Assembly (NCBI RefSeq): GCF_007970185.1
Contig: NZ_CP042431.1
Span: 3,720,001 to 3,784,000, forward strand
Length of the DNA stretch: 64,000 nucleotides
Reading direction: 5' to 3'
From: Pseudobacter ginsenosidimutans
Lineage (GTDB): Bacteria; Bacteroidota; Bacteroidia; Chitinophagales; Chitinophagaceae
Shown here: piece after piece, positions 1 through 64,000 of the stretch
Layout of the letters: each line of letters begins with the position of its first letter
How positions within the stretch are numbered: the stretch's first letter is position 1
Position numbers and translations under genes: made by a program
The notes under the pieces: generated by a model
What the model was told of the DNA's origin: nothing
The model's input: only the letters and a program-made list of their open reading frames with translations
The model's database searches: none

Positions 1-42
1 TGGATGCCTGAAACTACACAAAGTGCAGGGTAAATTCACCTG

Positions 43-80
43 AAATGGGGATGTCTCAAAAGGACATCCCCATTTCTTTT
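43..80 (+). terminator. Intrinsic terminator upstream of cassette 1
   Basis: A perfect 13-bp inverted repeat (43-55 with 63-75) encloses a 7-nt loop and is followed by CTTTT. It should end transcription of whatever gene lies left of the window and so insulate the sigma gene at 103. Seen directly in the sequence. Confidence 0.8.
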
Positions 81-102
81 AGCCTATTATTCTAATTTAA
101 GT

Positions 103-717
103 ATGTTTACAGGGATAAAAGCAGCAACTTATATTGGAGAATATCCCCCTCATACCGGCCCTGCATTGCTTCTTCGCATCATTGAAGATGATACCCGCTC
201 ATTTGATCAGCTTTTCATGGAAATGTATGCTCCTGTGTTTCTTCTGACCTCCCGCCTTACGGGGGATGATGAAAGCGCCCGCGATATTGTTTCCGATGTT
301 TTTCTGCAACTCTGGGAAAAACGGAAATCCTTAACACATGTAAAGGATGTAAAAGCTTATCTGTATGTTGCTGCCCGGAACCGGGCGCTCAATCACCTCC
401 GGAAAATAAGGCAGACTGAAAAACATGAACAGCATGTCTCCCTTGAAACAGAAGGTGAGCCTGCATCAGATGATTTTTTACCAGCGCTTTTCAGCACTGA
501 AATGATCAGGGTACTGCATTCAGCCATCAGAGAATTACCTGCTGAATGCAAAAAAGTGATGGAGTTGACCATAGATGGGCAAACTACCAATGAAATTGCT
601 GCACTATTAAGTATTTCCGCTTCCGCAGTGAGCCACCAGAAAAAACGAGCCTTGCGGTTACTGCGCGAAAAAATACCTGCAGACCTTTTACTGGTCCTGT
701 TTTATTTATCCAATTGA
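103..717 (+). CDS. ECF-type RNA polymerase sigma factor, cassette 1
   Basis: This is a cytoplasmic sigma-70 factor of the extracytoplasmic-function class, 204 residues, the usual length. A region-2 segment rich in acidic and aromatic residues (about 34-90, including ARDIVSDVFLQLW) precedes a region-4 helix-turn-helix (about 140-190, TNEIAALLSISASAVSHQKK). It sits 91 bp before a FecR gene, the classic arrangement in which FecR holds or activates the sigma factor. It probably directs transcription of the SusC gene downstream. The ATG at 103 lies directly after an AT-rich element, TAATTTAA, that could be a -7 box, so the true start might be slightly downstream. The family call is secure; the target promoter is inferred. 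Confidence 0.92.
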   Translation: MFTGIKAATYIGEYPPHTGPALLLRIIEDDTRSFDQLFMEMYAPVFLLTSRLTGDDESARDIVSDVFLQLWEKRKSLTHVKDVKAYLYVAARNRALNHLRKIRQTEKHEQHVSLETEGEPASDDFLPALFSTEMIRVLHSAIRELPAECKKVMELTIDGQTTNEIAALLSISASAVSHQKKRALRLLREKIPADLLLVLFYLSN

Positions 718-808
718 TCCACAATTTGAAAAAAATCTGAAAAAAATTTCCAGGTGAGATCAAATCATCCTTAATCTGAGTGTCTATTTAAATACAACCG
801 GTTGATCC

Positions 809-2038
809 ATGGCAGAGCGTGAAGAAAATATTCCTGATGATATCCCGATGGTGATGAGAATGGCAAGACTGGCAGCCCTTCAAAAGGCAGGGCAGTTGTT
901 GTCAGCAGAAGAGGCAGAATTGCAGGCCTGGCTGTTGCAGGATCCTGCACACCAGCAATGGTTGCAGCAACTGACTGAACCGGGAAAGCTATCCGCAATG
1001 CTCTCTTCCTATGAAGCAGTCAATGATGCTGCAAGGGATGCTTTACAGCAGTTCCACCGGAACAACCTGAAGGATATCTCTTCAATTGAAGCGCCGGTTG
1101 GCCGGATCAGTTCTTTTAAACGTTGGTGGGTAGCAGCTTCCGTGTTGTTACTGGTGGTAGCAGGAGCTTACTGGTGGTCAACAGGTTTATTGAACCAACC
1201 AATATCAACAGATCAGGCTAAACTCACAAAGGATATTGCACCGGGCCGTGAGGGTGCTGTGCTAACATTGGCCGATGGCAGACAGGTAGTGCTCGATAGT
1301 CTGAACAATGGCGTAGTGGCCACTGAACATGGAGCTACTGTAACTCTTTCCAATGGCGAATTGACCTATGAAGTTCCTTTGGTTGGCAAAGATACCAGCG
1401 CCCGCGCCTTCAATACAATGTCTACTCCCAAGGGAAGGCAGTTTAAATTGAAATTGCCGGATGGTACAAATGTATGGCTGAATGCGGCTTCCAGCATCAC
1501 CTATCCAACCATCTTCACTAACAGTGAACGAAAAGTTGTCATTACCGGTGAAGCATATTTTGAGGTAGCAGAAGACAAAAAGAAACCATTTATAGTGGAT
1601 ATAGATGGAAGGGCCAATGTAGAAGTTTTGGGAACGAAGTTCAACATCAATGCATACACGAATGAGCCCGTGCTGAATACAACCTTGCTTCAGGGAAGCA
1701 TCAGGATGTTGCAAGGCGGAAAAGCTGCTATTCTGAAGCCAGGACAGCAATTGCAGATCAGCAGTGCAGGCATGAAACTGACTGATCAGGCAGATATTGA
1801 AACGGTGATGGCCTGGCGAAACGGACTATTCCGTTTCCACAATGATCCACTCGATCTTGTATTGCGGCAGCTGAGCCGTTGGTACAATATAGAAATACAA
1901 TATGAACGAGGGGTACCCGATATCCTGTTCTCGGGAGAATTAAAAAGAGACCTTACCTTATCCCAGTCGCTCGACATGTTAAGTGAGATGGGCGTCCATT
2001 TCAGGATGGAAAACAGAACACTGAACATAACGCAATAA
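809..2038 (+). CDS. FecR-type anti-sigma factor, cassette 1
   Basis: A 409-residue inner-membrane regulator. The N-terminal cytoplasmic part (1-105) would bind the sigma factor. One membrane segment lies at about 109-127 (WWVAASVLLLVVAGAYWW). The periplasmic FecR domain follows (about 145-300), with the characteristic TPKGRQFKLKLPDG and LNAASSITYP motifs and GEAYFEV. The last 70 residues match the C-terminal domain common in Bacteroidota FecR proteins (DUF4974 type: LRQLSRWYNIEIQYE). It relays substrate binding at the STN domain of the SusC encoded next to the cytoplasmic sigma factor. The function is assigned from family knowledge. Confidence 0.93.
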   Translation: MAEREENIPDDIPMVMRMARLAALQKAGQLLSAEEAELQAWLLQDPAHQQWLQQLTEPGKLSAMLSSYEAVNDAARDALQQFHRNNLKDISSIEAPVGRISSFKRWWVAASVLLLVVAGAYWWSTGLLNQPISTDQAKLTKDIAPGREGAVLTLADGRQVVLDSLNNGVVATEHGATVTLSNGELTYEVPLVGKDTSARAFNTMSTPKGRQFKLKLPDGTNVWLNAASSITYPTIFTNSERKVVITGEAYFEVAEDKKKPFIVDIDGRANVEVLGTKFNINAYTNEPVLNTTLLQGSIRMLQGGKAAILKPGQQLQISSAGMKLTDQADIETVMAWRNGLFRFHNDPLDLVLRQLSRWYNIEIQYERGVPDILFSGELKRDLTLSQSLDMLSEMGVHFRMENRTLNITQ

Positions 2039-2087
2039 CCTTCCTATACATTTACTGAAAAAGATAGTCAGGATTCATTGAACCTGA

Positions 2088-2110
2088 ACACAGGATATAC
2101 TGCCCTGTGT
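2088..2110 (+). promoter_or_regulatory. FecR-SusC intergenic hairpin, cassette 1
   Basis: A 7-bp stem (ACACAGG at 2088-2094 with CCTGTGT at 2104-2110) and 9-nt loop sit between FecR and SusC. All four cassettes have a hairpin at this place. No T-tract follows, so it is more likely a processing, stability or attenuation element than a plain terminator. The role is inferred. Confidence 0.4.
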
Positions 2111-2148
2111 GCAACAACTCCTTCTATACATTCAACCAAACTACCGCT

Positions 2149-5100
2149 ATGGTAAAACTGATGCTGCTTATTGCTGTCGTACTGCATTTTCCTGCCCTTA
2201 CGATGGCCCAAAAAATCTCCTTGAGCGGAAAAAAGGTTACGCTGCCCGCTGCATTTGCCGAGATAAAAAAGCAAACAAATTATGCCGTATTATTCAATCC
2301 AAAAATACTGGACACGGCTGCCACTATTTCCATCAATGTAAAGGACCGGCCACTGGAAGAATTTTTGAAAGACATTCTGGCCAGCCAATCGTTACGGTAC
2401 CGGATTATGGGCACTAATATCATTGTGTCGAAAAAAGAAAATAATCTTTCCGGGCCGGAAGAAGTTGAAAGTGATCCTGCCCTGGTAATACCCGGTGAGC
2501 TGCATGGCGTAGTATTTGAAAAAGGCAACCGGCCGCTGTCAGGTGTAAGCGTGGTATTGAAGCGTACAGGCCGGGGAACCCAAACAGATGTAACCGGAAG
2601 ATTTACCCTGAAAGGAGTAGGGGTGAAAGATACGATCATCTGTTCTATGATCGGTTATCAAACCACTTCAATCCGGGCGGTAAAAAGCGAGGTGCCGATG
2701 GCGATAGTGATGAATATTGCCGTGAATGAACTCGATGAAATGGTAGTGCAGGCCTATGGTGTTACCAGTAAACGGATGGCTACCGGGAATATTACCAAAA
2801 TAAGCGGAGAGGAGATCAGGCAGCAACCAGTGATGAACCCTTTACTGGCATTGCAGGGAAGAGTGCCTGGTATGGTAGTAACTCCTACAACAGGCTATGC
2901 AAGTTCTCCGGTAAAAGTAGAGATAAGAGGAAGGAATTCATTGAATAAGAATTTCTCGGGAGAACCATTGTATGTGGTGGATGGTATTCCACTTTCTGTT
3001 TTGGATCTGAAGGGATCTGCTGCCAATGAATTTGGTTTATCGAAAGGGTATGCACAGGGCGGATTTTCAACTACGGGAGGACAGAGTGTTTTGTTTGGCA
3101 TGAACCCCAATGATATTGAAAGTATCGAAGTATTGAAAGATGGTGATGCTACCGCCATCTACGGATCGAGAGCGGCTAATGGCGTGATCCTGATCACCAC
3201 TAAAAAGCCTAAACCAGGTAAGCCTTCCTTTAATATAGGTTTAACGCAGGGCATCTCAGATGTACCACGGCATGTAAAAATGCTTAACACAAAGGAGTAT
3301 CTGGCCATCAGACGCCTGGCCCTGAAAAATGATGGGGTTGCTCCAACTGAACTAAACGCACCTGACCTGGTGTTGTGGGATACTACGCGTTATACCGACT
3401 GGCAAAAAGAGCTGTTTAATACTGGCGTGAATACCGGTATCAATGCAGGATTTTCAGGCGGGGATAATCGCGTTACTTATGGTTTGAGTACAGGTTATAC
3501 TACCAATAAAGGGAGGTTGAACAGAAGCGGCAAAGATGAGGCTTTGAGTGTGAGGTTCAACCTGGGACTACGTAGCCGGAATCAGAAACTCTCCTTCAAT
3601 ATGTCTGCAGGGTATACTTATACCTACGTTGATGCTATTGCTCTTTCTGAGGATATGATCAGCCTGCCACCCAATGCACCCTCCATACTCGATAGTAAAG
3701 GAGCGCTGAACTATGCGGAATGGGGAGGGGTAATGGGTAACATGTATCCTTTTTCTGCACTTCGAGAGCCCAATATCACCAGGTTCAATAACCTGGCGAG
3801 TAATATGGAGATCAATTATGAAATATTGAAGGGACTCAGACTAATGGTTAGGGCAGCTTATTCCAGCGGCATGGGTACGAGTGAGACTTACAGGCCAATA
3901 GCATCAAGAAATCCATTGGAGAACCCTACGGGTGAAGCCAATTTTGGAACCACAAAAAACAATACCTGGTTAATTGGCCCGCAATTGAGTTTTAGCCGGT
4001 TCATTGGTAAAGGCTCACTGGAAATTATGGTGGCTGGCAATCTCGAGAACACAACTACGAGCGCTGTTACGATGATGGGTTCGGGTTATACCAACGATGA
4101 GCTACTTGGTAGTATTTCCAATGCTGTCACTCAAAGAAGCTCTGATAATTTTGCGCAGTATAAATTCGCATCCTTAAAAGCGCGTGTGTCCTACAACTGG
4201 GCACGCAAATATGCTATTACACTGAATGGGAGCCGTGATGGATCTTCCAAGTTTGCGCCAGACAGACTGTACGGAAATTTCGGATCTGCTGGCGTATCCT
4301 GGATTCTTTCAGAAGAAAAATGGATGAAGCAGATCCTGCCTTCCTGGTTCAATTTCATAAAATTCAGGACCAGCTATGGTATAACAGGAAGCAATGCTGT
4401 AGGTGATTACCAATACCTGTCGCAATGGGGTGTGGCGGTGACTGGCACAGCAGCCTTGCCGGGCTATGATGGTGTTCGGCCTTATGTTCCCAGGCAGGCA
4501 GTGAACCAGCAGTACCATTGGGAGGCAAATAAGAAATGGGATGCGGGAGTAACGCTGAGTTTTCTGAAAGAAAGAATTGGACTGGGTGTTAGTGTTTACA
4601 GGGAAATCTCCGATGATCAGCTGATCACCCAGTCAACCCCCAGCTTCTCAGGGTTTACTACAGTTACTGCCAATCGCCCGGGAAGGGTGGAAAATAAAGG
4701 GCTGGAAGCTTCCTTGAATGCAACACTTATCGCCAGCAAAAATTTCACATGGTCTATCGGTTACGGTTTTGCCTATAATGTAAACAAACTACTGTCTTAT
4801 CCGGGCCTTGATTATTCTCCGCACGCTACTGCATACAGAATTGGCCAATCACTGAGCACCATTTACCTCCTTCATTATCTTGGCATCGATCCGCTCACGG
4901 GAGATTATAGTTTTGAGGATCATAATAAGGACGGGGAGATCATCCCGATTGGTGGTTTCATGCCCGGGTATGTAAAGGATGATTCTTATATCGCCTATAA
5001 CCCGGACCTTGAATTTGACGGGAGTGTATCTTCTAATATCAGATACAAAAATGCTTCCCTGTCATTTATTTTGACCTATAGTGCCAAAAAGCTTCCTAAC

Positions 5101-5472
5101 CCGTTTCTTGTTAATGCGATCGGGGGAATGAAAAATTTTTACATGCCGGCCAGCGAACTCAGCAATTATTGGCAAAAACCCGGCGATCAGGCGCAGTATC
5201 CTCGTTTCACCAATGGATCCCTTTCAGATATCCGTGCCTCGGATGGATATTATTCAGATGGTTCTTTCCTTCGCCTCCAAAATCTTTTCTTCTCTTATCA
5301 ATTACCTGAAAAATTGATTCAGAAAGCAGCGCTGACGAACTGTAGTTTTTCAGTGGGCCTGAATAATGTTTTTACCATTACCAGGTATAAAGGGATAGAT
5401 CCGCAGGTGTTGAGTTTATCTGGTCCGCCTCCTCCCAGGATCATCAATGCATCTTTAAATGTAACCTTCTAA
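2149..5472 (+). CDS. SusC/RagA-family TonB-dependent receptor with STN domain, cassette 1
   Basis: Outer-membrane active importer, about 1107 residues from the ATG at 2149; a GTG at 2107 would add 14 residues. The ATG gives a clean signal peptide (MVKLMLLIAVVLHFPALTMA). Domains in order: STN secretin/TonB short N-terminal domain (about 20-90), CarboxypepD_reg-like beta-sandwich (about 125-200), plug domain with the SusC signature IEVLKDGDATAIYGSRAANG, then a 22-strand-type barrel ending in phenylalanine. STN domains occur in receptors that signal to FecR, which matches the neighbours. It partners the SusD encoded 10 bp downstream. It is closest by eye to the SusC of cassette 2. The substrate is unknown; nothing nearby encodes a glycoside hydrolase. 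Confidence 0.95.
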   Translation: MVKLMLLIAVVLHFPALTMAQKISLSGKKVTLPAAFAEIKKQTNYAVLFNPKILDTAATISINVKDRPLEEFLKDILASQSLRYRIMGTNIIVSKKENNLSGPEEVESDPALVIPGELHGVVFEKGNRPLSGVSVVLKRTGRGTQTDVTGRFTLKGVGVKDTIICSMIGYQTTSIRAVKSEVPMAIVMNIAVNELDEMVVQAYGVTSKRMATGNITKISGEEIRQQPVMNPLLALQGRVPGMVVTPTTGYASSPVKVEIRGRNSLNKNFSGEPLYVVDGIPLSVLDLKGSAANEFGLSKGYAQGGFSTTGGQSVLFGMNPNDIESIEVLKDGDATAIYGSRAANGVILITTKKPKPGKPSFNIGLTQGISDVPRHVKMLNTKEYLAIRRLALKNDGVAPTELNAPDLVLWDTTRYTDWQKELFNTGVNTGINAGFSGGDNRVTYGLSTGYTTNKGRLNRSGKDEALSVRFNLGLRSRNQKLSFNMSAGYTYTYVDAIALSEDMISLPPNAPSILDSKGALNYAEWGGVMGNMYPFSALREPNITRFNNLASNMEINYEILKGLRLMVRAAYSSGMGTSETYRPIASRNPLENPTGEANFGTTKNNTWLIGPQLSFSRFIGKGSLEIMVAGNLENTTTSAVTMMGSGYTNDELLGSISNAVTQRSSDNFAQYKFASLKARVSYNWARKYAITLNGSRDGSSKFAPDRLYGNFGSAGVSWILSEEKWMKQILPSWFNFIKFRTSYGITGSNAVGDYQYLSQWGVAVTGTAALPGYDGVRPYVPRQAVNQQYHWEANKKWDAGVTLSFLKERIGLGVSVYREISDDQLITQSTPSFSGFTTVTANRPGRVENKGLEASLNATLIASKNFTWSIGYGFAYNVNKLLSYPGLDYSPHATAYRIGQSLSTIYLLHYLGIDPLTGDYSFEDHNKDGEIIPIGGFMPGYVKDDSYIAYNPDLEFDGSVSSNIRYKNASLSFILTYSAKKLPNPFLVNAIGGMKNFYMPASELSNYWQKPGDQAQYPRFTNGSLSDIRASDGYYSDGSFLRLQNLFFSYQLPEKLIQKAALTNCSFSVGLNNVFTITRYKGIDPQVLSLSGPPPPRIINASLNVTF

Positions 5473-5482
5473 AACCAGTCTC

Positions 5483-6970
5483 ATGCTTACTCAATCAAAA
5501 TTGATTATAATTTATATTGGTTGCTTTTTGGGAGTGGTGCTGCAATTGTCCTGCAAAAAACTGGTCAGCATCCCTCCTCCTAAAAATACGCTTACAACCG
5601 TACAGGTATTCAGCTCCCTGTCCCAGGCAGAAAGTGCTATGGCTGGCATTTACACGCGGATGATCAATGGTGAAAACAATAGTGCGCCTCCGCTGGCCGG
5701 AACCAATGTATGGAGTGCAGGCGCATTAAGACTGCTGGCAGGATTGTCTTCCGGAGAACTCTATAATTCCGGAGGGCCTCTCCAGGCAAATTACTACGCT
5801 TTTAGTTCCAACAAGCTTACCGCAATCAATAATAGTTCAACTGCCTTGATCATATGGAAAGGTGCTTACATAACTATCTATGGCGCCAATTCAATTATTG
5901 AAGGTGTAGCAGCTTCTACTTCGCTGAGAGAGGATGACCGCAAAAGATTAACGGGGGAAGCAAAATTTCTCCGTGCATTCGCTTACTTCTATCTCACTAA
6001 TTTATTTGGTGATGTACCACTGGCCCTGACGGTAGATTTTCATAAAACGGTTAATCTGCCGAGAGCTCCGCAGGCAGAAGTGTATAAACTGATCATCGAT
6101 GATCTGAAAGAAGCGCAGACCAGCATGAGCCCGGAATATACTACAAGCCTGGGCGAAAGGATCCGCCCTAATAAATGGGCTGCCACGGCGCTGCTGGCAA
6201 GAGCTTATCTCTTTACAGAAGATTATGACAATGCGGTCATCAATGCAACAGCGCTTATCAACGAGCAGGGCTTATACCAACTGGAAACAGATTTGAATAC
6301 CACCTTCAAGAGCAATAGCCTGGAAGCGATCTGGCAATTGAAACCAGGGGGTACAAGCAGTATCTTAAAAAATGCAACCCCGGAAGGACAGATCTCCCTT
6401 CCATCCCCTCGTTATACGGGTTATGCCGATTTTTATTTGTCGGGTCATCTGATGGGTGCTTTTGAGCCCGGAGATAAACGCAGAGTAGATTGGGTGGATA
6501 GTACAATTTATACCGGTGGATCGGGCAGCGCCAATTTTTATCCAACGAAATACCAGATCGGACAATCGAACAGTGCTTTCGGCCAGCCCGGAGAATATTA
6601 CATGATGCTTCGTCTCGCTGAAATATTCCTGATCCGCGCAGAAGCAATAGCCAGAGGCAACCAGGGAAATTTATCAACGGCTATCGATGACCTGAATGCC
6701 ATCCGCCACAGGGCTGGATTGGAACATCTGCCCAATACCTTGAATAAAGAACAGGTGATTGCAGCAGTGGAGCAGGAAAGACAAGTAGAACTCTTTGCCG
6801 AATGGGGCCACCGCTGGTTAGATCTCAAGCGAACCAACCGGGCATCGGTGGTACTGAAAACAATACCGGTGAAACTACCCTGGGAAGGAGATTATCAATT
6901 GCTCTATCCAATTCCTGTTGAAGAGATCCGGGACGATTATTTCCTCACACAAAATCCAGGCTACTTCTAA
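5483..6970 (+). CDS. SusD/RagB-family outer-membrane lipoprotein, cassette 1
   Basis: Surface substrate-binding lipoprotein, 495 residues, that would form the lid over the SusC pore. A lipoprotein signal peptide ends at Cys24 (LQLSC). The TPR-rich SusD fold is indicated by GEAKFLRAFAYFYLTNLFGD (about 157-176) and by the C-terminal signatures LRLAEIFLIRAEA and WGHRWLDLKRT, followed by LLYPIPVEEI near the end. The gene starts 10 bp after SusC, so the two are translated from one message. It is strongly similar to the SusD of cassette 2, including the stretch around ITIYGANSIIEGVAAST. Ligand unknown. Confidence 0.95.
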   Translation: MLTQSKLIIIYIGCFLGVVLQLSCKKLVSIPPPKNTLTTVQVFSSLSQAESAMAGIYTRMINGENNSAPPLAGTNVWSAGALRLLAGLSSGELYNSGGPLQANYYAFSSNKLTAINNSSTALIIWKGAYITIYGANSIIEGVAASTSLREDDRKRLTGEAKFLRAFAYFYLTNLFGDVPLALTVDFHKTVNLPRAPQAEVYKLIIDDLKEAQTSMSPEYTTSLGERIRPNKWAATALLARAYLFTEDYDNAVINATALINEQGLYQLETDLNTTFKSNSLEAIWQLKPGGTSSILKNATPEGQISLPSPRYTGYADFYLSGHLMGAFEPGDKRRVDWVDSTIYTGGSGSANFYPTKYQIGQSNSAFGQPGEYYMMLRLAEIFLIRAEAIARGNQGNLSTAIDDLNAIRHRAGLEHLPNTLNKEQVIAAVEQERQVELFAEWGHRWLDLKRTNRASVVLKTIPVKLPWEGDYQLLYPIPVEEIRDDYFLTQNPGYF

Positions 6971-6985
6971 CCCCAAATAATTCTT

Positions 6986-7789
6986 ATGACCATGATACAA
7001 AAAAGCTCCACCTGCAACCAGGGTTTGCTTCCAAAAAACAATCCCGCAGTAAGCATACTATCGATAATTATTCCGGCCTTGCTTTTCATCTCCTGCAGAA
7101 AAGAAAGTGTAGCGCCTGGCAGCGCTTCCCTGGCGATTGTTCATCTGGTAGCGGGCAGTAAACCACTGGCTGTTAATTTTAATAGCGAAGGACCAGTTCC
7201 CTACAAAACGGGAAGACAGTTGAATTACCGGTTCTTCGAAAGAGTTAATCAATTCAAAGCCTATTCTGGTGAGCAAAGACTGCGACTGTTCCAATATCCC
7301 GATACTACAGACAAAGATCTGCCGCTATTTGATCTGCAGCTCAACCTGCCTGTTGGTTCTATGAATACCTTGTTCCTGACAGGAACAGTGGATGCACCGG
7401 ATACATTTTTTACCAGAAATATTATTCCCTACTTTCCTGAAACCGACAGCTCATTGGCTATCCGGTTCGTTAATCTCTCTCCCGGAAATGATCCCATCAG
7501 CATCAATGTAAAAGGACTGGCCAATGGTTCGGAAGTCAGCTCTATCAGGTATAAGAACATTACTGATTTTAAAAATTATGCAGCCACCCAAAATATCAGT
7601 GAGTATGTATTTGAATTCCGGGATGCAATCAGCGGTGATTCGATTACCAGCTACACTATTCCAGATATCAATGTGCCGGGAACCGAAAGCCCTAACATAA
7701 GAAGATATCGCAGTTTCACTCTTGCGTTGACGGGCGAGGCAGGCGGCGTGGGAGATCGCGCAAGGGCTGGTTTTTTAGTGAGTCACTAA
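6986..7789 (+). CDS. Small lipoprotein, DUF4397-like, cassette 1
   Basis: A 267-residue putative lipoprotein with a lipobox at Cys37 (LLFISC). The mature part shows two beta-rich repeats of the kind found in DUF4397 proteins (SLAIVHLVAGSKPLAVNF and LAIRFVNLSPGNDPISINV); this family call is tentative. It starts 15 bp after SusD and ends 44 bp before the ABC ATPase, so it bridges the import and ABC halves of the cassette. It aligns along its length with the broken homologue in cassette 2, but not with the lipoprotein at the same place in cassette 3. It may be an accessory surface protein of the SusCD complex. Function unknown. Confidence 0.75.
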   Translation: MTMIQKSSTCNQGLLPKNNPAVSILSIIIPALLFISCRKESVAPGSASLAIVHLVAGSKPLAVNFNSEGPVPYKTGRQLNYRFFERVNQFKAYSGEQRLRLFQYPDTTDKDLPLFDLQLNLPVGSMNTLFLTGTVDAPDTFFTRNIIPYFPETDSSLAIRFVNLSPGNDPISINVKGLANGSEVSSIRYKNITDFKNYAATQNISEYVFEFRDAISGDSITSYTIPDINVPGTESPNIRRYRSFTLALTGEAGGVGDRARAGFLVSH

Positions 7790-7833
7790 ATAAGATAATC
7801 CGTACCTGATTTTTTCATTATCACCAACTTACA

Positions 7834-8760
7834 ATGAATAGCATTCTAAAGATAGAGCAGCTTTCGCATAAGTATAGCAGTTCCTGGGCTATCCGCGATA
7901 TCAATCTAGAGATCAATCAAACAGGTGTAATCGGATTGCTGGGCTCCAATGGAGCCGGGAAATCCACCACTATGAATATCCTCTGCGGAGTATTGAACCA
8001 AACGGAAGGAACCGTGTACATCAATGGGCTGGATACAAGATTGGCACCCGAAGAAGCCAAAAAGAATATTGGTTTTTTGCCACAGAACCCACCAGTATAC
8101 GTAGACCTCACCGTGAATGAATACCTCACTTATTGTGCAGAATTGCGGCTGATAGAAGATGGGAAAGTAAAAGCGGCTGTTGCTGAAGCTATGGATCGTT
8201 GCGGTATAGCGCATTTCAAAACCAGGCTGATCAGGAACCTCTCCGGTGGCTACCGCCAGCGGGTAGGCATCGCTCAGGCGATCATCCACAAACCAAAACT
8301 GGTGGTGATGGATGAACCTACCAATGGTTTAGACCCCAACCAACTGATTGAAGCGAGAAAGCTGATCAAAGAGATTGCCACCGATCATACAGTGCTCTTA
8401 TCCTCCCATATTTTATCCGAGATCCATTTGCTCTGCCGCGAAGTGATCATGATCGAATCAGGCAGAATTATTTTTTCCGATTCGATGGATGCTTTTAACA
8501 ATTATGTACAACCGAATAGTGTGCTGGTAAAAATGGAAAATCCACCATCAGCAGAAGCACTTCAACAAGTAAAAGGCGTTACGAAAGTGGAATTCCTCTC
8601 AGACCGGCAGGCCCGCGTCTATTACGATGGCAGCGAAGACATCACAGAAAGGATCATCGCAGCTGGTGTACAGCATGAGTGGCGGATCAGGGAGATCAAT
8701 TTCGACAAAGGTCTCCTCGACGATATTTTCAAAAAGTTATCTACCCAAACCCTCCATTAA
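7834..8760 (+). CDS. ABC transporter ATP-binding protein, GldA-like, cassette 1
   Basis: Cytoplasmic nucleotide-binding subunit, 308 residues. Walker A is GSNGAGKST (about 36-44), the ABC signature is LSGGYRQRVG, Walker B is LVVMDEPTNGLD and the H-loop is LLSSH. The C-terminal 90 residues form the extension typical of ABC-2 drug/gliding ATPases such as GldA and CcmA-type exporters. It precedes its membrane partner by 10 bp. Residues near the C-terminus (ITERIIAAGVQ, WRIREIN) are nearly the same in cassette 3 but differ in cassette 2. Energises the GldFG-like permease encoded next; the transported substrate is unknown. Confidence 0.93.
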   Translation: MNSILKIEQLSHKYSSSWAIRDINLEINQTGVIGLLGSNGAGKSTTMNILCGVLNQTEGTVYINGLDTRLAPEEAKKNIGFLPQNPPVYVDLTVNEYLTYCAELRLIEDGKVKAAVAEAMDRCGIAHFKTRLIRNLSGGYRQRVGIAQAIIHKPKLVVMDEPTNGLDPNQLIEARKLIKEIATDHTVLLSSHILSEIHLLCREVIMIESGRIIFSDSMDAFNNYVQPNSVLVKMENPPSAEALQQVKGVTKVEFLSDRQARVYYDGSEDITERIIAAGVQHEWRIREINFDKGLLDDIFKKLSTQTLH

Positions 8761-8770
8761 TCCCTGAGCC

Positions 8771-11107
8771 ATGAAGTTGATATATAAAATAGCAAAAACA
8801 GAATTACGCAACCTGTTTTATTCGCCGGTTGCCTGGTTTTTAGCCATCGCATTTTTAGTGCAATGTGCTATTTATTATACCGGAATTGTGGGCACGCTGG
8901 CCAAAGGGCAGGATTGGTATTTGACAAATGACCCCACGTTCAAAGAGTACCCCATGTCACTGACCCAGACGGTATTTATAGGAAGTTTTATAGGCTTTTT
9001 TACGGTTTTGATGAAGAATCTTTATTTGTTCATCCCGCTGCTTACAATGGGTATGATCAGTAAGGAGATGAATAGTGGCACAGTAAAGTTATTGTATTCC
9101 TCTCCGGTGAAAGTACGTCAGATCGTTTTGGGAAAATACCTTTCAATACTGCTCTATAACATCTTCCTGATGCTGATTATGAGTGTTTTCGTCATAGATG
9201 GGTTATTGAGTATCAAATCACCTGAGGTTGAAGTGGTAATTGGCCCTGCAATTGGTTTTTTTCTGTTGATTGGTGCCTATACAGCCATTGGCATGTTTAT
9301 GTCTAGTCTTACTATCTACCAGATCGTGTCTGCGCTGGCAACCTTTCTCACCTTTTACGTACTGTCTGAGATAGGTAAATTATGGCAACAGTACGACCTG
9401 GTCAGAGACCTGACCTGGTTCTTCTCCATAAGAGGCAGAACTGAAAAAATGATCAGAGGGCTGATCACTACCAGAGATGTGATGTACTATTTGCTGATCA
9501 TTTTTATGTTCGTTTCATTTACGATGTTGAGAATAAAAGGGGCGCGGGAATCGAAGCCCTGGTTTGTAAAAGCCACCCGGTACCTCTCGGTATTTGCAGC
9601 AGTATTGATTATCGGATATGCTACTTCCAGACCCGGTTTTATCGGGTACTGGGATACAACCTTGCTTCAGACCAATACGATCCATGAAAAAACGCAAAAG
9701 ATCATCGAACAACTGGGCGACGAACCGGTTGAAGTAACACTTTATAGCAACCTCCTTGGTGATGCAATACACAGAGCAGCTCCTAAATTCCGCAATGAAT
9801 ATGTGTGGGATCTCTGGGAAAAATATATACGCTTCAAACCAAATATAGATTTGAAGTATGTGTACTATTACGACATTGAAGACGGAGACAGTACTTTATA
9901 TAAACGCTATCCGGGAAAAAACATACAACAATTGGCTACAATGATAGCAGATATCAATGATTTAAATCCGTCAAGGTTCATACCGCCCGGGGAGATCCGT
10001 AAAATGATCGACCTGAAACCGGAAGGCTATGGTGTAGTGATGCATGTGAAGTACAAAGATCGGTCAGCTTTTCTCCGGACTTTCCCTGATACAAAATTCT
10101 GGCCAGACGAATCAAATGTCGGAGCCGTGTTTAAGCGACTGGCAGAAGGTTCTAATCCCAAAGCTTTGTTCGTGACTGGTGACCTGGAACGTTCCATTTA
10201 TAAATTGGGTGAGCGGGAATATGCGCTACATACTTCCTTAAAAGAGATGCGGGCTGCACTGGTCAACCACTCCGTTGATTGTGATACAATTTCATTGGAT
10301 AGAAATGATATCGCTCCTGATGTTGACCTGTTGGTACTCGCAGACCCTAAAGTGAAGCTCAGTGATGTAGCGAGGGCAAAGATCAGGCAGTTTGCCGATA
10401 AGGGTGGCAATATGCTGATCATTGGCGAACCTGGCAAGCAAGAGGTAGTTAATCCGGTGCTTCAGCCATTCGGTGTTCAGCTCATGAATGGTACCCTGGT
10501 TGAAATCACAAAAAATGAAATGCCGCATATGGTGTACCCAGGTGTAACAATAGCTGGAACTGAGCTTGCGATAGAAGACCAAATGCTCAGAAAATACAAC
10601 CGTATGTTGAAAGCGGGTCTCGGTATTCCGAGAGTGCTGAATGAAGGTGTAAGTGGAATTGCCACCAGCGACAGCGGTTTTACCGTAAAGCATTTACTGG
10701 TCACCAAAAACAGGAACGCCTGGGCGAAAGTGGGCAAACTGGTAACGGATTCTGCCGACCCGGTGTTTGTTAGAGAAGAAGGCGATTATAAACTGGACTC
10801 TTTCTCTACTGCTGTTTCGTTAAGCAGACAGGTTGGTAATAAAGAACAACGCATTATCGTATGTAGTGATGCAGACTTTTTGAGCGCGATTAGACTAAGC
10901 GGTGGCAATCTTGGGGTGGCTTACTATAGCTGGCTGATATATAACAGATATCCTATCTACACCCCCCCTATTGGAGAGCCGAAAGATGTGCTCATGACCA
11001 TTAGTGTAGCCAGGGCCAAAATAGAAAAAATAGTATTCATATGGGTTTTACCTGGCCTGCTGCTCCTCCTTGCCACCATTCTGCTGATCAGGCGTAAACG
11101 ACAATAA
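8771..11107 (+). CDS. ABC-2 permease fused to GldG-like auxiliary domain, cassette 1
   Basis: A 778-residue inner-membrane protein combining what are two proteins, GldF and GldG, in the gliding system. The first 290 residues hold six or seven membrane segments of the ABC-2 type, with the conserved NSGTVKLLYSSPVKVRQIVLG. A long periplasmic part follows (about 300-740): a GldG/ABC_transp_aux-type domain (TNTIHEKTQKIIEQL, VEVTLYSNLL) with a DUF4350-like GGNMLIIGEPGKQEVVNP. A last membrane helix ends in RRKRQ. It lies between its ATPase (10 bp) and MutS-a (10 bp). Gliding function is not implied, because no other gld genes are here. Confidence 0.9.
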   Translation: MKLIYKIAKTELRNLFYSPVAWFLAIAFLVQCAIYYTGIVGTLAKGQDWYLTNDPTFKEYPMSLTQTVFIGSFIGFFTVLMKNLYLFIPLLTMGMISKEMNSGTVKLLYSSPVKVRQIVLGKYLSILLYNIFLMLIMSVFVIDGLLSIKSPEVEVVIGPAIGFFLLIGAYTAIGMFMSSLTIYQIVSALATFLTFYVLSEIGKLWQQYDLVRDLTWFFSIRGRTEKMIRGLITTRDVMYYLLIIFMFVSFTMLRIKGARESKPWFVKATRYLSVFAAVLIIGYATSRPGFIGYWDTTLLQTNTIHEKTQKIIEQLGDEPVEVTLYSNLLGDAIHRAAPKFRNEYVWDLWEKYIRFKPNIDLKYVYYYDIEDGDSTLYKRYPGKNIQQLATMIADINDLNPSRFIPPGEIRKMIDLKPEGYGVVMHVKYKDRSAFLRTFPDTKFWPDESNVGAVFKRLAEGSNPKALFVTGDLERSIYKLGEREYALHTSLKEMRAALVNHSVDCDTISLDRNDIAPDVDLLVLADPKVKLSDVARAKIRQFADKGGNMLIIGEPGKQEVVNPVLQPFGVQLMNGTLVEITKNEMPHMVYPGVTIAGTELAIEDQMLRKYNRMLKAGLGIPRVLNEGVSGIATSDSGFTVKHLLVTKNRNAWAKVGKLVTDSADPVFVREEGDYKLDSFSTAVSLSRQVGNKEQRIIVCSDADFLSAIRLSGGNLGVAYYSWLIYNRYPIYTPPIGEPKDVLMTISVARAKIEKIVFIWVLPGLLLLLATILLIRRKRQ

Positions 11108-11117
11108 AAGTATAGCC

Positions 11118-12419
11118 ATGAATTTATTGACCGATGAACAAACCATCGATGATCTAAGGATCTTTGGTAAGCGTGATGCCAGCGGTATATATGATCTGTA
11201 CAATCACACGCATACACGCGGAGGAGAAAAATTGTTGTCAGACATGTTCCGTAACCCATTGTCTGATCAAGAAGCCATCAACCAGCGCGGCGGCATCATT
11301 GAACAATTCGCCAAATTGAAAACACGCTTCCCTTTTGAAGGAGCTTTGTTTGATATGGCTGAGAAATATTTACTGGCAGCAGATGAACAAAAGAACCAGG
11401 CACCACATCAAACGGTACTCAGTGAAAAAGAAATCAATAATGGGGTGACCGCTGTGATTGAGCTTGTACAACGTATCCGGGATTTTGTGGGAAGCACTGA
11501 AGTGAAAGGGATAAAAGGATATGAGCGGGAGCGTGAAGGTATTGTGGCATTGCTGATCGATCCTGTATTTGATCCCGTACATAGAGAAAAATCAAAAAGC
11601 AAATTATCCTATGCAGCCATTACCGCCTATGATCTGTTGTTCAGGGTGCGGGAACGAAATAAAGTGGAAAAGCTGCTCGCATACATATATCAGCTGGATG
11701 TATATATTTCTGTAGCGCAGGTGGCAACGGAAAGGAATTTTGTATTTCCGAAGGCAATGGACAAAGGTAAGAGCCACCTGAAACTGGAAGGGGTTTACCA
11801 CCCGGAACTGAAACACCCTGTGAGTAACGATATAACCATGGATGCCGGTCAGAACCTGATCTTTCTGACCGGCGCCAACATGGCGGGAAAGTCAACTTTT
11901 TTAAGAGCATTGAGCACAGCTGTATATGTGGCGCATATGGGATTTCCGGTAGCGGCACGTAAAATGGAATTTTCGGTTATGGATGGGATTTATACTACCA
12001 TCAACCTGCCTGATAACCTCGGCATTGGAGCCAGTCATTTCTACGCGGAAGTATTGCGGGTAAAGAAAATTGCCAGTGAACTACATGCAAAGAAATCCCT
12101 GTTCATCATTTTTGATGAATTATTTCGTGGTACGAATGTAAAAGATGCGCATGAGGCAACTGTAGATATCACCAGGGCTTTTGCTGAAAAGAAAAACAGC
12201 CTGTTCATTATTTCCTCCCATATAGTGGAAGCAGGAGAGCGGTTGCAACAACAACCCACCATTGGATTTCAATACCTGCCTACATATATGAACGGGCATA
12301 CTCCTGAGTATACCTACACACTGGTGGAGGGCATCACTGCCGACCGTCACGGCATGATCATTATTCGCAACGAAGGAATACTGGAGACGCTCAGGAATGG
12401 CCGCAAACGAGCGGGATAA
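11118..12419 (+). CDS. Short MutS-family ATPase, subunit a, cassette 1
   Basis: A 433-residue cytoplasmic ATPase related to the C-terminal part of MutS. The N-terminus corresponds to the start of MutS core domain III (THTRGGEKLLSDMFRNPLSD). Walker A is GANMAGKST (252-260), the trans-signature region reads GASHFYAEV where MutS has STF, Walker B is IIFDELFRGTN (Asp333, Glu334), the H-loop is ISSH, and the C-terminal DRHGMIIIRNEGI matches the MutS SxG helix region. MutS domains I and II, which read mismatches, are absent, and the clamp appears deleted because Walker A comes about 100 residues early. It starts 10 bp after the permease. The partner is presumably MutS-b. Not a canonical repair protein; role unknown. 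Confidence 0.88.
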   Translation: MNLLTDEQTIDDLRIFGKRDASGIYDLYNHTHTRGGEKLLSDMFRNPLSDQEAINQRGGIIEQFAKLKTRFPFEGALFDMAEKYLLAADEQKNQAPHQTVLSEKEINNGVTAVIELVQRIRDFVGSTEVKGIKGYEREREGIVALLIDPVFDPVHREKSKSKLSYAAITAYDLLFRVRERNKVEKLLAYIYQLDVYISVAQVATERNFVFPKAMDKGKSHLKLEGVYHPELKHPVSNDITMDAGQNLIFLTGANMAGKSTFLRALSTAVYVAHMGFPVAARKMEFSVMDGIYTTINLPDNLGIGASHFYAEVLRVKKIASELHAKKSLFIIFDELFRGTNVKDAHEATVDITRAFAEKKNSLFIISSHIVEAGERLQQQPTIGFQYLPTYMNGHTPEYTYTLVEGITADRHGMIIIRNEGILETLRNGRKRAG

Positions 12420-12455
12420 TCTAGCATTTTGCAAATAAAAAACACAGACTTTATC

Positions 12456-13772
12456 ATGAGTTTTAACATAGACAGACAAACGCTGGACGAATTGAACCTG
12501 TTGGGCAGGTTCAGGCAGGGATCAGTCTATCATCTTTTCTGCCAGGTGAAAACAAGGGGCGGGGAAAAATTACTGGACGAAATGTTCCGCACCCCATTGG
12601 ATAACGAGACGGACATTAATCATAGAAGCAGTGTATTCCGGTTCTTTCAGCAAGCGAAACTGGTATTTCCTTTCGATGTACAACAGGTTGGACTAATGCG
12701 CGAGTATCTCGATACGGGTTCCGGCAAAAGTGCATTGGCCATTCTCGTGAATATGATCGTTAAAAAATCACTGAGCAGTCTCACCCGCGATGAGCGATAC
12801 AAAAAAAATGTACAGGGATTGCAGGCCACCATTGTAACGCTGAAAAGGTGTAATGTTCTTTTGGAAGCCCTTCAACCAATACCAGGGCCGTTTTCAGAAC
12901 GCGTTGATGCAATAAGGAAAATACTCTCCGATAAGCACATCGAAAAGCTGCGGAATACCGATATCTATACCGCCTTACCGGTGAAAATGCTGGCTTATTA
13001 CGATCACTTGCTGAAAAGCAGGTTTCCGCAGGAGATGAATGAGGTGTTGACCTTTATCTATGAACTTGATGTGAACATCGCCGTGAGTGACCTGGCCAGG
13101 TCAAAAGGATTCTCCTACGCCAACGCATTACCACAGGGAAAAAATCTGCTGAGGGCTGCCAACCTCGCACATCCCTGTATCGATAAGGCGATCGGTAATG
13201 ATATTAACATGAACGAAGATAGTAATGTGGTGTTCCTCACCGGTGCGAATATGGCCGGGAAATCAACCCTCATGAAATCCATCGGCATCGGTCTGTATCT
13301 CGCGCATATGGGATTTCCTGTGGCTGCTGCATCGATGGAATTCTCTGTACGTGAGGGCTTGTATTCCTCTATCAATGTAGCGGATAATATTGGTCTTGGC
13401 TACAGCCATTTTTATGCAGAAGTAGTGCGGGTAAAACAGGCAGCAGAAGCGGCCGCCAGTGGAAAGCGATTACTGCTGATGTTCGATGAACTGTTCAAGG
13501 GCACCAATGTGAAGGATGCCTATGATGGCACACTGGCCGTTACGGAGGCTTTCGCGGAGTACCGGGATTGTCTGTTTATTGTATCCACCCATATCATCGA
13601 AGTAGGGGAGGCATTGAAGGGGACCGGTAATATTCATTTTACGTATATGCCTACCATCATGGATGGAAACCATCCGAAGTATACCTACAAACTGGAACAG
13701 GGCATCACCGAGGACCGGCAGGGAATGATGATCATCCGCAATGAAGGCATCCTGGAGCTGATCGCTTCCTGA
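12456..13772 (+). CDS. Short MutS-family ATPase, subunit b, cassette 1
   Basis: A 438-residue paralogue of the preceding gene. The ATG at 12456 is preferred over a TTG at 12429 because MutS-b proteins of the other cassettes start at the same point (SFNIDRQTLDEL). It has a core-domain start (VKTRGGEKLLDEMFRTPLD), Walker A GANMAGKST (263-271), GYSHFYAEVVRVKQAA, Walker B LLLMFDELFKGTN (Asp344, Glu345), the H-loop STHIIEVGE and C-terminal DRQGMMIIRNEGIL. Diagnostic differences from subunit a (Y for A before SHF, DRQ for DRH, LFK for LFR) recur in all three cassettes. This points to an obligate pair of distinct subunits, probably a heterodimer. Function unknown. Confidence 0.88.
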   Translation: MSFNIDRQTLDELNLLGRFRQGSVYHLFCQVKTRGGEKLLDEMFRTPLDNETDINHRSSVFRFFQQAKLVFPFDVQQVGLMREYLDTGSGKSALAILVNMIVKKSLSSLTRDERYKKNVQGLQATIVTLKRCNVLLEALQPIPGPFSERVDAIRKILSDKHIEKLRNTDIYTALPVKMLAYYDHLLKSRFPQEMNEVLTFIYELDVNIAVSDLARSKGFSYANALPQGKNLLRAANLAHPCIDKAIGNDINMNEDSNVVFLTGANMAGKSTLMKSIGIGLYLAHMGFPVAAASMEFSVREGLYSSINVADNIGLGYSHFYAEVVRVKQAAEAAASGKRLLLMFDELFKGTNVKDAYDGTLAVTEAFAEYRDCLFIVSTHIIEVGEALKGTGNIHFTYMPTIMDGNHPKYTYKLEQGITEDRQGMMIIRNEGILELIAS

Positions 13773-13790
13773 AAGATGTAGTCATTCAAC

Positions 13791-15965
13791 TTATTGCTTT
13801 ACCAATCTAAGCGTTTCTCCGTTTTGCAATTTCAGCAGATAGAGCCCCGGCGGCAATTCAGCTATTGAAAATGTTTCGGTATTGTTTGCGATCATAAGCT
13901 GCCGGATAGCTTGCCCCTGCGCATTGATCAGTACCGCTTTTGTATGCAACAGCTCATCGGAGCCAATGGAAATGGTAACGAGATCACGGGTGGGGTTAGG
14001 ATAAAGGATAGTGGATTGTTTGATCCCGGTGCTTCTCACCTGGATGATCTGGCTTTGTGTAGACTGTCCGTCTTTGTCTTTCATGAGCAGGCGATAAAAA
14101 TTTCTTTCACCGGGCCCTATATCCGTAAAAGAATATTCATTATTACCTGTCCCGGCTGCCATCAGCTTACCGATGGACTCATACTGGCTGCCATCAAAGC
14201 TCCGCCATAATTCAAAATGGTCCGTATTGTATTCACCGGCGGTTGTCCATTGCAGTAAGACCTTATTGTGTTGTAAGCGGCCGTTGAATGCTGTTAGTTT
14301 TAATGGAAGCGTTGTGGCCATGGCTGTTAGGGCAAAGCCGCTGAAGCCTGTTACGTCAAAGCTCAATTGCCAGTAATTATGTGTACTGTTCCAAAGAATG
14401 TCTGCGTTGACAGGATCAATGGTCTCCGTGGATCCGGAATAACTGCCTGGTGTACCCGAAGCTGAAGTCCCATGAAATTGCCAGACCCGCAGATTGGCTA
14501 TGCCTTGTGCATCGCTAGGGCCGGTAGGCAGTTTGTCTGCACTCACCAGGTTGAATGCGTCAAATTCGGCTTGTGTACAATATAAAGTGATCCTTGCAGT
14601 GGCGGCAGCAGCATTTGTTGCGGGGCTGATATCGTAATGGCGTTGTACATAATATTGACCATTCCAGTTTTGCACGCTGCCATCGATCCATGATTTCGTG
14701 GAAACATCTCCTGATAAGGCCGTGCTGCCTCCATTGGGCTGTAGAGCCGCAATCATATCACAACTACCCGGAACCGTTATGAGTGTGATGCCGGGATAAA
14801 TATTTCTCGAGACATTAGAATTGCCATTCGCCAGGCTGCTGCTTTCCGGAAGCGACTGAAATTCGTACGCTCCGATGTCCACTGTTGAGTTTACAACCCT
14901 GGGTAGTTCATCATTATCGATGCTCACGGTCAGTTTTGAATTGTCGCCGGCTGTAATGGCCGGGCTGCAGGCGCGTAATCTGTAATCACCTGTTGCAAAA
15001 GGAATGGTGGAAGGAGGGGGCGCATTTACAAACTGAGGATTTACATCCATATTCCCTGCTCCCGGGTATCCGCCTTCTACTATACAATTCGTAAGAGTGG
15101 TGGTAGCGGGTTTGGTGACGGAGATAGTAGACCCATAATCGGAATGATTTCCATAAAAGATCGAATTGCTGATGTTTGCCGGAATACCGAAAAGCCTGAA
15201 CCCGCCTCCACTACCCGGTGTTCGGTTGCCAGAAACCGTGCAATTGACCATGGTCAGGCTGCCGAGGTTTCCGCCTGTTGACATATAAAGGCCACCACCT
15301 CCTACGGTATTCCTGGACACATTCCCCGAGATGACGCAATTGATCAGCGTAACATAGGCTTCATCCGAAGCGATCCCGCCACCTCCGGCAGCTTCATTGT
15401 TTGAAAATACACAATTGATGAAAACCGGGCTTCCGATCTGGCACCAGGCTCCACCGCCCTTTGCACTGCCTGTTGTCTTATTGCCGGTGATGGTACAGTT
15501 CCTGAAAAGCGGACTATCGTAAACAATATACATTCCACCACCACTGGTGCTTACCATGCCGGTGCCCCCGGTAATGGTGAAGCCATCCAATATGAAAGCA
15601 TTGGTAACGCCTCTGTTGTTGCACCAGATAACATGAGCGGTCTTGCCCTTCAGAATGGTAATATTGGTACGCCAGTCACGCTCTTCAAACATGGTTTCCG
15701 AACCGGTAAAACCTCCGAAGACCTTTACATTCTCCATAGGATAAAAAGATGGATCCACAGCATTTTGATAAGTTCCCCGGGCTACCCAAACAGTATCCTT
15801 ATAATTGTAATAAGCGAAGTCCATGGCCACCTGCAGATCTGTATAAGCATCAGCCCATGACGTTCCATTGTTGGCTCCGGTAGCGGCAACATTTACATAA
15901 ACTCTGCTGGACTGTGCATGGGAAATTTGAAAGATGAGTAGCAATGAGAGTAAAAGTTTTGGCAT
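13791..15965 (-). CDS. Secreted beta-helix protein with T9SS type A sorting domain
   Basis: About 724 residues from the ATG at 15965, which gives a signal peptide (MPKLLLSLLLIFQISHA). An upstream in-frame start at 16016 overlaps a good -7 promoter element and is rejected. Residues 20-380 look like a parallel beta-helix of the choice-of-anchor Q kind: DAYTDLQVAMDFA, then repeats such as NCTITGNKT, NCVFSNNEA, NCVISGNVS and NCTVSGNRT. The C-terminal 75 residues are a type A T9SS signal (LYPNPTRDLVTI ... LPPGLYLLKLQNG). It is probably a cell-surface or secreted adhesin or carbohydrate-binding protein. It converges on MutS-b of cassette 1 with an 18-bp gap and no visible terminator between them. 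Confidence 0.88.
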   Translation of the reverse strand: MPKLLLSLLLIFQISHAQSSRVYVNVAATGANNGTSWADAYTDLQVAMDFAYYNYKDTVWVARGTYQNAVDPSFYPMENVKVFGGFTGSETMFEERDWRTNITILKGKTAHVIWCNNRGVTNAFILDGFTITGGTGMVSTSGGGMYIVYDSPLFRNCTITGNKTTGSAKGGGAWCQIGSPVFINCVFSNNEAAGGGGIASDEAYVTLINCVISGNVSRNTVGGGGLYMSTGGNLGSLTMVNCTVSGNRTPGSGGGFRLFGIPANISNSIFYGNHSDYGSTISVTKPATTTLTNCIVEGGYPGAGNMDVNPQFVNAPPPSTIPFATGDYRLRACSPAITAGDNSKLTVSIDNDELPRVVNSTVDIGAYEFQSLPESSSLANGNSNVSRNIYPGITLITVPGSCDMIAALQPNGGSTALSGDVSTKSWIDGSVQNWNGQYYVQRHYDISPATNAAAATARITLYCTQAEFDAFNLVSADKLPTGPSDAQGIANLRVWQFHGTSASGTPGSYSGSTETIDPVNADILWNSTHNYWQLSFDVTGFSGFALTAMATTLPLKLTAFNGRLQHNKVLLQWTTAGEYNTDHFELWRSFDGSQYESIGKLMAAGTGNNEYSFTDIGPGERNFYRLLMKDKDGQSTQSQIIQVRSTGIKQSTILYPNPTRDLVTISIGSDELLHTKAVLINAQGQAIRQLMIANNTETFSIAELPPGLYLLKLQNGETLRLVKQ

Positions 15966-16000
15966 CACGGAGGTTTTTGTATAGAATGGTTTAGGTGCTG

Positions 16001-16008
16001 CAAAACTA
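16001..16008 (-). promoter_or_regulatory. -7 promoter element (TAGTTTTG) of the beta-helix protein gene
   Basis: On the minus strand this reads TAGTTTTG, a full match to the Bacteroidota -7 consensus TAnnTTTG, about 36 bp before the ATG at 15965. No clear -33 element is seen at the ideal spacing. It supports the shorter start for the gene. Confidence 0.5.
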
Positions 16009-16109
16009 TTCAACACTCCGGTCCTTAAAAATGCAAAACCCCTCTGTTTTGTCCTGTTTTATAAATCGGGACAATTTAATTTCATGAACACATTCTGTTG
16101 TGGGCAGGA

Positions 16110-17081
16110 TCAGGGCCGCATCTGTTGCGCATATTCGGCAGGACTGACCCCTACCAGTTTCCTGAAAGCGCTATAGAAGGCGCTGCGTGAAGAGAAGCCC
16201 GCATTGTATGCCAGCGCTTCGATGGTGAAAGGTTGTTCCTGCCTGGGCTGGGCCAATTGTTCCCTGATGCTCTTCACCCGGTATGAATTGATGAAGTCTA
16301 CAAAGGATTGCTGATAGTGATTATTCAGCAACGATGATAATTTGTGGCTGCTGATTTGTATCGATTTAGCCAGCGAACTGAGACTGATATTTTTTTCTTC
16401 GTAACGCTTGTGTCTGGTAAGTTGCTCTTCCAGCAGACGGCAGATCCTTTCTGTTTCTTCATCTTTTTTCAGCAGGTCCGCATGCTGCTTCCGGATCTTC
16501 TCCAGGGTTTTGGGTTGCATATCCAGCAGGGAAGCGATGTGTTCCAATGGTATCTGATCGATATATCCTGGTTTGGTTTGCAGAAAATACTGGTACCGTT
16601 CTTTGGCATTCCCCACCCGGATGATATGTGAGCGTTCCTGTGCATCCTGGTAATATTGTTGCACCAGCATTCGGAAAGCATAATTCAGGTCGAACTGTTG
16701 TTCGAATAATTGAAGGATCACCTCATTGGGAAAGGCAATCAGGGAAGTGGGCTCGATAGCAATGATGCCCTCTTTCGTTGGCGCCATCCCGTGCATACCG
16801 GAGATAGAACTGACAAATTCATTCGCTACTGAAATATAGGTAACGATCTTTTTTTTCTTATGGGTGGTTTGGCCCATCAATGCACCCCGGATAATAAAAT
16901 ACATATACTGGCAGGTTTCTCCTTCTTTGATCAGTGTAGCGCCTTTCTTCAGTTCAAGGGCCATGAAATGCTTGTTGAGCGCATTCCGGAAATTGTCACT
17001 CACAGGGTAAATACCATTCAGCAGTTGTATTACTTTGTCAATATCCTTTGGGTCAGCTTTGGTATACAGTTTCGTGGGCAT
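16110..17081 (-). CDS. Crp/Fnr-AraC fusion transcriptional regulator
   Basis: About 323 residues from the ATG at 17081; a TTG at 17102 would add seven. The N-terminal part (to about 125) is a cyclic-nucleotide-binding jelly roll of Crp/Fnr type (LKKGATLIKEGETCQYMYFI, IIRGALMG). A Crp-like helix-turn-helix follows at about 180-205 (IPLEHIASLLDMQPKTLEKIR). The last 95 residues are a complete AraC-type double helix-turn-helix (ISLSSLAKSIQISSHKLSSL and IEALAYNAGFSSRSAFYSAF, FRKLVGVSPAEYA). Having both DNA-binding modules in one protein is unusual. It is transcribed divergently from the cassette 2 sigma gene, so it may control that cassette or itself; this is inference. The ligand is unknown. Confidence 0.85.
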   Translation of the reverse strand: MPTKLYTKADPKDIDKVIQLLNGIYPVSDNFRNALNKHFMALELKKGATLIKEGETCQYMYFIIRGALMGQTTHKKKKIVTYISVANEFVSSISGMHGMAPTKEGIIAIEPTSLIAFPNEVILQLFEQQFDLNYAFRMLVQQYYQDAQERSHIIRVGNAKERYQYFLQTKPGYIDQIPLEHIASLLDMQPKTLEKIRKQHADLLKKDEETERICRLLEEQLTRHKRYEEKNISLSSLAKSIQISSHKLSSLLNNHYQQSFVDFINSYRVKSIREQLAQPRQEQPFTIEALAYNAGFSSRSAFYSAFRKLVGVSPAEYAQQMRP

Positions 17082-17240
17082 GGGTATTCGATTCGCAAAC
17101 AAGATAAGCTACTCATGATTTACACCCGCCAAAAAAATTTCCTGTTCTGAAAATATCCGCTAATTTAGGTGCCGGTATTCTTCCATAACCTGTCCTGTAT
17201 TTATTCAAACTGCTAATTCCCCAAACTAAGCATTCGCTAT

Positions 17241-17831
17241 ATGCAGGACAGATCCCTTCATAAAGAATGGTTCAAACTAATTGCCGGAGGCGACGAGACT
17301 GCTTTCAGGAATTTGTTCGACACCTATTGGGAGCACCTGTATTCAGTGGCCCTCATGCTCACCAAATCAGAAGCCCTGGCCGAAGACATTGTACAGGAGA
17401 TCTTCCTGAAGATCTGGAATAAGCGTGAGGAATTGCCCGAAGTGGAGAAACCCGACAGTTATCTTTTTATCATTGCCCGCAATCATATCTACAACGTGCT
17501 GAAGCAGCAGCAGCGGGAAGAGCAATACAATAAACATATTATCGACTGGTTTGAAGGCGCCAGGGAAAACCCTGAAAGCGAACTGCTTTTCAAGGAATCT
17601 TCAGAGCTGCTGAATAAGGCCGTAGCAAACCTTTCCACGCAGCAGCGGGCTGTTTATCAACTCGCCCGGGAGCAGGGACTTAGCTACAATGAAGTGGCTG
17701 CTCAATTGAATATTTCTCCCAATACCGTGAAGAACCATCTGACCATTGCCCTGAAATATATCAGGGAATACCTGCGTCATCACGCTTCTCCTACTGTGAT
17801 GATAATTGCCCTTCTCGAAACGATGAAATAG
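17241..17831 (+). CDS. ECF-type RNA polymerase sigma factor, cassette 2
   Basis: A 196-residue sigma factor of the Bacteroidota FecI-like group. Region 2 covers about 12-80 (LAEDIVQEIFLKIWNKREEL, SYLFIIARNHIYNVL). Region 4 covers about 125-180 with a clear helix-turn-helix (LSYNEVAAQLNISPNTVKNHL). A possible -7 box TAATTTAG lies at 17161-17168, leaving a leader of about 70 nt. The FecR gene follows after about 100 bp. It presumably drives this cassette's SusC promoter. It is transcribed divergently from the Crp-AraC regulator. Confidence 0.93.
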   Translation: MQDRSLHKEWFKLIAGGDETAFRNLFDTYWEHLYSVALMLTKSEALAEDIVQEIFLKIWNKREELPEVEKPDSYLFIIARNHIYNVLKQQQREEQYNKHIIDWFEGARENPESELLFKESSELLNKAVANLSTQQRAVYQLAREQGLSYNEVAAQLNISPNTVKNHLTIALKYIREYLRHHASPTVMIIALLETMK

Positions 17832-17933
17832 GCATTATAGCCTCCGGCAACCTTTCCTGTAGCAGGATCTCAGAATTTTTTAAAAAAATTGAAAACACAC
17901 TGGTAGGAATCTTTTTTACCGTTGTCTTTATTT

Positions 17934-19139
17934 ATGATGAAAGATTTTGAACAACTTTTCGATGGCTGGGTGGAAGGCACCCTCACTACAGAAGAAGCTT
18001 CCCTGTTCCTGGAAGCCCTGAAGGGTGAGCATCCTGATTTTCCGCAGCTCATCGATCGATTGTTGCAGGAGCCACTGCATACCGGGATGGGAACGGAGGA
18101 ACTTAGGGCGCGCTTGTACAGCGGTATTGCAGCAAAGAAGGCAGCCCAGGAAACACCTGTGCGCAAACTGGTAAGATTCCCGGTGAAATGGGCTGCTGCA
18201 GCAGTCCTGGTACTGATGGCCGGTATTGCCGCCTGGTGGATCGTGAACCATAACCGGCAACCTGAACCAGGCGTTATGGTGGTGAAAGGGGAAATGCCCA
18301 GGCCAGGGGGAGATAAGGCTGTATTGGTGCTGAGCAATGGTAAGCAGCTCTTCCTGGACAGCTCTGCCAATGGCCAGCTGGCGGAACAAGAGGGAAGCCT
18401 CGTGTTCAAATCGGAGGAAGGAAGGATCGATTACCGGCAACAACAGGCAGGAACAACCGAAACTATTGCTTTCAACACATTGAAAACTCCCCGCGGAGGT
18501 CAATACAAACTTACCTTGCCTGATGGCACCAAAGTTTGGCTGAATGCCGCTTCTTCCATCACTTATCCTACCAGTTTCCATGGAAAGGAAAGATCCGTTA
18601 CCATTACCGGCGAGGCTTATTTTGAAGTGGCCAAAATGAAGGCCAGGCGCGGTCCGGGCAATATGCCGTTCAAAGTAAAAGTGGCCGGACTCACCGGCGA
18701 GGGCGGCAATATGGAGATCGAAGTGCTGGGCACGCATTTCAATATCAATGCCTATGTTGACGAACCGGTGGCCAGAACCACCCTGCTGGAAGGCTCCATA
18801 AAACTCGCCAAAGGAAAGGATCGGTTCCTGATGCATCCCGGGCAACAAGCCCAACTGGAAGACAATGGCCAGTTCAGGATCAGCGACAATATCAATCCCG
18901 AAGAAGTGCTTGCCTGGAAGAATGGATTTTTCTACTTCGATCATGCTGATCTGAAAATGGTGATGCGGCAGATTGCAAGATGGTATGATGTAAGTATCGA
19001 ATACCGGCCAGGAGTAACCGATATGAAATTCGGAGGAGAGATCCCCAGGAATGCCAACCTGGATGAAGTACTCAAAATAATGGAGGTGATGAAGATCAGA
19101 TTTATTGTAGAGGAGAAGAAGATCATAGTTATTCCATAA
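17934..19139 (+). CDS. FecR-type anti-sigma factor, cassette 2
   Basis: About 401 residues from the ATG at 17934 (a second ATG follows at once; a TTG at 17922 is less likely). It has a cytoplasmic sigma-binding part, a membrane helix at about 85-105 (AAAAVLVLMAGIAAWWIV) and a periplasmic FecR domain (TPRGGQYKLTLPDGTKVWLN, ITGEAYFEV). The DUF4974-like C-terminal domain (MRQIARWYDVSIEY) completes it. The segment before the FecR domain differs from cassettes 1 and 3 (MPRPGGDKAVLVLSNG instead of PGREGAVLTLADG), so this regulator is the more divergent one. It couples the SusC STN domain to the sigma factor. Confidence 0.93.
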   Translation: MMKDFEQLFDGWVEGTLTTEEASLFLEALKGEHPDFPQLIDRLLQEPLHTGMGTEELRARLYSGIAAKKAAQETPVRKLVRFPVKWAAAAVLVLMAGIAAWWIVNHNRQPEPGVMVVKGEMPRPGGDKAVLVLSNGKQLFLDSSANGQLAEQEGSLVFKSEEGRIDYRQQQAGTTETIAFNTLKTPRGGQYKLTLPDGTKVWLNAASSITYPTSFHGKERSVTITGEAYFEVAKMKARRGPGNMPFKVKVAGLTGEGGNMEIEVLGTHFNINAYVDEPVARTTLLEGSIKLAKGKDRFLMHPGQQAQLEDNGQFRISDNINPEEVLAWKNGFFYFDHADLKMVMRQIARWYDVSIEYRPGVTDMKFGGEIPRNANLDEVLKIMEVMKIRFIVEEKKIIVIP

Positions 19140-19166
19140 ACATTTTATTTCCGGATATCTGTATCG

Positions 19167-19181
19167 GCTTTGTATCAAAGC
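19167..19181 (+). promoter_or_regulatory. FecR-SusC intergenic hairpin, cassette 2
   Basis: A 6-bp stem (GCTTTG with CAAAGC) and 3-nt loop lie in the 99-bp gap between FecR and SusC. The place is equivalent to hairpins in the other cassettes, but the sequence is not shared. The role is inferred; on its own this small stem could be chance. Confidence 0.25.
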
Positions 19182-19238
19182 TGTCAGGAATCGTATTGAC
19201 TATTACCAACTAACTACTGAACATTAACTGCAAAATTC

Positions 19239-22200
19239 ATGAAACGAAGCATAACAAATTTCCCACAAAGAGGGTGTATATGCGAAGTTCCATCCGGCCA
19301 GATTAAGAAAGTAAAAAAGATCCGGATGAAACTAACTGCGCTCATTTTGGTTATAGGCTGCCTGTTCTGCAGTTTGCGGGGGACAGCCCAGGTGGTGACG
19401 CTCTCCGTGAAGAATGCAAAACTGGAAACTGTACTGAAGCAGATCAAGAACCAGACAGGCTATTCGTTTTTTTTCAACGAAGTATTTTATAACAAGGCTT
19501 CAAAAGTAACGCTCAATTTTCAGGGACTTACTTTAACTGAGGCTCTTACGAAGATCTTCAGTCAACAGACGGAATTGGTGTATACCATCGTAGGGAGAAC
19601 AGTGGTGGTAACGGAAAAGGAGAAACCGAAACTGCCTGTTGATTCTGCCGGAAATCCGGCTGCTTCATCAACTGCAAGTTCCGCCAATGCTATTAAAGGA
19701 TTCGTGTACAATAAAAGATTTGAACCGCTCAGCAATGCGAGTATCATGTTACGTGGCACATCCAAAGGTGTTAGTACCGCTGCCAATGGCTCTTTCGAAT
19801 TCAAGGAGGCAAAGCTGGGAGATATGCTGAGAGTAAGTTATATCGGATACAAACCAGTGGATGTAAAAGTGGAATTTTTACAGGGCATCACTGTTATGCT
19901 GGAAGACGCTACCAATGAACTTGACCAGGTAGTGGCGCAGGGTTACAGTAAAACAACCAGGCTGCTGAGTACTTCTTCCGTGGCCCGTGTTTCCGGTGAG
20001 GAGATCGCTCGTCAACCTGTGATGAATCCGCTCATGGCCTTGCAGGGGAAAGTTCCGGGCATGATCGTAACTCCCAACTCCGGGCATGCGGCAGCGCCGG
20101 TTGAGATCACCATCAGGGGTAAAAGCCTTTTATCGGCAGCCAGTCCCAATCCGCTGATCGTGATCGATGGAACACCTATGAATGTTGGCTCCAATGATGG
20201 CGTATTACATGGGGATGGACCTGTACAGGGATGGATGGCCACGCTAAGTCCGGCAGGCAGCCAGAGCCCGCTTTTCGGATTCAACCCGAAGGATATTGAA
20301 AGTATAGAAGTATTGAAAGATCTCGGCTCAACTGCCATCTATGGTTCTTCAGGCGCCAATGGTGTGATACTGATCACTACTAAAAGAGCCAAATCAAATA
20401 CATCCGATCTGAATGTGAGTGTAGGATATGGCATATCCAAAGTGATGCGCTATTTCGATATGCTCAACACAAAACAGTATCTCGAAATGCGGAGGGAGGC
20501 TTACAAGAACGATGGTCTTACACCCATGCCTGCTGATGCTCCGGACCTGCTGCTTTGGGATACTACCAGGTATACTGACTGGCAAAAGGAAATATTTGGT
20601 AACACCGGTAGCAACCTGAATGCGATGATCAGCTATTCGGGGGCGGGCCGCAGCTCAGAAGTTCCATAAGCGCAAGCTACAATACTGTAAGATCCATTAC
20701 CAGGGTCTCAGGTAAGAATGAAGCCATCAATGTAAGGATGGGTGTGGACTTTGCCAGTAATAACCAAAAATTCAAAGTATCGGCTACAGCAGCGTACACC
20801 TATACGCTGGCCAATATGGTGAGTACGCCCATTCTGAGCAAACTACCTCCCAATGCACCACCGCTGCTGGACTCTGCAGGTGAGATCAACTTCAGGGGAT
20901 ATGCAGGAACTATTGGTGTTATCGAAAGTACAGGCATTCAAAACCTGTTCCAGCCGATCGACAGCCGCACCAATGCCCTTATGACCAATTTCAAAGTAAG
21001 CTATCAACTGGCGAAAGGGCTCTCCGTTATTTCAAATCTTGGACTGATCCGGTCAAACAATGAAAGTTGGGCACTGACACCTATCAGGTCCCTGAATCCA
21101 GCGATGAACCCAACAGGACAAACCGTGCATTCCAGGGGAACGAACAGTACGTTCACATTCGAGCCTCAGCTCAGTTACGATACCTGGATCGGTAAAGGAA
21201 AGCTGGCCATCCTTGCCGGCGCTACTTTAAAGAACGAGAAAAGAGAAAGCCTGAGCACGATGGCAATTGGTTTCACCAATGATGCCCTCCTGCGCTCCAT
21301 TATGGCCGCTCCATTCTCCTTTAGCGCCAATACTTATTCTCCCTACAAATATTTCGGCGTATTGGGAAGAGTGGAGTATATCTGGGATAATAAATACGTA
21401 ATGAATCTGACGGGAAGGAGGGATGGTTCTTCCAGGTTCGGTCCGGGCAATCGTTTCGGGAACTTTGGTTCCATCGGCGCTGCATGGATCGCTACTGCAG
21501 AGCCCTGGATCGCCAAAACGCTTGCGCCTGTAGTAAGTATGCTGAAGTTCCATGCCAATTACGGCACAGCCGGATCAGACGGCGGAGGCGATTACCAGTA
21601 CCTTACCCAATGGGGAAGAAAGGAAATGCCGGTGTATGGCGGCGTGGCGCCGATGGTAAGCATGCATGCCGTTAACCAGGATTATCACTGGCAGTCGAGC
21701 AAAGAGATAAACCTTGGTATGGAAGTGGGATTTGGAAAAGACAGCCGTGTATCAATGTCACTCAACTATTACAACAGGCGAACAGGTGATCAGCTGCTCG
21801 GCAATCCCACACCGATCTATACAGGGTTCCCAACTGTATATGGTAACTGGAATGCAGTGGTAGATAATAAAGGATATGAAGGCAGAATAGTTATACAGGC
21901 GATACAAAAGAAAAACTTTGGCTGGAACATGAGTGTGAATGGCGGATTCAACAGGAACATGTTGAGGTCTTATCCCGGCATCGAGAACTCTCCTGACTTC
22001 TATAAATACGTGGTGGGAGAATCAACACAGAATATTTACCTGCTGAATTATGTGGGCGTGGATCCGATGACAGGAAACTACCAGTTCCAGGATTACAATG
22101 GAGATGGATCTATCGATCCCAGTTCTCATTTCAACAATCCTCCGCTAACCTTCCCGAGCGATGTACAGAAAGTGATGTTACTGGGACCGAAATTCACCGG

Positions 22201-22654
22201 AGGTATTGATCATAACCTGCGATACAAAAACTTTTCACTGAATCTAAGCTTCAGCTACAGGTTCCAGAATGGAATGGAGGCTTTCAGAACGGCTCAGAAT
22301 CCCGGAACGATGGGAAATATTACCGTGGAGATGTTCAATAACCGCTGGCGGAAACCAGGCGACAATGCCAAATACTCCAGGTTCACCACTACTTACAATC
22401 AGCCTTATGCGAGAGAGCTTTCCAATCTTGGTTATGTGGATGCTTCCAGTCTGCGCATGAATAATATTTCCTTTTCGTGGTCGCTCACGGAAAAGATCTA
22501 TCGTAAGCTCGGACTAAAGGGAGCTTTCGTCAGCATCAATGCGGGGAATATTTTCGTGATCACGAAGTACCAGGGCCTCGATCCCGATATTCAAAGCATC
22601 AACGTGATGCCACCCACCAAAGACATCGTTCTGAATATTAACATCACCCTCTAA
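19239..22654 (+). pseudogene. SusC/RagA-family TonB-dependent receptor with one-base frameshift, cassette 2
   Basis: The receptor is split into a 5' part (19239-20669) and a 3' part in another frame (open from about 20642, ending 22654). Adding one G to the run of five at 20639-20643 restores SYSGGGPQLRSS and a protein of about 1138 residues, close to the 1121 of cassette 1. The 5' part has a signal peptide (MKLTALILVIGCLFCSLRGTA, from an internal ATG at 19326), STN domain, CarboxypepD_reg-like domain and plug with IEVLKDLGSTAIYGSSGANG. The 3' part is the barrel. There is no other damage, so either the sequence has an error in the G-run or the gene is recently broken or phase-variable. The SusD partner follows 9 bp later and is intact. 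Confidence 0.85.
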
Positions 22655-22663
22655 TGCTGAGCC

Positions 22664-24139
22664 ATGCGAAATCTAAAACAAATCATCATCATACTGGCAG
22701 GATTGGTTGCGATGAGTTCCTGCGAAAAACTTGTAACTATAGACGATCCCATCGATACCATCACCACCAACCAGGTATTCAGGGACGATGTGCAGGCCAA
22801 AGCAGCGATGGCCGGTGTGTATTCCAAATTGGCAAACGGGAATGGTGAAGGCTCAGCCGCCGAACTGTTCAGCGCCGGCCTCTCTACCGTGCTTGGAGGA
22901 TTATCTTCTGATGAATTGTCCGTCAGGATAGCAGGAACTGATAATCCCTACTTACAATTCAGCACCAATAAGATCCTTGTTCAGAATGCGACCTCGCCTG
23001 CACTCTGGTCATCTGCCTATCTCACTATCTACAATGCCAATGGTGTGATAGAAGGTATTGCTGCTTCCACTTCTTCTTTGCTCTCGCAGGGGGTGAGAAA
23101 AAAACTGACAGCCGAATCCAAATTCATCAGAGCGTTCTGTTATTTCTATCTCGTGAATTTCTTTGGCGACCTGCCGCTGGCATTGACAGTGGATTTCAAC
23201 CAAACAAGGTATTACACCAGAACACCTGTTGCGGATGTTTACAAACAGATCATCAAAGACCTGAAAGAAGCGCAGGCCGATCTGCCCACGGAGAATACCG
23301 GACCTGGGAACACCAGGATCTATGCCGATAAATGGGCAGCTACAGCCCTCCTGGCAAGAGCGTATTTGTATATACGCGATTATGAGAATGCTTATAAGGA
23401 AGCAAGCGCCGTGATTGCCAACACAGCACAGTTCGGTCTTGAAATGGATCTGACTAAACCATTTCTCAAAACGAGCCGGGAAGCGATCTGGCAATTTGAG
23501 AACTACACCACCAATTATTCAAGAGGCAATGCCACCGGAGAAGGCGCATTCCTGATCCCGGGCAGGAACAGTGAGGCTGATCCCCAGTTCTCGTTGATCT
23601 ATTATCATATGACCGATGAACTGGTGCAGGCTTTTGAACCAACAGACAAAAGGCTTGCACAATGGGTAGGCATTTCTCCGGTGAACAATACAGGCAGCCC
23701 AAGATATTTCGCATTCAAATACAAGATGGGATATTATAACAGGGTCATTGGCGGCGAGGCAACGGAATACTATACCGCTCTGCGTCTTGCTGAACAATTC
23801 CTGATCAGGGCGGAAGCTGCAGCCAATGGTGCAGCAGCACTTACCGATGCTATCGATGATCTGAATGTGATCAGGTTCAGGGCAGGGCTCAATGATCTGC
23901 CGGATAATTTGTCGCAGCAGGATGTATTCACAGCAATCGAAAAAGAAAGAAGGATTGAGCTCTTCCTGGAATGGGGCCATCGCTGGTTCGATCTGAAAAG
24001 GAGCGGCAAGGCCAGCTCAGTACTTTCTCAAATGTTTGCCAAACAACCCTGGGCAGGCGATTATCAGCTGCTCTATCCGATACCTGTAAACGAAATTATC
24101 AATAACAGGAATCTCGCTCCCAATCCTGGTTACAACTAA
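22664..24139 (+). CDS. SusD/RagB-family outer-membrane lipoprotein, cassette 2
   Basis: A 491-residue surface lipoprotein with a lipobox at Cys20 (AMSSC). SusD-fold signatures are AESKFIRAFCYFYLVNFFGD, LRLAEQFLIRAEA and WGHRWFDLKRSG, with LLYPIPVNEI near the C-terminus. It pairs with the SusC encoded just upstream to capture and import an unknown ligand. It is closely similar to the SusD of cassette 1, for example YLTIYNANGVIEGIAASTS. It is intact even though its SusC partner gene reads as frameshifted, which argues the pair may still be in use. The next gene starts 12 bp on. Confidence 0.95.
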   Translation: MRNLKQIIIILAGLVAMSSCEKLVTIDDPIDTITTNQVFRDDVQAKAAMAGVYSKLANGNGEGSAAELFSAGLSTVLGGLSSDELSVRIAGTDNPYLQFSTNKILVQNATSPALWSSAYLTIYNANGVIEGIAASTSSLLSQGVRKKLTAESKFIRAFCYFYLVNFFGDLPLALTVDFNQTRYYTRTPVADVYKQIIKDLKEAQADLPTENTGPGNTRIYADKWAATALLARAYLYIRDYENAYKEASAVIANTAQFGLEMDLTKPFLKTSREAIWQFENYTTNYSRGNATGEGAFLIPGRNSEADPQFSLIYYHMTDELVQAFEPTDKRLAQWVGISPVNNTGSPRYFAFKYKMGYYNRVIGGEATEYYTALRLAEQFLIRAEAAANGAAALTDAIDDLNVIRFRAGLNDLPDNLSQQDVFTAIEKERRIELFLEWGHRWFDLKRSGKASSVLSQMFAKQPWAGDYQLLYPIPVNEIINNRNLAPNPGYN

Positions 24140-24151
24140 AGCCTACTGCAA

Positions 24152-24927
24152 ATGAAAAATATACGATCATCTATCATTGCCATGCTTTGTATTGTACTGC
24201 TGAATGCATGCGAAAAAAATGATACGCCAGGCGTGGCTTCCCTGAATATTTTCAATGGAATAACAGGGACCGGTACACTGGTCACCAACTTCCATGGTAC
24301 AGAGCCCCTGGTCTGGTTCAGGACTGCCCACAAATTGTATTATGGTGACCCCGGCGATATAGCCGCGTACAACTCAGTCAGGAACAGGTTCTATTCCTAT
24401 AGCGGCCACCAGCGTATTGCCTTTTTTGAATTCCCTGATACCCTGGCGCACAGTAAGCCGGTAACGGAAGTGCAGGTAGACCTTCCCGTTAGTTCCATCA
24501 ATACCCTCTTCCTGACTGGCACAACAGAAGCTCCCGATACCCTGTTCCTTCGCGATGTATTGCCTTATCATCCATAACAGACAGCACAGCAGGCATCCGT
24601 GTGGTTAACCTTGTGAAAGGTCTTACGGTGAGTGTGAATCTGCAGGGAGAGTCCGGTGGCAGCGAGGTGGAAAGCCTGGGGTACAAAGCTGTATCGGCGT
24701 TCAAAGACCATGAGGTAAAGAAAGATGCAAAAATATACGAGTTCGAGATCAGGGATAAGACTAACGGCAACCTGATCACTACACAAACGATCGACACCAG
24801 GGACCGGGATATCGGATATGGTATTTCCAACCTGTATCGCTTCAGGAATTTCACCATCATTCTGTTTGGAGATAAGGACGATACTGGTGCAGGCGCACCA
24901 AGGTCTGTAGTCATGAGCAATAATTAA
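24152..24927 (+). pseudogene. Small lipoprotein with one-base frameshift, DUF4397-like, cassette 2
   Basis: A lipoprotein (lipobox at about Cys16, LLNAC) whose frame closes after LPYHP at 24577. The homologous C-terminal half continues in another frame up to 24927. Restoring one base near 24572-24575 gives YHPITDSTAGIRVVNL, which lines up with the cassette 1 protein (YFPETDSSLAIRFVNL), and a total of about 258 residues against 267 there. Only a single base is missing. This is the second one-base deletion in this cassette. A sequencing error or a recent mutation are both possible. Function unknown; probably an accessory of SusCD. Confidence 0.75.
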
Positions 24928-24947
24928 TCACGCTGAAAAAAATAATT

Positions 24948-25874
24948 ATGAGCATTATCCTAAAAATTGAACATCTGTCGCACCGTTACAGCAGCAGCTG
25001 GGCTGTGCGCGATCTCAACATCGAGATCGGACAAACAGGTATCGTGGGATTGCTGGGCTCCAACGGAGCCGGCAAATCAACTACCATGAACATCATCTGT
25101 GGTGTGCTGAATCAAACTGAAGGCAAGGTGACGGTTAACGGTTTCGATATCCGCGAACAACCGGAGGAAGCAAAAAAAGATATCGGCTTCCTTCCGCAAA
25201 CGCCGCCGCTGTACACTGATTTCACCATCGATGAATACCTGCATTATACCGCTAACCTGCGGGCAATGGACAAAACGAAGATCAAAGCAGCAGTGGAAGA
25301 AGTAAAAGAGAAAACAGGCATCGGTCATTTCAGCAGCAGACTGATCAAGAATTTATCCGGTGGTTATCGTCAGCGTGTAGGTATTGCACAGGCGCTGATC
25401 CACAAACCCAAACTGGTGGTGCTGGATGAGCCCACCAATGGCCTCGATCCCAATCAACTGATCGAAGCAAGGAAAATGATCAGGGAAATTGCGCAGGAGC
25501 ATGCAGTACTGTTGAGTTCACATATACTTTCGGAGATCCGTTTGCTTTGCAAAGATGTGATCATGATCGAAGCGGGCAGGATGGTGTTCTCGGATTCCAT
25601 GGATGCATTCGATAATTATTTGTCGCCCAGCAGCCTCCTGGTTACATTGGAGAACATGCCTGCGGAATCAGCCCTGCTGGCCATCAAAGGAGTGAACAGA
25701 GTGGAAATGCTGACCGGCAAACAGGTTCGCATTTATTTCGAACCAGGTCTGGTGATCAACGAACGCATCGTGGAAGCAAGTTTACAGAATAACTGGAGGT
25801 TGATGGAGATCAGCGCAGACAAGACCTTACTGGACGACACATTCAAACAACTCTCCATTCAGTCTGCCAACTAA
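24948..25874 (+). CDS. ABC transporter ATP-binding protein, GldA-like, cassette 2
   Basis: A 308-residue cytoplasmic ATPase. It has Walker A GSNGAGKST, signature LSGGYRQRVG, Walker B LVVLDEPTNGLD and H-loop LLSSH. The C-terminal region (INERIVEASLQNNWRLMEI) departs from cassettes 1 and 3, which share ITERIIAAGVQ. Since two permeases follow it, this single ATPase may serve a heterodimeric membrane partner. The gap to the first permease is 58 bp, longer than the 10 bp seen in cassettes 1 and 3. Confidence 0.93.
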   Translation: MSIILKIEHLSHRYSSSWAVRDLNIEIGQTGIVGLLGSNGAGKSTTMNIICGVLNQTEGKVTVNGFDIREQPEEAKKDIGFLPQTPPLYTDFTIDEYLHYTANLRAMDKTKIKAAVEEVKEKTGIGHFSSRLIKNLSGGYRQRVGIAQALIHKPKLVVLDEPTNGLDPNQLIEARKMIREIAQEHAVLLSSHILSEIRLLCKDVIMIEAGRMVFSDSMDAFDNYLSPSSLLVTLENMPAESALLAIKGVNRVEMLTGKQVRIYFEPGLVINERIVEASLQNNWRLMEISADKTLLDDTFKQLSIQSAN

Positions 25875-25932
25875 ATGATGGCATAGCTTACTTCATACTA
25901 TTTCCCTACTTAACAAGCATAAATACCAATCT

Positions 25933-28290
25933 ATGAAGATGGTAATTCAAATCGCAAAGGCAGAGTTGCGAAACCTGTTCTATTCCCCTGTGGCATGGTT
26001 TCTGACCATATCCTTCCTGGTCTTATTCGCCTGGATGTATACCACGCAACTGTATATGATGGTGAAAATGCAGGAAGCCTATATGGAGATCAAACCCGAT
26101 TTCAAAGACCTGGGACCCTTTCCATTGACGATGGCATTTTTCATGCCGCCCAATGGAGTGCTCAAGCTGGTGCTGGAAAATCTGTACCTGTTCATACCGT
26201 TGCTGACGATGGGATTAATGGGGCGTGAAACACAGATGGGGACCATCAAACTTTTGTACTCTTCGCCTGTAAAGCTCCGCCAGATCGTTGGCGGAAAATT
26301 CCTGGGCATCATGGTGTACAATATACTGCTGGTATCTATCGCAGGTGTGTTCATGTTCACTTTCTTTTTCTTCATGAGGTCGCCCGATTACGGTCTGTTC
26401 ATTTCTTCTGTGCTCGGTCTGTTCCTTCTGGCATGTGCTTATACCGCCATAGGATTATTTGTGAGCAGCCTTACCAGTTACCAGATCCTGGCCGCACTCG
26501 GCACATTCCTGATCGTGTTTGTACTGTCGAAGATCGACGGGCTCTGGCAGAAATATGATATCCTTCGGGATATCACTTATTTCTTCTACCTGCCCGGCCG
26601 CACCAGCAGGATGATGAAGGGACTGATCGCAACGAAAGATATCGTTTACTATGCCATGATGGTATTCATGTTCCTCGGCTTTACGCTCATCAGGTTGAAA
26701 AGCCTGCGTGAGTCCAAACCCTGGTATGTAAAAACACTGCGCGTAGTGATGGTTGTTATGATCACCATATCGGTGGGATATTTCTTATCCCTTCCTGTTA
26801 CCACAAAGTACTGGGACCTTACGGCGGGAGAGCGGAATACTATCCATCCCAATACTAAAAAAGTAGTGGCCGATCTGAATGAAGGGCCGATGGAAGTGAC
26901 CCTGTATGTGAACCTGCTTGGCGGCGCCGCTCAATATGGATTACCGGAGTGGAGGAATGAGTACCTCAACAAAGTTTGGGAAAAGATCCTTCGATTCAAA
27001 ACCGATATCCGGTTCAAATATGTGTATTACTATTATTATGATAAGAGTATGGATGGCGGTGCGTTGGCAGAGATCTTTCCCGGAAAGAACAATGAAGAAA
27101 TGGCGCGCGAAATGGCGCAGGCCTTCTATGTGAATGTGAAGAAATTCAAGCCTTATTCAGCAATCAGGGATAGCATCGATCTCGATCCTGAAGGACAGCG
27201 CCTGTTAATTCAGTTGTCTTATAAGGGAAGAAAAGAATTCCTCCGCACTTACAATGGTTCTGAGGTGGAATCCACCTTTGCCACAGAAGAGAATATGGCA
27301 GCGGCTTTCAAGCGTCTGGCGCATCCTGAAAGTATTCCACGGATCTTATACACCTCCGATAACCTGGAAAGGAGTCTTTGGAGAGGAGGCGAAAGGGAAC
27401 ATCATAATTTCATGTCTAAGCAGTTCAGCAATGGCTTGTATAATCTGGGTTTTGATGTAGATTCCATTTCACTTGAGAAAGAAGAGATCCCGTCAAATAT
27501 TACTGCGCTGGTAGTAGCTGATCCAAAAACGGCTTTCAGTGAAACTGTTTACCGAAAGATCAAAAAATATATGGACGATGGAGGCAATATCGTGTTCATG
27601 GGAGAACCCGGGAAACAGGAATTGCTTAACCCGCTGATCAGGGATCTTGGTGTGCAAATGCTGGATGGTAACCTGGTGGAGCCAACCTGGCATGAAAAGC
27701 CGGATATGGTGAATCCTTATTACACACGTGCTGCTCCTGCATTGGCCGATGAAATAGGGCTCTGGCAAGTGAGTGAAAAGTGGAAGGAAGAATATTTCAG
27801 GGATACCGCGAAAATGCTGATGCCAGGTGTAGCTGCGATTTCTTATACAGATAGTATTGGTTCCGTCAAAAAGCCACTGCTCCTCACCGTTGGTACCAGC
27901 ACCTGGATCAAGAAGGGAAAACTGGTAGTGGATTCAGCCGATGTAAAGTACAGCCAGGAAGATGGCGATGTGAAAGGTTCATTCCCAACTGTATTGCAAT
28001 TGACCAGACAGGTAGGCAACAGGCAGCAGAAAGCCGCCATTTACGGAGATGCGGATTTTATCAACAATATGAGATGGAAGAATGGGGAAGTGATCAATCG
28101 TGCAGTCTACTCCTGGATGACAGAGAATGCATACCCCGTATATGCCTTTCCGTACGTATGGCCGAAAGATAATCTCTTCCTGATCAAACCACGCACCGCG
28201 AAAATATTCCATATAGCATCTGTATGGATCCTGCCTTCCATTTTGCTGATCACGGCAATTGTGGTATTGGTCAGAAGGAAGAGAAAATAG
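25933..28290 (+). CDS. ABC-2 permease fused to GldG-like domain, first of two, cassette 2
   Basis: A 785-residue inner-membrane protein. N-terminal ABC-2 membrane segments (to about 290) include LLTMGLMGRETQMGTIKLLY and SSLTSYQILAALGTFLIVFV. A GldG-like periplasmic part follows (NTIHPNTKKVVADLNEGPME, VTLYVNLLGG; GGNIVFMGEPGKQELLNP), and a C-terminal helix ends in VRRKRK. It is followed after 33 bp by a paralogue, so the membrane part of this transporter may be a heterodimer. The loop after HLPGRT-type residues reads YLPGRTSRM, like its neighbour and unlike cassettes 1 and 3. Substrate unknown. Confidence 0.9.
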   Translation: MKMVIQIAKAELRNLFYSPVAWFLTISFLVLFAWMYTTQLYMMVKMQEAYMEIKPDFKDLGPFPLTMAFFMPPNGVLKLVLENLYLFIPLLTMGLMGRETQMGTIKLLYSSPVKLRQIVGGKFLGIMVYNILLVSIAGVFMFTFFFFMRSPDYGLFISSVLGLFLLACAYTAIGLFVSSLTSYQILAALGTFLIVFVLSKIDGLWQKYDILRDITYFFYLPGRTSRMMKGLIATKDIVYYAMMVFMFLGFTLIRLKSLRESKPWYVKTLRVVMVVMITISVGYFLSLPVTTKYWDLTAGERNTIHPNTKKVVADLNEGPMEVTLYVNLLGGAAQYGLPEWRNEYLNKVWEKILRFKTDIRFKYVYYYYYDKSMDGGALAEIFPGKNNEEMAREMAQAFYVNVKKFKPYSAIRDSIDLDPEGQRLLIQLSYKGRKEFLRTYNGSEVESTFATEENMAAAFKRLAHPESIPRILYTSDNLERSLWRGGEREHHNFMSKQFSNGLYNLGFDVDSISLEKEEIPSNITALVVADPKTAFSETVYRKIKKYMDDGGNIVFMGEPGKQELLNPLIRDLGVQMLDGNLVEPTWHEKPDMVNPYYTRAAPALADEIGLWQVSEKWKEEYFRDTAKMLMPGVAAISYTDSIGSVKKPLLLTVGTSTWIKKGKLVVDSADVKYSQEDGDVKGSFPTVLQLTRQVGNRQQKAAIYGDADFINNMRWKNGEVINRAVYSWMTENAYPVYAFPYVWPKDNLFLIKPRTAKIFHIASVWILPSILLITAIVVLVRRKRK

Positions 28291-28323
28291 AACCTATTAA
28301 GTAACTGCATAAATTTCACATCA

Positions 28324-30759
28324 ATGAGGATGGTCATTCAAGTTGCGAAAGCAGAGCTTCGTAACCTCTTTTATTCACCCATCGCCTGGTTCATGCTGAT
28401 TGCCTTCCTGGTGCAATGCGCCTGGTATTACTCCACTCCCCTGGAGTTGAATGCCAACCTCCAGGATGTAATACTCAGGAACAATCCGCAGTCTGACTTT
28501 TTTGAGAAAACAAGTTTCACAAGAGCGCTATTCCTGGGTGATGATGGTTTTTTTCGCAATGTGCTGCAGAACCTGTATCTCTTCCTGCCCCTGCTTACCA
28601 TGGGACTGATCGGGAGAGAGGTACAGAACGGAACCATCAAGCTGTTGTATTCATCACCTGTAACGATCCGGCAGATCGTTACCGGAAAATTCATAGCCTT
28701 CATGATCTTCAACCTGCTGCTGGTGTTGATTGTAGGAATCTTCTGTGTGTCGGCAGCCATTCAGGTGAAATCGATGGATTATGGAATGCTGGTGTCGGCA
28801 TTGCTTGGTTTTTACCTGCTGGCCTGTACCTATGGCGCCATCGGTGCATTCATGAGCAGCATCACTACCTACCAGGTTGTATCTGCCTTCAGCACCTTCC
28901 TGGTGATCCTGCTGCTGACCTTTATCGGCAACGTATGGCAACAGTATGATTTTGTAAGGGACCTGACCTATTTCCTGCACCTGCCGGGGCGTACAGAGAA
29001 AATGCTGGTGGGACTGATCACCACCAAGGATGTGATCTACTTCATGGTAGTGATTGGCATGTTCATGCTGTTCACTATTTTCAAACTGCGCGATGCGCGC
29101 GAAACCAAACCCTGGTATGTAAAGGCAGGGCGATATCTGGGTGTACTGATAGCGGGCCTGCTGATCGGTTATATAACGTCCAGGCCTATACTAACAGGTT
29201 ACTGGGATACCACTGCACAGAATGTGAATACCATTCATCCGAATACACAGGCATTGATCCGCGAAATGGGAGACGAGCCATTGGAGGTAACCTTGTACGT
29301 GAATTATCTGGGAAGAGGCGGCTATGCAGGTTTGCCGGCAGCACGCAATTTCTACCTCTCCTGGATCTGGGAATCGTATACACGTTTCAAACCCGATATC
29401 AAATTCAATTACGAGTATTACTATGATCATGATAGCACGTTCATGGGAAACCATCTCTACAAAAGATTTCCCGGCAAGTCGTTAGATCAGATCATTCAGA
29501 AAATGGGTGAATACCAGGATGCCGATGTAAGCTATTTTCAAAAGCCTGAAGAGATGCGTAAGAAGGTAGATCTGCGCCCTGAAGGTCTTGCCCTGGTGAT
29601 GCAACTGAAATACAAAGGAAGAACAGAATTCCTGCGTACTTACAACGACTCCAAAATGTGGCCTGAGGAAACCAATTTTGCCGCTGTGTTCAAGAAGTTG
29701 TTGCACCCTGAAAAAGTACCGAATGTTACTTTCATTACCGGCCATTATGAAAGGAATATCTATAAGCTCGGTGAAAGGGAATACGGTAATCATACTGCGA
29801 TGAAGGAATCACGTAATGCCCTGGTGAACTTTGGGTATAATATGGATTCCTTATCGCTTGACCACAATGAAATTCCTGCCAATACGCAATTGCTGGTGCT
29901 GGCCGATCCGAAATCTGCATTGAGTGATACCTGCCAGTTGAAGATCCGTGAATACATCCGCCGCGGCGGCAATATGTTTATCATGGGCGAGCCCGGTAAG
30001 CAGCAAATGCTGAATCCCGTTCTGCAGCAAATAGGAGTGCAGCTTCAGGATGGGATCATCCTCACAGAAACCCTACAGGAAGCACAGGATATGGTGGCGC
30101 CCTCCATCAATTCCCCCATGTTCAGTTTGATGGCTGATCCTTCCAGTGCAATATTCAAAAAGGTGAAACCAAAACATGCACATATGATGATGCCCGGCGC
30201 GGCTGCTATTCAGTTATCGGATTCCAATGGTTTCACCAATACAGCCTTGCTGGCTACAGACAGAGGTATTACCTGGATCAGGAAGGGAGTATTTGTGCGG
30301 GATTCGGCCAAATTACAATTCAATGCAGCTGAAGGCGACCAGCGTTCCATGCCAACCTTTGGAGATGCATTCCAGGTAACGCACACTGCTCATGCCGATT
30401 CTGAAGAGAAAAATAAGGATGAACACAGCAAAGCAGGTTTTGAAGGAGACGGATTCATCACCATGCTGGCTATGCACAGGAATGTTGGCCAGAAAGATCA
30501 GCGCATATTGGTGGCCGGGGATGCTGATTTTATCAGCAATATCAGATCTATGCAGGTAGGCAAGTATGCCAGTTACTTCTATGGTTGGCTGAACAATGGT
30601 GAATTTCCTGTGTATTTACCTGGGAATCCACCACCGGACAACCGGCTGAAACTCGGTCCTGATACCGCAAAAACATTCCGCATCATTTACATCTACATAT
30701 TACCTGGCGCTGTGCTGCTCTTTGCCGCTGTATTGCTGATCAGAAGAAAAAGAAAATAA
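28324..30759 (+). CDS. ABC-2 permease fused to GldG-like domain, second of two, cassette 2
   Basis: An 811-residue paralogue of the preceding gene, the longest of the four permeases here. It has an ABC-2 membrane domain (PLLTMGLIGREVQNGTIKLL), a GldG-like domain (VNTIHPNTQALIREMGDEPL, VTLYVNYLGRG; GGNMFIMGEPGKQQMLNP) and a final membrane helix with RRKRK. The extra length comes partly from a charged insert near residue 690 (AHADSEEKNKDEHSKAGFEG), absent in the others and probably a disordered periplasmic loop. The stop codon lies 3 bp before MutS-a, so translation of the two is likely coupled. This looks like an ancient tandem duplication rather than a recent one. Confidence 0.9.
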   Translation: MRMVIQVAKAELRNLFYSPIAWFMLIAFLVQCAWYYSTPLELNANLQDVILRNNPQSDFFEKTSFTRALFLGDDGFFRNVLQNLYLFLPLLTMGLIGREVQNGTIKLLYSSPVTIRQIVTGKFIAFMIFNLLLVLIVGIFCVSAAIQVKSMDYGMLVSALLGFYLLACTYGAIGAFMSSITTYQVVSAFSTFLVILLLTFIGNVWQQYDFVRDLTYFLHLPGRTEKMLVGLITTKDVIYFMVVIGMFMLFTIFKLRDARETKPWYVKAGRYLGVLIAGLLIGYITSRPILTGYWDTTAQNVNTIHPNTQALIREMGDEPLEVTLYVNYLGRGGYAGLPAARNFYLSWIWESYTRFKPDIKFNYEYYYDHDSTFMGNHLYKRFPGKSLDQIIQKMGEYQDADVSYFQKPEEMRKKVDLRPEGLALVMQLKYKGRTEFLRTYNDSKMWPEETNFAAVFKKLLHPEKVPNVTFITGHYERNIYKLGEREYGNHTAMKESRNALVNFGYNMDSLSLDHNEIPANTQLLVLADPKSALSDTCQLKIREYIRRGGNMFIMGEPGKQQMLNPVLQQIGVQLQDGIILTETLQEAQDMVAPSINSPMFSLMADPSSAIFKKVKPKHAHMMMPGAAAIQLSDSNGFTNTALLATDRGITWIRKGVFVRDSAKLQFNAAEGDQRSMPTFGDAFQVTHTAHADSEEKNKDEHSKAGFEGDGFITMLAMHRNVGQKDQRILVAGDADFISNIRSMQVGKYASYFYGWLNNGEFPVYLPGNPPPDNRLKLGPDTAKTFRIIYIYILPGAVLLFAAVLLIRRKRK

Positions 30760-30762
30760 AAC

Positions 30763-32091
30763 ATGTACCTACAAACAGACGATCAAACGATTGATGATCT
30801 CCGCATTTTCGGGAAGCGCGACAGCAGTGGTGTTTGCGATCTCTACAACCGTGTACATACACGCGGAGGCGAAGCCCTGCTGAAAGAATTGTTCCGCGCG
30901 CCTTTGTCCGATATGGAAAAGATCAATACCAGGAGCGGTATCCTGCAGCATTTTGCAGCGAACAGGATCCCTTTTCCATTCAGCGCCTCCATGTTCGATA
31001 TGGCTGAAAAATACATGCTGAGTGTGGAAGAGGTCAACAGGCAGGGAAATAATAAATCGCTCCTGAGTGAAAAAGAGATCGCCAATGGCGTTGCTGCATT
31101 GATAGAGCTGATGCAGGTGACCCGATCTTTTATCGATTCTTCTTCAGTAACGGGACTTGCAGCTTATTCCGCCGAAAGGGAAAGTATAGCCGCTATTCTC
31201 AACGATGCTGCTTTTGAGCCCGTGCTGAGGGAGAGCGGGAAATCACGACTGGCCTATGCTGCAGTAGCCGCTTATGATGTGCTCTTTCGCAATCGTGAAC
31301 ATGCAAAAGTGAACAGGCTGCTGCAGCATATCTATTATCTGGATGTGCTTCTGTCTGTTGCGGCGGTTGCCGTGGAAAGGGGGTTCGTGTTCCCGAAAGC
31401 CCACGCAGCGAAAAGAGTGGAGCTTTTACTGGAAGGTGTTTACCATCCTGAATTGAGATCTGCCGTGGCGAATGATGTGCATATGCAGGAAAGCCAGAAC
31501 CTGATCTTCCTTACCGGCGCCAATATGGCCGGTAAGTCTACTTTCCTGCGCTCCGTGAGTGTGGCCATGTATGTGGCGCATATGGGATTCCCGGTGGCTG
31601 CGAAGCGGATGGAGTTTTCGGTTATGGATGGTATTTATACCACCATCAATCTGCCTGACAATTTGGGCATCGGCGCCAGCCATTTCTATGCGGAAGTGTT
31701 GAGGGTGAAACAGGTGGCTGCCGAGCTGAGCAAGGGCAGATCGATATTTGTAGTATTCGATGAACTGTTCCGCGGTACCAATGTAAAGGACGCGCACGAA
31801 GCTTCTGTGGCTGTAGCCCTCGCTTATGCAAAAAAGAGGAATAGTATGTTCATCATTTCCTCCCATATCATAGAAGCAGGAGATCAGTTGAAACAACTGA
31901 ACAATATCGGTTTCCTCTATCTCCCTACGCGGATGAACGGAAATATACCTGAATATACCTACCGGCTTGAAAAAGGGATCACAGACGACCGGCATGGTAT
32001 GATCATCATCCGCAATGAGGGTATTCTGGAAATACTGGAAAAGGGAAAAAAGCATTTACTCGGGGAGCACTCGCTCGCCTCCGGCGAGTGA
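30763..32091 (+). CDS. Short MutS-family ATPase, subunit a, cassette 2
   Basis: A 442-residue subunit a. It has the core-domain start VHTRGGEALLKELFRAPLSD, Walker A GANMAGKST (about 252-260), GASHFYAEVLRVKQVA, Walker B VVFDELFRGTN, H-loop ISSHIIEAG and C-terminal DRHGMIIIRNEGIL. Mismatch-recognition domains are lacking, as in the other copies. The last residues, HLLGEHSLASGE, are unlike the ends of the other two subunit a proteins. They are encoded by the first palindrome of a repeat cluster that starts at about 32068, so the repeat has replaced or extended the native C-terminus. The start is 3 bp after the permease stop. Confidence 0.88.
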   Translation: MYLQTDDQTIDDLRIFGKRDSSGVCDLYNRVHTRGGEALLKELFRAPLSDMEKINTRSGILQHFAANRIPFPFSASMFDMAEKYMLSVEEVNRQGNNKSLLSEKEIANGVAALIELMQVTRSFIDSSSVTGLAAYSAERESIAAILNDAAFEPVLRESGKSRLAYAAVAAYDVLFRNREHAKVNRLLQHIYYLDVLLSVAAVAVERGFVFPKAHAAKRVELLLEGVYHPELRSAVANDVHMQESQNLIFLTGANMAGKSTFLRSVSVAMYVAHMGFPVAAKRMEFSVMDGIYTTINLPDNLGIGASHFYAEVLRVKQVAAELSKGRSIFVVFDELFRGTNVKDAHEASVAVALAYAKKRNSMFIISSHIIEAGDQLKQLNNIGFLYLPTRMNGNIPEYTYRLEKGITDDRHGMIIIRNEGILEILEKGKKHLLGEHSLASGE

Positions 32092-32170
32092 GGAATATTT
32101 GTTCGCCTCCGGCGAACACCGCGTCCCCGGAGGCGACTAAATAAAAGTCACTCGCCGGGAGGCGAGCGAC
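32068..32170. repeat. REP-like cluster of GC-rich palindromes between the MutS genes of cassette 2
   Basis: Four related palindromic units with a CGCCTCCGGCG-type core lie within about 100 bp: CTCGCC-TCC-GGCGAG (32074-32088), GTTCGCC-TCC-GGCGAAC (32101-32117), an inverted half-unit CCGGAGGCGAC (32127-32137) and CTCGCC-GGGA-GGCGAG (32151-32166) flanked by GTC/GAC. The first unit overlaps the 3' end of MutS-a. The base composition is strikingly different from the surrounding genes. It resembles repetitive extragenic palindromes; whether other copies occur in the genome cannot be seen here. Confidence 0.75.
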
Positions 32171-32199
32171 TGGCCACAGCATAACAAATTTTGAGCACT

Positions 32200-33513
32200 A
32201 TGATTTTTTCAATAGACAAACAAACGCTGGAAGAACTGAATCTGACGGGGAAGTTCCGTACCGGTTCCGTGTATGCGCTTTTCAATAAGGTAAAGACCAA
32301 TAGCGGAGAACGATTGCTGGACCAGATGTTCCGCCATCCGCTTATAGAAGCATCCGCTATCAATGAGCGCAGCAGCATATTTCAGTACTTCGAGAAAGCA
32401 GGCTACGCTTTTCCATTCGATCCGCAGCAACTGACCCAGATGCGGGAGTATGTGGATGCGGCAGGCGCCGGCAGCGCAGCGCTGGTGCTGGCGCAGACTT
32501 TCATGAAAAAGATCTTATCCGGCCTCACGCGCGATGAACGCTACCGGAAAAGTATACAGGGGCTGCAGGCCACTATCGGCGTATTGCAGAGATGCCACCA
32601 TTTCATCGATACTATACAACCACCATTTGTGTATGAAGCAAAGGTGGATCAGATCAGGAAGATCCTGGCGGATAAAAAAATACAGCGGCTTCGGGAAATG
32701 GATATTTACCAGTCGCTTCCCCTGAAAACGCTTGCTTACTATGAGCACCTGCTGAAAACGGAATTGAATGCAGGCATGGCAGCTGTGCTGGCTTTCATCG
32801 ACGAACTGGATGTGTACATTGCCGTTAGTGGCGTGTCTAAAAGCAAAGGATTCAGTTATGCGCAGGCACTGGCGTCTGAGAAGAATATGCTGCAGGCGGA
32901 AAACCTTCGTCATCCCTGTATAGACAAAGCCATCGGCAACAAACTGCAAATGGACCGGCAGAGTAATGTATTGTTCCTGACCGGCGCCAATATGGCTGGT
33001 AAATCCACCCTGATGAAATCCATCGGTATTGGACTGTATCTCGCGCATATGGGATTTCCTGTAGCAGCAGATCAAATGCAGTTTTCCGTCAGACAGGGAT
33101 TGTATTCAAGTATCAATGTGAGCGATAATATCGGGCTCGGTTATAGTCATTTCTATGCAGAAGTGGTGCGCGTGAAGCAGGCCGCAGAAGCGGCGGCAAG
33201 TGGTAAACGCCTGCTGCTGATGTTCGATGAGCTTTTCAAAGGCACCAATGTGAAAGATGCTTTCGATGGAACATTGGCCATCACCAGGTCCTTTGCAGAT
33301 TATACGGACTGCCTGTTCATCGTAAGTACCCATATCATCGAAGTAGGTGAGGCGTTGAAAGACAAGAGAAATATCCGGTTCGCATTCATGCCAACCATTA
33401 TGGAAGGCGCGATACCAAGGTATACGTACAGGTTGAAAGAAGGGATCACGGAAGACAGACAAGGTATGATGATCATCAGGAATGAAGGTATTCTTGAAAT
33501 GATGGAAGACTGA
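32200..33513 (+). CDS. Short MutS-family ATPase, subunit b, cassette 2
   Basis: A 437-residue subunit b. The ATG at 32200 is chosen over a TTG at 32191 because the family begins at FSIDKQTLEEL. It has the core-domain start VKTNSGERLLDQMFRHPLIE, in which the usual TRGGE is altered to TNSGE. Walker A GANMAGKST, GYSHFYAEVVRVKQAA, Walker B LLLMFDELFKGTN, H-loop STHIIEVGE and DRQGMMIIRNEGIL are all intact. It is separated from subunit a by 108 bp filled with palindromes, whereas the gap is 36 bp in cassette 1 and the genes overlap in cassette 3. Confidence 0.88.
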   Translation: MIFSIDKQTLEELNLTGKFRTGSVYALFNKVKTNSGERLLDQMFRHPLIEASAINERSSIFQYFEKAGYAFPFDPQQLTQMREYVDAAGAGSAALVLAQTFMKKILSGLTRDERYRKSIQGLQATIGVLQRCHHFIDTIQPPFVYEAKVDQIRKILADKKIQRLREMDIYQSLPLKTLAYYEHLLKTELNAGMAAVLAFIDELDVYIAVSGVSKSKGFSYAQALASEKNMLQAENLRHPCIDKAIGNKLQMDRQSNVLFLTGANMAGKSTLMKSIGIGLYLAHMGFPVAADQMQFSVRQGLYSSINVSDNIGLGYSHFYAEVVRVKQAAEAAASGKRLLLMFDELFKGTNVKDAFDGTLAITRSFADYTDCLFIVSTHIIEVGEALKDKRNIRFAFMPTIMEGAIPRYTYRLKEGITEDRQGMMIIRNEGILEMMED

Positions 33514-33545
33514 TCCGGCTTTTTAAACATTCAAAAACAACAAAA

Positions 33546-34799
33546 ATGAAATTCAGGAACAAACTGACAATAACCTGCCTGCTGGCAGCGCTCTTGCCTG
33601 GTATCGTGTGGTCGCAGGGAGATGGGATCAGATTCGAGAAAGGCCTTAGCTGGCAACAGATAAAGGAAAAAGCGAAAAAGGAAAACAGGTATATCTTCAT
33701 GGACTGCTATGCTACCTGGTGCGCTCCCTGCAAATTGATGAGCGATAGCATTTTTACAAAGAAAGAAGTAGGAGATGTATTCAATCAGAAATTCATCAAT
33801 GTAAAAGTGCAAATGGACAAAACCGCCAAAGACAATGAAGAAATAAAGAGCTGGTACGAAGACGCAGCAGCTATTGCCAAAGAATATGGTGTGATGGCCG
33901 TTCCCAATTTCTTTTATTTCTCTCCTGAAGGCAAGCTGGTGCATTTGTTTGTTGGAACCACCTCCGATCCGAAGCAATTCATTGAAATATCCGGAAAGGC
34001 ATTCGACCCTTCCACCCAATATTTTACACAAATGGAAGCTGAGATCAAAGCGGCAGGCAATCATCCCGATTCACTGAGAAAGCTGGCAAAAAAAGCAACA
34101 AAGAACAATGACGGCGTGAATGCTCCGATTCTCACCAATGCTTATCTCGATGCCACCAAAGATCTGTTCACAAAGGATCACCTGATGTTTGTGGATGAAA
34201 TTACGGGCAGGAGTGCCGATAAAGGTTTTGCTATTTTCAGGGACAATGCTGAAAAAGTGGACGCCGTGGTGGGCAAAGGAGTGGCTGAATTGAAAGTGGC
34301 AAAGATCATTCTCATGGAAGCGGGTGCATTCAATTTCATGGCGGATAATTCAAAACCTGATTATGCGGCCATCGAACAAAGGATCAGATCTGTGATGCCA
34401 GACAGGGCAGAGCGGATGATGGAGATGCTGAAACTGCATTACCATTTACAAATTCAGGATTATGATGAGTTCCGTAATCTCATGGATGCCTACCTGAAAA
34501 AATATGAAAAGCAATTATACCCCGTTGAAGTTTTCGGCTATGTTCAAATGACCTTGTTCATGAACAATCCGGAAATGCACCAGGCGGCATTGAACTGGAG
34601 TATAGCGGCCCTTGCTGAAAATGGATCCCCGCAAAACTTGTCGATCCATAGTGGAGCACTCCTGAAAGCCGGTAAGAAAGCCGATGCGATTGTTACTATG
34701 AAAAAAGCCATCACAGAAATGGAAAAGGAAAAAGGAATGGAACAGGTGATCGAGGCATGGTCCCAGACTTTAGCGCAAATGGAAAAAGGAGAATTGTAA
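33546..34799 (+). CDS. Secreted thioredoxin-fold protein
   Basis: A 417-residue exported protein. A signal peptide (about 1-23, ending VWS) leads into a thioredoxin-like domain at about 30-150. Its CxxC active site is WCAPC (Cys59, Cys62) and the cis-proline is in VMAVPNFFYF. The remaining 260 residues are helical, possibly TPR-like, as in other Bacteroidota thioredoxin-family proteins with long C-terminal extensions. It probably reduces or exchanges disulfides in the periplasm. It starts 32 bp after MutS-b of cassette 2 and may be cotranscribed. Homologues do not follow cassettes 1 and 3, so it is not a core member. Confidence 0.85.
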   Translation: MKFRNKLTITCLLAALLPGIVWSQGDGIRFEKGLSWQQIKEKAKKENRYIFMDCYATWCAPCKLMSDSIFTKKEVGDVFNQKFINVKVQMDKTAKDNEEIKSWYEDAAAIAKEYGVMAVPNFFYFSPEGKLVHLFVGTTSDPKQFIEISGKAFDPSTQYFTQMEAEIKAAGNHPDSLRKLAKKATKNNDGVNAPILTNAYLDATKDLFTKDHLMFVDEITGRSADKGFAIFRDNAEKVDAVVGKGVAELKVAKIILMEAGAFNFMADNSKPDYAAIEQRIRSVMPDRAERMMEMLKLHYHLQIQDYDEFRNLMDAYLKKYEKQLYPVEVFGYVQMTLFMNNPEMHQAALNWSIAALAENGSPQNLSIHSGALLKAGKKADAIVTMKKAITEMEKEKGMEQVIEAWSQTLAQMEKGEL

Positions 34800-34832
34800 A
34801 CAGATTTTTATAACATAACTTTTAAACCCGTG

Positions 34833-34856
34833 CAGGGCTCGTAACAACGGGCCCTG
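34833..34856 (+). terminator. Probable terminator after the thioredoxin-fold gene
   Basis: A 9-bp stem with one G-U pair (CAGGGCTCG with CGGGCCCTG) and a 6-nt loop lies 33 bp after the stop at 34799. The T-rich tail is short (TATTGGTTT), so termination strength is uncertain. Confidence 0.5.
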
Positions 34857-34913
34857 TATTGGTTTCAGGTGTTGATCGGATCTGCAGGCTTGTGCCAAAT
34901 TCAGAACTTACTT

Positions 34914-34921
34914 TATATTTG
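34914..34921 (+). promoter_or_regulatory. Promoter -7 element TATATTTG
   Basis: This is an exact match to the Bacteroidota -7 consensus TAnnTTTG, with a TTG about 21 bp upstream (around 34890-34892) as a possible -33 element. It lies only 3 bp before the first good ATG of the next gene at 34925. Transcription would therefore start inside or beyond that codon. Confidence 0.55.
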
Positions 34922-34924
34922 GCC

Positions 34925-35674
34925 ATGATCCAAATAGTGAAGAGTGCATTCATGGTGATAATGAGCCTGTGCACAATACAGTTTACCAGTTATGCGCAGT
35001 TCAGTGATTCGGTTGATCACTATATCAATTTTTCCGGCACCGGAAATATGAACAAGACCAGTACAGGCACCACTTACCTGCTCAATAATGCCTTTCGGTT
35101 CCAGGTAGATAAGAAGAAACTGTCTTTGAATAGTTTGGTCAGCTATGTGTATGGCCGCAATCCAACCAACAAAACCAATGATGATCTGCTGAGTATTTTG
35201 AACGTCGATTTCTTAAAGAGCGTTCAAAAGTTCTATTACTGGGGACTGGCGGGTTTTGAAAAAAGTTATTCGCTAAAAGTGGATAGCCGTTTTCAGGCAG
35301 GAGCCGGTGTAGGATATGTTTTTGTGAAAAACAGCAAATCCAATCTGGAGCTAAGCGACGGATTCCTGGTGGAGACCACTGACCTCAGTATTCCTGATAT
35401 ACACGGGCGAAGCAGTTATCAGGCAGTCCGTAATTCACTGCGACTGAAATACCGTTTCGTTATTAAAGAAATGATCAGGGTGGAGGGATCCAACTTTTTC
35501 CAGCCTTCATTATCCGACTCCAAAGATTATATCCTGAAATTAAATACTACAGTTTCTTTCAATCTGTACAAATGGTTTAATCTCACAACTGCGTTTAACT
35601 ATAACCGGCAGAATATCACATCAACAGAGAATTTACTGTTGACCTATGGGCTGATGTTCGAGAAATACTTTTAG
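34925..35674 (+). CDS. DUF481-like outer-membrane beta-barrel protein
   Basis: About 249 residues from the ATG at 34925. A start at 34952 (MVIMSLCTIQFTSYA) gives an equally good signal peptide and fits the promoter element at 34914-34921 better. The mature protein is made of alternating beta-strands ending in a phenylalanine, typical of an outer-membrane barrel. The arrangement (AGAGVGYVF, RNSLRLKYRF, NTTVSFNLYKWFNLTTAF) resembles DUF481 proteins, a salt-stress-associated barrel family; this assignment is moderate. It is monocistronic by the flanking terminator and promoter. Function unknown. Confidence 0.75.
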   Translation: MIQIVKSAFMVIMSLCTIQFTSYAQFSDSVDHYINFSGTGNMNKTSTGTTYLLNNAFRFQVDKKKLSLNSLVSYVYGRNPTNKTNDDLLSILNVDFLKSVQKFYYWGLAGFEKSYSLKVDSRFQAGAGVGYVFVKNSKSNLELSDGFLVETTDLSIPDIHGRSSYQAVRNSLRLKYRFVIKEMIRVEGSNFFQPSLSDSKDYILKLNTTVSFNLYKWFNLTTAFNYNRQNITSTENLLLTYGLMFEKYF

Positions 35675-35697
35675 CGGTTCCTTAAAGATCCCCTTTC

Positions 35698-36102
35698 CTA
35701 TTTTTTAGTTTTCTTCTTTGTTGCTACCGCTTTCAGGTTTTCTTTTTCCTTGTTCTCTTTCATCCTGAATTTCACTATTTTCTTTATGAAAGCTGTTGGT
35801 AAAGGCTGATCATTTGGAAGCTGGATGGCTGAAGTACTGACCTTATATTTTGCCAGATCGCTTTTGAATGTTTCCAGGAATTCCTTGCTCCAAGGAGATG
35901 ATAAGGAGATATGACCTTTGTATCCTGAGTAATAGATCAGGTATCCATGATATTTATAGGCAGGGATCTGATAGCTGATGATCTCTTCGGCATCAGGAGC
36001 AGTTTCCCTGATAAGCTGCCGGACAGATTCAAGTCTTTCCTTTATGTCTGCAGGGAATCCTTTTTGATATTCATCCACGTTTTTGAAATCGGTCTTTGCC
36101 AT
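35698..36102 (-). CDS. DUF1801 family protein
   Basis: A 134-residue cytoplasmic protein of the DUF1801/YdhG-like fold. Typical features are VDEYQKGFPADIKERLESVR at the start, then IISYQIPAYKYHGYLIYYSG and the lysine-rich tail ending TKKKTKK. The family is of unknown biochemical function and is sometimes linked to iron-chaperone-like folds (YdhG/frataxin-like). It converges with the DUF481-like gene (23-bp gap) and is followed upstream on the same strand by the DUF763 gene. Confidence 0.82.
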   Translation of the reverse strand: MAKTDFKNVDEYQKGFPADIKERLESVRQLIRETAPDAEEIISYQIPAYKYHGYLIYYSGYKGHISLSSPWSKEFLETFKSDLAKYKVSTSAIQLPNDQPLPTAFIKKIVKFRMKENKEKENLKAVATKKKTKK

Positions 36103-36190
36103 AAGTTTTTTTTCAAAATTAATGGCCGGCGCTGATATTCTACAGGTGTGGTTGAGACAATAAACAGGTCAATTGCGGCGGATTGCCGGA

Positions 36191-37405
36191 TCAGAACAGG
36201 CTTAACTGATCCGAATTCCCTTTTGAAGGCGGCGGGTTGGATTTTCCATATACAGTCCTGCCGCCATATTTCCAGGAATCGTTCCTCTCTTTTTCGATCA
36301 GCTCATCGAAGTTGGCATTGGGAACAAAATTACTTTCAGCCTTTGCTGCGATCTCATGAAGACTTTTGATAGCGGCCGTTTTATCGGTATGACCCAGTTT
36401 CGCTTTTTCAACAGCGGTCTTTAATACATTGATGGTTTCATCGTATACATTCACCGGAACAGGGAAGGGGTGACCATCCTTTCCTCCATGTGCAAACGAA
36501 AAGCGGGCGGGGTCTTTGAAGCGGGATGGTGTTCCGTGGATCACTTCGCTAACCAATGTGAGCGACTGCAATGTTCTTGGGCCAACGCCTTGCAACAGTA
36601 ACAGCTCTTCAAAGTCCGCAGGTTGTTGTTCCTGCGAGAGCCAAAGAACGGAGCCCAGTCTTTTGAGGTTGACATCTTCTGCGCGTACCTCATGATGGCG
36701 TGGAAGCAATAGTTTCTGTACCTCGTTCAACATCCTGCCGGGATCTTCAGCAACAAGCCCCATGATACTGTTGCGGGTAATATCAGCTTCAGAAGCGGTT
36801 AAGTTAAGAATCGGGCCCTGGTTGATGCCGCATACGCCTGTATGAGGCTCTTCTACAAATGAACGGAGGGAACCGGAATGCCAATGGTATCGTCTGGCCA
36901 TACTGCTATTGGTGTCCATGCCCTGTTGCACAACGGTCCAGTGGCCATTATCGCTCACAATAAAATGATGCAGGTAAAGTTGAAAGCCATCCTGAATGGC
37001 GGTATTGTCCACTTTTGCACTCAGCTTGCTGCAGCGCACCAGGGACTGTCCGTCAATGCCCGTCTGAGCTGCAATGCGCAGCAGTTCGGCGGGGGTAGCC
37101 CTTGAATGATTTCCTTTTCCGCCGCAGATATAAATACCCAGTTGTTTTGAATGTGGATTAATGGCTCTTTTCAATGCGCCCAGCACGGAAGTAGTAATGC
37201 CGGACGAATGCCAGTCCATTCCCAGTACTGCTCCAAAACTCTGGAACCAGAAAGGATCGGAAAGCCTGCGAAGCATCTCTTCTTTACTGTATTCTGTAAG
37301 AATGGATTCAGTAATGGCCAGTCCCAGTTTTGCCATTCTATCTGCCAGCCACTTCGGCACATGTCCATAATGCAGGGGGAGATCTGCGGACCCGGAACGT
37401 TTCAT
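36191..37405 (-). CDS. DUF763 domain-containing protein
   Basis: A 404-residue cytoplasmic protein covering the whole DUF763 family, which is recognisable from MKRSGSADLPLHYGHVPKWL at the start and GIYICGGKGNHSRATP (about 90-105). A helix-hairpin-helix-like stretch (LLLLQGVGPRTLQSL, about 255-270) suggests nucleic-acid contact. The family has no firm biochemical role. It is the first of two minus-strand genes separated by 42 bp from the alpha/beta hydrolase. The MutS-like genes nearby are on the other strand and no functional link is visible. Confidence 0.85.
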   Translation of the reverse strand: MKRSGSADLPLHYGHVPKWLADRMAKLGLAITESILTEYSKEEMLRRLSDPFWFQSFGAVLGMDWHSSGITTSVLGALKRAINPHSKQLGIYICGGKGNHSRATPAELLRIAAQTGIDGQSLVRCSKLSAKVDNTAIQDGFQLYLHHFIVSDNGHWTVVQQGMDTNSSMARRYHWHSGSLRSFVEEPHTGVCGINQGPILNLTASEADITRNSIMGLVAEDPGRMLNEVQKLLLPRHHEVRAEDVNLKRLGSVLWLSQEQQPADFEELLLLQGVGPRTLQSLTLVSEVIHGTPSRFKDPARFSFAHGGKDGHPFPVPVNVYDETINVLKTAVEKAKLGHTDKTAAIKSLHEIAAKAESNFVPNANFDELIEKERNDSWKYGGRTVYGKSNPPPSKGNSDQLSLF

Positions 37406-37447
37406 ACCTTAAAGTTACAACTATTCATGTTGCCCGGACCGACCTGC

Positions 37448-38104
37448 TTATTTGGATTTCTTTTCCACCCATTTTTGAGTGGCTTCCACCAGCAAGGGTA
37501 TGATCTCTTTTTTTCCGGCCTTAAAGGAATGGTCGGCTCCTTCGAATTTTATGAGTGTGGCTTTCTTCAGTGATTTGCATACCTCCTCCATCATAACGAT
37601 ATCAGCTAAAGTATCCTTCGTTCCCTGTAAAAACAACATTGGCTGTTTTACTGCTTTCAAATGCTCCGCCCTTTCGATGGAAGGTTTGCCTGGCTGATGC
37701 AGGGGGAAACCGTAGAAGATAAGTCCATTTACATCCTTCCGCGGATTGGCCGACAAATACTGTGAAGACATCCTTCCTCCAAATGATTTGCCTGCTGCAA
37801 AAAGCGGGAGCCCGGGAAACAAGGCAAGCGCTTTGTTGATAGCCGCTTCGATGGTTTGGTGTGCAACAGCAGGAGAGTCCGGTCTTTTTTTCTTTTGTTC
37901 TGAAAATGGAAAATTGAAACGAACTGTTATGATACCTGCTCCGGCGAGACCAGCTGCAAGGGTTTCCATGAAGATATGTTCCATACCCGCGCCTGCTCCA
38001 TGAGCAAGGGTAATCACTGCCTTTGCTTTTTCAGGAATGCTGCTGATGGCAGAAACTTTTCCTATGGCCGGAGAAACTGTGATGGTCAAAGATTTGGTAC
38101 GCAT
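37448..38104 (-). CDS. Alpha/beta hydrolase of the Tex30/KANL3-like group
   Basis: A 218-residue alpha/beta hydrolase. The nucleophile elbow is GKSFGG (Ser107), the likely acid is Asp164 (QGTKDTLAD) and the likely base is His192 (EGADHSF). The oxyanion-side motif is LAHGAGAGMEH (about 33-43). No signal peptide is seen, so it is cytoplasmic. The substrate is unknown; relatives are annotated as dienelactone-hydrolase-like. It is transcribed leftwards with the DUF763 gene, away from the T9SS gene at 38399, across a 294-bp divergent region with two palindromes. Confidence 0.85.
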   Translation of the reverse strand: MRTKSLTITVSPAIGKVSAISSIPEKAKAVITLAHGAGAGMEHIFMETLAAGLAGAGIITVRFNFPFSEQKKKRPDSPAVAHQTIEAAINKALALFPGLPLFAAGKSFGGRMSSQYLSANPRKDVNGLIFYGFPLHQPGKPSIERAEHLKAVKQPMLFLQGTKDTLADIVMMEEVCKSLKKATLIKFEGADHSFKAGKKEIIPLLVEATQKWVEKKSK

Positions 38105-38316
38105 GGTTATTGTTTTCAGGAATGAACAGGAAGGTAGTACATTTTTCCATTATAACTTTTTCAATGGGTGCTTATTAGAAGTACTATTGGTATATGGAAC
38201 TTATACTGGACTTTTTGACCGGACAATTAAAATGATAGAGTTTTACCATCCCCGATCTGAGTAGAGCATTAACCCTGTACTGTCCATTTTTTATTCCCTG
38301 ATTTTTATTGTGATGT

Positions 38317-38346
38317 ATCCATCATCTGATGGATGGTATTAATACC
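38317..38346. promoter_or_regulatory. Two adjacent palindromes in the divergent intergenic region
   Basis: ATCCATCA-TC-TGATGGAT (38317-38334) is followed without a gap by GGTATTAATACC (38335-38346). Both are perfect inverted repeats and lie 53-82 bp before the T9SS gene at 38399. The size and place suit an operator for a dimeric regulator. This is inference; the rest of 38105-38398 shows only AT-rich sequence with no gene. Confidence 0.4.
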
Positions 38347-38398
38347 TGTGGTTTACCATATACTACCAGGGATCTGTATACGCATTTAATAACTGAAT

Positions 38399-39691
38399 AT
38401 GAATAAAACTTTACCACAACTTACCATCAAGATTGTAGTGCTTACTTTTCTTACCGGGTTCAATGCAAATGCCCAGTTGATTCCCAATCCCGATTTTGAA
38501 TCATCCACCTCTTGCCCCTCTCAGCATTCAAGATTCATTAATAATGTTTCTAATTGGTTAGTGTCGCTTGGAGGTTTTGCCGGGTCGCCTGATTATTTCA
38601 AGACCTGCGGTTTTCAAATGACTGATAAAATTGTTGCCCAGAGCGGGTCAGGCTTTGCGGGCGTGTATATGGAGCTGAATAATACTTTCACTGACTACAA
38701 GGAATATTTTACAAGTCAATTGTCGGCACCATTGCAGGCTGGTGTAACCTATACTTTTACCTTTTATACCGCACATATCCATGGTGCATCGCCTGCAAGT
38801 TTTCCTACGCCAGGGAACTTTATTTATGAAGACCTGCCAGATGCTGAGCAGGGTTTTATCGGTTTGGTATTTTCTACTGTTGCACCGGCAGCAGCCAATA
38901 CTGTAGGTAATACATCTCCGAGGTACAATTCTATTAAAAATGATTTTGGCAGCGGCAGGTCTTTGATCCCTAAATCCAATACCGCTGTTTATGGATCGGC
39001 GTCACGCAATGCCTGGGTAATGGTGACCCTGCAATATACTGCGGTGGGTGGAGAACAATTCATGACTGTAGGACAGTTCAGGCCGGGTGGTACAAGTTTG
39101 GCAGCCGGCCATGGAGCCTACTACGTATTTGATAATTTTTCCGCCACTTCAACGCTTCCAGTAACCCTGGAAAATTTTACAGCCACTAAGAAAGGGAATG
39201 CTGTATTGCTCAACTGGGCAACGGTTTCAGAACAAAATAACCTGGGTTTTGAAGTGGAGCGAAGCGCCAGCGGAAAAGAATGGAGCTTTGTGACTTCTGT
39301 AAAAAGCAAGGCTTTGAATGGAAACAGTCATGCAAAACTGGAGTATAACTATACCGATCATTCTCCATTTAACGGAATCAATTTCTACCGGTTAAAACAA
39401 ACAGACCTTGATGGTAAATCTGAGTATAGTAATGTGAAGCAACTGACCATCGATGCGGAGAAACTTTCCTTCTATCCAAACCCTGTTAGTTCAGAATTAT
39501 TTGTTTCTGGCTTGAAACAATTAACGGGACTTCAGCTCTTCAATGTACATGGACAATTTATCAGGGCTGTACCTGTTCGATCAGCAAGTTCAATGAAAAT
39601 TGATATGTCCGGATTACCGGCTGGTACTTATATTCTGAAAACGATCGGGAATGGCGGGGAAAGTGAGACTTACAAGATAAATAAGAAATAA
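38399..39691 (+). CDS. Secreted protein with T9SS type A sorting domain
   Basis: A 430-residue exported protein. The signal peptide ends at about residue 25 (GFNANAQ). Residues 26-250 form a carbohydrate-binding-like jelly roll seen in Bacteroidota surface proteins (LIPNPDFESSTSCPSQHSRF, VTYTFTFYTAHIHGA). A fibronectin-III-like linker follows (TLENFTATKKGNAVLLNWAT, NNLGFEVERSASG). The C-terminal 75 residues are a type A signal (LSFYPNPVSSELFV, GLPAGTYILKTIGNGG). Exported through the outer membrane by T9SS, whose machinery is not in this window. The gene is monocistronic with a strong terminator 20 bp downstream. Confidence 0.88.
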   Translation: MNKTLPQLTIKIVVLTFLTGFNANAQLIPNPDFESSTSCPSQHSRFINNVSNWLVSLGGFAGSPDYFKTCGFQMTDKIVAQSGSGFAGVYMELNNTFTDYKEYFTSQLSAPLQAGVTYTFTFYTAHIHGASPASFPTPGNFIYEDLPDAEQGFIGLVFSTVAPAAANTVGNTSPRYNSIKNDFGSGRSLIPKSNTAVYGSASRNAWVMVTLQYTAVGGEQFMTVGQFRPGGTSLAAGHGAYYVFDNFSATSTLPVTLENFTATKKGNAVLLNWATVSEQNNLGFEVERSASGKEWSFVTSVKSKALNGNSHAKLEYNYTDHSPFNGINFYRLKQTDLDGKSEYSNVKQLTIDAEKLSFYPNPVSSELFVSGLKQLTGLQLFNVHGQFIRAVPVRSASSMKIDMSGLPAGTYILKTIGNGGESETYKINKK

Positions 39692-39710
39692 TGTGAACTC
39701 ATAAATATGA

Positions 39711-39741
39711 AACAGCCCGCTTTTGCGGGCTGTTGTGTTTT
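39711..39741 (+). terminator. Intrinsic terminator between the T9SS gene and cassette 3
   Basis: A perfect 10-bp stem (AACAGCCCGC with GCGGGCTGTT) with a TTTT loop is followed by GTGTTTT. It insulates cassette 3 from the T9SS gene. It also shows that the cassette 3 sigma factor cannot start as far upstream as 39733. Confidence 0.88.
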
Positions 39742-39804
39742 CTAAAATCCTGCGCACTTTATTTTTTTTATATAGATTGCATTTGTCACTTGTACCTTAG
39801 CAAT

Positions 39805-40395
39805 TTGGCAACTAACCCATTATATGGACATCCTAATCTCCTGCAACCGATTGCCAATGGAGATGAACAGGCGTTTGCCACGCTGTACCGCTTGTATGTT
39901 CCCCGCTTAATCCCATTGATCAAAAGCATGACAAAGGATGAAGAATTGGTAAAGGAAGTTATTCAGGACACTTTTGCCCGCCTTTGGTTGCAAAGGGAAA
40001 GATTAGCTGAGGTAGAATATCCGCACACATATATATTAAGAATTACATCCTACGTTTGCGTTAACTATATACGCCGGTCCGCCATTGGAGTTCGTGTTAT
40101 GACTGAATTGGAAAAGAGAAGTCCCCAGGCAGACAATTCAATAACAGAAACTGTATCGCTGAAAGATCTTGAGCGGATCATCAGGACCGGGATCTTACAG
40201 CTTACTCCGGCTCAACAGAAAATATACAGATTGAGCAGGGAGGAAGGATTGTCGATTCCGGAAATTGCTGAACGGTTGAATATTTCTCCCAATACTGTAA
40301 AAAATACATTGGTCGCCAGCCTGAAATCTATCCGGGAATATGCAAAAAAGGCTGGTTATTCCGTCAGCCTGTTCTTTTGTTGGATATTTATTTAA
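39805..40395 (+). CDS. ECF-type RNA polymerase sigma factor, cassette 3
   Basis: About 196 residues if translated from the TTG at 39805. The frame is open from 39733, but that start lies within the terminator of the gene before, and no ATG is in frame near the expected N-terminus. A possible -7 box TACCTTAG (39793-39800) lies just upstream. Region 2 (LVKEVIQDTFARLWLQRERL) and region 4 (LSIPEIAERLNISPNTVKNT) are intact. It is paired with the FecR 56 bp downstream. The start codon is uncertain; the family is certain. Confidence 0.88.
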   Translation: MATNPLYGHPNLLQPIANGDEQAFATLYRLYVPRLIPLIKSMTKDEELVKEVIQDTFARLWLQRERLAEVEYPHTYILRITSYVCVNYIRRSAIGVRVMTELEKRSPQADNSITETVSLKDLERIIRTGILQLTPAQQKIYRLSREEGLSIPEIAERLNISPNTVKNTLVASLKSIREYAKKAGYSVSLFFCWIFI

Positions 40396-40451
40396 TTTTT
40401 TCCCTTCCTTATAGTCCTAATCTCTTTCCTGATTGATAAAGTAACAGGAGT

Positions 40452-41618
40452 ATGACTAAAATAGAAATCATATCGCTGCTGCAAAAACATGCAAACGATG
40501 AGGCCTTTACCCCTGAAGAGGAGCTGTTGTTTGCAGCACTGGAAAAGGATAAGCCAGGAATGGCAGAAGCTATTATTGAAATGCTGACTGTTGATGAACG
40601 GAGTTCCCCTTATGATGAAACGATATGGGAACCAATCCTGAGTTCGGTATTATCGATGGATAAAATACCTTCTGAAGCACCAGTAATCAATAGGAGTTCG
40701 TCTGCACGACGAGTACCTTTCTTACGCAAATGGTACTGGGTGGCAGCTTGTCTGATTGGTGTATTGACTGTGATCAGCTATTTCTGGATCATTTCAGAAA
40801 AGAGGAATGCTGCCACTTTACCTGAATTAGTGCAGAAAGATATTCAACCGGGAAAAGATGGCGCAGTGCTTACCCTGGCTGATGGTTCCCGGGTATTGCT
40901 TGATACAATACAAAATGGAACAGTTGCCCTTCAGGAAGGAGTGACCGCTAAAGTTGTAAACGGATCTTTGGCTTATGAAGGCAAGGGCAGCAACAGGGTC
41001 TATAATACGATGTCCACTCCCAAAGGGAGGCAATATAAATTGACGCTACCTGATGGTTCGGAGGTTTGGCTCAATGCAGCCAGTTCCATTCGTTATCCAA
41101 CCATCTTCAATGACAAAGAGAGAAAAGTGGAATTAGAAGGTGAAGCATATTTTGAAGTGAAGAAGAATGCAAAACAACCCTTCATCGTAAATGCGCGCAA
41201 CAAGGCGGAGATCGAAGTATTGGGAACCAGTTTCAATGTAAGCGCCTATGAGAATGAGAAAAGCCTTAATACCACATTGATCGAAGGAAGTGTAAAAGTG
41301 AACGGCGCAATCATCAAACCCGGACAGCAGGCCCGCGTTACCGATATGGTGCGCATCATCAATATTGAGGATACAGATAAAATAATGGCATGGCAGCGTG
41401 GCTTCTTCAACTTCGATAATGCTTCTTTTGAAGAGGTCATGCGTCAATTGGAACGTTGGTACGATATAAGTGTTGAATACGAGAAAGGTATTCCGTCCGT
41501 CGAGTTTGGCGGTGAGATGTCTATGAATACTTCGCTCAACGGTATATTGCTCGCACTTGAGAAGTCAAGGATACAATATAAACTGGAAGGGAATATACTT
41601 ACTGTATTATCAAAGTGA
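40452..41618 (+). CDS. FecR-type anti-sigma factor, cassette 3
   Basis: A 388-residue membrane regulator with a good ribosome-binding site (AGGAG) just before the ATG. A membrane helix lies at about 97-116 (WYWVAACLIGVLTVISYFWI). The periplasmic FecR domain follows (DGAVLTLADGSRVLLDT, TPKGRQYKLTLPDGSEVWLN, GEAYFEVKKN), then the DUF4974-like domain (MRQLERWYDISVEYEKG). The FecR domain is closer to those of cassettes 1 and 4 than to cassette 2. It transmits the SusC STN signal to the sigma factor encoded just upstream. Confidence 0.93.
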   Translation: MTKIEIISLLQKHANDEAFTPEEELLFAALEKDKPGMAEAIIEMLTVDERSSPYDETIWEPILSSVLSMDKIPSEAPVINRSSSARRVPFLRKWYWVAACLIGVLTVISYFWIISEKRNAATLPELVQKDIQPGKDGAVLTLADGSRVLLDTIQNGTVALQEGVTAKVVNGSLAYEGKGSNRVYNTMSTPKGRQYKLTLPDGSEVWLNAASSIRYPTIFNDKERKVELEGEAYFEVKKNAKQPFIVNARNKAEIEVLGTSFNVSAYENEKSLNTTLIEGSVKVNGAIIKPGQQARVTDMVRIINIEDTDKIMAWQRGFFNFDNASFEEVMRQLERWYDISVEYEKGIPSVEFGGEMSMNTSLNGILLALEKSRIQYKLEGNILTVLSK

Positions 41619-41727
41619 TCCCATTCACGAAATTTCAATCATACCATAACCATAGCAGAACCTTTCCTGACCGGTGAAATTCCGGTGATCATTAGCCTTC
41701 CTATCATTTACCGGGGCCAATAAAAAA

Positions 41728-41754
41728 GCCGGAGGTGTTCGTTGCACTTCCGGC
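41728..41754 (+). promoter_or_regulatory. FecR-SusC intergenic hairpin, cassette 3
   Basis: A 10-bp stem (GCCGGAGGTG with CACTTCCGGC, one G-U pair) and 7-nt loop lie 67 bp before the SusC start. The same stem core (CCGGAAGTG/CACTTCCGG) recurs at the same place in cassette 4. No T-tract follows. Probably a leader or attenuation element; this is inference. Confidence 0.5.
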
Positions 41755-41820
41755 GGCAGTTTCATTGGCTCCAAACGGCGATTATTCCTTTTAGTTCACC
41801 ATCAAAACTTACCCAAAGGT

Positions 41821-44800
41821 ATGCAAAAAACTGCTTCCGGGTCTGGTTCAAGCCCTGTTGTGCCCAATGGTCAGTGGCGAAGTCGAAGACCCTTCACCAA
41901 AATTCTGCTGGTTATGAAATTAACCACCCTGCTTTTGACAATCGCTTTCTTACAGGTACATGCTGCAGGTTCTGCACAAAATGTAACGATCTCCGGAAAA
42001 GACATTCCGCTGAAGCATGTGTTCAACGCCATCAAACAACAGACAGGATTTTCGGTCTTCTACACCAAAGACATTCTCGAAGACTCCAAACCTGTTACGC
42101 TTTCGGCCTACAATATGCCCTTGCAGGAACTGCTGCAATGGGTATTTAAAGAACAGCCGGTGAGCTTTACTATCAGTGAAAAGAATATCATTCTTTCCTA
42201 TCAGTCAAAAACAATTCCTCAGATCGAAAGGCTCATTGTGAATATGCCAGGTGTAAGTGGTCGTATCGTGGATGCTGATGGCCAACCTCTTTCCAATGTG
42301 AGCATCCGTGTGAGGGGAACGAAAAGAGGCACTACCTCTGGGAGTGACGGGCAGTTTTTGCTCGATGTGAAAGAGGGAGAAATACTGGATATTTCTGCTG
42401 TAGGCTTCAGTCCGATTGTCCTCCGGCTCAACGGAGAGATCTTTCAGGTAATATCAGCTGAGCGTTCCCGCAATCAGCAAACCGATAAGGAGGATTTATC
42501 CGGAAAGAGTCAGCTGGTGGTTGCCGCCAAACAATATGTACTCATCAGAATGGTACGTGTCAGTGCTGTGCTGGAGGAAGCCGTTATTTTCAACGGGTAT
42601 CAAAAAATCAAACAGAAATATCTTACAGGTTCTGTCACCTCCCTGAACATGGATTCCATCATGCAACCGGGGTTCAATACGGTAGACAAAATGCTGGAAG
42701 GCCGTGTGCCCGGGCTTACCTATATGCAAAACTCCGGGCAGTCGGGTGCGGCACCCAAACTGCGCATCAGGGGCACCAGCACTATCATGGGCTCACGCGA
42801 ACCGCTTTGGGTGGTGGATGGTATTGTGCGCACCAATCCTATTCCCATTCCTGCCGACAGGATCAATGACCCAGATTTTGTGAACCTGCTGGGCAATGCT
42901 ATTTCCGGATTGAATCCTTACGACATCGAGCAGATCGATGTATTGAAAGATGCTACTGCCGCTGCATTGTACGGCGTACGGGCTGCCAACGGGGTAATTG
43001 TGATCACCACCAAAAGAGGAAAACCAGGCCCGCCGGTCTTCAATTACAATGTAACCGGAACCTATACCCGAAGACCGCGCTATTCAGACAGATCGATCTA
43101 CATGATGGACTCCCGCGAGCGGGTGGATGTGTCCCGTGAGCTGATCGAAAAACAAATGGTCCTGCGCGGTGGTGGCCTGGTGGCCTATGAAAAAGCCATT
43201 GCCGATTATTATGCCGGCCTGATCGATTACGATAGTTTTCAAAAACAGGTAGATCGTGCTGAAACCCTCAATACTGACTGGCTGGGACATACGATGCGTG
43301 ATGTGTTCGCCACCAATCACACACTCAGTGTTTCAGGAGGAAGCGCCGCAGCTTCCTATCGCGCTTCGGTAGGCTATCAATCCGAACCGGGCGTGATCAG
43401 GAAAGAAAGCAACGACAGGTATACCGCCCTGCTGAATGTTTTGCTCAGCCACCGGAAATTCAAAGCGGAATTTAATATCCAGATGAGTGCAGGCAAACGC
43501 AGGTATACTCCGCAGGAAGTGGGTGTGCTCAATTATGCTTATGGCACCAGCCGCGCCATCCCGCTGTACAACGAAGATGGTTCGCTGTATTATTATTCCA
43601 CCGTCAACTCCAATACTGCACACACCACCAAATTCTATGATTTCAATACGATGAACATCATCAATGAAATGGACCATACCGGGGACAGGATCGAGAACAG
43701 CGAGTATATTGCCAGGCTCAATCTGAATTACGAGATCGCAAACGGCATACAATTCAATTCAACCCTGGCCTATACAGGTGGCAATGCAGAACAAATAACC
43801 TGGTTCGAAGACAGAACGGAATGGGCTGCCCAGCTCAGGTCCAGGGCCTGGGATGCTGTAAACGGAACATTCACTGAAAGCAGAGATCCGCTTCCTTTTG
43901 GTGGCGAACTCCGGCAGCTGACAGCAAGAAAACAAAACTATACGGTCAATGGCCGTTTTGATTTCAGCAAATTCCTCGATCAACGGAAAAAACACCAGTT
44001 GACGGCTGCTCTCGGAGCTGAAATGCTTTCCAATCGAAATAATGGCACCAACCGTATCACCCGGGGCTATTATCCAAACCGCGGGCATAGTTTTGCCAAC
44101 ATCGATCTCACAAAGTATAAGGATTACGGCAGCTGGCTGCAGACGTATGGCCTGCCAATGATCACGATAGACCTGCAAAATTCTCTGCGCAGCTTTCTGA
44201 CATCTACCTATGTTTTCGACGATCGCATAGTGATCAGCGCTACCACAAGCCAGGAATATTCAAACGCATTTGGATCGAGGAGCAATGAGAAATTTTTGCC
44301 CACCTGGGCCCTGTCTGGCAGATGGAACTTGCATGAAGACCTGCTCAGTCAGCAATCCTGGATCGAATATGCGGCACTGCGGCTCTCTTACGGTACACAG
44401 GGGAATATGCTGCAGGGACAAACTCCTTACACTATCATCAAAAAAGAATCGATCAATACCTACTACAATGCGATGGCCGCTTCCGTTACATCCTTCCCTA
44501 ATCCTGACCTGCGCTGGGAGAAAAAACATGATTACAATACCAGCCTGGAATTTTCTTTGCTGAAAGGAAAAATCAGGGGATCACTGGGTTATTTCTACAG
44601 CAAAACCTCCAATGCCTTCCTCACTAAAAAAGTATCTGCAGCCAACGGAGCGCCGCGCAATTCCTATGTAGTGAATGGCGGCTCGGTGGAGAACCAGGGC
44701 GTGGAACTTGACCTCCATTTCAGGATCATCAACAATGAAGGATCTGGTAACAGGAAAGGTTTTTCCTGGCGTTTCGATCCTCAGCTCGGTCAGGTATTCA

Positions 44801-45651
44801 ACAAACTCATCAACAATAAACTGAACAGCCGCAACGTGATGGTTGATGATGCCATACTAACCTTTCAGGAGTACCTGAACGGAACTGTGCCTGTTAATGG
44901 GAAGTCGGTAAATACGTTTTATTCCTATCGTTTCAAAACGCTGGACCCCAATTATGGTTATCCTGTATTTTATGGAGCGGAGCCGGAAAACAAAACTGCA
45001 CTGACAGCCCAATACAATAAAATGACGAAGGAGGAAGTGTTCAATATTGTAATGGTAGAGTCTGGAAAAAGAGAACCCGTATTGCAGGGTGGCATCAACA
45101 ATACATTTCTGTACAGGAACTGGTCGCTAGATGTTACGTTCACGTACAGTGTTGGCAATAAGATACGACTGCTGCAGATCGCTTCAGGAAATTATGGTAC
45201 GTTCAGGCCCAGCTCTCAGCAAAATATCCGCAAAGAATTCACGGAGCGCTGGCGTTATCCGGGTGACGAAAATATTACCAATATCCCTGCTGTTCAGGGT
45301 GGTGCAGCGATCAATGATCAGGACAAATCTGCCTGGTGGAACAATGCGTCCTATTGGGTGACCAGGCCTTTTGCAACAGACTATTACCAGATGTATGACA
45401 ACGCTGACCTCAGGGTTGTAAAAGGTGATTACCTGAAACTGCAATCCGTCCGCCTGGCGCATACATTCTCCAGGGAAATTTGCAGCAAATGGCATGTAAA
45501 AGGAGCTACCGTTGCCATCACCGGTAATAATATTTTCACCATTGCCCATCAGGCACTGCGTGGCCAGGATCCTTCCCAGTCAGGATCTGCTCCCAATATC
45601 AACCTTTCAATAAGACCAGTATATGCGATCAACTTCAACCTCAGCTTCTAA
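41821..45651 (+). CDS. SusC/RagA-family TonB-dependent receptor with STN domain, cassette 3
   Basis: A 1276-residue outer-membrane importer, longer than those of cassettes 1 and 2. The ATG at 41821 gives a 31-residue pre-extension (MQKTASG...) shared with cassette 4; an internal ATG at 41914 begins the signal peptide proper (MKLTTLLLTIAFLQVHAAGS). Domains in order: STN (about 55-125, ISGKDIPLKHVFNAIKQQTG), CarboxypepD_reg-like (about 140-205), plug with IDVLKDATAAALYGVRAANG, and a barrel ending in phenylalanine. It belongs to a different SusC subgroup from cassettes 1 and 2, so its ligand may differ. SusD follows after 10 bp. Confidence 0.95.
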   Translation: MQKTASGSGSSPVVPNGQWRSRRPFTKILLVMKLTTLLLTIAFLQVHAAGSAQNVTISGKDIPLKHVFNAIKQQTGFSVFYTKDILEDSKPVTLSAYNMPLQELLQWVFKEQPVSFTISEKNIILSYQSKTIPQIERLIVNMPGVSGRIVDADGQPLSNVSIRVRGTKRGTTSGSDGQFLLDVKEGEILDISAVGFSPIVLRLNGEIFQVISAERSRNQQTDKEDLSGKSQLVVAAKQYVLIRMVRVSAVLEEAVIFNGYQKIKQKYLTGSVTSLNMDSIMQPGFNTVDKMLEGRVPGLTYMQNSGQSGAAPKLRIRGTSTIMGSREPLWVVDGIVRTNPIPIPADRINDPDFVNLLGNAISGLNPYDIEQIDVLKDATAAALYGVRAANGVIVITTKRGKPGPPVFNYNVTGTYTRRPRYSDRSIYMMDSRERVDVSRELIEKQMVLRGGGLVAYEKAIADYYAGLIDYDSFQKQVDRAETLNTDWLGHTMRDVFATNHTLSVSGGSAAASYRASVGYQSEPGVIRKESNDRYTALLNVLLSHRKFKAEFNIQMSAGKRRYTPQEVGVLNYAYGTSRAIPLYNEDGSLYYYSTVNSNTAHTTKFYDFNTMNIINEMDHTGDRIENSEYIARLNLNYEIANGIQFNSTLAYTGGNAEQITWFEDRTEWAAQLRSRAWDAVNGTFTESRDPLPFGGELRQLTARKQNYTVNGRFDFSKFLDQRKKHQLTAALGAEMLSNRNNGTNRITRGYYPNRGHSFANIDLTKYKDYGSWLQTYGLPMITIDLQNSLRSFLTSTYVFDDRIVISATTSQEYSNAFGSRSNEKFLPTWALSGRWNLHEDLLSQQSWIEYAALRLSYGTQGNMLQGQTPYTIIKKESINTYYNAMAASVTSFPNPDLRWEKKHDYNTSLEFSLLKGKIRGSLGYFYSKTSNAFLTKKVSAANGAPRNSYVVNGGSVENQGVELDLHFRIINNEGSGNRKGFSWRFDPQLGQVFNKLINNKLNSRNVMVDDAILTFQEYLNGTVPVNGKSVNTFYSYRFKTLDPNYGYPVFYGAEPENKTALTAQYNKMTKEEVFNIVMVESGKREPVLQGGINNTFLYRNWSLDVTFTYSVGNKIRLLQIASGNYGTFRPSSQQNIRKEFTERWRYPGDENITNIPAVQGGAAINDQDKSAWWNNASYWVTRPFATDYYQMYDNADLRVVKGDYLKLQSVRLAHTFSREICSKWHVKGATVAITGNNIFTIAHQALRGQDPSQSGSAPNINLSIRPVYAINFNLSF

Positions 45652-45661
45652 AAATAGCCGT

Positions 45662-47164
45662 ATGAATGTACCGGTTACCCGCTTATGGGTTTCATTGATT
45701 TGCACGATAAGCCTGATGAGCCTTTCCTGCAAAAAATTTCTGTCTACCTATTCTCAGAACAGCAGCTTCATCGAATCGGCCGATGACCTCGATGAACTGC
45801 TGGTAGGAAATGCTTACTACTATAAAGTGGCCTCCTTTACACCCAATATGCTGTATGCAATGGATGACGATGCAGAACTGGGAAAGCCTGCAACAAAGGT
45901 GAGGATACCGAATCAGGAAACCGGCTTTCATTTCTGGCAGTCGCAACCCCGCATCGACAGCGATGGAAAACTCACAGCCACTGACGATTACTACAACGAT
46001 CTGTACAGCCGGATTGCCCGTAGCAATACCATTCTCCATAATATACCCTTGTTGAGGGAGAAGGGCGAAGCTGCGCAAACATTGAACCGGATTCACGGAG
46101 AAGCCTGTTTTCTCAGGGCCTGTTATTATTTCATGCTGGTGAATATTTATGGGAAGCCTTATCAGCCGGCAGTAGCAGGTTTCGGGGTGCCGCTGAAAAC
46201 AGATCCGGCCATCAAAGATCAGTTCATTGCAAGAAGCAGTACACAACAATTGTACAATCAGATCGTATCAGACCTGCTGGAGGCAGAGAAGCAGTTGGCA
46301 GGGGCCAATCAAACCACTACCATCCGTGCTAATCAGGCAGCAGCACAGGCTTTGCTCAGCAGGGTTTACCTCTTTATGGAGAATTATGAAAAAGCATTGC
46401 TGTATGCGGACAAATTGATCAATAACAATCAGTACCAACTGAAAGACCTGAATCAACATACACAGGGCGACGATTTCCTGAAGCGGAATTCTCCTGAGGT
46501 GATTTTCAGCATGTCAACAACCAATATGCACGCTGTTACTAACCTGAGCACAGATGCACCCTCCGTATTTTTCTATAAAGCTTCAGAAGAGCTTGCCCTG
46601 CTTTATTTACCGGAAGATCTCAGACGGAAAGTTTTCTTTAGCCAGGACAGCAAAGGAAATCTCAGAATGGCGAAAAAGCGAAAAACGCTCACCAATTCCG
46701 TGGATGATGCGTCGGATATGTTCCTGCTCCGTCTTTCTGAACAATATCTGAACAAGGCGGAAGCCCTGGCTGGTCTTGATCGTTTTGAAGAAGCCCGTAA
46801 CAGTTTGCAGGAATTCAGAAAAACACGATTCAAGCCTGGAGAAGTGCCGGCTCTCCATTCCGAAGGGGCTGCGCTGATGAATACCATCCGCGATGAACGC
46901 AGGCTTGAACTTTGTTTTGAAACACACCGCTGGTTCGATCTGCGCCGCTATGCAGTAAATGCAAAATATCCATTCGAAAAAACGATCAGGCACCGGGCTT
47001 ATACATTTACCGGAAATGGATACGATGAAGATGGCTACTATGAATTAGGAACCTGGTCACAGGACCCCGCAGCCTATATCGTGCCCATTGCCAATGATGA
47101 AATTGAATTCAACAATGGATTACTTTTCAATGAAACAAGACCTGATCGTCCATTGAAACGATAA
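45662..47164 (+). CDS. SusD/RagB-family outer-membrane lipoprotein, cassette 3
   Basis: About 500 residues from the ATG at 45662, giving a lipobox at Cys23 (LMSLSC). The frame is open from 45623, but that would overlap the SusC gene. SusD features are GEACFLRACYYFMLVNIYGK, LRLSEQYLNKAEALAG and RDERRLELCFETHRWFDLRR. It differs clearly from the SusD proteins of cassettes 1 and 2. It would bind the unknown ligand of the adjacent SusC at the cell surface. Confidence 0.94.
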   Translation: MNVPVTRLWVSLICTISLMSLSCKKFLSTYSQNSSFIESADDLDELLVGNAYYYKVASFTPNMLYAMDDDAELGKPATKVRIPNQETGFHFWQSQPRIDSDGKLTATDDYYNDLYSRIARSNTILHNIPLLREKGEAAQTLNRIHGEACFLRACYYFMLVNIYGKPYQPAVAGFGVPLKTDPAIKDQFIARSSTQQLYNQIVSDLLEAEKQLAGANQTTTIRANQAAAQALLSRVYLFMENYEKALLYADKLINNNQYQLKDLNQHTQGDDFLKRNSPEVIFSMSTTNMHAVTNLSTDAPSVFFYKASEELALLYLPEDLRRKVFFSQDSKGNLRMAKKRKTLTNSVDDASDMFLLRLSEQYLNKAEALAGLDRFEEARNSLQEFRKTRFKPGEVPALHSEGAALMNTIRDERRLELCFETHRWFDLRRYAVNAKYPFEKTIRHRAYTFTGNGYDEDGYYELGTWSQDPAAYIVPIANDEIEFNNGLLFNETRPDRPLKR

Positions 47165-47213
47165 CTGGCTTCATCGATCAAATACCTCTTACTATTTCAT
47201 GAAATAAAATATT

Positions 47214-48173
47214 ATGCGATTAACTCATTCAATCATCATACTCTGCTGGATAGTTGGTTTGTCGATGGCTGGCTGCCGGAAAGACAGCTCTCCGGCTCCC
47301 AGCCGTATCGACGAAAACTATTTTGTTATCACCGACAATCCCAATGATCCTGTTGATCACGCAATCTATGAGTTCTATAAAACCACCGGTATTGCGAGTT
47401 TTATGAACGATACTATTTATAAAAAACAGACCGGCCATATTGATGGACAACAACGTGGCTCCTACATCAAATTGTCTCTGAGTTATACGATGTATGCACA
47501 AACCACTGCTTCCTATACAAAGGTTTCTTCCAAAGAAAGGATACCGGCATTGCTGGAACTGCTGAAGGAGAAGATGCTCCCAAAACTGCCATCTCAAATG
47601 TTGATCCCCAGCATACTGCTGGCCGATTCGGTTACAGACGGATATCCAATATTTGAACCAGCGTTTGCATATGGGTGGACGGTACTGCGTGGATTCAATA
47701 CCGTTGGTATTTCAGTAAAGGATGTGGAAGCAATGAGTGATGAAGAAAAAGCTATGTATACTGCATCGATGCTTGCCGGTATTGCGGAATATGTTCTCAA
47801 CAATCAATATGCGGATCAGGTACAGAATAATTTCTTTGGCATTTCGAGAACGGCCGCCAAAACGGTAGTGCCATCTGTGCCGGTAGATATTTATACGCTG
47901 CAGGACTTATTTCCGTACGTGCTGCCTCCGAATAAAGCGCCCTTACCACAGAACCTTGGGTTTCTTCGTTATCCCATGAAGCGATACCCGGGTGGTAATC
48001 CATTTCTCATAGCTCCGCGCGAAGCGGATGATTGCAGGGCATTTCTCACGGCTGCATTTTTTTATGCACCGGCAGCATTTGCCGATCTGCATGTGAATGA
48101 AACACTGGTGCTGAAAAAATTCAGTGTGATCAGGGAGCTGCTCAAACAGGCAGGATTCCAACTGCCGGATTGA
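47214..48173 (+). CDS. Small lipoprotein of unknown family, cassette 3
   Basis: A 319-residue putative lipoprotein with a lipobox at Cys21 (LSMAGC). It occupies the slot held by the DUF4397-like protein in cassettes 1 and 2, but I see no similarity to them. The layout (VDHAIYEFYKTTGIASFMND early, then a mostly helical middle) recalls SusCD-associated zinc metallohydrolase lipoproteins. However, the HExxH motif of that family is absent: the place where it might be expected reads MLAGIAEYVLNNQY. It may be a degenerate, non-catalytic relative; this is tentative. Function unknown. Confidence 0.7.
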   Translation: MRLTHSIIILCWIVGLSMAGCRKDSSPAPSRIDENYFVITDNPNDPVDHAIYEFYKTTGIASFMNDTIYKKQTGHIDGQQRGSYIKLSLSYTMYAQTTASYTKVSSKERIPALLELLKEKMLPKLPSQMLIPSILLADSVTDGYPIFEPAFAYGWTVLRGFNTVGISVKDVEAMSDEEKAMYTASMLAGIAEYVLNNQYADQVQNNFFGISRTAAKTVVPSVPVDIYTLQDLFPYVLPPNKAPLPQNLGFLRYPMKRYPGGNPFLIAPREADDCRAFLTAAFFYAPAAFADLHVNETLVLKKFSVIRELLKQAGFQLPD

Positions 48174-48245
48174 TCACAATTAGGATACCATCAAAAGCCT
48201 GAATAAAATAGTACAGCCAGCGAACCTTTCATTAAAACCATAAAA

Positions 48246-48261
48246 GCTGCCTGCAGGCAGC
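48246..48261. repeat. 16-bp perfect palindrome before the cassette 3 ABC genes
   Basis: GCTGCCTGCAGGCAGC is a perfect inverted repeat within the 172-bp gap between the lipoprotein and the ABC ATPase. The equivalent gaps are 44 and 20 bp in cassettes 1 and 2. It could be a partial terminator or a regulator site. The rest of 48174-48345 holds no gene. Confidence 0.45.
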
Positions 48262-48345
48262 CCTGTTAACAACCCCTGTTGATACAGTGATTGTATTGAT
48301 CAGGCCGATCTATGCCCTTATCAAATTTTCATAAACATTCATTAC

Positions 48346-49266
48346 ATGATCTTAAAAACAGAAAACCTCTCGCACCGGTATGGCGCCAGTTGGGCCATCC
48401 GCGATATCAACATCGAGATCGCAACCAATGGCATCATTGGTTTGCTGGGTTCCAATGGAGCCGGCAAATCCACTACTATGAATATCATCTGCGGGGCACT
48501 CAACCAAACCGAAGGAAATGTAAGCATCAATGGCGCGGATATCAGAAAGGAACCGGAGCTGGCCAAACAGTTTATCGGTTTCCTGCCACAAACGCCACCG
48601 GTATATCTTGATCTAACAGTAGATGAGTATCTCAGTTATACAGCAGAATTAAGATTGATAGAAGGGAAAAAGATAAAGGAAGCAGTGGATGAGGCAAAGG
48701 AGAAAACAGGCATTGCTCATTTCAGTAAGCGACTGATCAAAAACCTGTCTGGTGGCTATCGTCAGCGGGTGGGCATTTCTCAGGCCATCATTCATAAACC
48801 TAAACTGGTAGTAATGGATGAACCTACCAATGGTCTCGATCCGAACCAATTGATCGAAGCGCGAAAACTGATCAGGGAGATTGCGCAGGAAAGAACGGTT
48901 TTGCTTTCTTCCCATATCATGTCTGAGATCCATTTGCTCTGCAAGGAGGTGATCATGATCGAAGGGGGCAGGGTTATCTTCTCCGATTCGATGGATGCTT
49001 TCAACAATTACATGCAGCCGCATAGTGTGCTGGTACGCTTCGCCAATCCACCTCCAATACATGAATTGCAGCAGGTGCAAGGGGTTACCAAAGCAGAATA
49101 CCAGACCGATAAACAGGCACGCATCTTTTTCGATGGGGAAGAAGACATCACTGAAAGGATTATCGCCGCCGGTGTACAAAAAGACTGGCGCATCCGTGAG
49201 GTCAATCTCGAAAAAGGTTTGCTCGACGATATTTTCAAACAATTATCCACTCAATCACATCAATAA
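48346..49266 (+). CDS. ABC transporter ATP-binding protein, GldA-like, cassette 3
   Basis: A 306-residue ATPase. It has Walker A GSNGAGKST, signature LSGGYRQRVG, Walker B LVVMDEPTNGLD and H-loop LLSSH. The C-terminal extension includes ITERIIAAGVQKDWRIREVN, almost the same as in cassette 1 and different from cassette 2. It is followed by its permease after 9 bp. The larger gap before it suggests that the ABC and MutS genes of this cassette could have their own transcript or a processing point. Confidence 0.93.
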   Translation: MILKTENLSHRYGASWAIRDINIEIATNGIIGLLGSNGAGKSTTMNIICGALNQTEGNVSINGADIRKEPELAKQFIGFLPQTPPVYLDLTVDEYLSYTAELRLIEGKKIKEAVDEAKEKTGIAHFSKRLIKNLSGGYRQRVGISQAIIHKPKLVVMDEPTNGLDPNQLIEARKLIREIAQERTVLLSSHIMSEIHLLCKEVIMIEGGRVIFSDSMDAFNNYMQPHSVLVRFANPPPIHELQQVQGVTKAEYQTDKQARIFFDGEEDITERIIAAGVQKDWRIREVNLEKGLLDDIFKQLSTQSHQ

Positions 49267-49275
49267 GAAATAGTC

Positions 49276-51612
49276 ATGAAACTTATTTTCAAAATAGCGA
49301 GAACAGAATTGCGGAATCTGTTTTTCTCCCCGGTTGCCTGGTTTCTGACCCTGATCTTCTTTGTCATCTGTGCCATATTCTATGGCGATTCGATTGCTTC
49401 AACGGCAAATCTTCAGGATTCCTTGCAGCGGACCACATCTGATTTCAAGCAGTTTCCATTGGGCCTGACCTCTTCGATTTTTTTTGGAAGCGGATTTTTT
49501 AGTGGTATCCTTTCCAACCTGTACCTGTTCATTCCCCTGCTCACGATGGGACTGATCAATCGTGAATTCAATAATGGTACCGTGAAACTGCTCTATTCTT
49601 CTCCGGTAAAACTCAGTAAGATCGTATGGGGGAAGTACCTGGCCGTGATGGCTTATAATATGTTGTTGTTTACCATCATGCTGTTGTTTATGTTGGCAGG
49701 CGCTTTCAGTATCAAGGATATCGATATCGGACATTTATGCGCTGGTTTGATCACCTTCTACCTGGTGGTTTGTACGTATACGGCCATTGGGATTTTCATG
49801 AGCAGTATCACCCAATATCAGATTGTTGCGGCTATCGCCACATTTATTCTGCTTTACTTCCTGCAGGCTGTTGGCCGTTTGGGGCAGGAATATGATTTCA
49901 TCCGTGATCTCACATTTTTCCTTTCCATCAACGGAAGGGCGGAAAGAATGTTGAAAGGATTGATCACCACCCGCGACCTGATGTATTATGTGCTGATCAC
50001 TTACCTGTTTGTCACCTTCACCTATCTGAGCCTGCTGCATGGCCGGGAATTGGTTTCGCGAACAAAAAAAGCCGCACGGTATCTGACTGTTTTCCTGACC
50101 GTGATGGTAGTGGGATATCTTACTTCGAGACCCGGCTATATAGGTTATTGGGATGGCACCAGAACCAAAATGAATACCATCACAGAAAAAACACAGGAAA
50201 TTCTGAAGAATATGCAGGATGAGCCACTGGAAGTGACCTTGTATACCAATTTGCTTGATAGGGGCAGAGGGTTTGGCTTTACCAGACCCAGCGAACGCAA
50301 CACGTATGTCTGGAAGATCTGGGACAAGTACGTTCGGTTCAAGCCCAATATCAAATTCAAATATGTGCTGTATTATGATGTGATGGACAATGACAACTAC
50401 TTCTATAAACGAATGCCTGGCATGAGCTTGGATTCCATCGCTAAAGAATGCGCCAAGATGAGTGAAACAAGTCTCGAACCTTATCTCAAACCGGCGGAGA
50501 TCAGGAAGCAGATCAACCTGGCGCCGGAAGGAATGCGGTCGGTGATGCTTTTGAAATACAAAGGCAAAAGTATTTTTCTGCGGAATTATGAAGACGCGCA
50601 CTATTGGTTCGATGAAGATCATTTGGCGACTGCACTGAAAAGATTGTCGACAGATAAAATCCCCAAGATATATGCCAGCACCGGCAACCTTGAAAGAAGC
50701 ATGTATAAAATGGGGGAACGGGAATATTTTGGTTATTCCATCAAGAAAGCAAGCCGGAAAGCACTGATCAATCATGGCTTTGAATTCGATAGTCTCAACC
50801 TCAGTACACAGGAGATACCCGCGGATGCCAGTGCCCTGGTACTGGCCGATCCCAAAATAGTATTGAACGACACCGTAACTACCCGGCTCCAACAATATAT
50901 CGGTAAAGGAGGTAACCTGCTGATAACAGGTGAACCAGGTAAGCAGTCAGTATTGAATCCATTGATTCAGCCAATGGGGGCAACGATGATGCCGGGCGCC
51001 CTTGTACAGGTATCCCAACATGAAACACCGGATAAGGTAGTTGCTTTCGCCACCATACAGCATGCAGACCTGCTGAAAGAAAAAAATATATTCAGCCTGA
51101 GTGTTAAAGCTGCACATGAGTATGGAGATTCTGTCAAATATCTTCACCCCGGTGTTGTTCCACTTTCCTTCACTGAAAATGGATTCAGGGTCAGGAGAAC
51201 AATGGTGACAGCCTATAAAGGAAGGACCTGGGTAAAAATGGGGCAGTTGGTAACGGACTCTGCTGCGCCCGTAATGGTTGCCGCAGAAGGGGATTACAAA
51301 CTCGATTCATTCACCGTCGGCCTGGCCCTGAGCAGGCAGGTAGGAAACAAGGAGCAAAGAATAGCCATTGCCGGAGACGCAGATTTTATGTCCAGCCTCA
51401 GAACTTATTCTCATGTTCTTAGCCAGAATTATTTAAGCTGGATGACCGATGAAGCATATCCGGTTCATTTATTTAAAATACCGCCTACCGACACCCTGCT
51501 GACCATCAGCCTGAAAGCAGCACAAACACAAAAACTCGTGTTCGTATGGATATTGCCGGCTGCTGTATTGGTATTCGGCGCAGTCCTCCTGATCAGACGT
51601 AAACGACAATAA
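49276..51612 (+). CDS. ABC-2 permease fused to GldG-like auxiliary domain, cassette 3
   Basis: A 778-residue inner-membrane protein, the same length as in cassette 1. The ABC-2 membrane domain runs to about 290 (PLLTMGLINREFNNGTVKLL, SSITQYQIVAAIATFILLYF). The GldG-like periplasmic domain includes MNTITEKTQEILKNMQDEPL and GGNLLITGEPGKQSVLNP. The final membrane helix ends in RRKRQ. The segment LVTDSA..PV...EGDYKLDSF followed by LSRQVGNKEQRI is shared with cassette 1, supporting common ancestry of these two. It is placed 10 bp before MutS-a. Confidence 0.9.
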   Translation: MKLIFKIARTELRNLFFSPVAWFLTLIFFVICAIFYGDSIASTANLQDSLQRTTSDFKQFPLGLTSSIFFGSGFFSGILSNLYLFIPLLTMGLINREFNNGTVKLLYSSPVKLSKIVWGKYLAVMAYNMLLFTIMLLFMLAGAFSIKDIDIGHLCAGLITFYLVVCTYTAIGIFMSSITQYQIVAAIATFILLYFLQAVGRLGQEYDFIRDLTFFLSINGRAERMLKGLITTRDLMYYVLITYLFVTFTYLSLLHGRELVSRTKKAARYLTVFLTVMVVGYLTSRPGYIGYWDGTRTKMNTITEKTQEILKNMQDEPLEVTLYTNLLDRGRGFGFTRPSERNTYVWKIWDKYVRFKPNIKFKYVLYYDVMDNDNYFYKRMPGMSLDSIAKECAKMSETSLEPYLKPAEIRKQINLAPEGMRSVMLLKYKGKSIFLRNYEDAHYWFDEDHLATALKRLSTDKIPKIYASTGNLERSMYKMGEREYFGYSIKKASRKALINHGFEFDSLNLSTQEIPADASALVLADPKIVLNDTVTTRLQQYIGKGGNLLITGEPGKQSVLNPLIQPMGATMMPGALVQVSQHETPDKVVAFATIQHADLLKEKNIFSLSVKAAHEYGDSVKYLHPGVVPLSFTENGFRVRRTMVTAYKGRTWVKMGQLVTDSAAPVMVAAEGDYKLDSFTVGLALSRQVGNKEQRIAIAGDADFMSSLRTYSHVLSQNYLSWMTDEAYPVHLFKIPPTDTLLTISLKAAQTQKLVFVWILPAAVLVFGAVLLIRRKRQ

Positions 51613-51621
51613 CCCATCAAT

Positions 51622-52917
51622 ATGTATTTGTTAACCGATGAACAAACGATCGAAGACCTGCGGATCTTCGGCAAGCGAGACAGCCAGGGATTGTTCGATC
51701 TATACAATCATTCACATACCCGCGGCGCAGAAGCTGTATTGAAAGAAATGTTCACCAAACCACTGAGTGATCAGCAGGAGATCAACCGAAGAAGCAATAT
51801 CATCCAACATTTCGCAGGCATGGATATGCGCTTTCCATTTGAAGCCGCCTTGTTTGATATGGCAGAGAAATACCTGATCTCGGCAGATGAACAAAAGAAG
51901 CAGGGAAGCCAGCATGCTATACTCAGCGAACGGGAGATCAGCAATGGTGTGACTTCGCTGATCAGCCTGGTGCAACAAGTCAAAACTTTCGTTGAAACGA
52001 AAGCCGTAGCCATGATTGACGGATATTCAGAGAGGGGGACGATCGTCTCCCTCCTCCTTGATCCTGCATTTGAACCAGTACTTCGTGAGCAGCAAAATGC
52101 GAAACTTTCTTATGCCGCCATCACTGCTTACGATCTTCTTTTCAGAAATCGCGAACGAGGAAAGATTGAACAACTGCTGAAGCAGATCTATCTGCTGGAT
52201 GTATACCTGTCTGTAGCCAAAGTGGCTCGTGAAAGGAATTTCGTATTTCCCAAAGCGTTAGAAAAAGGAAAATGTACCCTCCGGCTCAAAGCTGTTTATC
52301 ACCCTGAGCTGGCAAAGCCTGTGAGCAATGATTTTTCGATGGATACTACCCGGAATGTTCTATTTCTGACAGGGGCGAATATGGCCGGCAAGTCAACCTT
52401 TCTCCGCGCTGTGAGCACAGCAGTGTATGTGGCGCATATCGGGTTCCCGGTGGCAGCAGCAGAGATGGAGTTCTCTGTATTGGATGGCATTTACACTACC
52501 ATCAACCTGCCGGATAATCTCGGCATTGGCGCCAGCCATTTCTATGCAGAAGTGTTAAGAGTGAAAAAGGTAGCTGCTGAACTGCAGGCCAGCAAATCGC
52601 TCTTCATCATCTTCGATGAAATGTTCCGGGGCACCAATGTAAAGGATGCACATGAAGCTACAGTAGAGATCACCACTGCATTTGCTGCAAAGAGGAATAG
52701 TATGTTCATCATCTCTTCACATATTGTGGAGGCTGGCGATCAGTTGAATAAAATTCCTTCTATCGGGTTTCAATACCTTCCTACGCGTATGAATGGAAAT
52801 ATTCCCGAATATACGTATACGTTGGAGCATGGTGTTACAGCAGACCGCCATGGCATGATCATCATCCGCAATGAAGGCATCCTGGATACTTTAAAAAATG
52901 GAAAGAAAATTGTTTAA
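51622..52917 (+). CDS. Short MutS-family ATPase, subunit a, cassette 3
   Basis: A 431-residue subunit a. The core-domain start is SHTRGAEAVLKEMFTKPLSD, where the usual TRGGE is TRGAE. Walker A GANMAGKST, GASHFYAEVLRVKKVA, Walker B IIFDEMFRGTN, H-loop ISSHIVEAG and DRHGMIIIRNEGIL are present. Its stop codon shares one base with the start of subunit b (TAATG), so the two are very probably translated in a coupled way. This is the strongest evidence in the window that the subunits are made together. It lacks mismatch-recognition domains. Confidence 0.88.
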   Translation: MYLLTDEQTIEDLRIFGKRDSQGLFDLYNHSHTRGAEAVLKEMFTKPLSDQQEINRRSNIIQHFAGMDMRFPFEAALFDMAEKYLISADEQKKQGSQHAILSEREISNGVTSLISLVQQVKTFVETKAVAMIDGYSERGTIVSLLLDPAFEPVLREQQNAKLSYAAITAYDLLFRNRERGKIEQLLKQIYLLDVYLSVAKVARERNFVFPKALEKGKCTLRLKAVYHPELAKPVSNDFSMDTTRNVLFLTGANMAGKSTFLRAVSTAVYVAHIGFPVAAAEMEFSVLDGIYTTINLPDNLGIGASHFYAEVLRVKKVAAELQASKSLFIIFDEMFRGTNVKDAHEATVEITTAFAAKRNSMFIISSHIVEAGDQLNKIPSIGFQYLPTRMNGNIPEYTYTLEHGVTADRHGMIIIRNEGILDTLKNGKKIV

Positions 52918-54254
52918 TGATGGCTTTTAGTATAGACAAACAAACGATCGATGAACTGAACCTGTTGGGGAAATTCCGTACAGACTCCGTATACCATTTG
53001 TTCAACCGGGTGAAAACCCGTGGGGGAGAGCAGTTGCTGGATAATATGTTCCGCTCACCACTCACCGATGCTGCTGCCATCAATGCTCGCAGTGAAACAT
53101 TCCGCAATTTCCAGGAGCTGGCCCTGAGTTTTCCTTTCGATGTGCAGCAGGTGAACCAGATGCGTGAATACCTAGATGTTCGTGGCAGCAGCAATGCTGT
53201 GATGGTAATGGCAGGTACTTTCATTAGAAAATTGCTGTCCGGCCTCACCAGGGATGAACGTTTCAAGAAAAATGTACAGGGATTGCAGGCTACAATCGTT
53301 ACCCTCAACAAATGCTATGCGCTGACAGAGAGCATGCGCCTCGCTTCCGGAGCCTATGAGAACCGGGTGCAAGCCATCAAAACCATCCTGCAGAACAAAA
53401 AGCTGGAAACACTCAGGAATACTGATATCTACCAGTCCTTATCTGTGCAAACCATCGGTTATTACAATCACCTGCTGCAAAATCAGTTTGCTGCAGAGCT
53501 GGAAGCGGTGTTGCAGTTCATCTATGAAGTAGATCTGTATATTGCTGTAAGTGATGTGGCCAAGGCAAAAGGATTCAATTATGCAACCGCGTTAGCGTCA
53601 GAAGACAATAAGTTTTGGGTGGAGGATCTGCGTCACCCATGCATTGATAAAGCTGTAGGGAACACAGTTCTGATGAACGGGGAAAGGAATGTGATCTTTC
53701 TTACCGGGGCGAATATGGCTGGTAAATCCACGCTGATGAAATCCATAGGGATCGGTATGTACCTTGCGCATATGGGCTTTCCTGTAGCTGCGTCCCGCAT
53801 GGAGTTCTCAATCCGTGATGGTTTGTATTCGAGTATCAACGTGGCAGATAATATCGGACTTGGCTACAGCCATTTCTATGCAGAAGTGATGCGCGTAAAG
53901 CAGGCTGCTATTGCTGCTGCCAGTGGCAAAAGACTATTACTGATGTTTGATGAGCTCTTCAAGGGAACAAATGTGAAAGATGCGTATGATGGCACCCTCG
54001 CGGTGACTGAAGGATTTGCGGATTACCGGGCCTGCCTGTTCATTGTGAGCACACATATCATTGAAGTGGGGGAGGCATTGCAACAACGGAAAAATATTCA
54101 TTCGGTATTTATGCCAACGATCATGGAAGGAAGTAAACCCAGGTACACCTATAAATTGGAAGAAGGTGTTACGGAAGACCGGCAGGGTATGATGATTATC
54201 CGCAATGAAGGTATTCTCGAACTGATCTCCTACCAGGGTCATATCATCGTATAA
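52917..54254 (+). CDS. Short MutS-family ATPase, subunit b, cassette 3
   Basis: A 445-residue subunit b, starting at the ATG that overlaps the subunit a stop by one base; a second ATG follows at 52920. It has the core-domain start VKTRGGEQLLDNMFRSPLTD, Walker A GANMAGKST, GYSHFYAEVMRVKQAA, Walker B LLLMFDELFKGTN, H-loop STHIIEVGE and DRQGMMIIRNEGIL. The 3' end overlaps the convergent PKD-protein gene by 11 bp, so the two messages are complementary there. Function unknown; presumed partner of subunit a. Confidence 0.88.
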   Translation: MMAFSIDKQTIDELNLLGKFRTDSVYHLFNRVKTRGGEQLLDNMFRSPLTDAAAINARSETFRNFQELALSFPFDVQQVNQMREYLDVRGSSNAVMVMAGTFIRKLLSGLTRDERFKKNVQGLQATIVTLNKCYALTESMRLASGAYENRVQAIKTILQNKKLETLRNTDIYQSLSVQTIGYYNHLLQNQFAAELEAVLQFIYEVDLYIAVSDVAKAKGFNYATALASEDNKFWVEDLRHPCIDKAVGNTVLMNGERNVIFLTGANMAGKSTLMKSIGIGMYLAHMGFPVAASRMEFSIRDGLYSSINVADNIGLGYSHFYAEVMRVKQAAIAAASGKRLLLMFDELFKGTNVKDAYDGTLAVTEGFADYRACLFIVSTHIIEVGEALQQRKNIHSVFMPTIMEGSKPRYTYKLEEGVTEDRQGMMIIRNEGILELISYQGHIIV

Positions 54255-57200
54255 GGATAACCGTACCCTTCAATACCAACGGCTTTCCTTCATTACAGAT
54301 CACTTCCGTGATGTATACATAGGTGCCTCCTTCGGCAATCTGACCATTGAACCGGCCATCCCATCCTGCATTTGAATCATTGGGCAGGAAGTTTTCCCGG
54401 TTGAATACCAGTTGCCCCCAGCGATTGTAGATCCGGAAACTTTTTACTTTTTGTATGCCAAATCCCCGGATATTGAAGCGATCATTTTTGCCATCGTGAT
54501 TGGGTGTAAATGCATTGGGAATATATACCGCTCCTTTACCACAGGCAACTTTTATGTTGATGGCATCGGATGCTTCGCACTGGTATTGTGTTCTTACTGT
54601 GAGCCGGTAGGTAATGTCTTTATCGGCGATGAACCGCGGCGTGGCGCAATTGATACAACTCAGTCCGGTAGCTGGCTGCCAGTTGTAATAGACTACATCA
54701 TTGCTCAGAACAGGTTGCAGGGTCACGGACTTTCCGGCCTCTACCGTGAGATCAGGCCCAAGATCCACGGTGGGGATCTCGCCTACTGTTACTTTGATCC
54801 TGCCTGTTTCACTGGGGCAGGTATTGTGACTGATACCAGTTACCTCATAAGTGGTAGTTTGCTGAGGGGATGCAACCGGCGAAGCGATATTGGGATTGTT
54901 CAATCCTAACGCTGGCGTCCATACGAAATCCGGAGTATTGCCGCTGGCTGATAATCGGGTTCGTTCTCCCTTGCAGATAATAACGTCTTTACTGTGCTGC
55001 AGGTTTACCTTTTCATCAACATGCACATCAACACTATCCAGTTCTTCGCAGCCATATTGGTTGGTGACCTTTACATAATAGCGCATATCCTGTTGCGGTG
55101 AAACCTGGGGATGGTCGGTATTGGCGCCGCTCATCCACTGGTTGGGCCACCAGCTGAAACGGTCGCCATCATGCGCCTGCAGGGAAACGGGGCTGCCAAT
55201 GCAAATGGTGGTATTCTTCGGTGAGGCCGCCGGTACCGGCAGCGGACGGATAGTAATTGGTTCTTCTGCTGTTTCCTCACAACCATATTGTGTGTTTACG
55301 GTTAGTGATAACCGGTAGGTTCCGGCTGTATTGAAACGATGATCGAAACGGTCCTGCCGGCTTACTACCGATTGATCGATCTTCCAGGTGTAATCAGTGA
55401 TCGCATCTTCCGAAATTACATCGGCCCGGTAATCCACCTGTGCTTTGGCACATTTTTCTTTATCGCCAAATATCCTTACTTCGGGTTGTTTGTAGATGAC
55501 TACTGGCTGTGAACTGATGGTATCGGAACATCCATACCGGCTGAACACGATCAGGGTTACATCATATTTGCCCGGCGTATTATAGGTGTGAACAGGAGCT
55601 TCATCAGTAGATTCCTGATTATCGCCAAATAACCATTTATAGGTGCGGGGTGCAAATGCGGAGGTGGACAGATTGGTGAATTGTACCGTACGATCCAAAT
55701 TGCATCGAATCGGCCGGTCAATGGAATACTTTGCAAAAGCTGAATCCACAATCACCGGATCCGGCGCCTTTAGCGTGAAAGGGCATCCTTCGGGGCTTGT
55801 CAATATCACATTGGGACGATAGGTGCCTGCCAGGGGATAAACGTGAGCTACTTCACTTTCAGTACTGGGTTGCACCGGAGTGCCGTCTCCAAAATCCCAT
55901 GCATAGGAACTGATATTACTGCCTGTTACTTTCATGGGAAGCGTAAAGGGAATGCATCCTGTTGCAGCTCCTACAGTCAGGTTCCCGATGGGACCCTTAA
56001 CCCGGATGGTCTTTGTAGTTTCGTCTGTGCAACCACTCACGCCTGTAATCTTCAATTTTACCTGGTAAAAGCCGGGCGCTGCGTATATATGTGCAGCAGG
56101 ATCTTTATCGGTGGAACCTGTACCGCCATCTCCAAAATCCCATTCATAGGTATTGGCATAATCAGAGTTGTCGAAGAACTGAAGGGCGATGGGAGCGCAT
56201 TTGCTGTCGTCCCCAATGATAAAATCTGCTTTGGGTTTTACCAGTTTGATATACTCTTCTTTGGCGAGGCTGTCGCGGCATCCGTTTTCATCGGTCACTA
56301 CCAGCGAAATATCATATTCACCATCGGCAGTATAGGTACGTGAACCATTGTAACCTGTGGAGCTGGTCCCGTCTCCATAATACCAAATGTACGTGGCATT
56401 ATAGGCAGATGAATTATTATACAGCGTTACAGTATGATTGCCGCATTTCAGCACATCATTGCTGTAGAAGGAGGCCTTGGGCCGGTAACTCTTTACATGG
56501 TTGTTACGGGTCACCTGTGCTTCACATCCGGCGGCGTCTTTTATTTTCAATGTAATGTTATAGAACCGATAATAGGTATCATTGGAATAGTTGTGATGCA
56601 GCAATGTATCCCGGGTGGTAACAAAAGCAGGACTACCATCTCCAAAGTTCCAGGTCCATTCTACAATAGGTGTAGATCCATTGGGTTTGGAAGTGTCCTG
56701 GAATGCTACGGTAAAATCTTTGAGGCAGCTGGTCAGGGGCGATGCTTCAAAGCCCACCACCGGTCCTTCTACCGTAACAGGCACGGGGTACTGAAAGGAA
56801 TGTGTGCATCCCAGTTTGTCTTCAATGGTGAGTGTAATATGGAAAACGCCATTGTTGATATAGGTGTGCGAAGTATTGCCATTCAGGTACTTCCCATAAT
56901 TCCGGAAATAGCTTTTGTTATCGATCATTAAAGGTGTTGTGCCATCTCCAAAATCCCAGGTGTATTTATTGATATTGGAAGAGTCGATGCCAATGGTAGC
57001 AAGATTGACGGTTTTGTTGATACAGATATTGAAGATATCTGGTATGAAATCGGCTTTTTCATCGATGATCACAGCACGGAATTGTGCAGTGGAAACGATA
57101 TTGGTAACAGTGTTACGTCTTGTAAGCGTGACCAGGTATTTTTTTGCGGTGGTTGGAAATGTATGTGTAACGGGATTGAGTGGCGCCGTGGTATACAGGG

Positions 57201-58992
57201 GCGAGCCGTCGCCAAAATCCCAGCTGATGGGTTGGGAGTCCTGAACGGTGTCAGTAAATGTTACCGTATATTTATCGGCACAGGTTTTTCCCAGCATTAC
57301 TCCGGCTCCACCGCCACCGCCTCCTCCGCCGCCGGACCCATCATCATCGCAGATATCCGCAACAGTTACGGGTTTGGTGTCGGAACTTACGGTGCATCCC
57401 TGTTGTGTAACAATGGTCAGTTTGATATTGAAGGTGCCGGCAGTAGTATAAGTATGCGTGGCATTGTCCACTGAGGTGGTTATGATAGTGCCATCTCCAA
57501 AATCCCAGATATAATCCGTTACCGGGTCAACTATATCAGAAAGTCGGGCCGTAGCTTTCACGGGTAAGGGCTTACAACCTTCCGGTGGCGTATAAGTGAA
57601 ATCGACGCGCGGCTTCACTATTCTAACGGCATTGGACAACTGCTTTGTGGCGGCGCAACCGGTGGCGGGGTCGGTAACGGTAAGGGATACAGTATAAGCG
57701 CCGAAACTTGTATAGGTATGCGACGGGCTGGAATTGACGTCATGGGGACTGCCATCGCCAAAGTTCCAGTCGTAGGTTAGTCCTGATGCAGGACTGCTCT
57801 GGTCTGTGAACTGAACGGTGAAGGGGGTAGAACATCCCAGTGGCTTGTCGGAGCTGAAGCCGGCAACAGGACCGGGTGTTACGGATATTGTGTGCCAGGC
57901 AGTATCATTGCATTGCGGATAATTGAATGCCACCATTGCAATATTGTAAGTGCCCGGTGTAGTGAATGTATGCGAAGTATTCTGGCCATATTGCACGGCT
58001 CCATTGTCAGGGAAGAGCCATTTTACAGAATATAGAAAATCAGCTGGTGTTACTGAGCCTGAAAAATTAACGGATGTATTGGCGCAAACAGAGGAAGGGG
58101 CTGTAATAGCGGGCTGTGGTTTGCCTACAAATACCCTGCTATTGGAAGGGGTGGTATATGTGCTCACACAATTGGAACCGTTACGCGCCGTGAGTGTTAC
58201 GGTGAAAGCGCCGGTACTGGTGTAAGTGTGTGTGGGATTGGCATCGGTTGATTTGGGGCTGCCATCGCCAAAATCCCATTCATAGGTGATGACGCCACCG
58301 CCGGTAGTGGTATTTACAAAGTTGACGGTGAATGGCGCTGCACAATCCGCATTATCGGGAATGGTGAAGGAGGCATTTACTTTTGGATACACTTTGATAT
58401 ACCGGAGTCTGATAGCCGCTTCGCTTTCACAGTTCCAGTTATTTTTTACAATAAGGGATACATTGTATTCTCCATTTACATTGTAGGTGAAAGAGGGATC
58501 GGTTTGTGTGCTTCCGCCTGCGCCAAAGTCCCATAGCCATTCGGTGATGGTTCCGGTTTGTGTAGTGGCAAGACTGGTGAAATTGACCCGGTGAGGAGAA
58601 CAACCCGTTTCCTCATCGGCAGCAAAATCCGCAACCGGCCTGGGATGTACAATAACAGAGTCCCGTTTTGTTCTGATATCTCCATTGGAAAAGGTAACGG
58701 TAAGCGTTACATAGAATTTACCATCTGTGAGATAGTTAGTGCCCACAGTAGCTGCGCCGGCATTGATGATTGTGCCATTGCCGAGATTCCAGTCGCGGCG
58801 CGTTACCGTTCCTCCCGAAGACTGATCAGTGAAATTGACGCCGCTTAAAGGGATGCAGCCTTCTTTCTTATTGATGGAAAAGTCAGCAGCGGTTTGGGCA
58901 TTTGTACTAATGGAAAGCCAGAGCATCAAAATGGTCAAACAACTGTGAATGCGTACACGCTTAAAAATATATGACTGCCAGACTGCTCTCAT
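54244..58992 (-). CDS. Giant PKD-repeat surface protein with gliding-type (T9SS type B) C-terminal domain
   Basis: A 1582-residue exported protein. The signal peptide lies at about 12-33. It consists mostly of about 14 PKD-like beta-sandwich repeats, marked by motifs such as YEWDFGDGSP, YDWNFGDGSP, YIWDFGDGT, YTWDFGDGTT and YAWDFGDGTP. A glycine-only linker (about residues 553-561) splits the repeats into two blocks. The last 95 residues are the gliding-motility-associated, type B sorting domain (YIPNAFTPNHDGKNDRFNI, YNRWGQLVF, GTYVYI). It probably forms a long adhesive stalk at the cell surface. It converges on and overlaps cassette 3 by 11 bp. Confidence 0.92.
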   Translation of the reverse strand: MRAVWQSYIFKRVRIHSCLTILMLWLSISTNAQTAADFSINKKEGCIPLSGVNFTDQSSGGTVTRRDWNLGNGTIINAGAATVGTNYLTDGKFYVTLTVTFSNGDIRTKRDSVIVHPRPVADFAADEETGCSPHRVNFTSLATTQTGTITEWLWDFGAGGSTQTDPSFTYNVNGEYNVSLIVKNNWNCESEAAIRLRYIKVYPKVNASFTIPDNADCAAPFTVNFVNTTTGGGVITYEWDFGDGSPKSTDANPTHTYTSTGAFTVTLTARNGSNCVSTYTTPSNSRVFVGKPQPAITAPSSVCANTSVNFSGSVTPADFLYSVKWLFPDNGAVQYGQNTSHTFTTPGTYNIAMVAFNYPQCNDTAWHTISVTPGPVAGFSSDKPLGCSTPFTVQFTDQSSPASGLTYDWNFGDGSPHDVNSSPSHTYTSFGAYTVSLTVTDPATGCAATKQLSNAVRIVKPRVDFTYTPPEGCKPLPVKATARLSDIVDPVTDYIWDFGDGTIITTSVDNATHTYTTAGTFNIKLTIVTQQGCTVSSDTKPVTVADICDDDGSGGGGGGGGGAGVMLGKTCADKYTVTFTDTVQDSQPISWDFGDGSPLYTTAPLNPVTHTFPTTAKKYLVTLTRRNTVTNIVSTAQFRAVIIDEKADFIPDIFNICINKTVNLATIGIDSSNINKYTWDFGDGTTPLMIDNKSYFRNYGKYLNGNTSHTYINNGVFHITLTIEDKLGCTHSFQYPVPVTVEGPVVGFEASPLTSCLKDFTVAFQDTSKPNGSTPIVEWTWNFGDGSPAFVTTRDTLLHHNYSNDTYYRFYNITLKIKDAAGCEAQVTRNNHVKSYRPKASFYSNDVLKCGNHTVTLYNNSSAYNATYIWYYGDGTSSTGYNGSRTYTADGEYDISLVVTDENGCRDSLAKEEYIKLVKPKADFIIGDDSKCAPIALQFFDNSDYANTYEWDFGDGGTGSTDKDPAAHIYAAPGFYQVKLKITGVSGCTDETTKTIRVKGPIGNLTVGAATGCIPFTLPMKVTGSNISSYAWDFGDGTPVQPSTESEVAHVYPLAGTYRPNVILTSPEGCPFTLKAPDPVIVDSAFAKYSIDRPIRCNLDRTVQFTNLSTSAFAPRTYKWLFGDNQESTDEAPVHTYNTPGKYDVTLIVFSRYGCSDTISSQPVVIYKQPEVRIFGDKEKCAKAQVDYRADVISEDAITDYTWKIDQSVVSRQDRFDHRFNTAGTYRLSLTVNTQYGCEETAEEPITIRPLPVPAASPKNTTICIGSPVSLQAHDGDRFSWWPNQWMSGANTDHPQVSPQQDMRYYVKVTNQYGCEELDSVDVHVDEKVNLQHSKDVIICKGERTRLSASGNTPDFVWTPALGLNNPNIASPVASPQQTTTYEVTGISHNTCPSETGRIKVTVGEIPTVDLGPDLTVEAGKSVTLQPVLSNDVVYYNWQPATGLSCINCATPRFIADKDITYRLTVRTQYQCEASDAINIKVACGKGAVYIPNAFTPNHDGKNDRFNIRGFGIQKVKSFRIYNRWGQLVFNRENFLPNDSNAGWDGRFNGQIAEGGTYVYITEVICNEGKPLVLKGTVILIR
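57308..57334. repeat. Glycine-codon microsatellite inside the PKD gene
   Basis: A run of CCN triplets on the plus strand (CCACCGCCACCGCCTCCTCC and following) encodes about nine consecutive glycines on the minus strand, flanked by DDDGS and AGVM. It is likely a flexible linker. A triplet repeat of this kind could vary in length between strains without breaking the frame. Confidence 0.6.
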
Positions 58993-59198
58993 CTCGGGTT
59001 CCGGATTATTTGAACGAAACTATTTGCCTGAAGCCATAAAACTTCCGGCAAAGCAGTAATGATACAATTTTTATTGAATTATCAATTTATTAAATAAGAT
59101 ATTTTCTCCCTGGGTGAGGAATTCACAATAGATGTATTGCTTTTCGCTGATTTGGGTAATATTGTATTTACAAAACAATCAAACACGAGGAAGCAAAA

Positions 59199-59804
59199 AT
59201 GACCTTCAATGTAAAGCATCAATTGCTCAATGAAAATGAACTGCTGCTCCGGATGGCTGAAGGAGATGAGCAGGCATTTGCGCAATTGTACTCATTTTAC
59301 CAGCCGCGCTTGCTCCGTTTTGTGCTTGCATTCGCCCTTAGCCGGCCCTTTGCTGAGGATCTTGTTCAGGATATTCTTTTCAAACTATGGACCCGCAGGG
59401 AAACCCTGGTAGGTATTCTCTCTCTGGAAAAATACCTGATGCGGATGGCCAGGAACCAACTGCTGGACAATTTAAAGAAACAGGCTACCGAACAGAAATA
59501 TCTCAGCAGGGTAACGGTAGAAGAAACTATTTCCTCTCACCCCAACAGCGATCTGCTGTTCAGGGAATATCATCAGATGGCCTGGAATGCCATCAATCAA
59601 TTACCGGCAAAACAGAAAGAAATCTTCCTCCTCCGGCACCTGCAGGATATGACACTGGATGAAATTGCCGGAACACTCCAAAGCTCGCGGGCTGCCGTTC
59701 AGAAAAATCTCACGAGGGCTGTTCGCTTCATCAAAGATCAGTTGCGGCATCAGGCCGGATGGACCTTCCCGCTGATCTGCCTGCTGATTGCCCTGCCTGA
59801 ATAA
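59199..59804 (+). CDS. ECF-type RNA polymerase sigma factor, cassette 4
   Basis: A 201-residue sigma factor with a ribosome-binding site (AGGAAG) before the ATG. Region 2 includes FAEDLVQDILFKLWTRRETL and YLMRMARNQLLDNL; region 4 includes MTLDEIAGTLQSSRAAVQKNL. A possible -7 element TAATATTG lies at 59157-59164. The gap of 206 bp back to the PKD gene start is a divergent promoter region. FecR follows after 77 bp. It presumably activates the SusC gene beyond. Confidence 0.93.
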   Translation: MTFNVKHQLLNENELLLRMAEGDEQAFAQLYSFYQPRLLRFVLAFALSRPFAEDLVQDILFKLWTRRETLVGILSLEKYLMRMARNQLLDNLKKQATEQKYLSRVTVEETISSHPNSDLLFREYHQMAWNAINQLPAKQKEIFLLRHLQDMTLDEIAGTLQSSRAAVQKNLTRAVRFIKDQLRHQAGWTFPLICLLIALPE

Positions 59805-59881
59805 AAGTATCCCCCTATAAATATTTTAGGACTGATGTCCTCAATGTTTTGAGAAAGTCGTCTTTATTAATACAACTCATT

Positions 59882-61099
59882 ATGACAAACCGGGCACTAC
59901 TGGAGAAAATGGCAAATAATTCCGCTTCCGAAGCGGATATCAATTTGTTTTGGGAACGGTTGAAACACTTGCCTCAGCAAGAGGTGGCCGATCTTATGGA
60001 CCAGTATGAATCCATGCTTGAACAGGAAGCGGATTTTGGCGCTGCAGACGAACAGATGTTCCGTGAAATGCAGCAGCGGATTGCAACATGGGAAACGCCC
60101 GCAAAGGTCCATTCATTCCGCGCAAATCTATGGAGGAATGCAGCCGTTGCCGCCTCGCTGTTGATCCTGCTCGCAATTGGAGGATACTTTTGGCTTCGTC
60201 ATAAAGACCCTCCGGCTATAGTAGGCACCAACCCAAAATTATCGCCGGAAATTGGGCCCGGACGCGATGGTGCTATCCTGACCCTTGCCGACGGAAGGAA
60301 GGTGTTGCTGGATAGCATGGGGGACGGGAATATTGCCATACAAAATGGCGCCCGTATTGAATTGCAGAATGGACGGCTTGCCTATCATCCGGACGGGAGA
60401 GGGGCAGAAAATATCGGGTACAACACTATGACCACACCAAAGGGACGGCAGTACAGCCTGCTCCTGCCTGATGGCTCCCGTGTATGGTTGAATGCTGCCA
60501 GCTCGCTGAGGTTTCCCACCACATTTTCCGGTAAACAGAGAAGGGTGGAGATCACCGGTGAAGCCTTTTTTGAAGTAGCGCCCAATGCCAGCCAGCCTTT
60601 CCAGGTGAATATAGCCAACCAGGCCGGGGTGGAAGTGCTCGGCACCAGCTTCAACGTGAATGCTTACACGAACGAGCCGGTGATCGATTTGACCTTATTG
60701 GAAGGAACAGTAAAGGTTTCGCCAGCCAGCAAGGATCAGATGATGGAACAACAGGACCGTACAGGCAAAGCTGTGGTTTTGAAACCAGGCCAGCAGGCCC
60801 GTTTATTTACCGGTCAGCAAACACCGGCAATGAAAGTTATAGATGATGCCGATATGGATAAAGTAATGGCCTGGAAGAACGGATTGTTCAACTTCAATGG
60901 CCTGAGTTTCGGGGAGATCATGAGACAGCTTGAAAGGTGGTATGATATAAAGGTTGTGTATGAAAACAACACAGTACCCAATAAGCGACTGGCAGGAGAA
61001 ATGACAAGAGGCGTTTCACTCAATGGTTTGTTGAAGCAATTAGGGGAGATGGGAGTGCGCTATCAACTCAACGACAGAACGCTGTTGATCCTGCAATAG
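59882..61099 (+). CDS. FecR-type anti-sigma factor, cassette 4
   Basis: About 405 residues from the ATG at 59882; the frame is open from a TTG at 59849, which is less likely. The membrane helix lies at about 87-104 (AAVAASLLILLAIGGYFWL). The periplasmic FecR domain includes GPGRDGAILTLADGRKVLLD, TPKGRQYSLLLPDGSRVWLN and GEAFFEV. The C-terminal DUF4974-like domain is MRQLERWYDIKVVYEN. It couples the SusC STN domain to the preceding sigma factor. Confidence 0.93.
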   Translation: MTNRALLEKMANNSASEADINLFWERLKHLPQQEVADLMDQYESMLEQEADFGAADEQMFREMQQRIATWETPAKVHSFRANLWRNAAVAASLLILLAIGGYFWLRHKDPPAIVGTNPKLSPEIGPGRDGAILTLADGRKVLLDSMGDGNIAIQNGARIELQNGRLAYHPDGRGAENIGYNTMTTPKGRQYSLLLPDGSRVWLNAASSLRFPTTFSGKQRRVEITGEAFFEVAPNASQPFQVNIANQAGVEVLGTSFNVNAYTNEPVIDLTLLEGTVKVSPASKDQMMEQQDRTGKAVVLKPGQQARLFTGQQTPAMKVIDDADMDKVMAWKNGLFNFNGLSFGEIMRQLERWYDIKVVYENNTVPNKRLAGEMTRGVSLNGLLKQLGEMGVRYQLNDRTLLILQ

Positions 61100-61149
61100 T
61101 ATGATGTAACAAACGCAAAATAGATCAGGATCGCCGCTACAAAAACAAA

Positions 61150-61174
61150 CCGGAAGTGGTCTGAACACTTCCGG
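61150..61174 (+). promoter_or_regulatory. FecR-SusC intergenic hairpin, cassette 4
   Basis: A perfect 9-bp stem (CCGGAAGTG with CACTTCCGG) and 7-nt loop, equivalent in place and in sequence to the hairpin at 41728-41754. It lies 50 bp before the SusC start. No T-tract follows. Confidence 0.5.
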
Positions 61175-61224
61175 GAGCGTTTGGGCGATCAAAAGGCTTA
61201 CGACCATTTTTATCTAACCAAACA

Positions 61225-64000
61225 ATGCAATTTATGCAAAAAACTGCTTCTGGCGGCCTGCCCTGCCAGGTTGTACCTGTTGTGCAACCTCCTGACCGTT
61301 TCCGGCTGCCGCCTCAAATGATGAGAGTTATGAGATTGCTCACTTTTTTTCTTTTCGCAGCCTGCCTCTCGGCATCCGCTTCAGGCAATGCTCAATCTGT
61401 GACTATTTCAGGGAAAGCACTGACCTACAAACAGGTATTTACTGCTATCAAAAAACAGACGGGTTACGTAACGATGTATGACCAGGACCTGTTCCAGGAC
61501 AATAAGACAATTTCTCTATTCGTGAAAGACCTGCCACTTCCCGAATTGCTGCAGTTGATCGTAAAAGATCAGCCCCTGAAATATGAGATCGAGGATAAGA
61601 CCATTTTTCTTTCCCGCAAACCTGTTTCTTTCCTGGCCCTGCTGCCGAATGCCGCTGCCCCTACACCCCTTACCATCAGGGTCATTGACAGTACCGGCTC
61701 CCCATTGGCAGGGGCCACGGTACTCCTTTCGAGGAAGAATAAACTGGCCGGGGATAAGCAGGCCACCAGGATCATGATTTCAGGCGTTACCGATGCTAAA
61801 GGCAATATAAGCCTTCAGGCGGAAGAAGGTGATATCCTTAGTACAAGCTTCATTGGTATGGAATCGCATACCATCACCATCACCCGGGCGATGCTGGACA
61901 ACGGAACTTTGACCATCAACTTAAAGCAGTCTGACTCCAGGCTTAGCGATGTGGAAGTAACCGTAAGCACGGGATACCAGAAAATAAAGCCAGAACATAG
62001 CACCGGAAGTATCAGTACTCTCCGGCTCAAGGACTACGACAGTCGTATCAACACCACCGATTTTTTGACGGGACTTCAAAATAAGATTCCCGGCCTGCTG
62101 ATCGATAACAATATACAGTTTGAAGGAAATACCCTGTTCCAGATCCGTGGCATTTCCACTATTAACGGCAACAGGCAACCGCTGATTGTGGTCGATGGCT
62201 TCCCAACAGAACTTACGCTGAATATGATCGATCCTTACGAAGTTGAATCTGTTACCGTTTTGAAAGATGCCGCCGCCGCCACCATTTATGGAGCCCGGTC
62301 CTCCAATGGCGTGATCATCATCGAAAGGAAAAAAGCCAAAGCCGGTAAAATGAATGTCAACTTCCGCTCCACCACAGGCTTTACTCCACGCGAGAACTAT
62401 GAGCGCTACCGCTGGGATAAAGACGCATCCAACACCATCATCAGTGCTGATAAGATTGTCTACGAGAATATCAGTCCCCTGGGTTGGATGTTGATAACAG
62501 AGCCTGCTTACAGTGACCAATATCCGTATGGGGTTCCTGCTCAGATCATGGCGCATTGGAGGTCATCCACAGATCCCATCACAATTGAAGAGAGAGACCG
62601 GCAACTGGCCGAACTCGGGTCTTACAACAATACCAAAGATTATAAACGTCTTTTTCTGAGAACTGCCACCACCCAAACTTACAACCTCAGCATTTCCGGT
62701 GGCAGCAGGGATGCTCTTTATTATCTCACGGCCAATTATCTTGGTAACCGCGCTACACAGATCAACAACAACAACAATCAATTCCGGCTTTCCGGTCGTA
62801 CGATGCTGAATATCACCAAACGTTTATCGCTGGATATGACTACGGATTTTCAACAGGCAAGGGTCAATGCAGCGCCGGTACCGGATATTCACAGTATTTA
62901 TCCATATGAGCATTTGCAGGATGAAAATGGTAACCCGATGCCTGTGTTCAACGGATCGTATTCCAATTCCTTTTATAATAATTTCCTGTTGTCTAAAAAT
63001 TTAAAAGACAACAGGTATTATCCACTGGTGGATGTTGATGAAGTAAGCAACAAATCTGTGACCCTCATCAACCGGATTACCGGTAACTTCCGTTACAATA
63101 TCGGTTATGGGCTCAATTTCAATCTCGGCGGCGTATTTGAAGTATCACGCATGGACGGCGATCAACTGTACGGGAAAAAATCTTCAAAAGCGCAACAATA
63201 TATTAACCGCTATACTTCATTTGATGCCGTCAATAACCGTTATACTTCAAGAGTGCCTGATGGCGGCATCCTGCAAAAGCAAGACCAAAGCAAACAGAGT
63301 TATACAGTTCGGGCACAGTTGAACTTTGATAAACAAATAGCCGGTGACCATGATCTCAATGCTATACTGGGTGCTGAAATAAGGGATCTTCTGGAGCGCT
63401 CCAACGGTGAGGCATATTTCGGATATGATGATCAGACGCTGCTGCACCAGCCGCTGGACTTTCGATCATTGCAGGATTATTTTCCAACCATGGCCAGGTC
63501 GAATCCCGCGTTATTGTATGATGATTTTTTCAAAGTCGGATACAGGAATGACCGCTATATATCTATTTACTCCAATCTTGTGTATACTTACCTGGGTAAA
63601 TATTCTTTATCCGGAAGTTTACGGATAGATCAATCCAATTTGTTTGGCACAGATCCCAAATACCGCTATAAGCCCTTATGGTCATTGGGAGCCGCCTGGA
63701 ATATCCACAAGGAAAATTTCATGCAGAATATGGAATGGTTGAAGTCTTTAAAGCTCCGTGCAGCTTATGGATTTAACGGGAATGTGGCCAGGAACTCGTT
63801 GCCCGAGGTTATTGCAAAGGCGGGTTTGACCAACAGTATCAACGCATCCTATGCATTGCCGATGCTGAGCCTGCTCTCATTGGCCAATAGCGGGCTGCGT
63901 TGGGAGCAAACCCAGAATTTCAATGCGGGCATCGACTATGAATTATTCAAGGGCATTACCGGTAGTGTGGATTATTATGTCAAAAAAAGCACGGATATTC
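61225..64000 (+). CDS. SusC/RagA-family TonB-dependent receptor with STN domain, cassette 4 (3' truncated by window)
   Basis: An uninterrupted frame from the ATG at 61225 to the window end, 925 codons so far. A second ATG at 61234 begins MQKTASG, exactly like the SusC of cassette 3. Signal peptide at about 37-58 (MRLLTFFLFAACLSASASG). Domains in order: STN (about 60-130, ISGKALTYKQVFTAIKKQTG), a longer CarboxypepD_reg-like domain (about 145-235), plug with VTVLKDAAAATIYGARSSNG, and part of the barrel. It belongs to the cassette 3 type rather than the cassette 1/2 type. The SusD partner should lie just beyond the window. Confidence 0.93.
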   Translation, partial: MQFMQKTASGGLPCQVVPVVQPPDRFRLPPQMMRVMRLLTFFLFAACLSASASGNAQSVTISGKALTYKQVFTAIKKQTGYVTMYDQDLFQDNKTISLFVKDLPLPELLQLIVKDQPLKYEIEDKTIFLSRKPVSFLALLPNAAAPTPLTIRVIDSTGSPLAGATVLLSRKNKLAGDKQATRIMISGVTDAKGNISLQAEEGDILSTSFIGMESHTITITRAMLDNGTLTINLKQSDSRLSDVEVTVSTGYQKIKPEHSTGSISTLRLKDYDSRINTTDFLTGLQNKIPGLLIDNNIQFEGNTLFQIRGISTINGNRQPLIVVDGFPTELTLNMIDPYEVESVTVLKDAAAATIYGARSSNGVIIIERKKAKAGKMNVNFRSTTGFTPRENYERYRWDKDASNTIISADKIVYENISPLGWMLITEPAYSDQYPYGVPAQIMAHWRSSTDPITIEERDRQLAELGSYNNTKDYKRLFLRTATTQTYNLSISGGSRDALYYLTANYLGNRATQINNNNNQFRLSGRTMLNITKRLSLDMTTDFQQARVNAAPVPDIHSIYPYEHLQDENGNPMPVFNGSYSNSFYNNFLLSKNLKDNRYYPLVDVDEVSNKSVTLINRITGNFRYNIGYGLNFNLGGVFEVSRMDGDQLYGKKSSKAQQYINRYTSFDAVNNRYTSRVPDGGILQKQDQSKQSYTVRAQLNFDKQIAGDHDLNAILGAEIRDLLERSNGEAYFGYDDQTLLHQPLDFRSLQDYFPTMARSNPALLYDDFFKVGYRNDRYISIYSNLVYTYLGKYSLSGSLRIDQSNLFGTDPKYRYKPLWSLGAAWNIHKENFMQNMEWLKSLKLRAAYGFNGNVARNSLPEVIAKAGLTNSINASYALPMLSLLSLANSGLRWEQTQNFNAGIDYELFKGITGSVDYYVKKSTDI

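Follow-up and report, generated by a model that had tools for sequence, protein, structure and literature searches.

In this study, we identified paired MutS-like genes in Pseudobacter ginsenosidimutans whose setting ties them to an ABC transporter and a SusCD uptake cassette, not to DNA repair. Computation characterized the fold of the two products (subunits a and b), their two fixed types, their natural fusions, the cassette in which they lie, and the history they have in common with the ABC genes. We consider the chances about even that the pair is a two-subunit accessory ATPase of the ABC transporter, in a cassette handling a peptide or small protein.

Gene cassettes and their copy number

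The window, a 64,000-nucleotide stretch of contig NZ_CP042431.1 (assembly GCF_007970185.1, positions 3,720,001 to 3,784,000), holds three pairs. Each forms the tail of a cassette with the gene order sigma–FecR–SusC–SusD–lipoprotein–GldA-like–GldFG-like (Table 1). The longest ORF of subunit b in cassette 1 starts from TTG at 12429, and the ATG at 12456 is the better family fit.

Table 1 Features of the three cassettes in the window (single numbers are ORF starts).
Feature	Position	Strand	Basis
Cassette 1
ECF sigma factor	103..717	+	Pfam Sigma70_r2 and r4_2 above cut-off
FecR anti-sigma	809..2038	+	Pfam FecR, FecR_C
SusC with N-terminal STN signalling domain	2107..5472	+	Pfam Plug, STN; TIGR04056 663 bits, cut-off 368
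SusD	5483..6970	+	Pfam SusD_RagB, SusD-like_3
DUF4397-like lipoprotein	6986..7789	+	Pfam DUF4397 29.2 bits, slightly below cut-off 30.6
GldA-like ABC ATPase	7834..8760	+	ABC_tran; GldA model 270.2 bits, below cut-off 402.6
GldF-GldG-like fused permease (PERM)	8771..11107	+	ABC2_membrane_2, ABC_transp_aux; GldF model 84.7 bits, below cut-off 288.5
MutS-like subunit a (core + ATPase, R type)	11118..12419	+	MutS_III and MutS_V above cut-off; motifs
MutS-like subunit b (core + ATPase, K type)	12456..13772	+	MutS_V above cut-off; motifs
Cassette 2, overall	17241..33513	+	ORFs; BLAST matches in L027 (spans the stretch); a/b motifs
Sigma factor	17241	+
FecR	17922	+
SusC (two ORFs)	19239/20738	+
SusD	22664	+
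DUF4397-like (two ORFs)	24152/24601	+
ABC	24948	+
PERM	25933 + 28324	+
MutS-like subunit a	30763-32091	+
MutS-like subunit b	32191-33513	+
Cassette 3, overall	39733..54254	+	ORFs; BLAST matches in L028 (spans the stretch); FecR Pfam; a/b motifs
Sigma factor	39733	+
FecR	40452	+
SusC	41821	+
SusD	45623	+
Lipoprotein	47214-48173	+
ABC	48346	+
PERM	49276	+
MutS-like subunit a	51622-52917	+
MutS-like subunit b	52917-54254	+

The 7.8-Mb genome has 117 MutS_V matches, and the abundance of the MutS-like pair is therefore far above chance. There are 56 a–b pairs, tandem or fused, a scale that the initial annotation missed together with the transporter context, and the cassettes total approximately 0.77 Mb over the 51 that could be measured. 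GldA, GldF, and GldG are the nearest named relatives of the cassette ABC ATPase and fused permease, but all scores of the window ABC genes lie below the NCBIfam equivalog cut-offs (GldA and GldF, Table 1; GldG, 18.6 against 389.85). The cassette genes further differ in that GldF and GldG are fused, that they are joined to SusCD and mostly to the MutS pair, and that they occur in many copies. A defence system was considered and rejected: in PADLOC, a gave weak matches (18 bits), the ABC protein matched ATPase-type models (mads_3 highest, at 90 bits), neither b nor the permease matched any model, and no defence context was seen.

Domain architecture of the MutS-like subunits

In the first window pair, PF00488 (ATPase domain V) scored 92.1 bits in a and 88.4 bits in b against a cut-off of 30.2, and MutS_III passed its cut-off in a and fell short of it in b. 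No Pfam match to MutS_I, MutS_II, MutS_IV, KOW, or Smr was found in this pair at E ≤ 0.001. An AlphaFold model of a natural a–b fusion from locus L099 (pLDDT 80.3, pTM 0.73, carrying no interface measure) aligned with MutS only from E. coli residue 265 onward (Z 34.4) and with residues 1–495 of MutS2 (Z 30.0). MutS was its best fold match among the matches listed, where the absence of a family does not exclude it. The alignment behind the model had 30 rows (5 fused and 25 a) because the single b proteins that were checked aligned to the a half, not the b half. As far as sequence and model tell, domains I and II (the mismatch reader and the connector) are absent from a and b, in agreement with the initial annotation, which had the reader lost.

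The distance from the core start to Walker A is 349 residues in the MutS of the same genome, against medians of 246 in a and 257 in b counted from the D.QT motif. The initial estimate that Walker A lies about 100 residues nearer the core start was thus accurate, and this shortening, like the lack of a MutS_IV match in the first pair, fits loss of the clamp. Both ATP sites look intact. All NCBIfam scores are below their cut-offs: 133.8 (a) and 109.6 (b) bits against 480 for the MutS equivalog, 70.4 and 68.2 against 400 for MutS2, and 108.1 and 98.5 against 300 for KamC (NF052383), named there as a lysine 5,6-aminomutase reactivase ATPase.

Three known systems resemble the subunits in part. MutS and the eukaryotic heterodimers MSH2-MSH6 and MSH2-MSH3 have a composite ABC-type ATPase, whereas a and b lack domains I and II and apparently the clamp, and score far below the MutS equivalog. 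KamC is a MutS-like ATPase whose named task lies outside DNA repair; our literature search found no paper on it, and nothing useful on MutS3–MutS7. MutS2, like a and b, starts at domain III without reader or connector and has the same core and ATPase fold. However, MutS2 forms homodimers and carries clamp, KOW, and Smr domains (PMC12292046, PMC10897456), while a and b are two gene types with a shorter core.

Two fixed subunit types

The initial annotation of GANMAGKST, a DE Walker B, an H-loop, and RNEGI in all six MutS-like proteins of the window was confirmed, with S(S/T)HI as the H-loop. Genome-wide, all 56 a and all 56 b retain Walker A, DE, and the H-loop, with a mean difference between cassettes of 42–43% of positions in a and b. 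The change of the MutS signature STF to SHF, noted in the six window proteins, extends to 56/56 b and to 54/56 a. The subunit signatures proposed initially hold throughout the window, where a has GASHF, DE(L/M)FRGTN, and DRHGM, and b has GYSHF, DELFKGTN, and DRQGM. Across the genome, FRGTN (56/56 a) and FKGTN (56/56 b) stood, whereas the other signatures proved not to be fixed: GASHF is found in 47/56 a (GYSHF in 4 a), GYSHF in 53/56 b, DRHGM in 54/56 a, and DRQGM in 46/56 b (DRHGM in 8 b). The firm marker of a and b is therefore arginine versus lysine, the sole column fixed on both sides when 54 sequences of each type from this genome are aligned. We take this column to be the place of E. coli MutS R697, the residue reportedly altered in a published "ATPase-asymmetry" mutant.

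The R-type gene comes first and the K-type second in 53/53 tandem and 2/2 fused pairs of the genome, each pair counted once. The same order holds in 70/70 tandem and 7/7 fused pairs at loci of other genomes after removal of repeats, where the test is one of gene order, the R/K-based labels not being counted as a test. The phylogenetic tree covers 54 of the 56 proteins of each type, fragments shorter than 380 residues having been left out. In it, a single branch (SH-aLRT 99) separates the 54 a rows from the rest, and the two types are old groups whose subgroups mirror each other. The a and b of one cassette do not group together, which rules out recent duplication within each cassette and upholds the initial view of two fixed types.

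Natural a–b fusions are present at L039 and L054 in this genome, at five among 79 loci elsewhere (three of them orthologues of L054), and in two further genomes. The fixed R/K column, the constant order, the two old groups, and the fusions in several lineages make it likely that a and b form an obligate heterodimer. Two separate homodimers with different tasks might be imagined from L065, an orphan MutS-like gene with no neighbouring partner, but this has only a slim chance of being correct given the fusions, the order, the one-to-one gene number, and the correlated divergence of a and b (rho 0.93).

Association with the ABC transporter genes

Distance matrices across the cassettes of this genome were compared. 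Besides a–b, high correlations were obtained for a–ABC (rho 0.85) and a–permease (0.76), and the values of all three were reached by 0/2000 permutations, against −0.02 for a–FecR and 0.00 for a–sigma. The correlation of the receptors with a is weak and above chance (SusC 0.28, 2/2000 permutations; SusD 0.49, 0/2000). The a, b, and ABC genes have one common history, and the receptors and regulators have been largely swapped; the common history of the pair and the ABC genes may be mere gene linkage. A GldA-like ABC gene lies within 7 kb upstream of 55/56 pairs in this genome and, where other loci offered enough sequence, of 67/68 pairs there, with overlaps between loci retained.

L012 is a stray pair of this genome with no adjoining ABC or permease gene, and one of the genome's four MutS-less cassettes follows it directly. 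Other MutS-less cassettes occur in other genomes, and together these show that the transporter does not strictly require the pair. The presence or absence of the pair changed at least three times on the ABC tree, a FastTree tree with overlapping loci included and one suspect long-branch join (L197 with L014). The persistence of pair-less cassettes could also mean that the pair is a mere passenger, which persists because it is linked to the ABC genes and has no transport role of its own, but the universal retention of its ATPase motifs at such divergence makes this highly improbable.

Of 395 genomes sampled from the phylum, 11 have the permease, and 3 of these also have the pair, with the best 4 candidates per genome scored for the pair. 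Weaker matches in this sample look like single orphans and proteins of approximately 600 amino acids, not pairs. An apparent 1080-amino-acid permease fusion on a metagenome contig (L120) was discounted as a probable assembly chimera because its start is unrelated membrane sequence.

The history of the pair also bears on two readings in which its partner is not the transporter. According to one, the pair is a factor resembling MutS2 or KamC that remodels a cytosolic partner (a ribosome, an enzyme, or a sigma factor) required to make or reactivate cassette products. The matches to both models, albeit below cut-off, agree with this, as does ribosome splitting by MutS2, which uses the same core (PMC10897456). 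We think it unlikely, because KOW and Smr are missing from the first window pair, no aminomutase gene was noticed in the cassettes, and the history of the pair follows the ABC genes. According to the other, the pair acts on nucleic acid, for example by binding branched DNA and restraining recombination among related cassettes, and the operon reflects co-expression only. Such a protein could contain the risk that dozens of repeated cassettes would pose, and MutS2, similar in the core, uses core and clamp to bind branched DNA (PMC12292046). However, the domain length fits loss of this DNA-gripping clamp, the pair tracks the ABC genes far more closely than the repeated receptors, and some genomes have a single pair (among the best 8 candidates per genome) and hence no repeats to police; we regard this second reading as quite improbable.

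Peptidases, lipoproteins, and the putative cargo

An M16 peptidase gene with HxxEH follows the pair on the same strand at eight loci (L054, L055, L099–L101, L119, L121, and L126). M16 genes are also present in the MutS-less cassettes L201–L203 and L205, and none was found in the MutS-less loci L184–L191 and L197–L199. A TonB-dependent receptor, an M16 peptidase, and an ABC transporter share one cluster in L054, L099, L201–L203, and others, while M16 follows just 2/56 pairs of this genome, within the approximately 1.2 kb inspected downstream. Ferredoxin uptake by FusA-FusB-FusC-FusD combines a TonB-dependent receptor, an M16 peptidase, and a putative ABC transporter (PMC7593965). The cassettes differ from Fus in having SusC/SusD as the receptor and M16 in a minority of cases, and the word MutS is absent from PMC6793856, a survey of Fus-like clusters.

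The lipoprotein of cassette 3 resembles a zinc-peptidase-like protein of Bacteroides (Z 9.9) and lacks HExxH. This motif was present in none of the 19 cassette lipoproteins examined, nor in the 14 members from this genome and 10 from others of one family. We know of no cargo for GldAFG-type transporters. Imported peptides may be the cargo in our best reading, and the M16 peptidases and the zinc-peptidase-like lipoprotein count in favour of it.

Proposed role of the pair

We propose that a and b together constitute one asymmetric ATPase, a MutS core and ATPase without reader, connector, and very probably clamp. In the cytosol, it would contact the GldA-like/GldFG-like ABC complex encoded upstream and serve as its accessory motor or gate. 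SusC and SusD would carry a peptide or small protein across the outer membrane, and the STN domain of SusC would pass a signal via FecR on to the sigma factor. In the periplasm, peptidase-type proteins may bind or cut the cargo, and the ABC complex would handle the resulting product. The two ATP sites would be unequal, with R in a and K in b at the R697 position of MutS. ATP binding at them would open and close paired lever arms, and this motion might remodel the ABC complex or its cargo, by analogy with the splitting of ribosomes by the MutS2 core. Somewhat more tentatively, we suggest that a MutS-fold heterodimer has become a working component of membrane machinery that transports imported proteins or peptides, that it acts neither on DNA nor on ribosomes, and that the fixed R/K split makes its ATP sites unequal.

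The cassettes are a large class of uptake system, and no description of MutS-pair cassettes with SusCD and GldFG-like genes was found among the matches listed in the literature searched. The 56 paralogous pairs per cell, with a single residue difference fixed in every counted pair, would offer a natural experiment on ATPase asymmetry, and natural single-chain a–b versions are ready for structural work. MutS proteins are textbook DNA-repair ATPases, and the location of these pairs away from repair genes and together with transport genes suggests that this very old family has taken on a new task. MutS2 had already shown this fold working on ribosomes; a transporter-bound MutS pair, if true, would extend the family to membrane transport.

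Occurrence of the MutS-like pairs

Besides the pair at 11118-13772, the window contains two further MutS-like pairs, and the motifs described in the initial annotation were found in all six proteins. Screening the complete genome (a single contig of 7.8 Mb) with the Pfam MutS_V model gave 117 matches. They comprise 56 pairs and five others, namely an ordinary MutS, MutS2, a MutS homologue of 600 aa, an unpaired orphan of 437 aa, and one fragment. In five related genomes of the genus, the match counts are 12, 54, 26, 36, and 9, all below 117, which we read as roughly 4, 25, 11, 16, and 3 pairs, respectively. In even samples, the pair is present in 18 of 195 family genomes (E<=1e-100) and 3 of 395 phylum genomes (by score).

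The orphan (L065) has K at the position matching E. coli MutS R697 (the R/K position), and the gene ahead of it looks dihydroorotase-like; single matches resembling this orphan are present in a number of family genomes. The N-terminal part of the 600-aa MutS_V protein (L067) looks membrane-spanning by eye; within the phylum sample, one additional family has similar proteins of about 600 aa.

Coordinates of the features discussed (window positions unless noted)
Feature	Position	Strand	Remark
MutS-like subunit a	11118-12419		first pair of window
MutS-like subunit b	about 12456-13772		first pair of window
SusC, cassette 2	19239-22654		split into two ORFs
DUF4397-like lipoprotein, cassette 2	24152-24927		split into two ORFs
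Lipoprotein, cassette 3	47214-48173		modelled
PKD-repeat protein	54244-58992	minus	1582 aa, type IX secretion tail
Orphan MutS-like protein	9026-10339 of L065		in the pair's orientation

Domain architecture

Pfam matched MutS_III (above the cut-off in a only) and MutS_V in the first pair, and no other MutS domain. For one natural a-b fusion (L099, 898 aa), the AlphaFold model, based on an alignment of 30 rows, had a pLDDT of 80.3 and a pTM of 0.73. Its best structural neighbours include MutS (3zlj, residues 265 to about 800; Z 34.4, 409 aligned) and the core of MutS2 (7qv3, Z 30.0). In E. coli MutS, domain III spans residues 267-443 and 504-567 and the clamp spans 444-503, according to PMC12292046. 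As first proposed, Walker A lies nearer the core start than in MutS, at 349 residues in the organism's own MutS versus medians of 246 and 257 in the pairs. On the basis of the Pfam matches, the model neighbours starting at residue 265, and this distance, domains I and II are absent from the pair, and the clamp is very probably absent too. The fold is already known; the domain set is similar to that of MutS2, minus its extras.

Two subunit types

The two fixed subunit types claimed in the initial annotation separate in phylogeny. In a 112-row tree, a is set apart by a branch with SH-aLRT 99, and the other side is mostly b, with a few b rows basal or oddly placed (L037, L054, L055, and L064). 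Subgroups of a are mirrored by subgroups of b, except at L043, where the two do not fall in matching subgroups, a pattern that would fit exchange of one of the subunit genes.

The R/K position is R in 56/56 a and K in 56/56 b subunits of this genome, and among 54 a and 54 b sequences no other column is fixed in both types. It sits four residues past the Walker B aspartate, the same spacing as R697 in MutS; the numbering follows from two PDB titles, those of 3k0s (D693N) and of 1ng9 (R697A, "an ATPase-asymmetry mutant"), both tabulated in PMC3848065. Because gene order was used as the test, the split was confirmed without circularity: with each pair counted once, R came first and K second in 53/53 tandem pairs and 2/2 fusions of this genome, and in 70/70 tandem pairs and 7/7 fusions of other genomes. 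Owing to this residue, the two ATP sites of the pair would be unequal.

Fusions occur at L039 and L054 in this genome, at L099-L101, L104, and L109 among 79 loci of relatives, and at L193 and L194 in other genomes. L099-L101 are 80-87% identical to L054. L039 and L054 are far from each other in the tree; therefore, a-b fusion arose at least twice, and probably more often.

Cassette composition

In the stretch of about 16 kb that precedes each of the 56 pairs, where a neighbouring cassette may supply some matches, we found SusC (55), a GldA-like ABC ATPase (55), a GldFG-like permease (55), FecR (54), sigma (53), SusD (50), and a DUF4397-like lipoprotein (27). The sigma-to-b span has a median of 15.1 kb and a sum of 768 kb over 51 measurable cassettes. 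The same gene order is present in loci of Pseudoflavitalea, Chitinophaga, Niastella, Flavitalea, Niabella, Puia, Pedobacter, Mucilaginibacter, Sphingobacterium, Solitalea, Butyricimonas, and further Bacteroidota; these 79 loci, from the best 80 of 128 relatives, are in many cases cut by contig ends or flank. Use of a MutS pair in such cassettes is apparently undescribed in the literature searched, which excluded most subscription journals.

The ABC, permease, and MutS genes of cassette 2 are whole, unlike its SusC and lipoprotein genes. Of 55 cassettes examined, 7 have SusC divided over two or more ORFs, which may reflect either receptor decay or small assembly errors. At L010, L018, L036, L044, L046, L048, L049, L058, L059, and L062, a second gene with weak similarity to sigma is found between SusD and ABC. 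Two permease ORFs precede a in 16/56 cassettes, and a further permease gene begins just past b in one subgroup (L015, L030, L040, L043, L045, L047, and L050-L053).

Relation to the transporter

Species history cannot mimic co-evolution here because all copies are in one genome. Across its cassettes, pairwise-distance correlations among a, b, ABC, and permease were 0.76-0.93, and that of SusC with SusD was 0.70. Correlations of a with SusC (0.28; 2 of 2000 permutations) and SusD (0.49; 0 of 2000) were weaker, yet exceeded chance, and those with FecR (-0.02) and sigma (0.00) were nil. In the main-clade subset, a correlated with b at 0.75, ABC at 0.63, permease at 0.56, and SusC at 0.26. The sigma and FecR values are weakened by their large distances (0.74 and 0.62), and sigma-FecR itself reached only 0.21. 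Linkage could account for part of the pattern; SusC and SusD are linked as well, yet have been largely swapped.

Four cassettes of this genome (L197, L198, and two in L199) have no pair behind the permease. One of these four directly follows a stray pair (L012) that adjoins no ABC or permease gene, the sigma gene of the cassette coming immediately after the pair. When 130 cassettes (120 carrying the pair, 10 lacking it) are placed on an ABC tree, the pair label switches four times, and starred branches force at least three of these switches. The permease is present in 20 of the 195 family genomes versus 18 for the pair; in the phylum sample, 11 of the 395 genomes have the permease, and 3 of these 11 also carry the pair. 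Based on the MutS-less cassettes, the label switches, and the permease found without it, the pair appears to have been added to an older transporter.

Possible cargo and proposed mechanism

Six further permease loci from the phylum sample were inspected. The mutually similar L201-L203 encode a 936-937-aa M16 peptidase with HFLEH directly after the permease, and L205 has one after SusD; none was seen in L204 or L206. Among MutS-bearing loci, an M16 gene with HxxEH follows the pair in eight (L054, L055, L099-L101, L119, L121, and L126), and L014 has an M16-like gene without this motif. MutS-less L184-L191 and L197-L199 gave no M16 match.

The model of the cassette 3 lipoprotein (pLDDT 78.5, pTM 0.77) had no Foldseek match at E<=0.001. 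A structural aligner placed a Bacteroides putative zinc peptidase first (4l7a, Z 9.9, 198 residues; next 7.1). HExxH is missing from all 14 own and all 10 other members of the family, which is perhaps a dead peptidase retained as a peptide binder. Together, receptor, M16 peptidase, and ABC protein recall the ferredoxin uptake system (PMC7593965, PMC6793856). By this analogy, the M16 genes and the peptidase-like lipoprotein suggest a peptide or protein cargo.

We consider an a-b heterodimer very likely in itself. Its role as a partner of the transporter is moderately favoured, and for a peptide cargo we see an even chance. We propose that an asymmetric a-b ATPase would act with the ABC complex upon imported peptides, a combined reading for which belief and doubt are about equally balanced.
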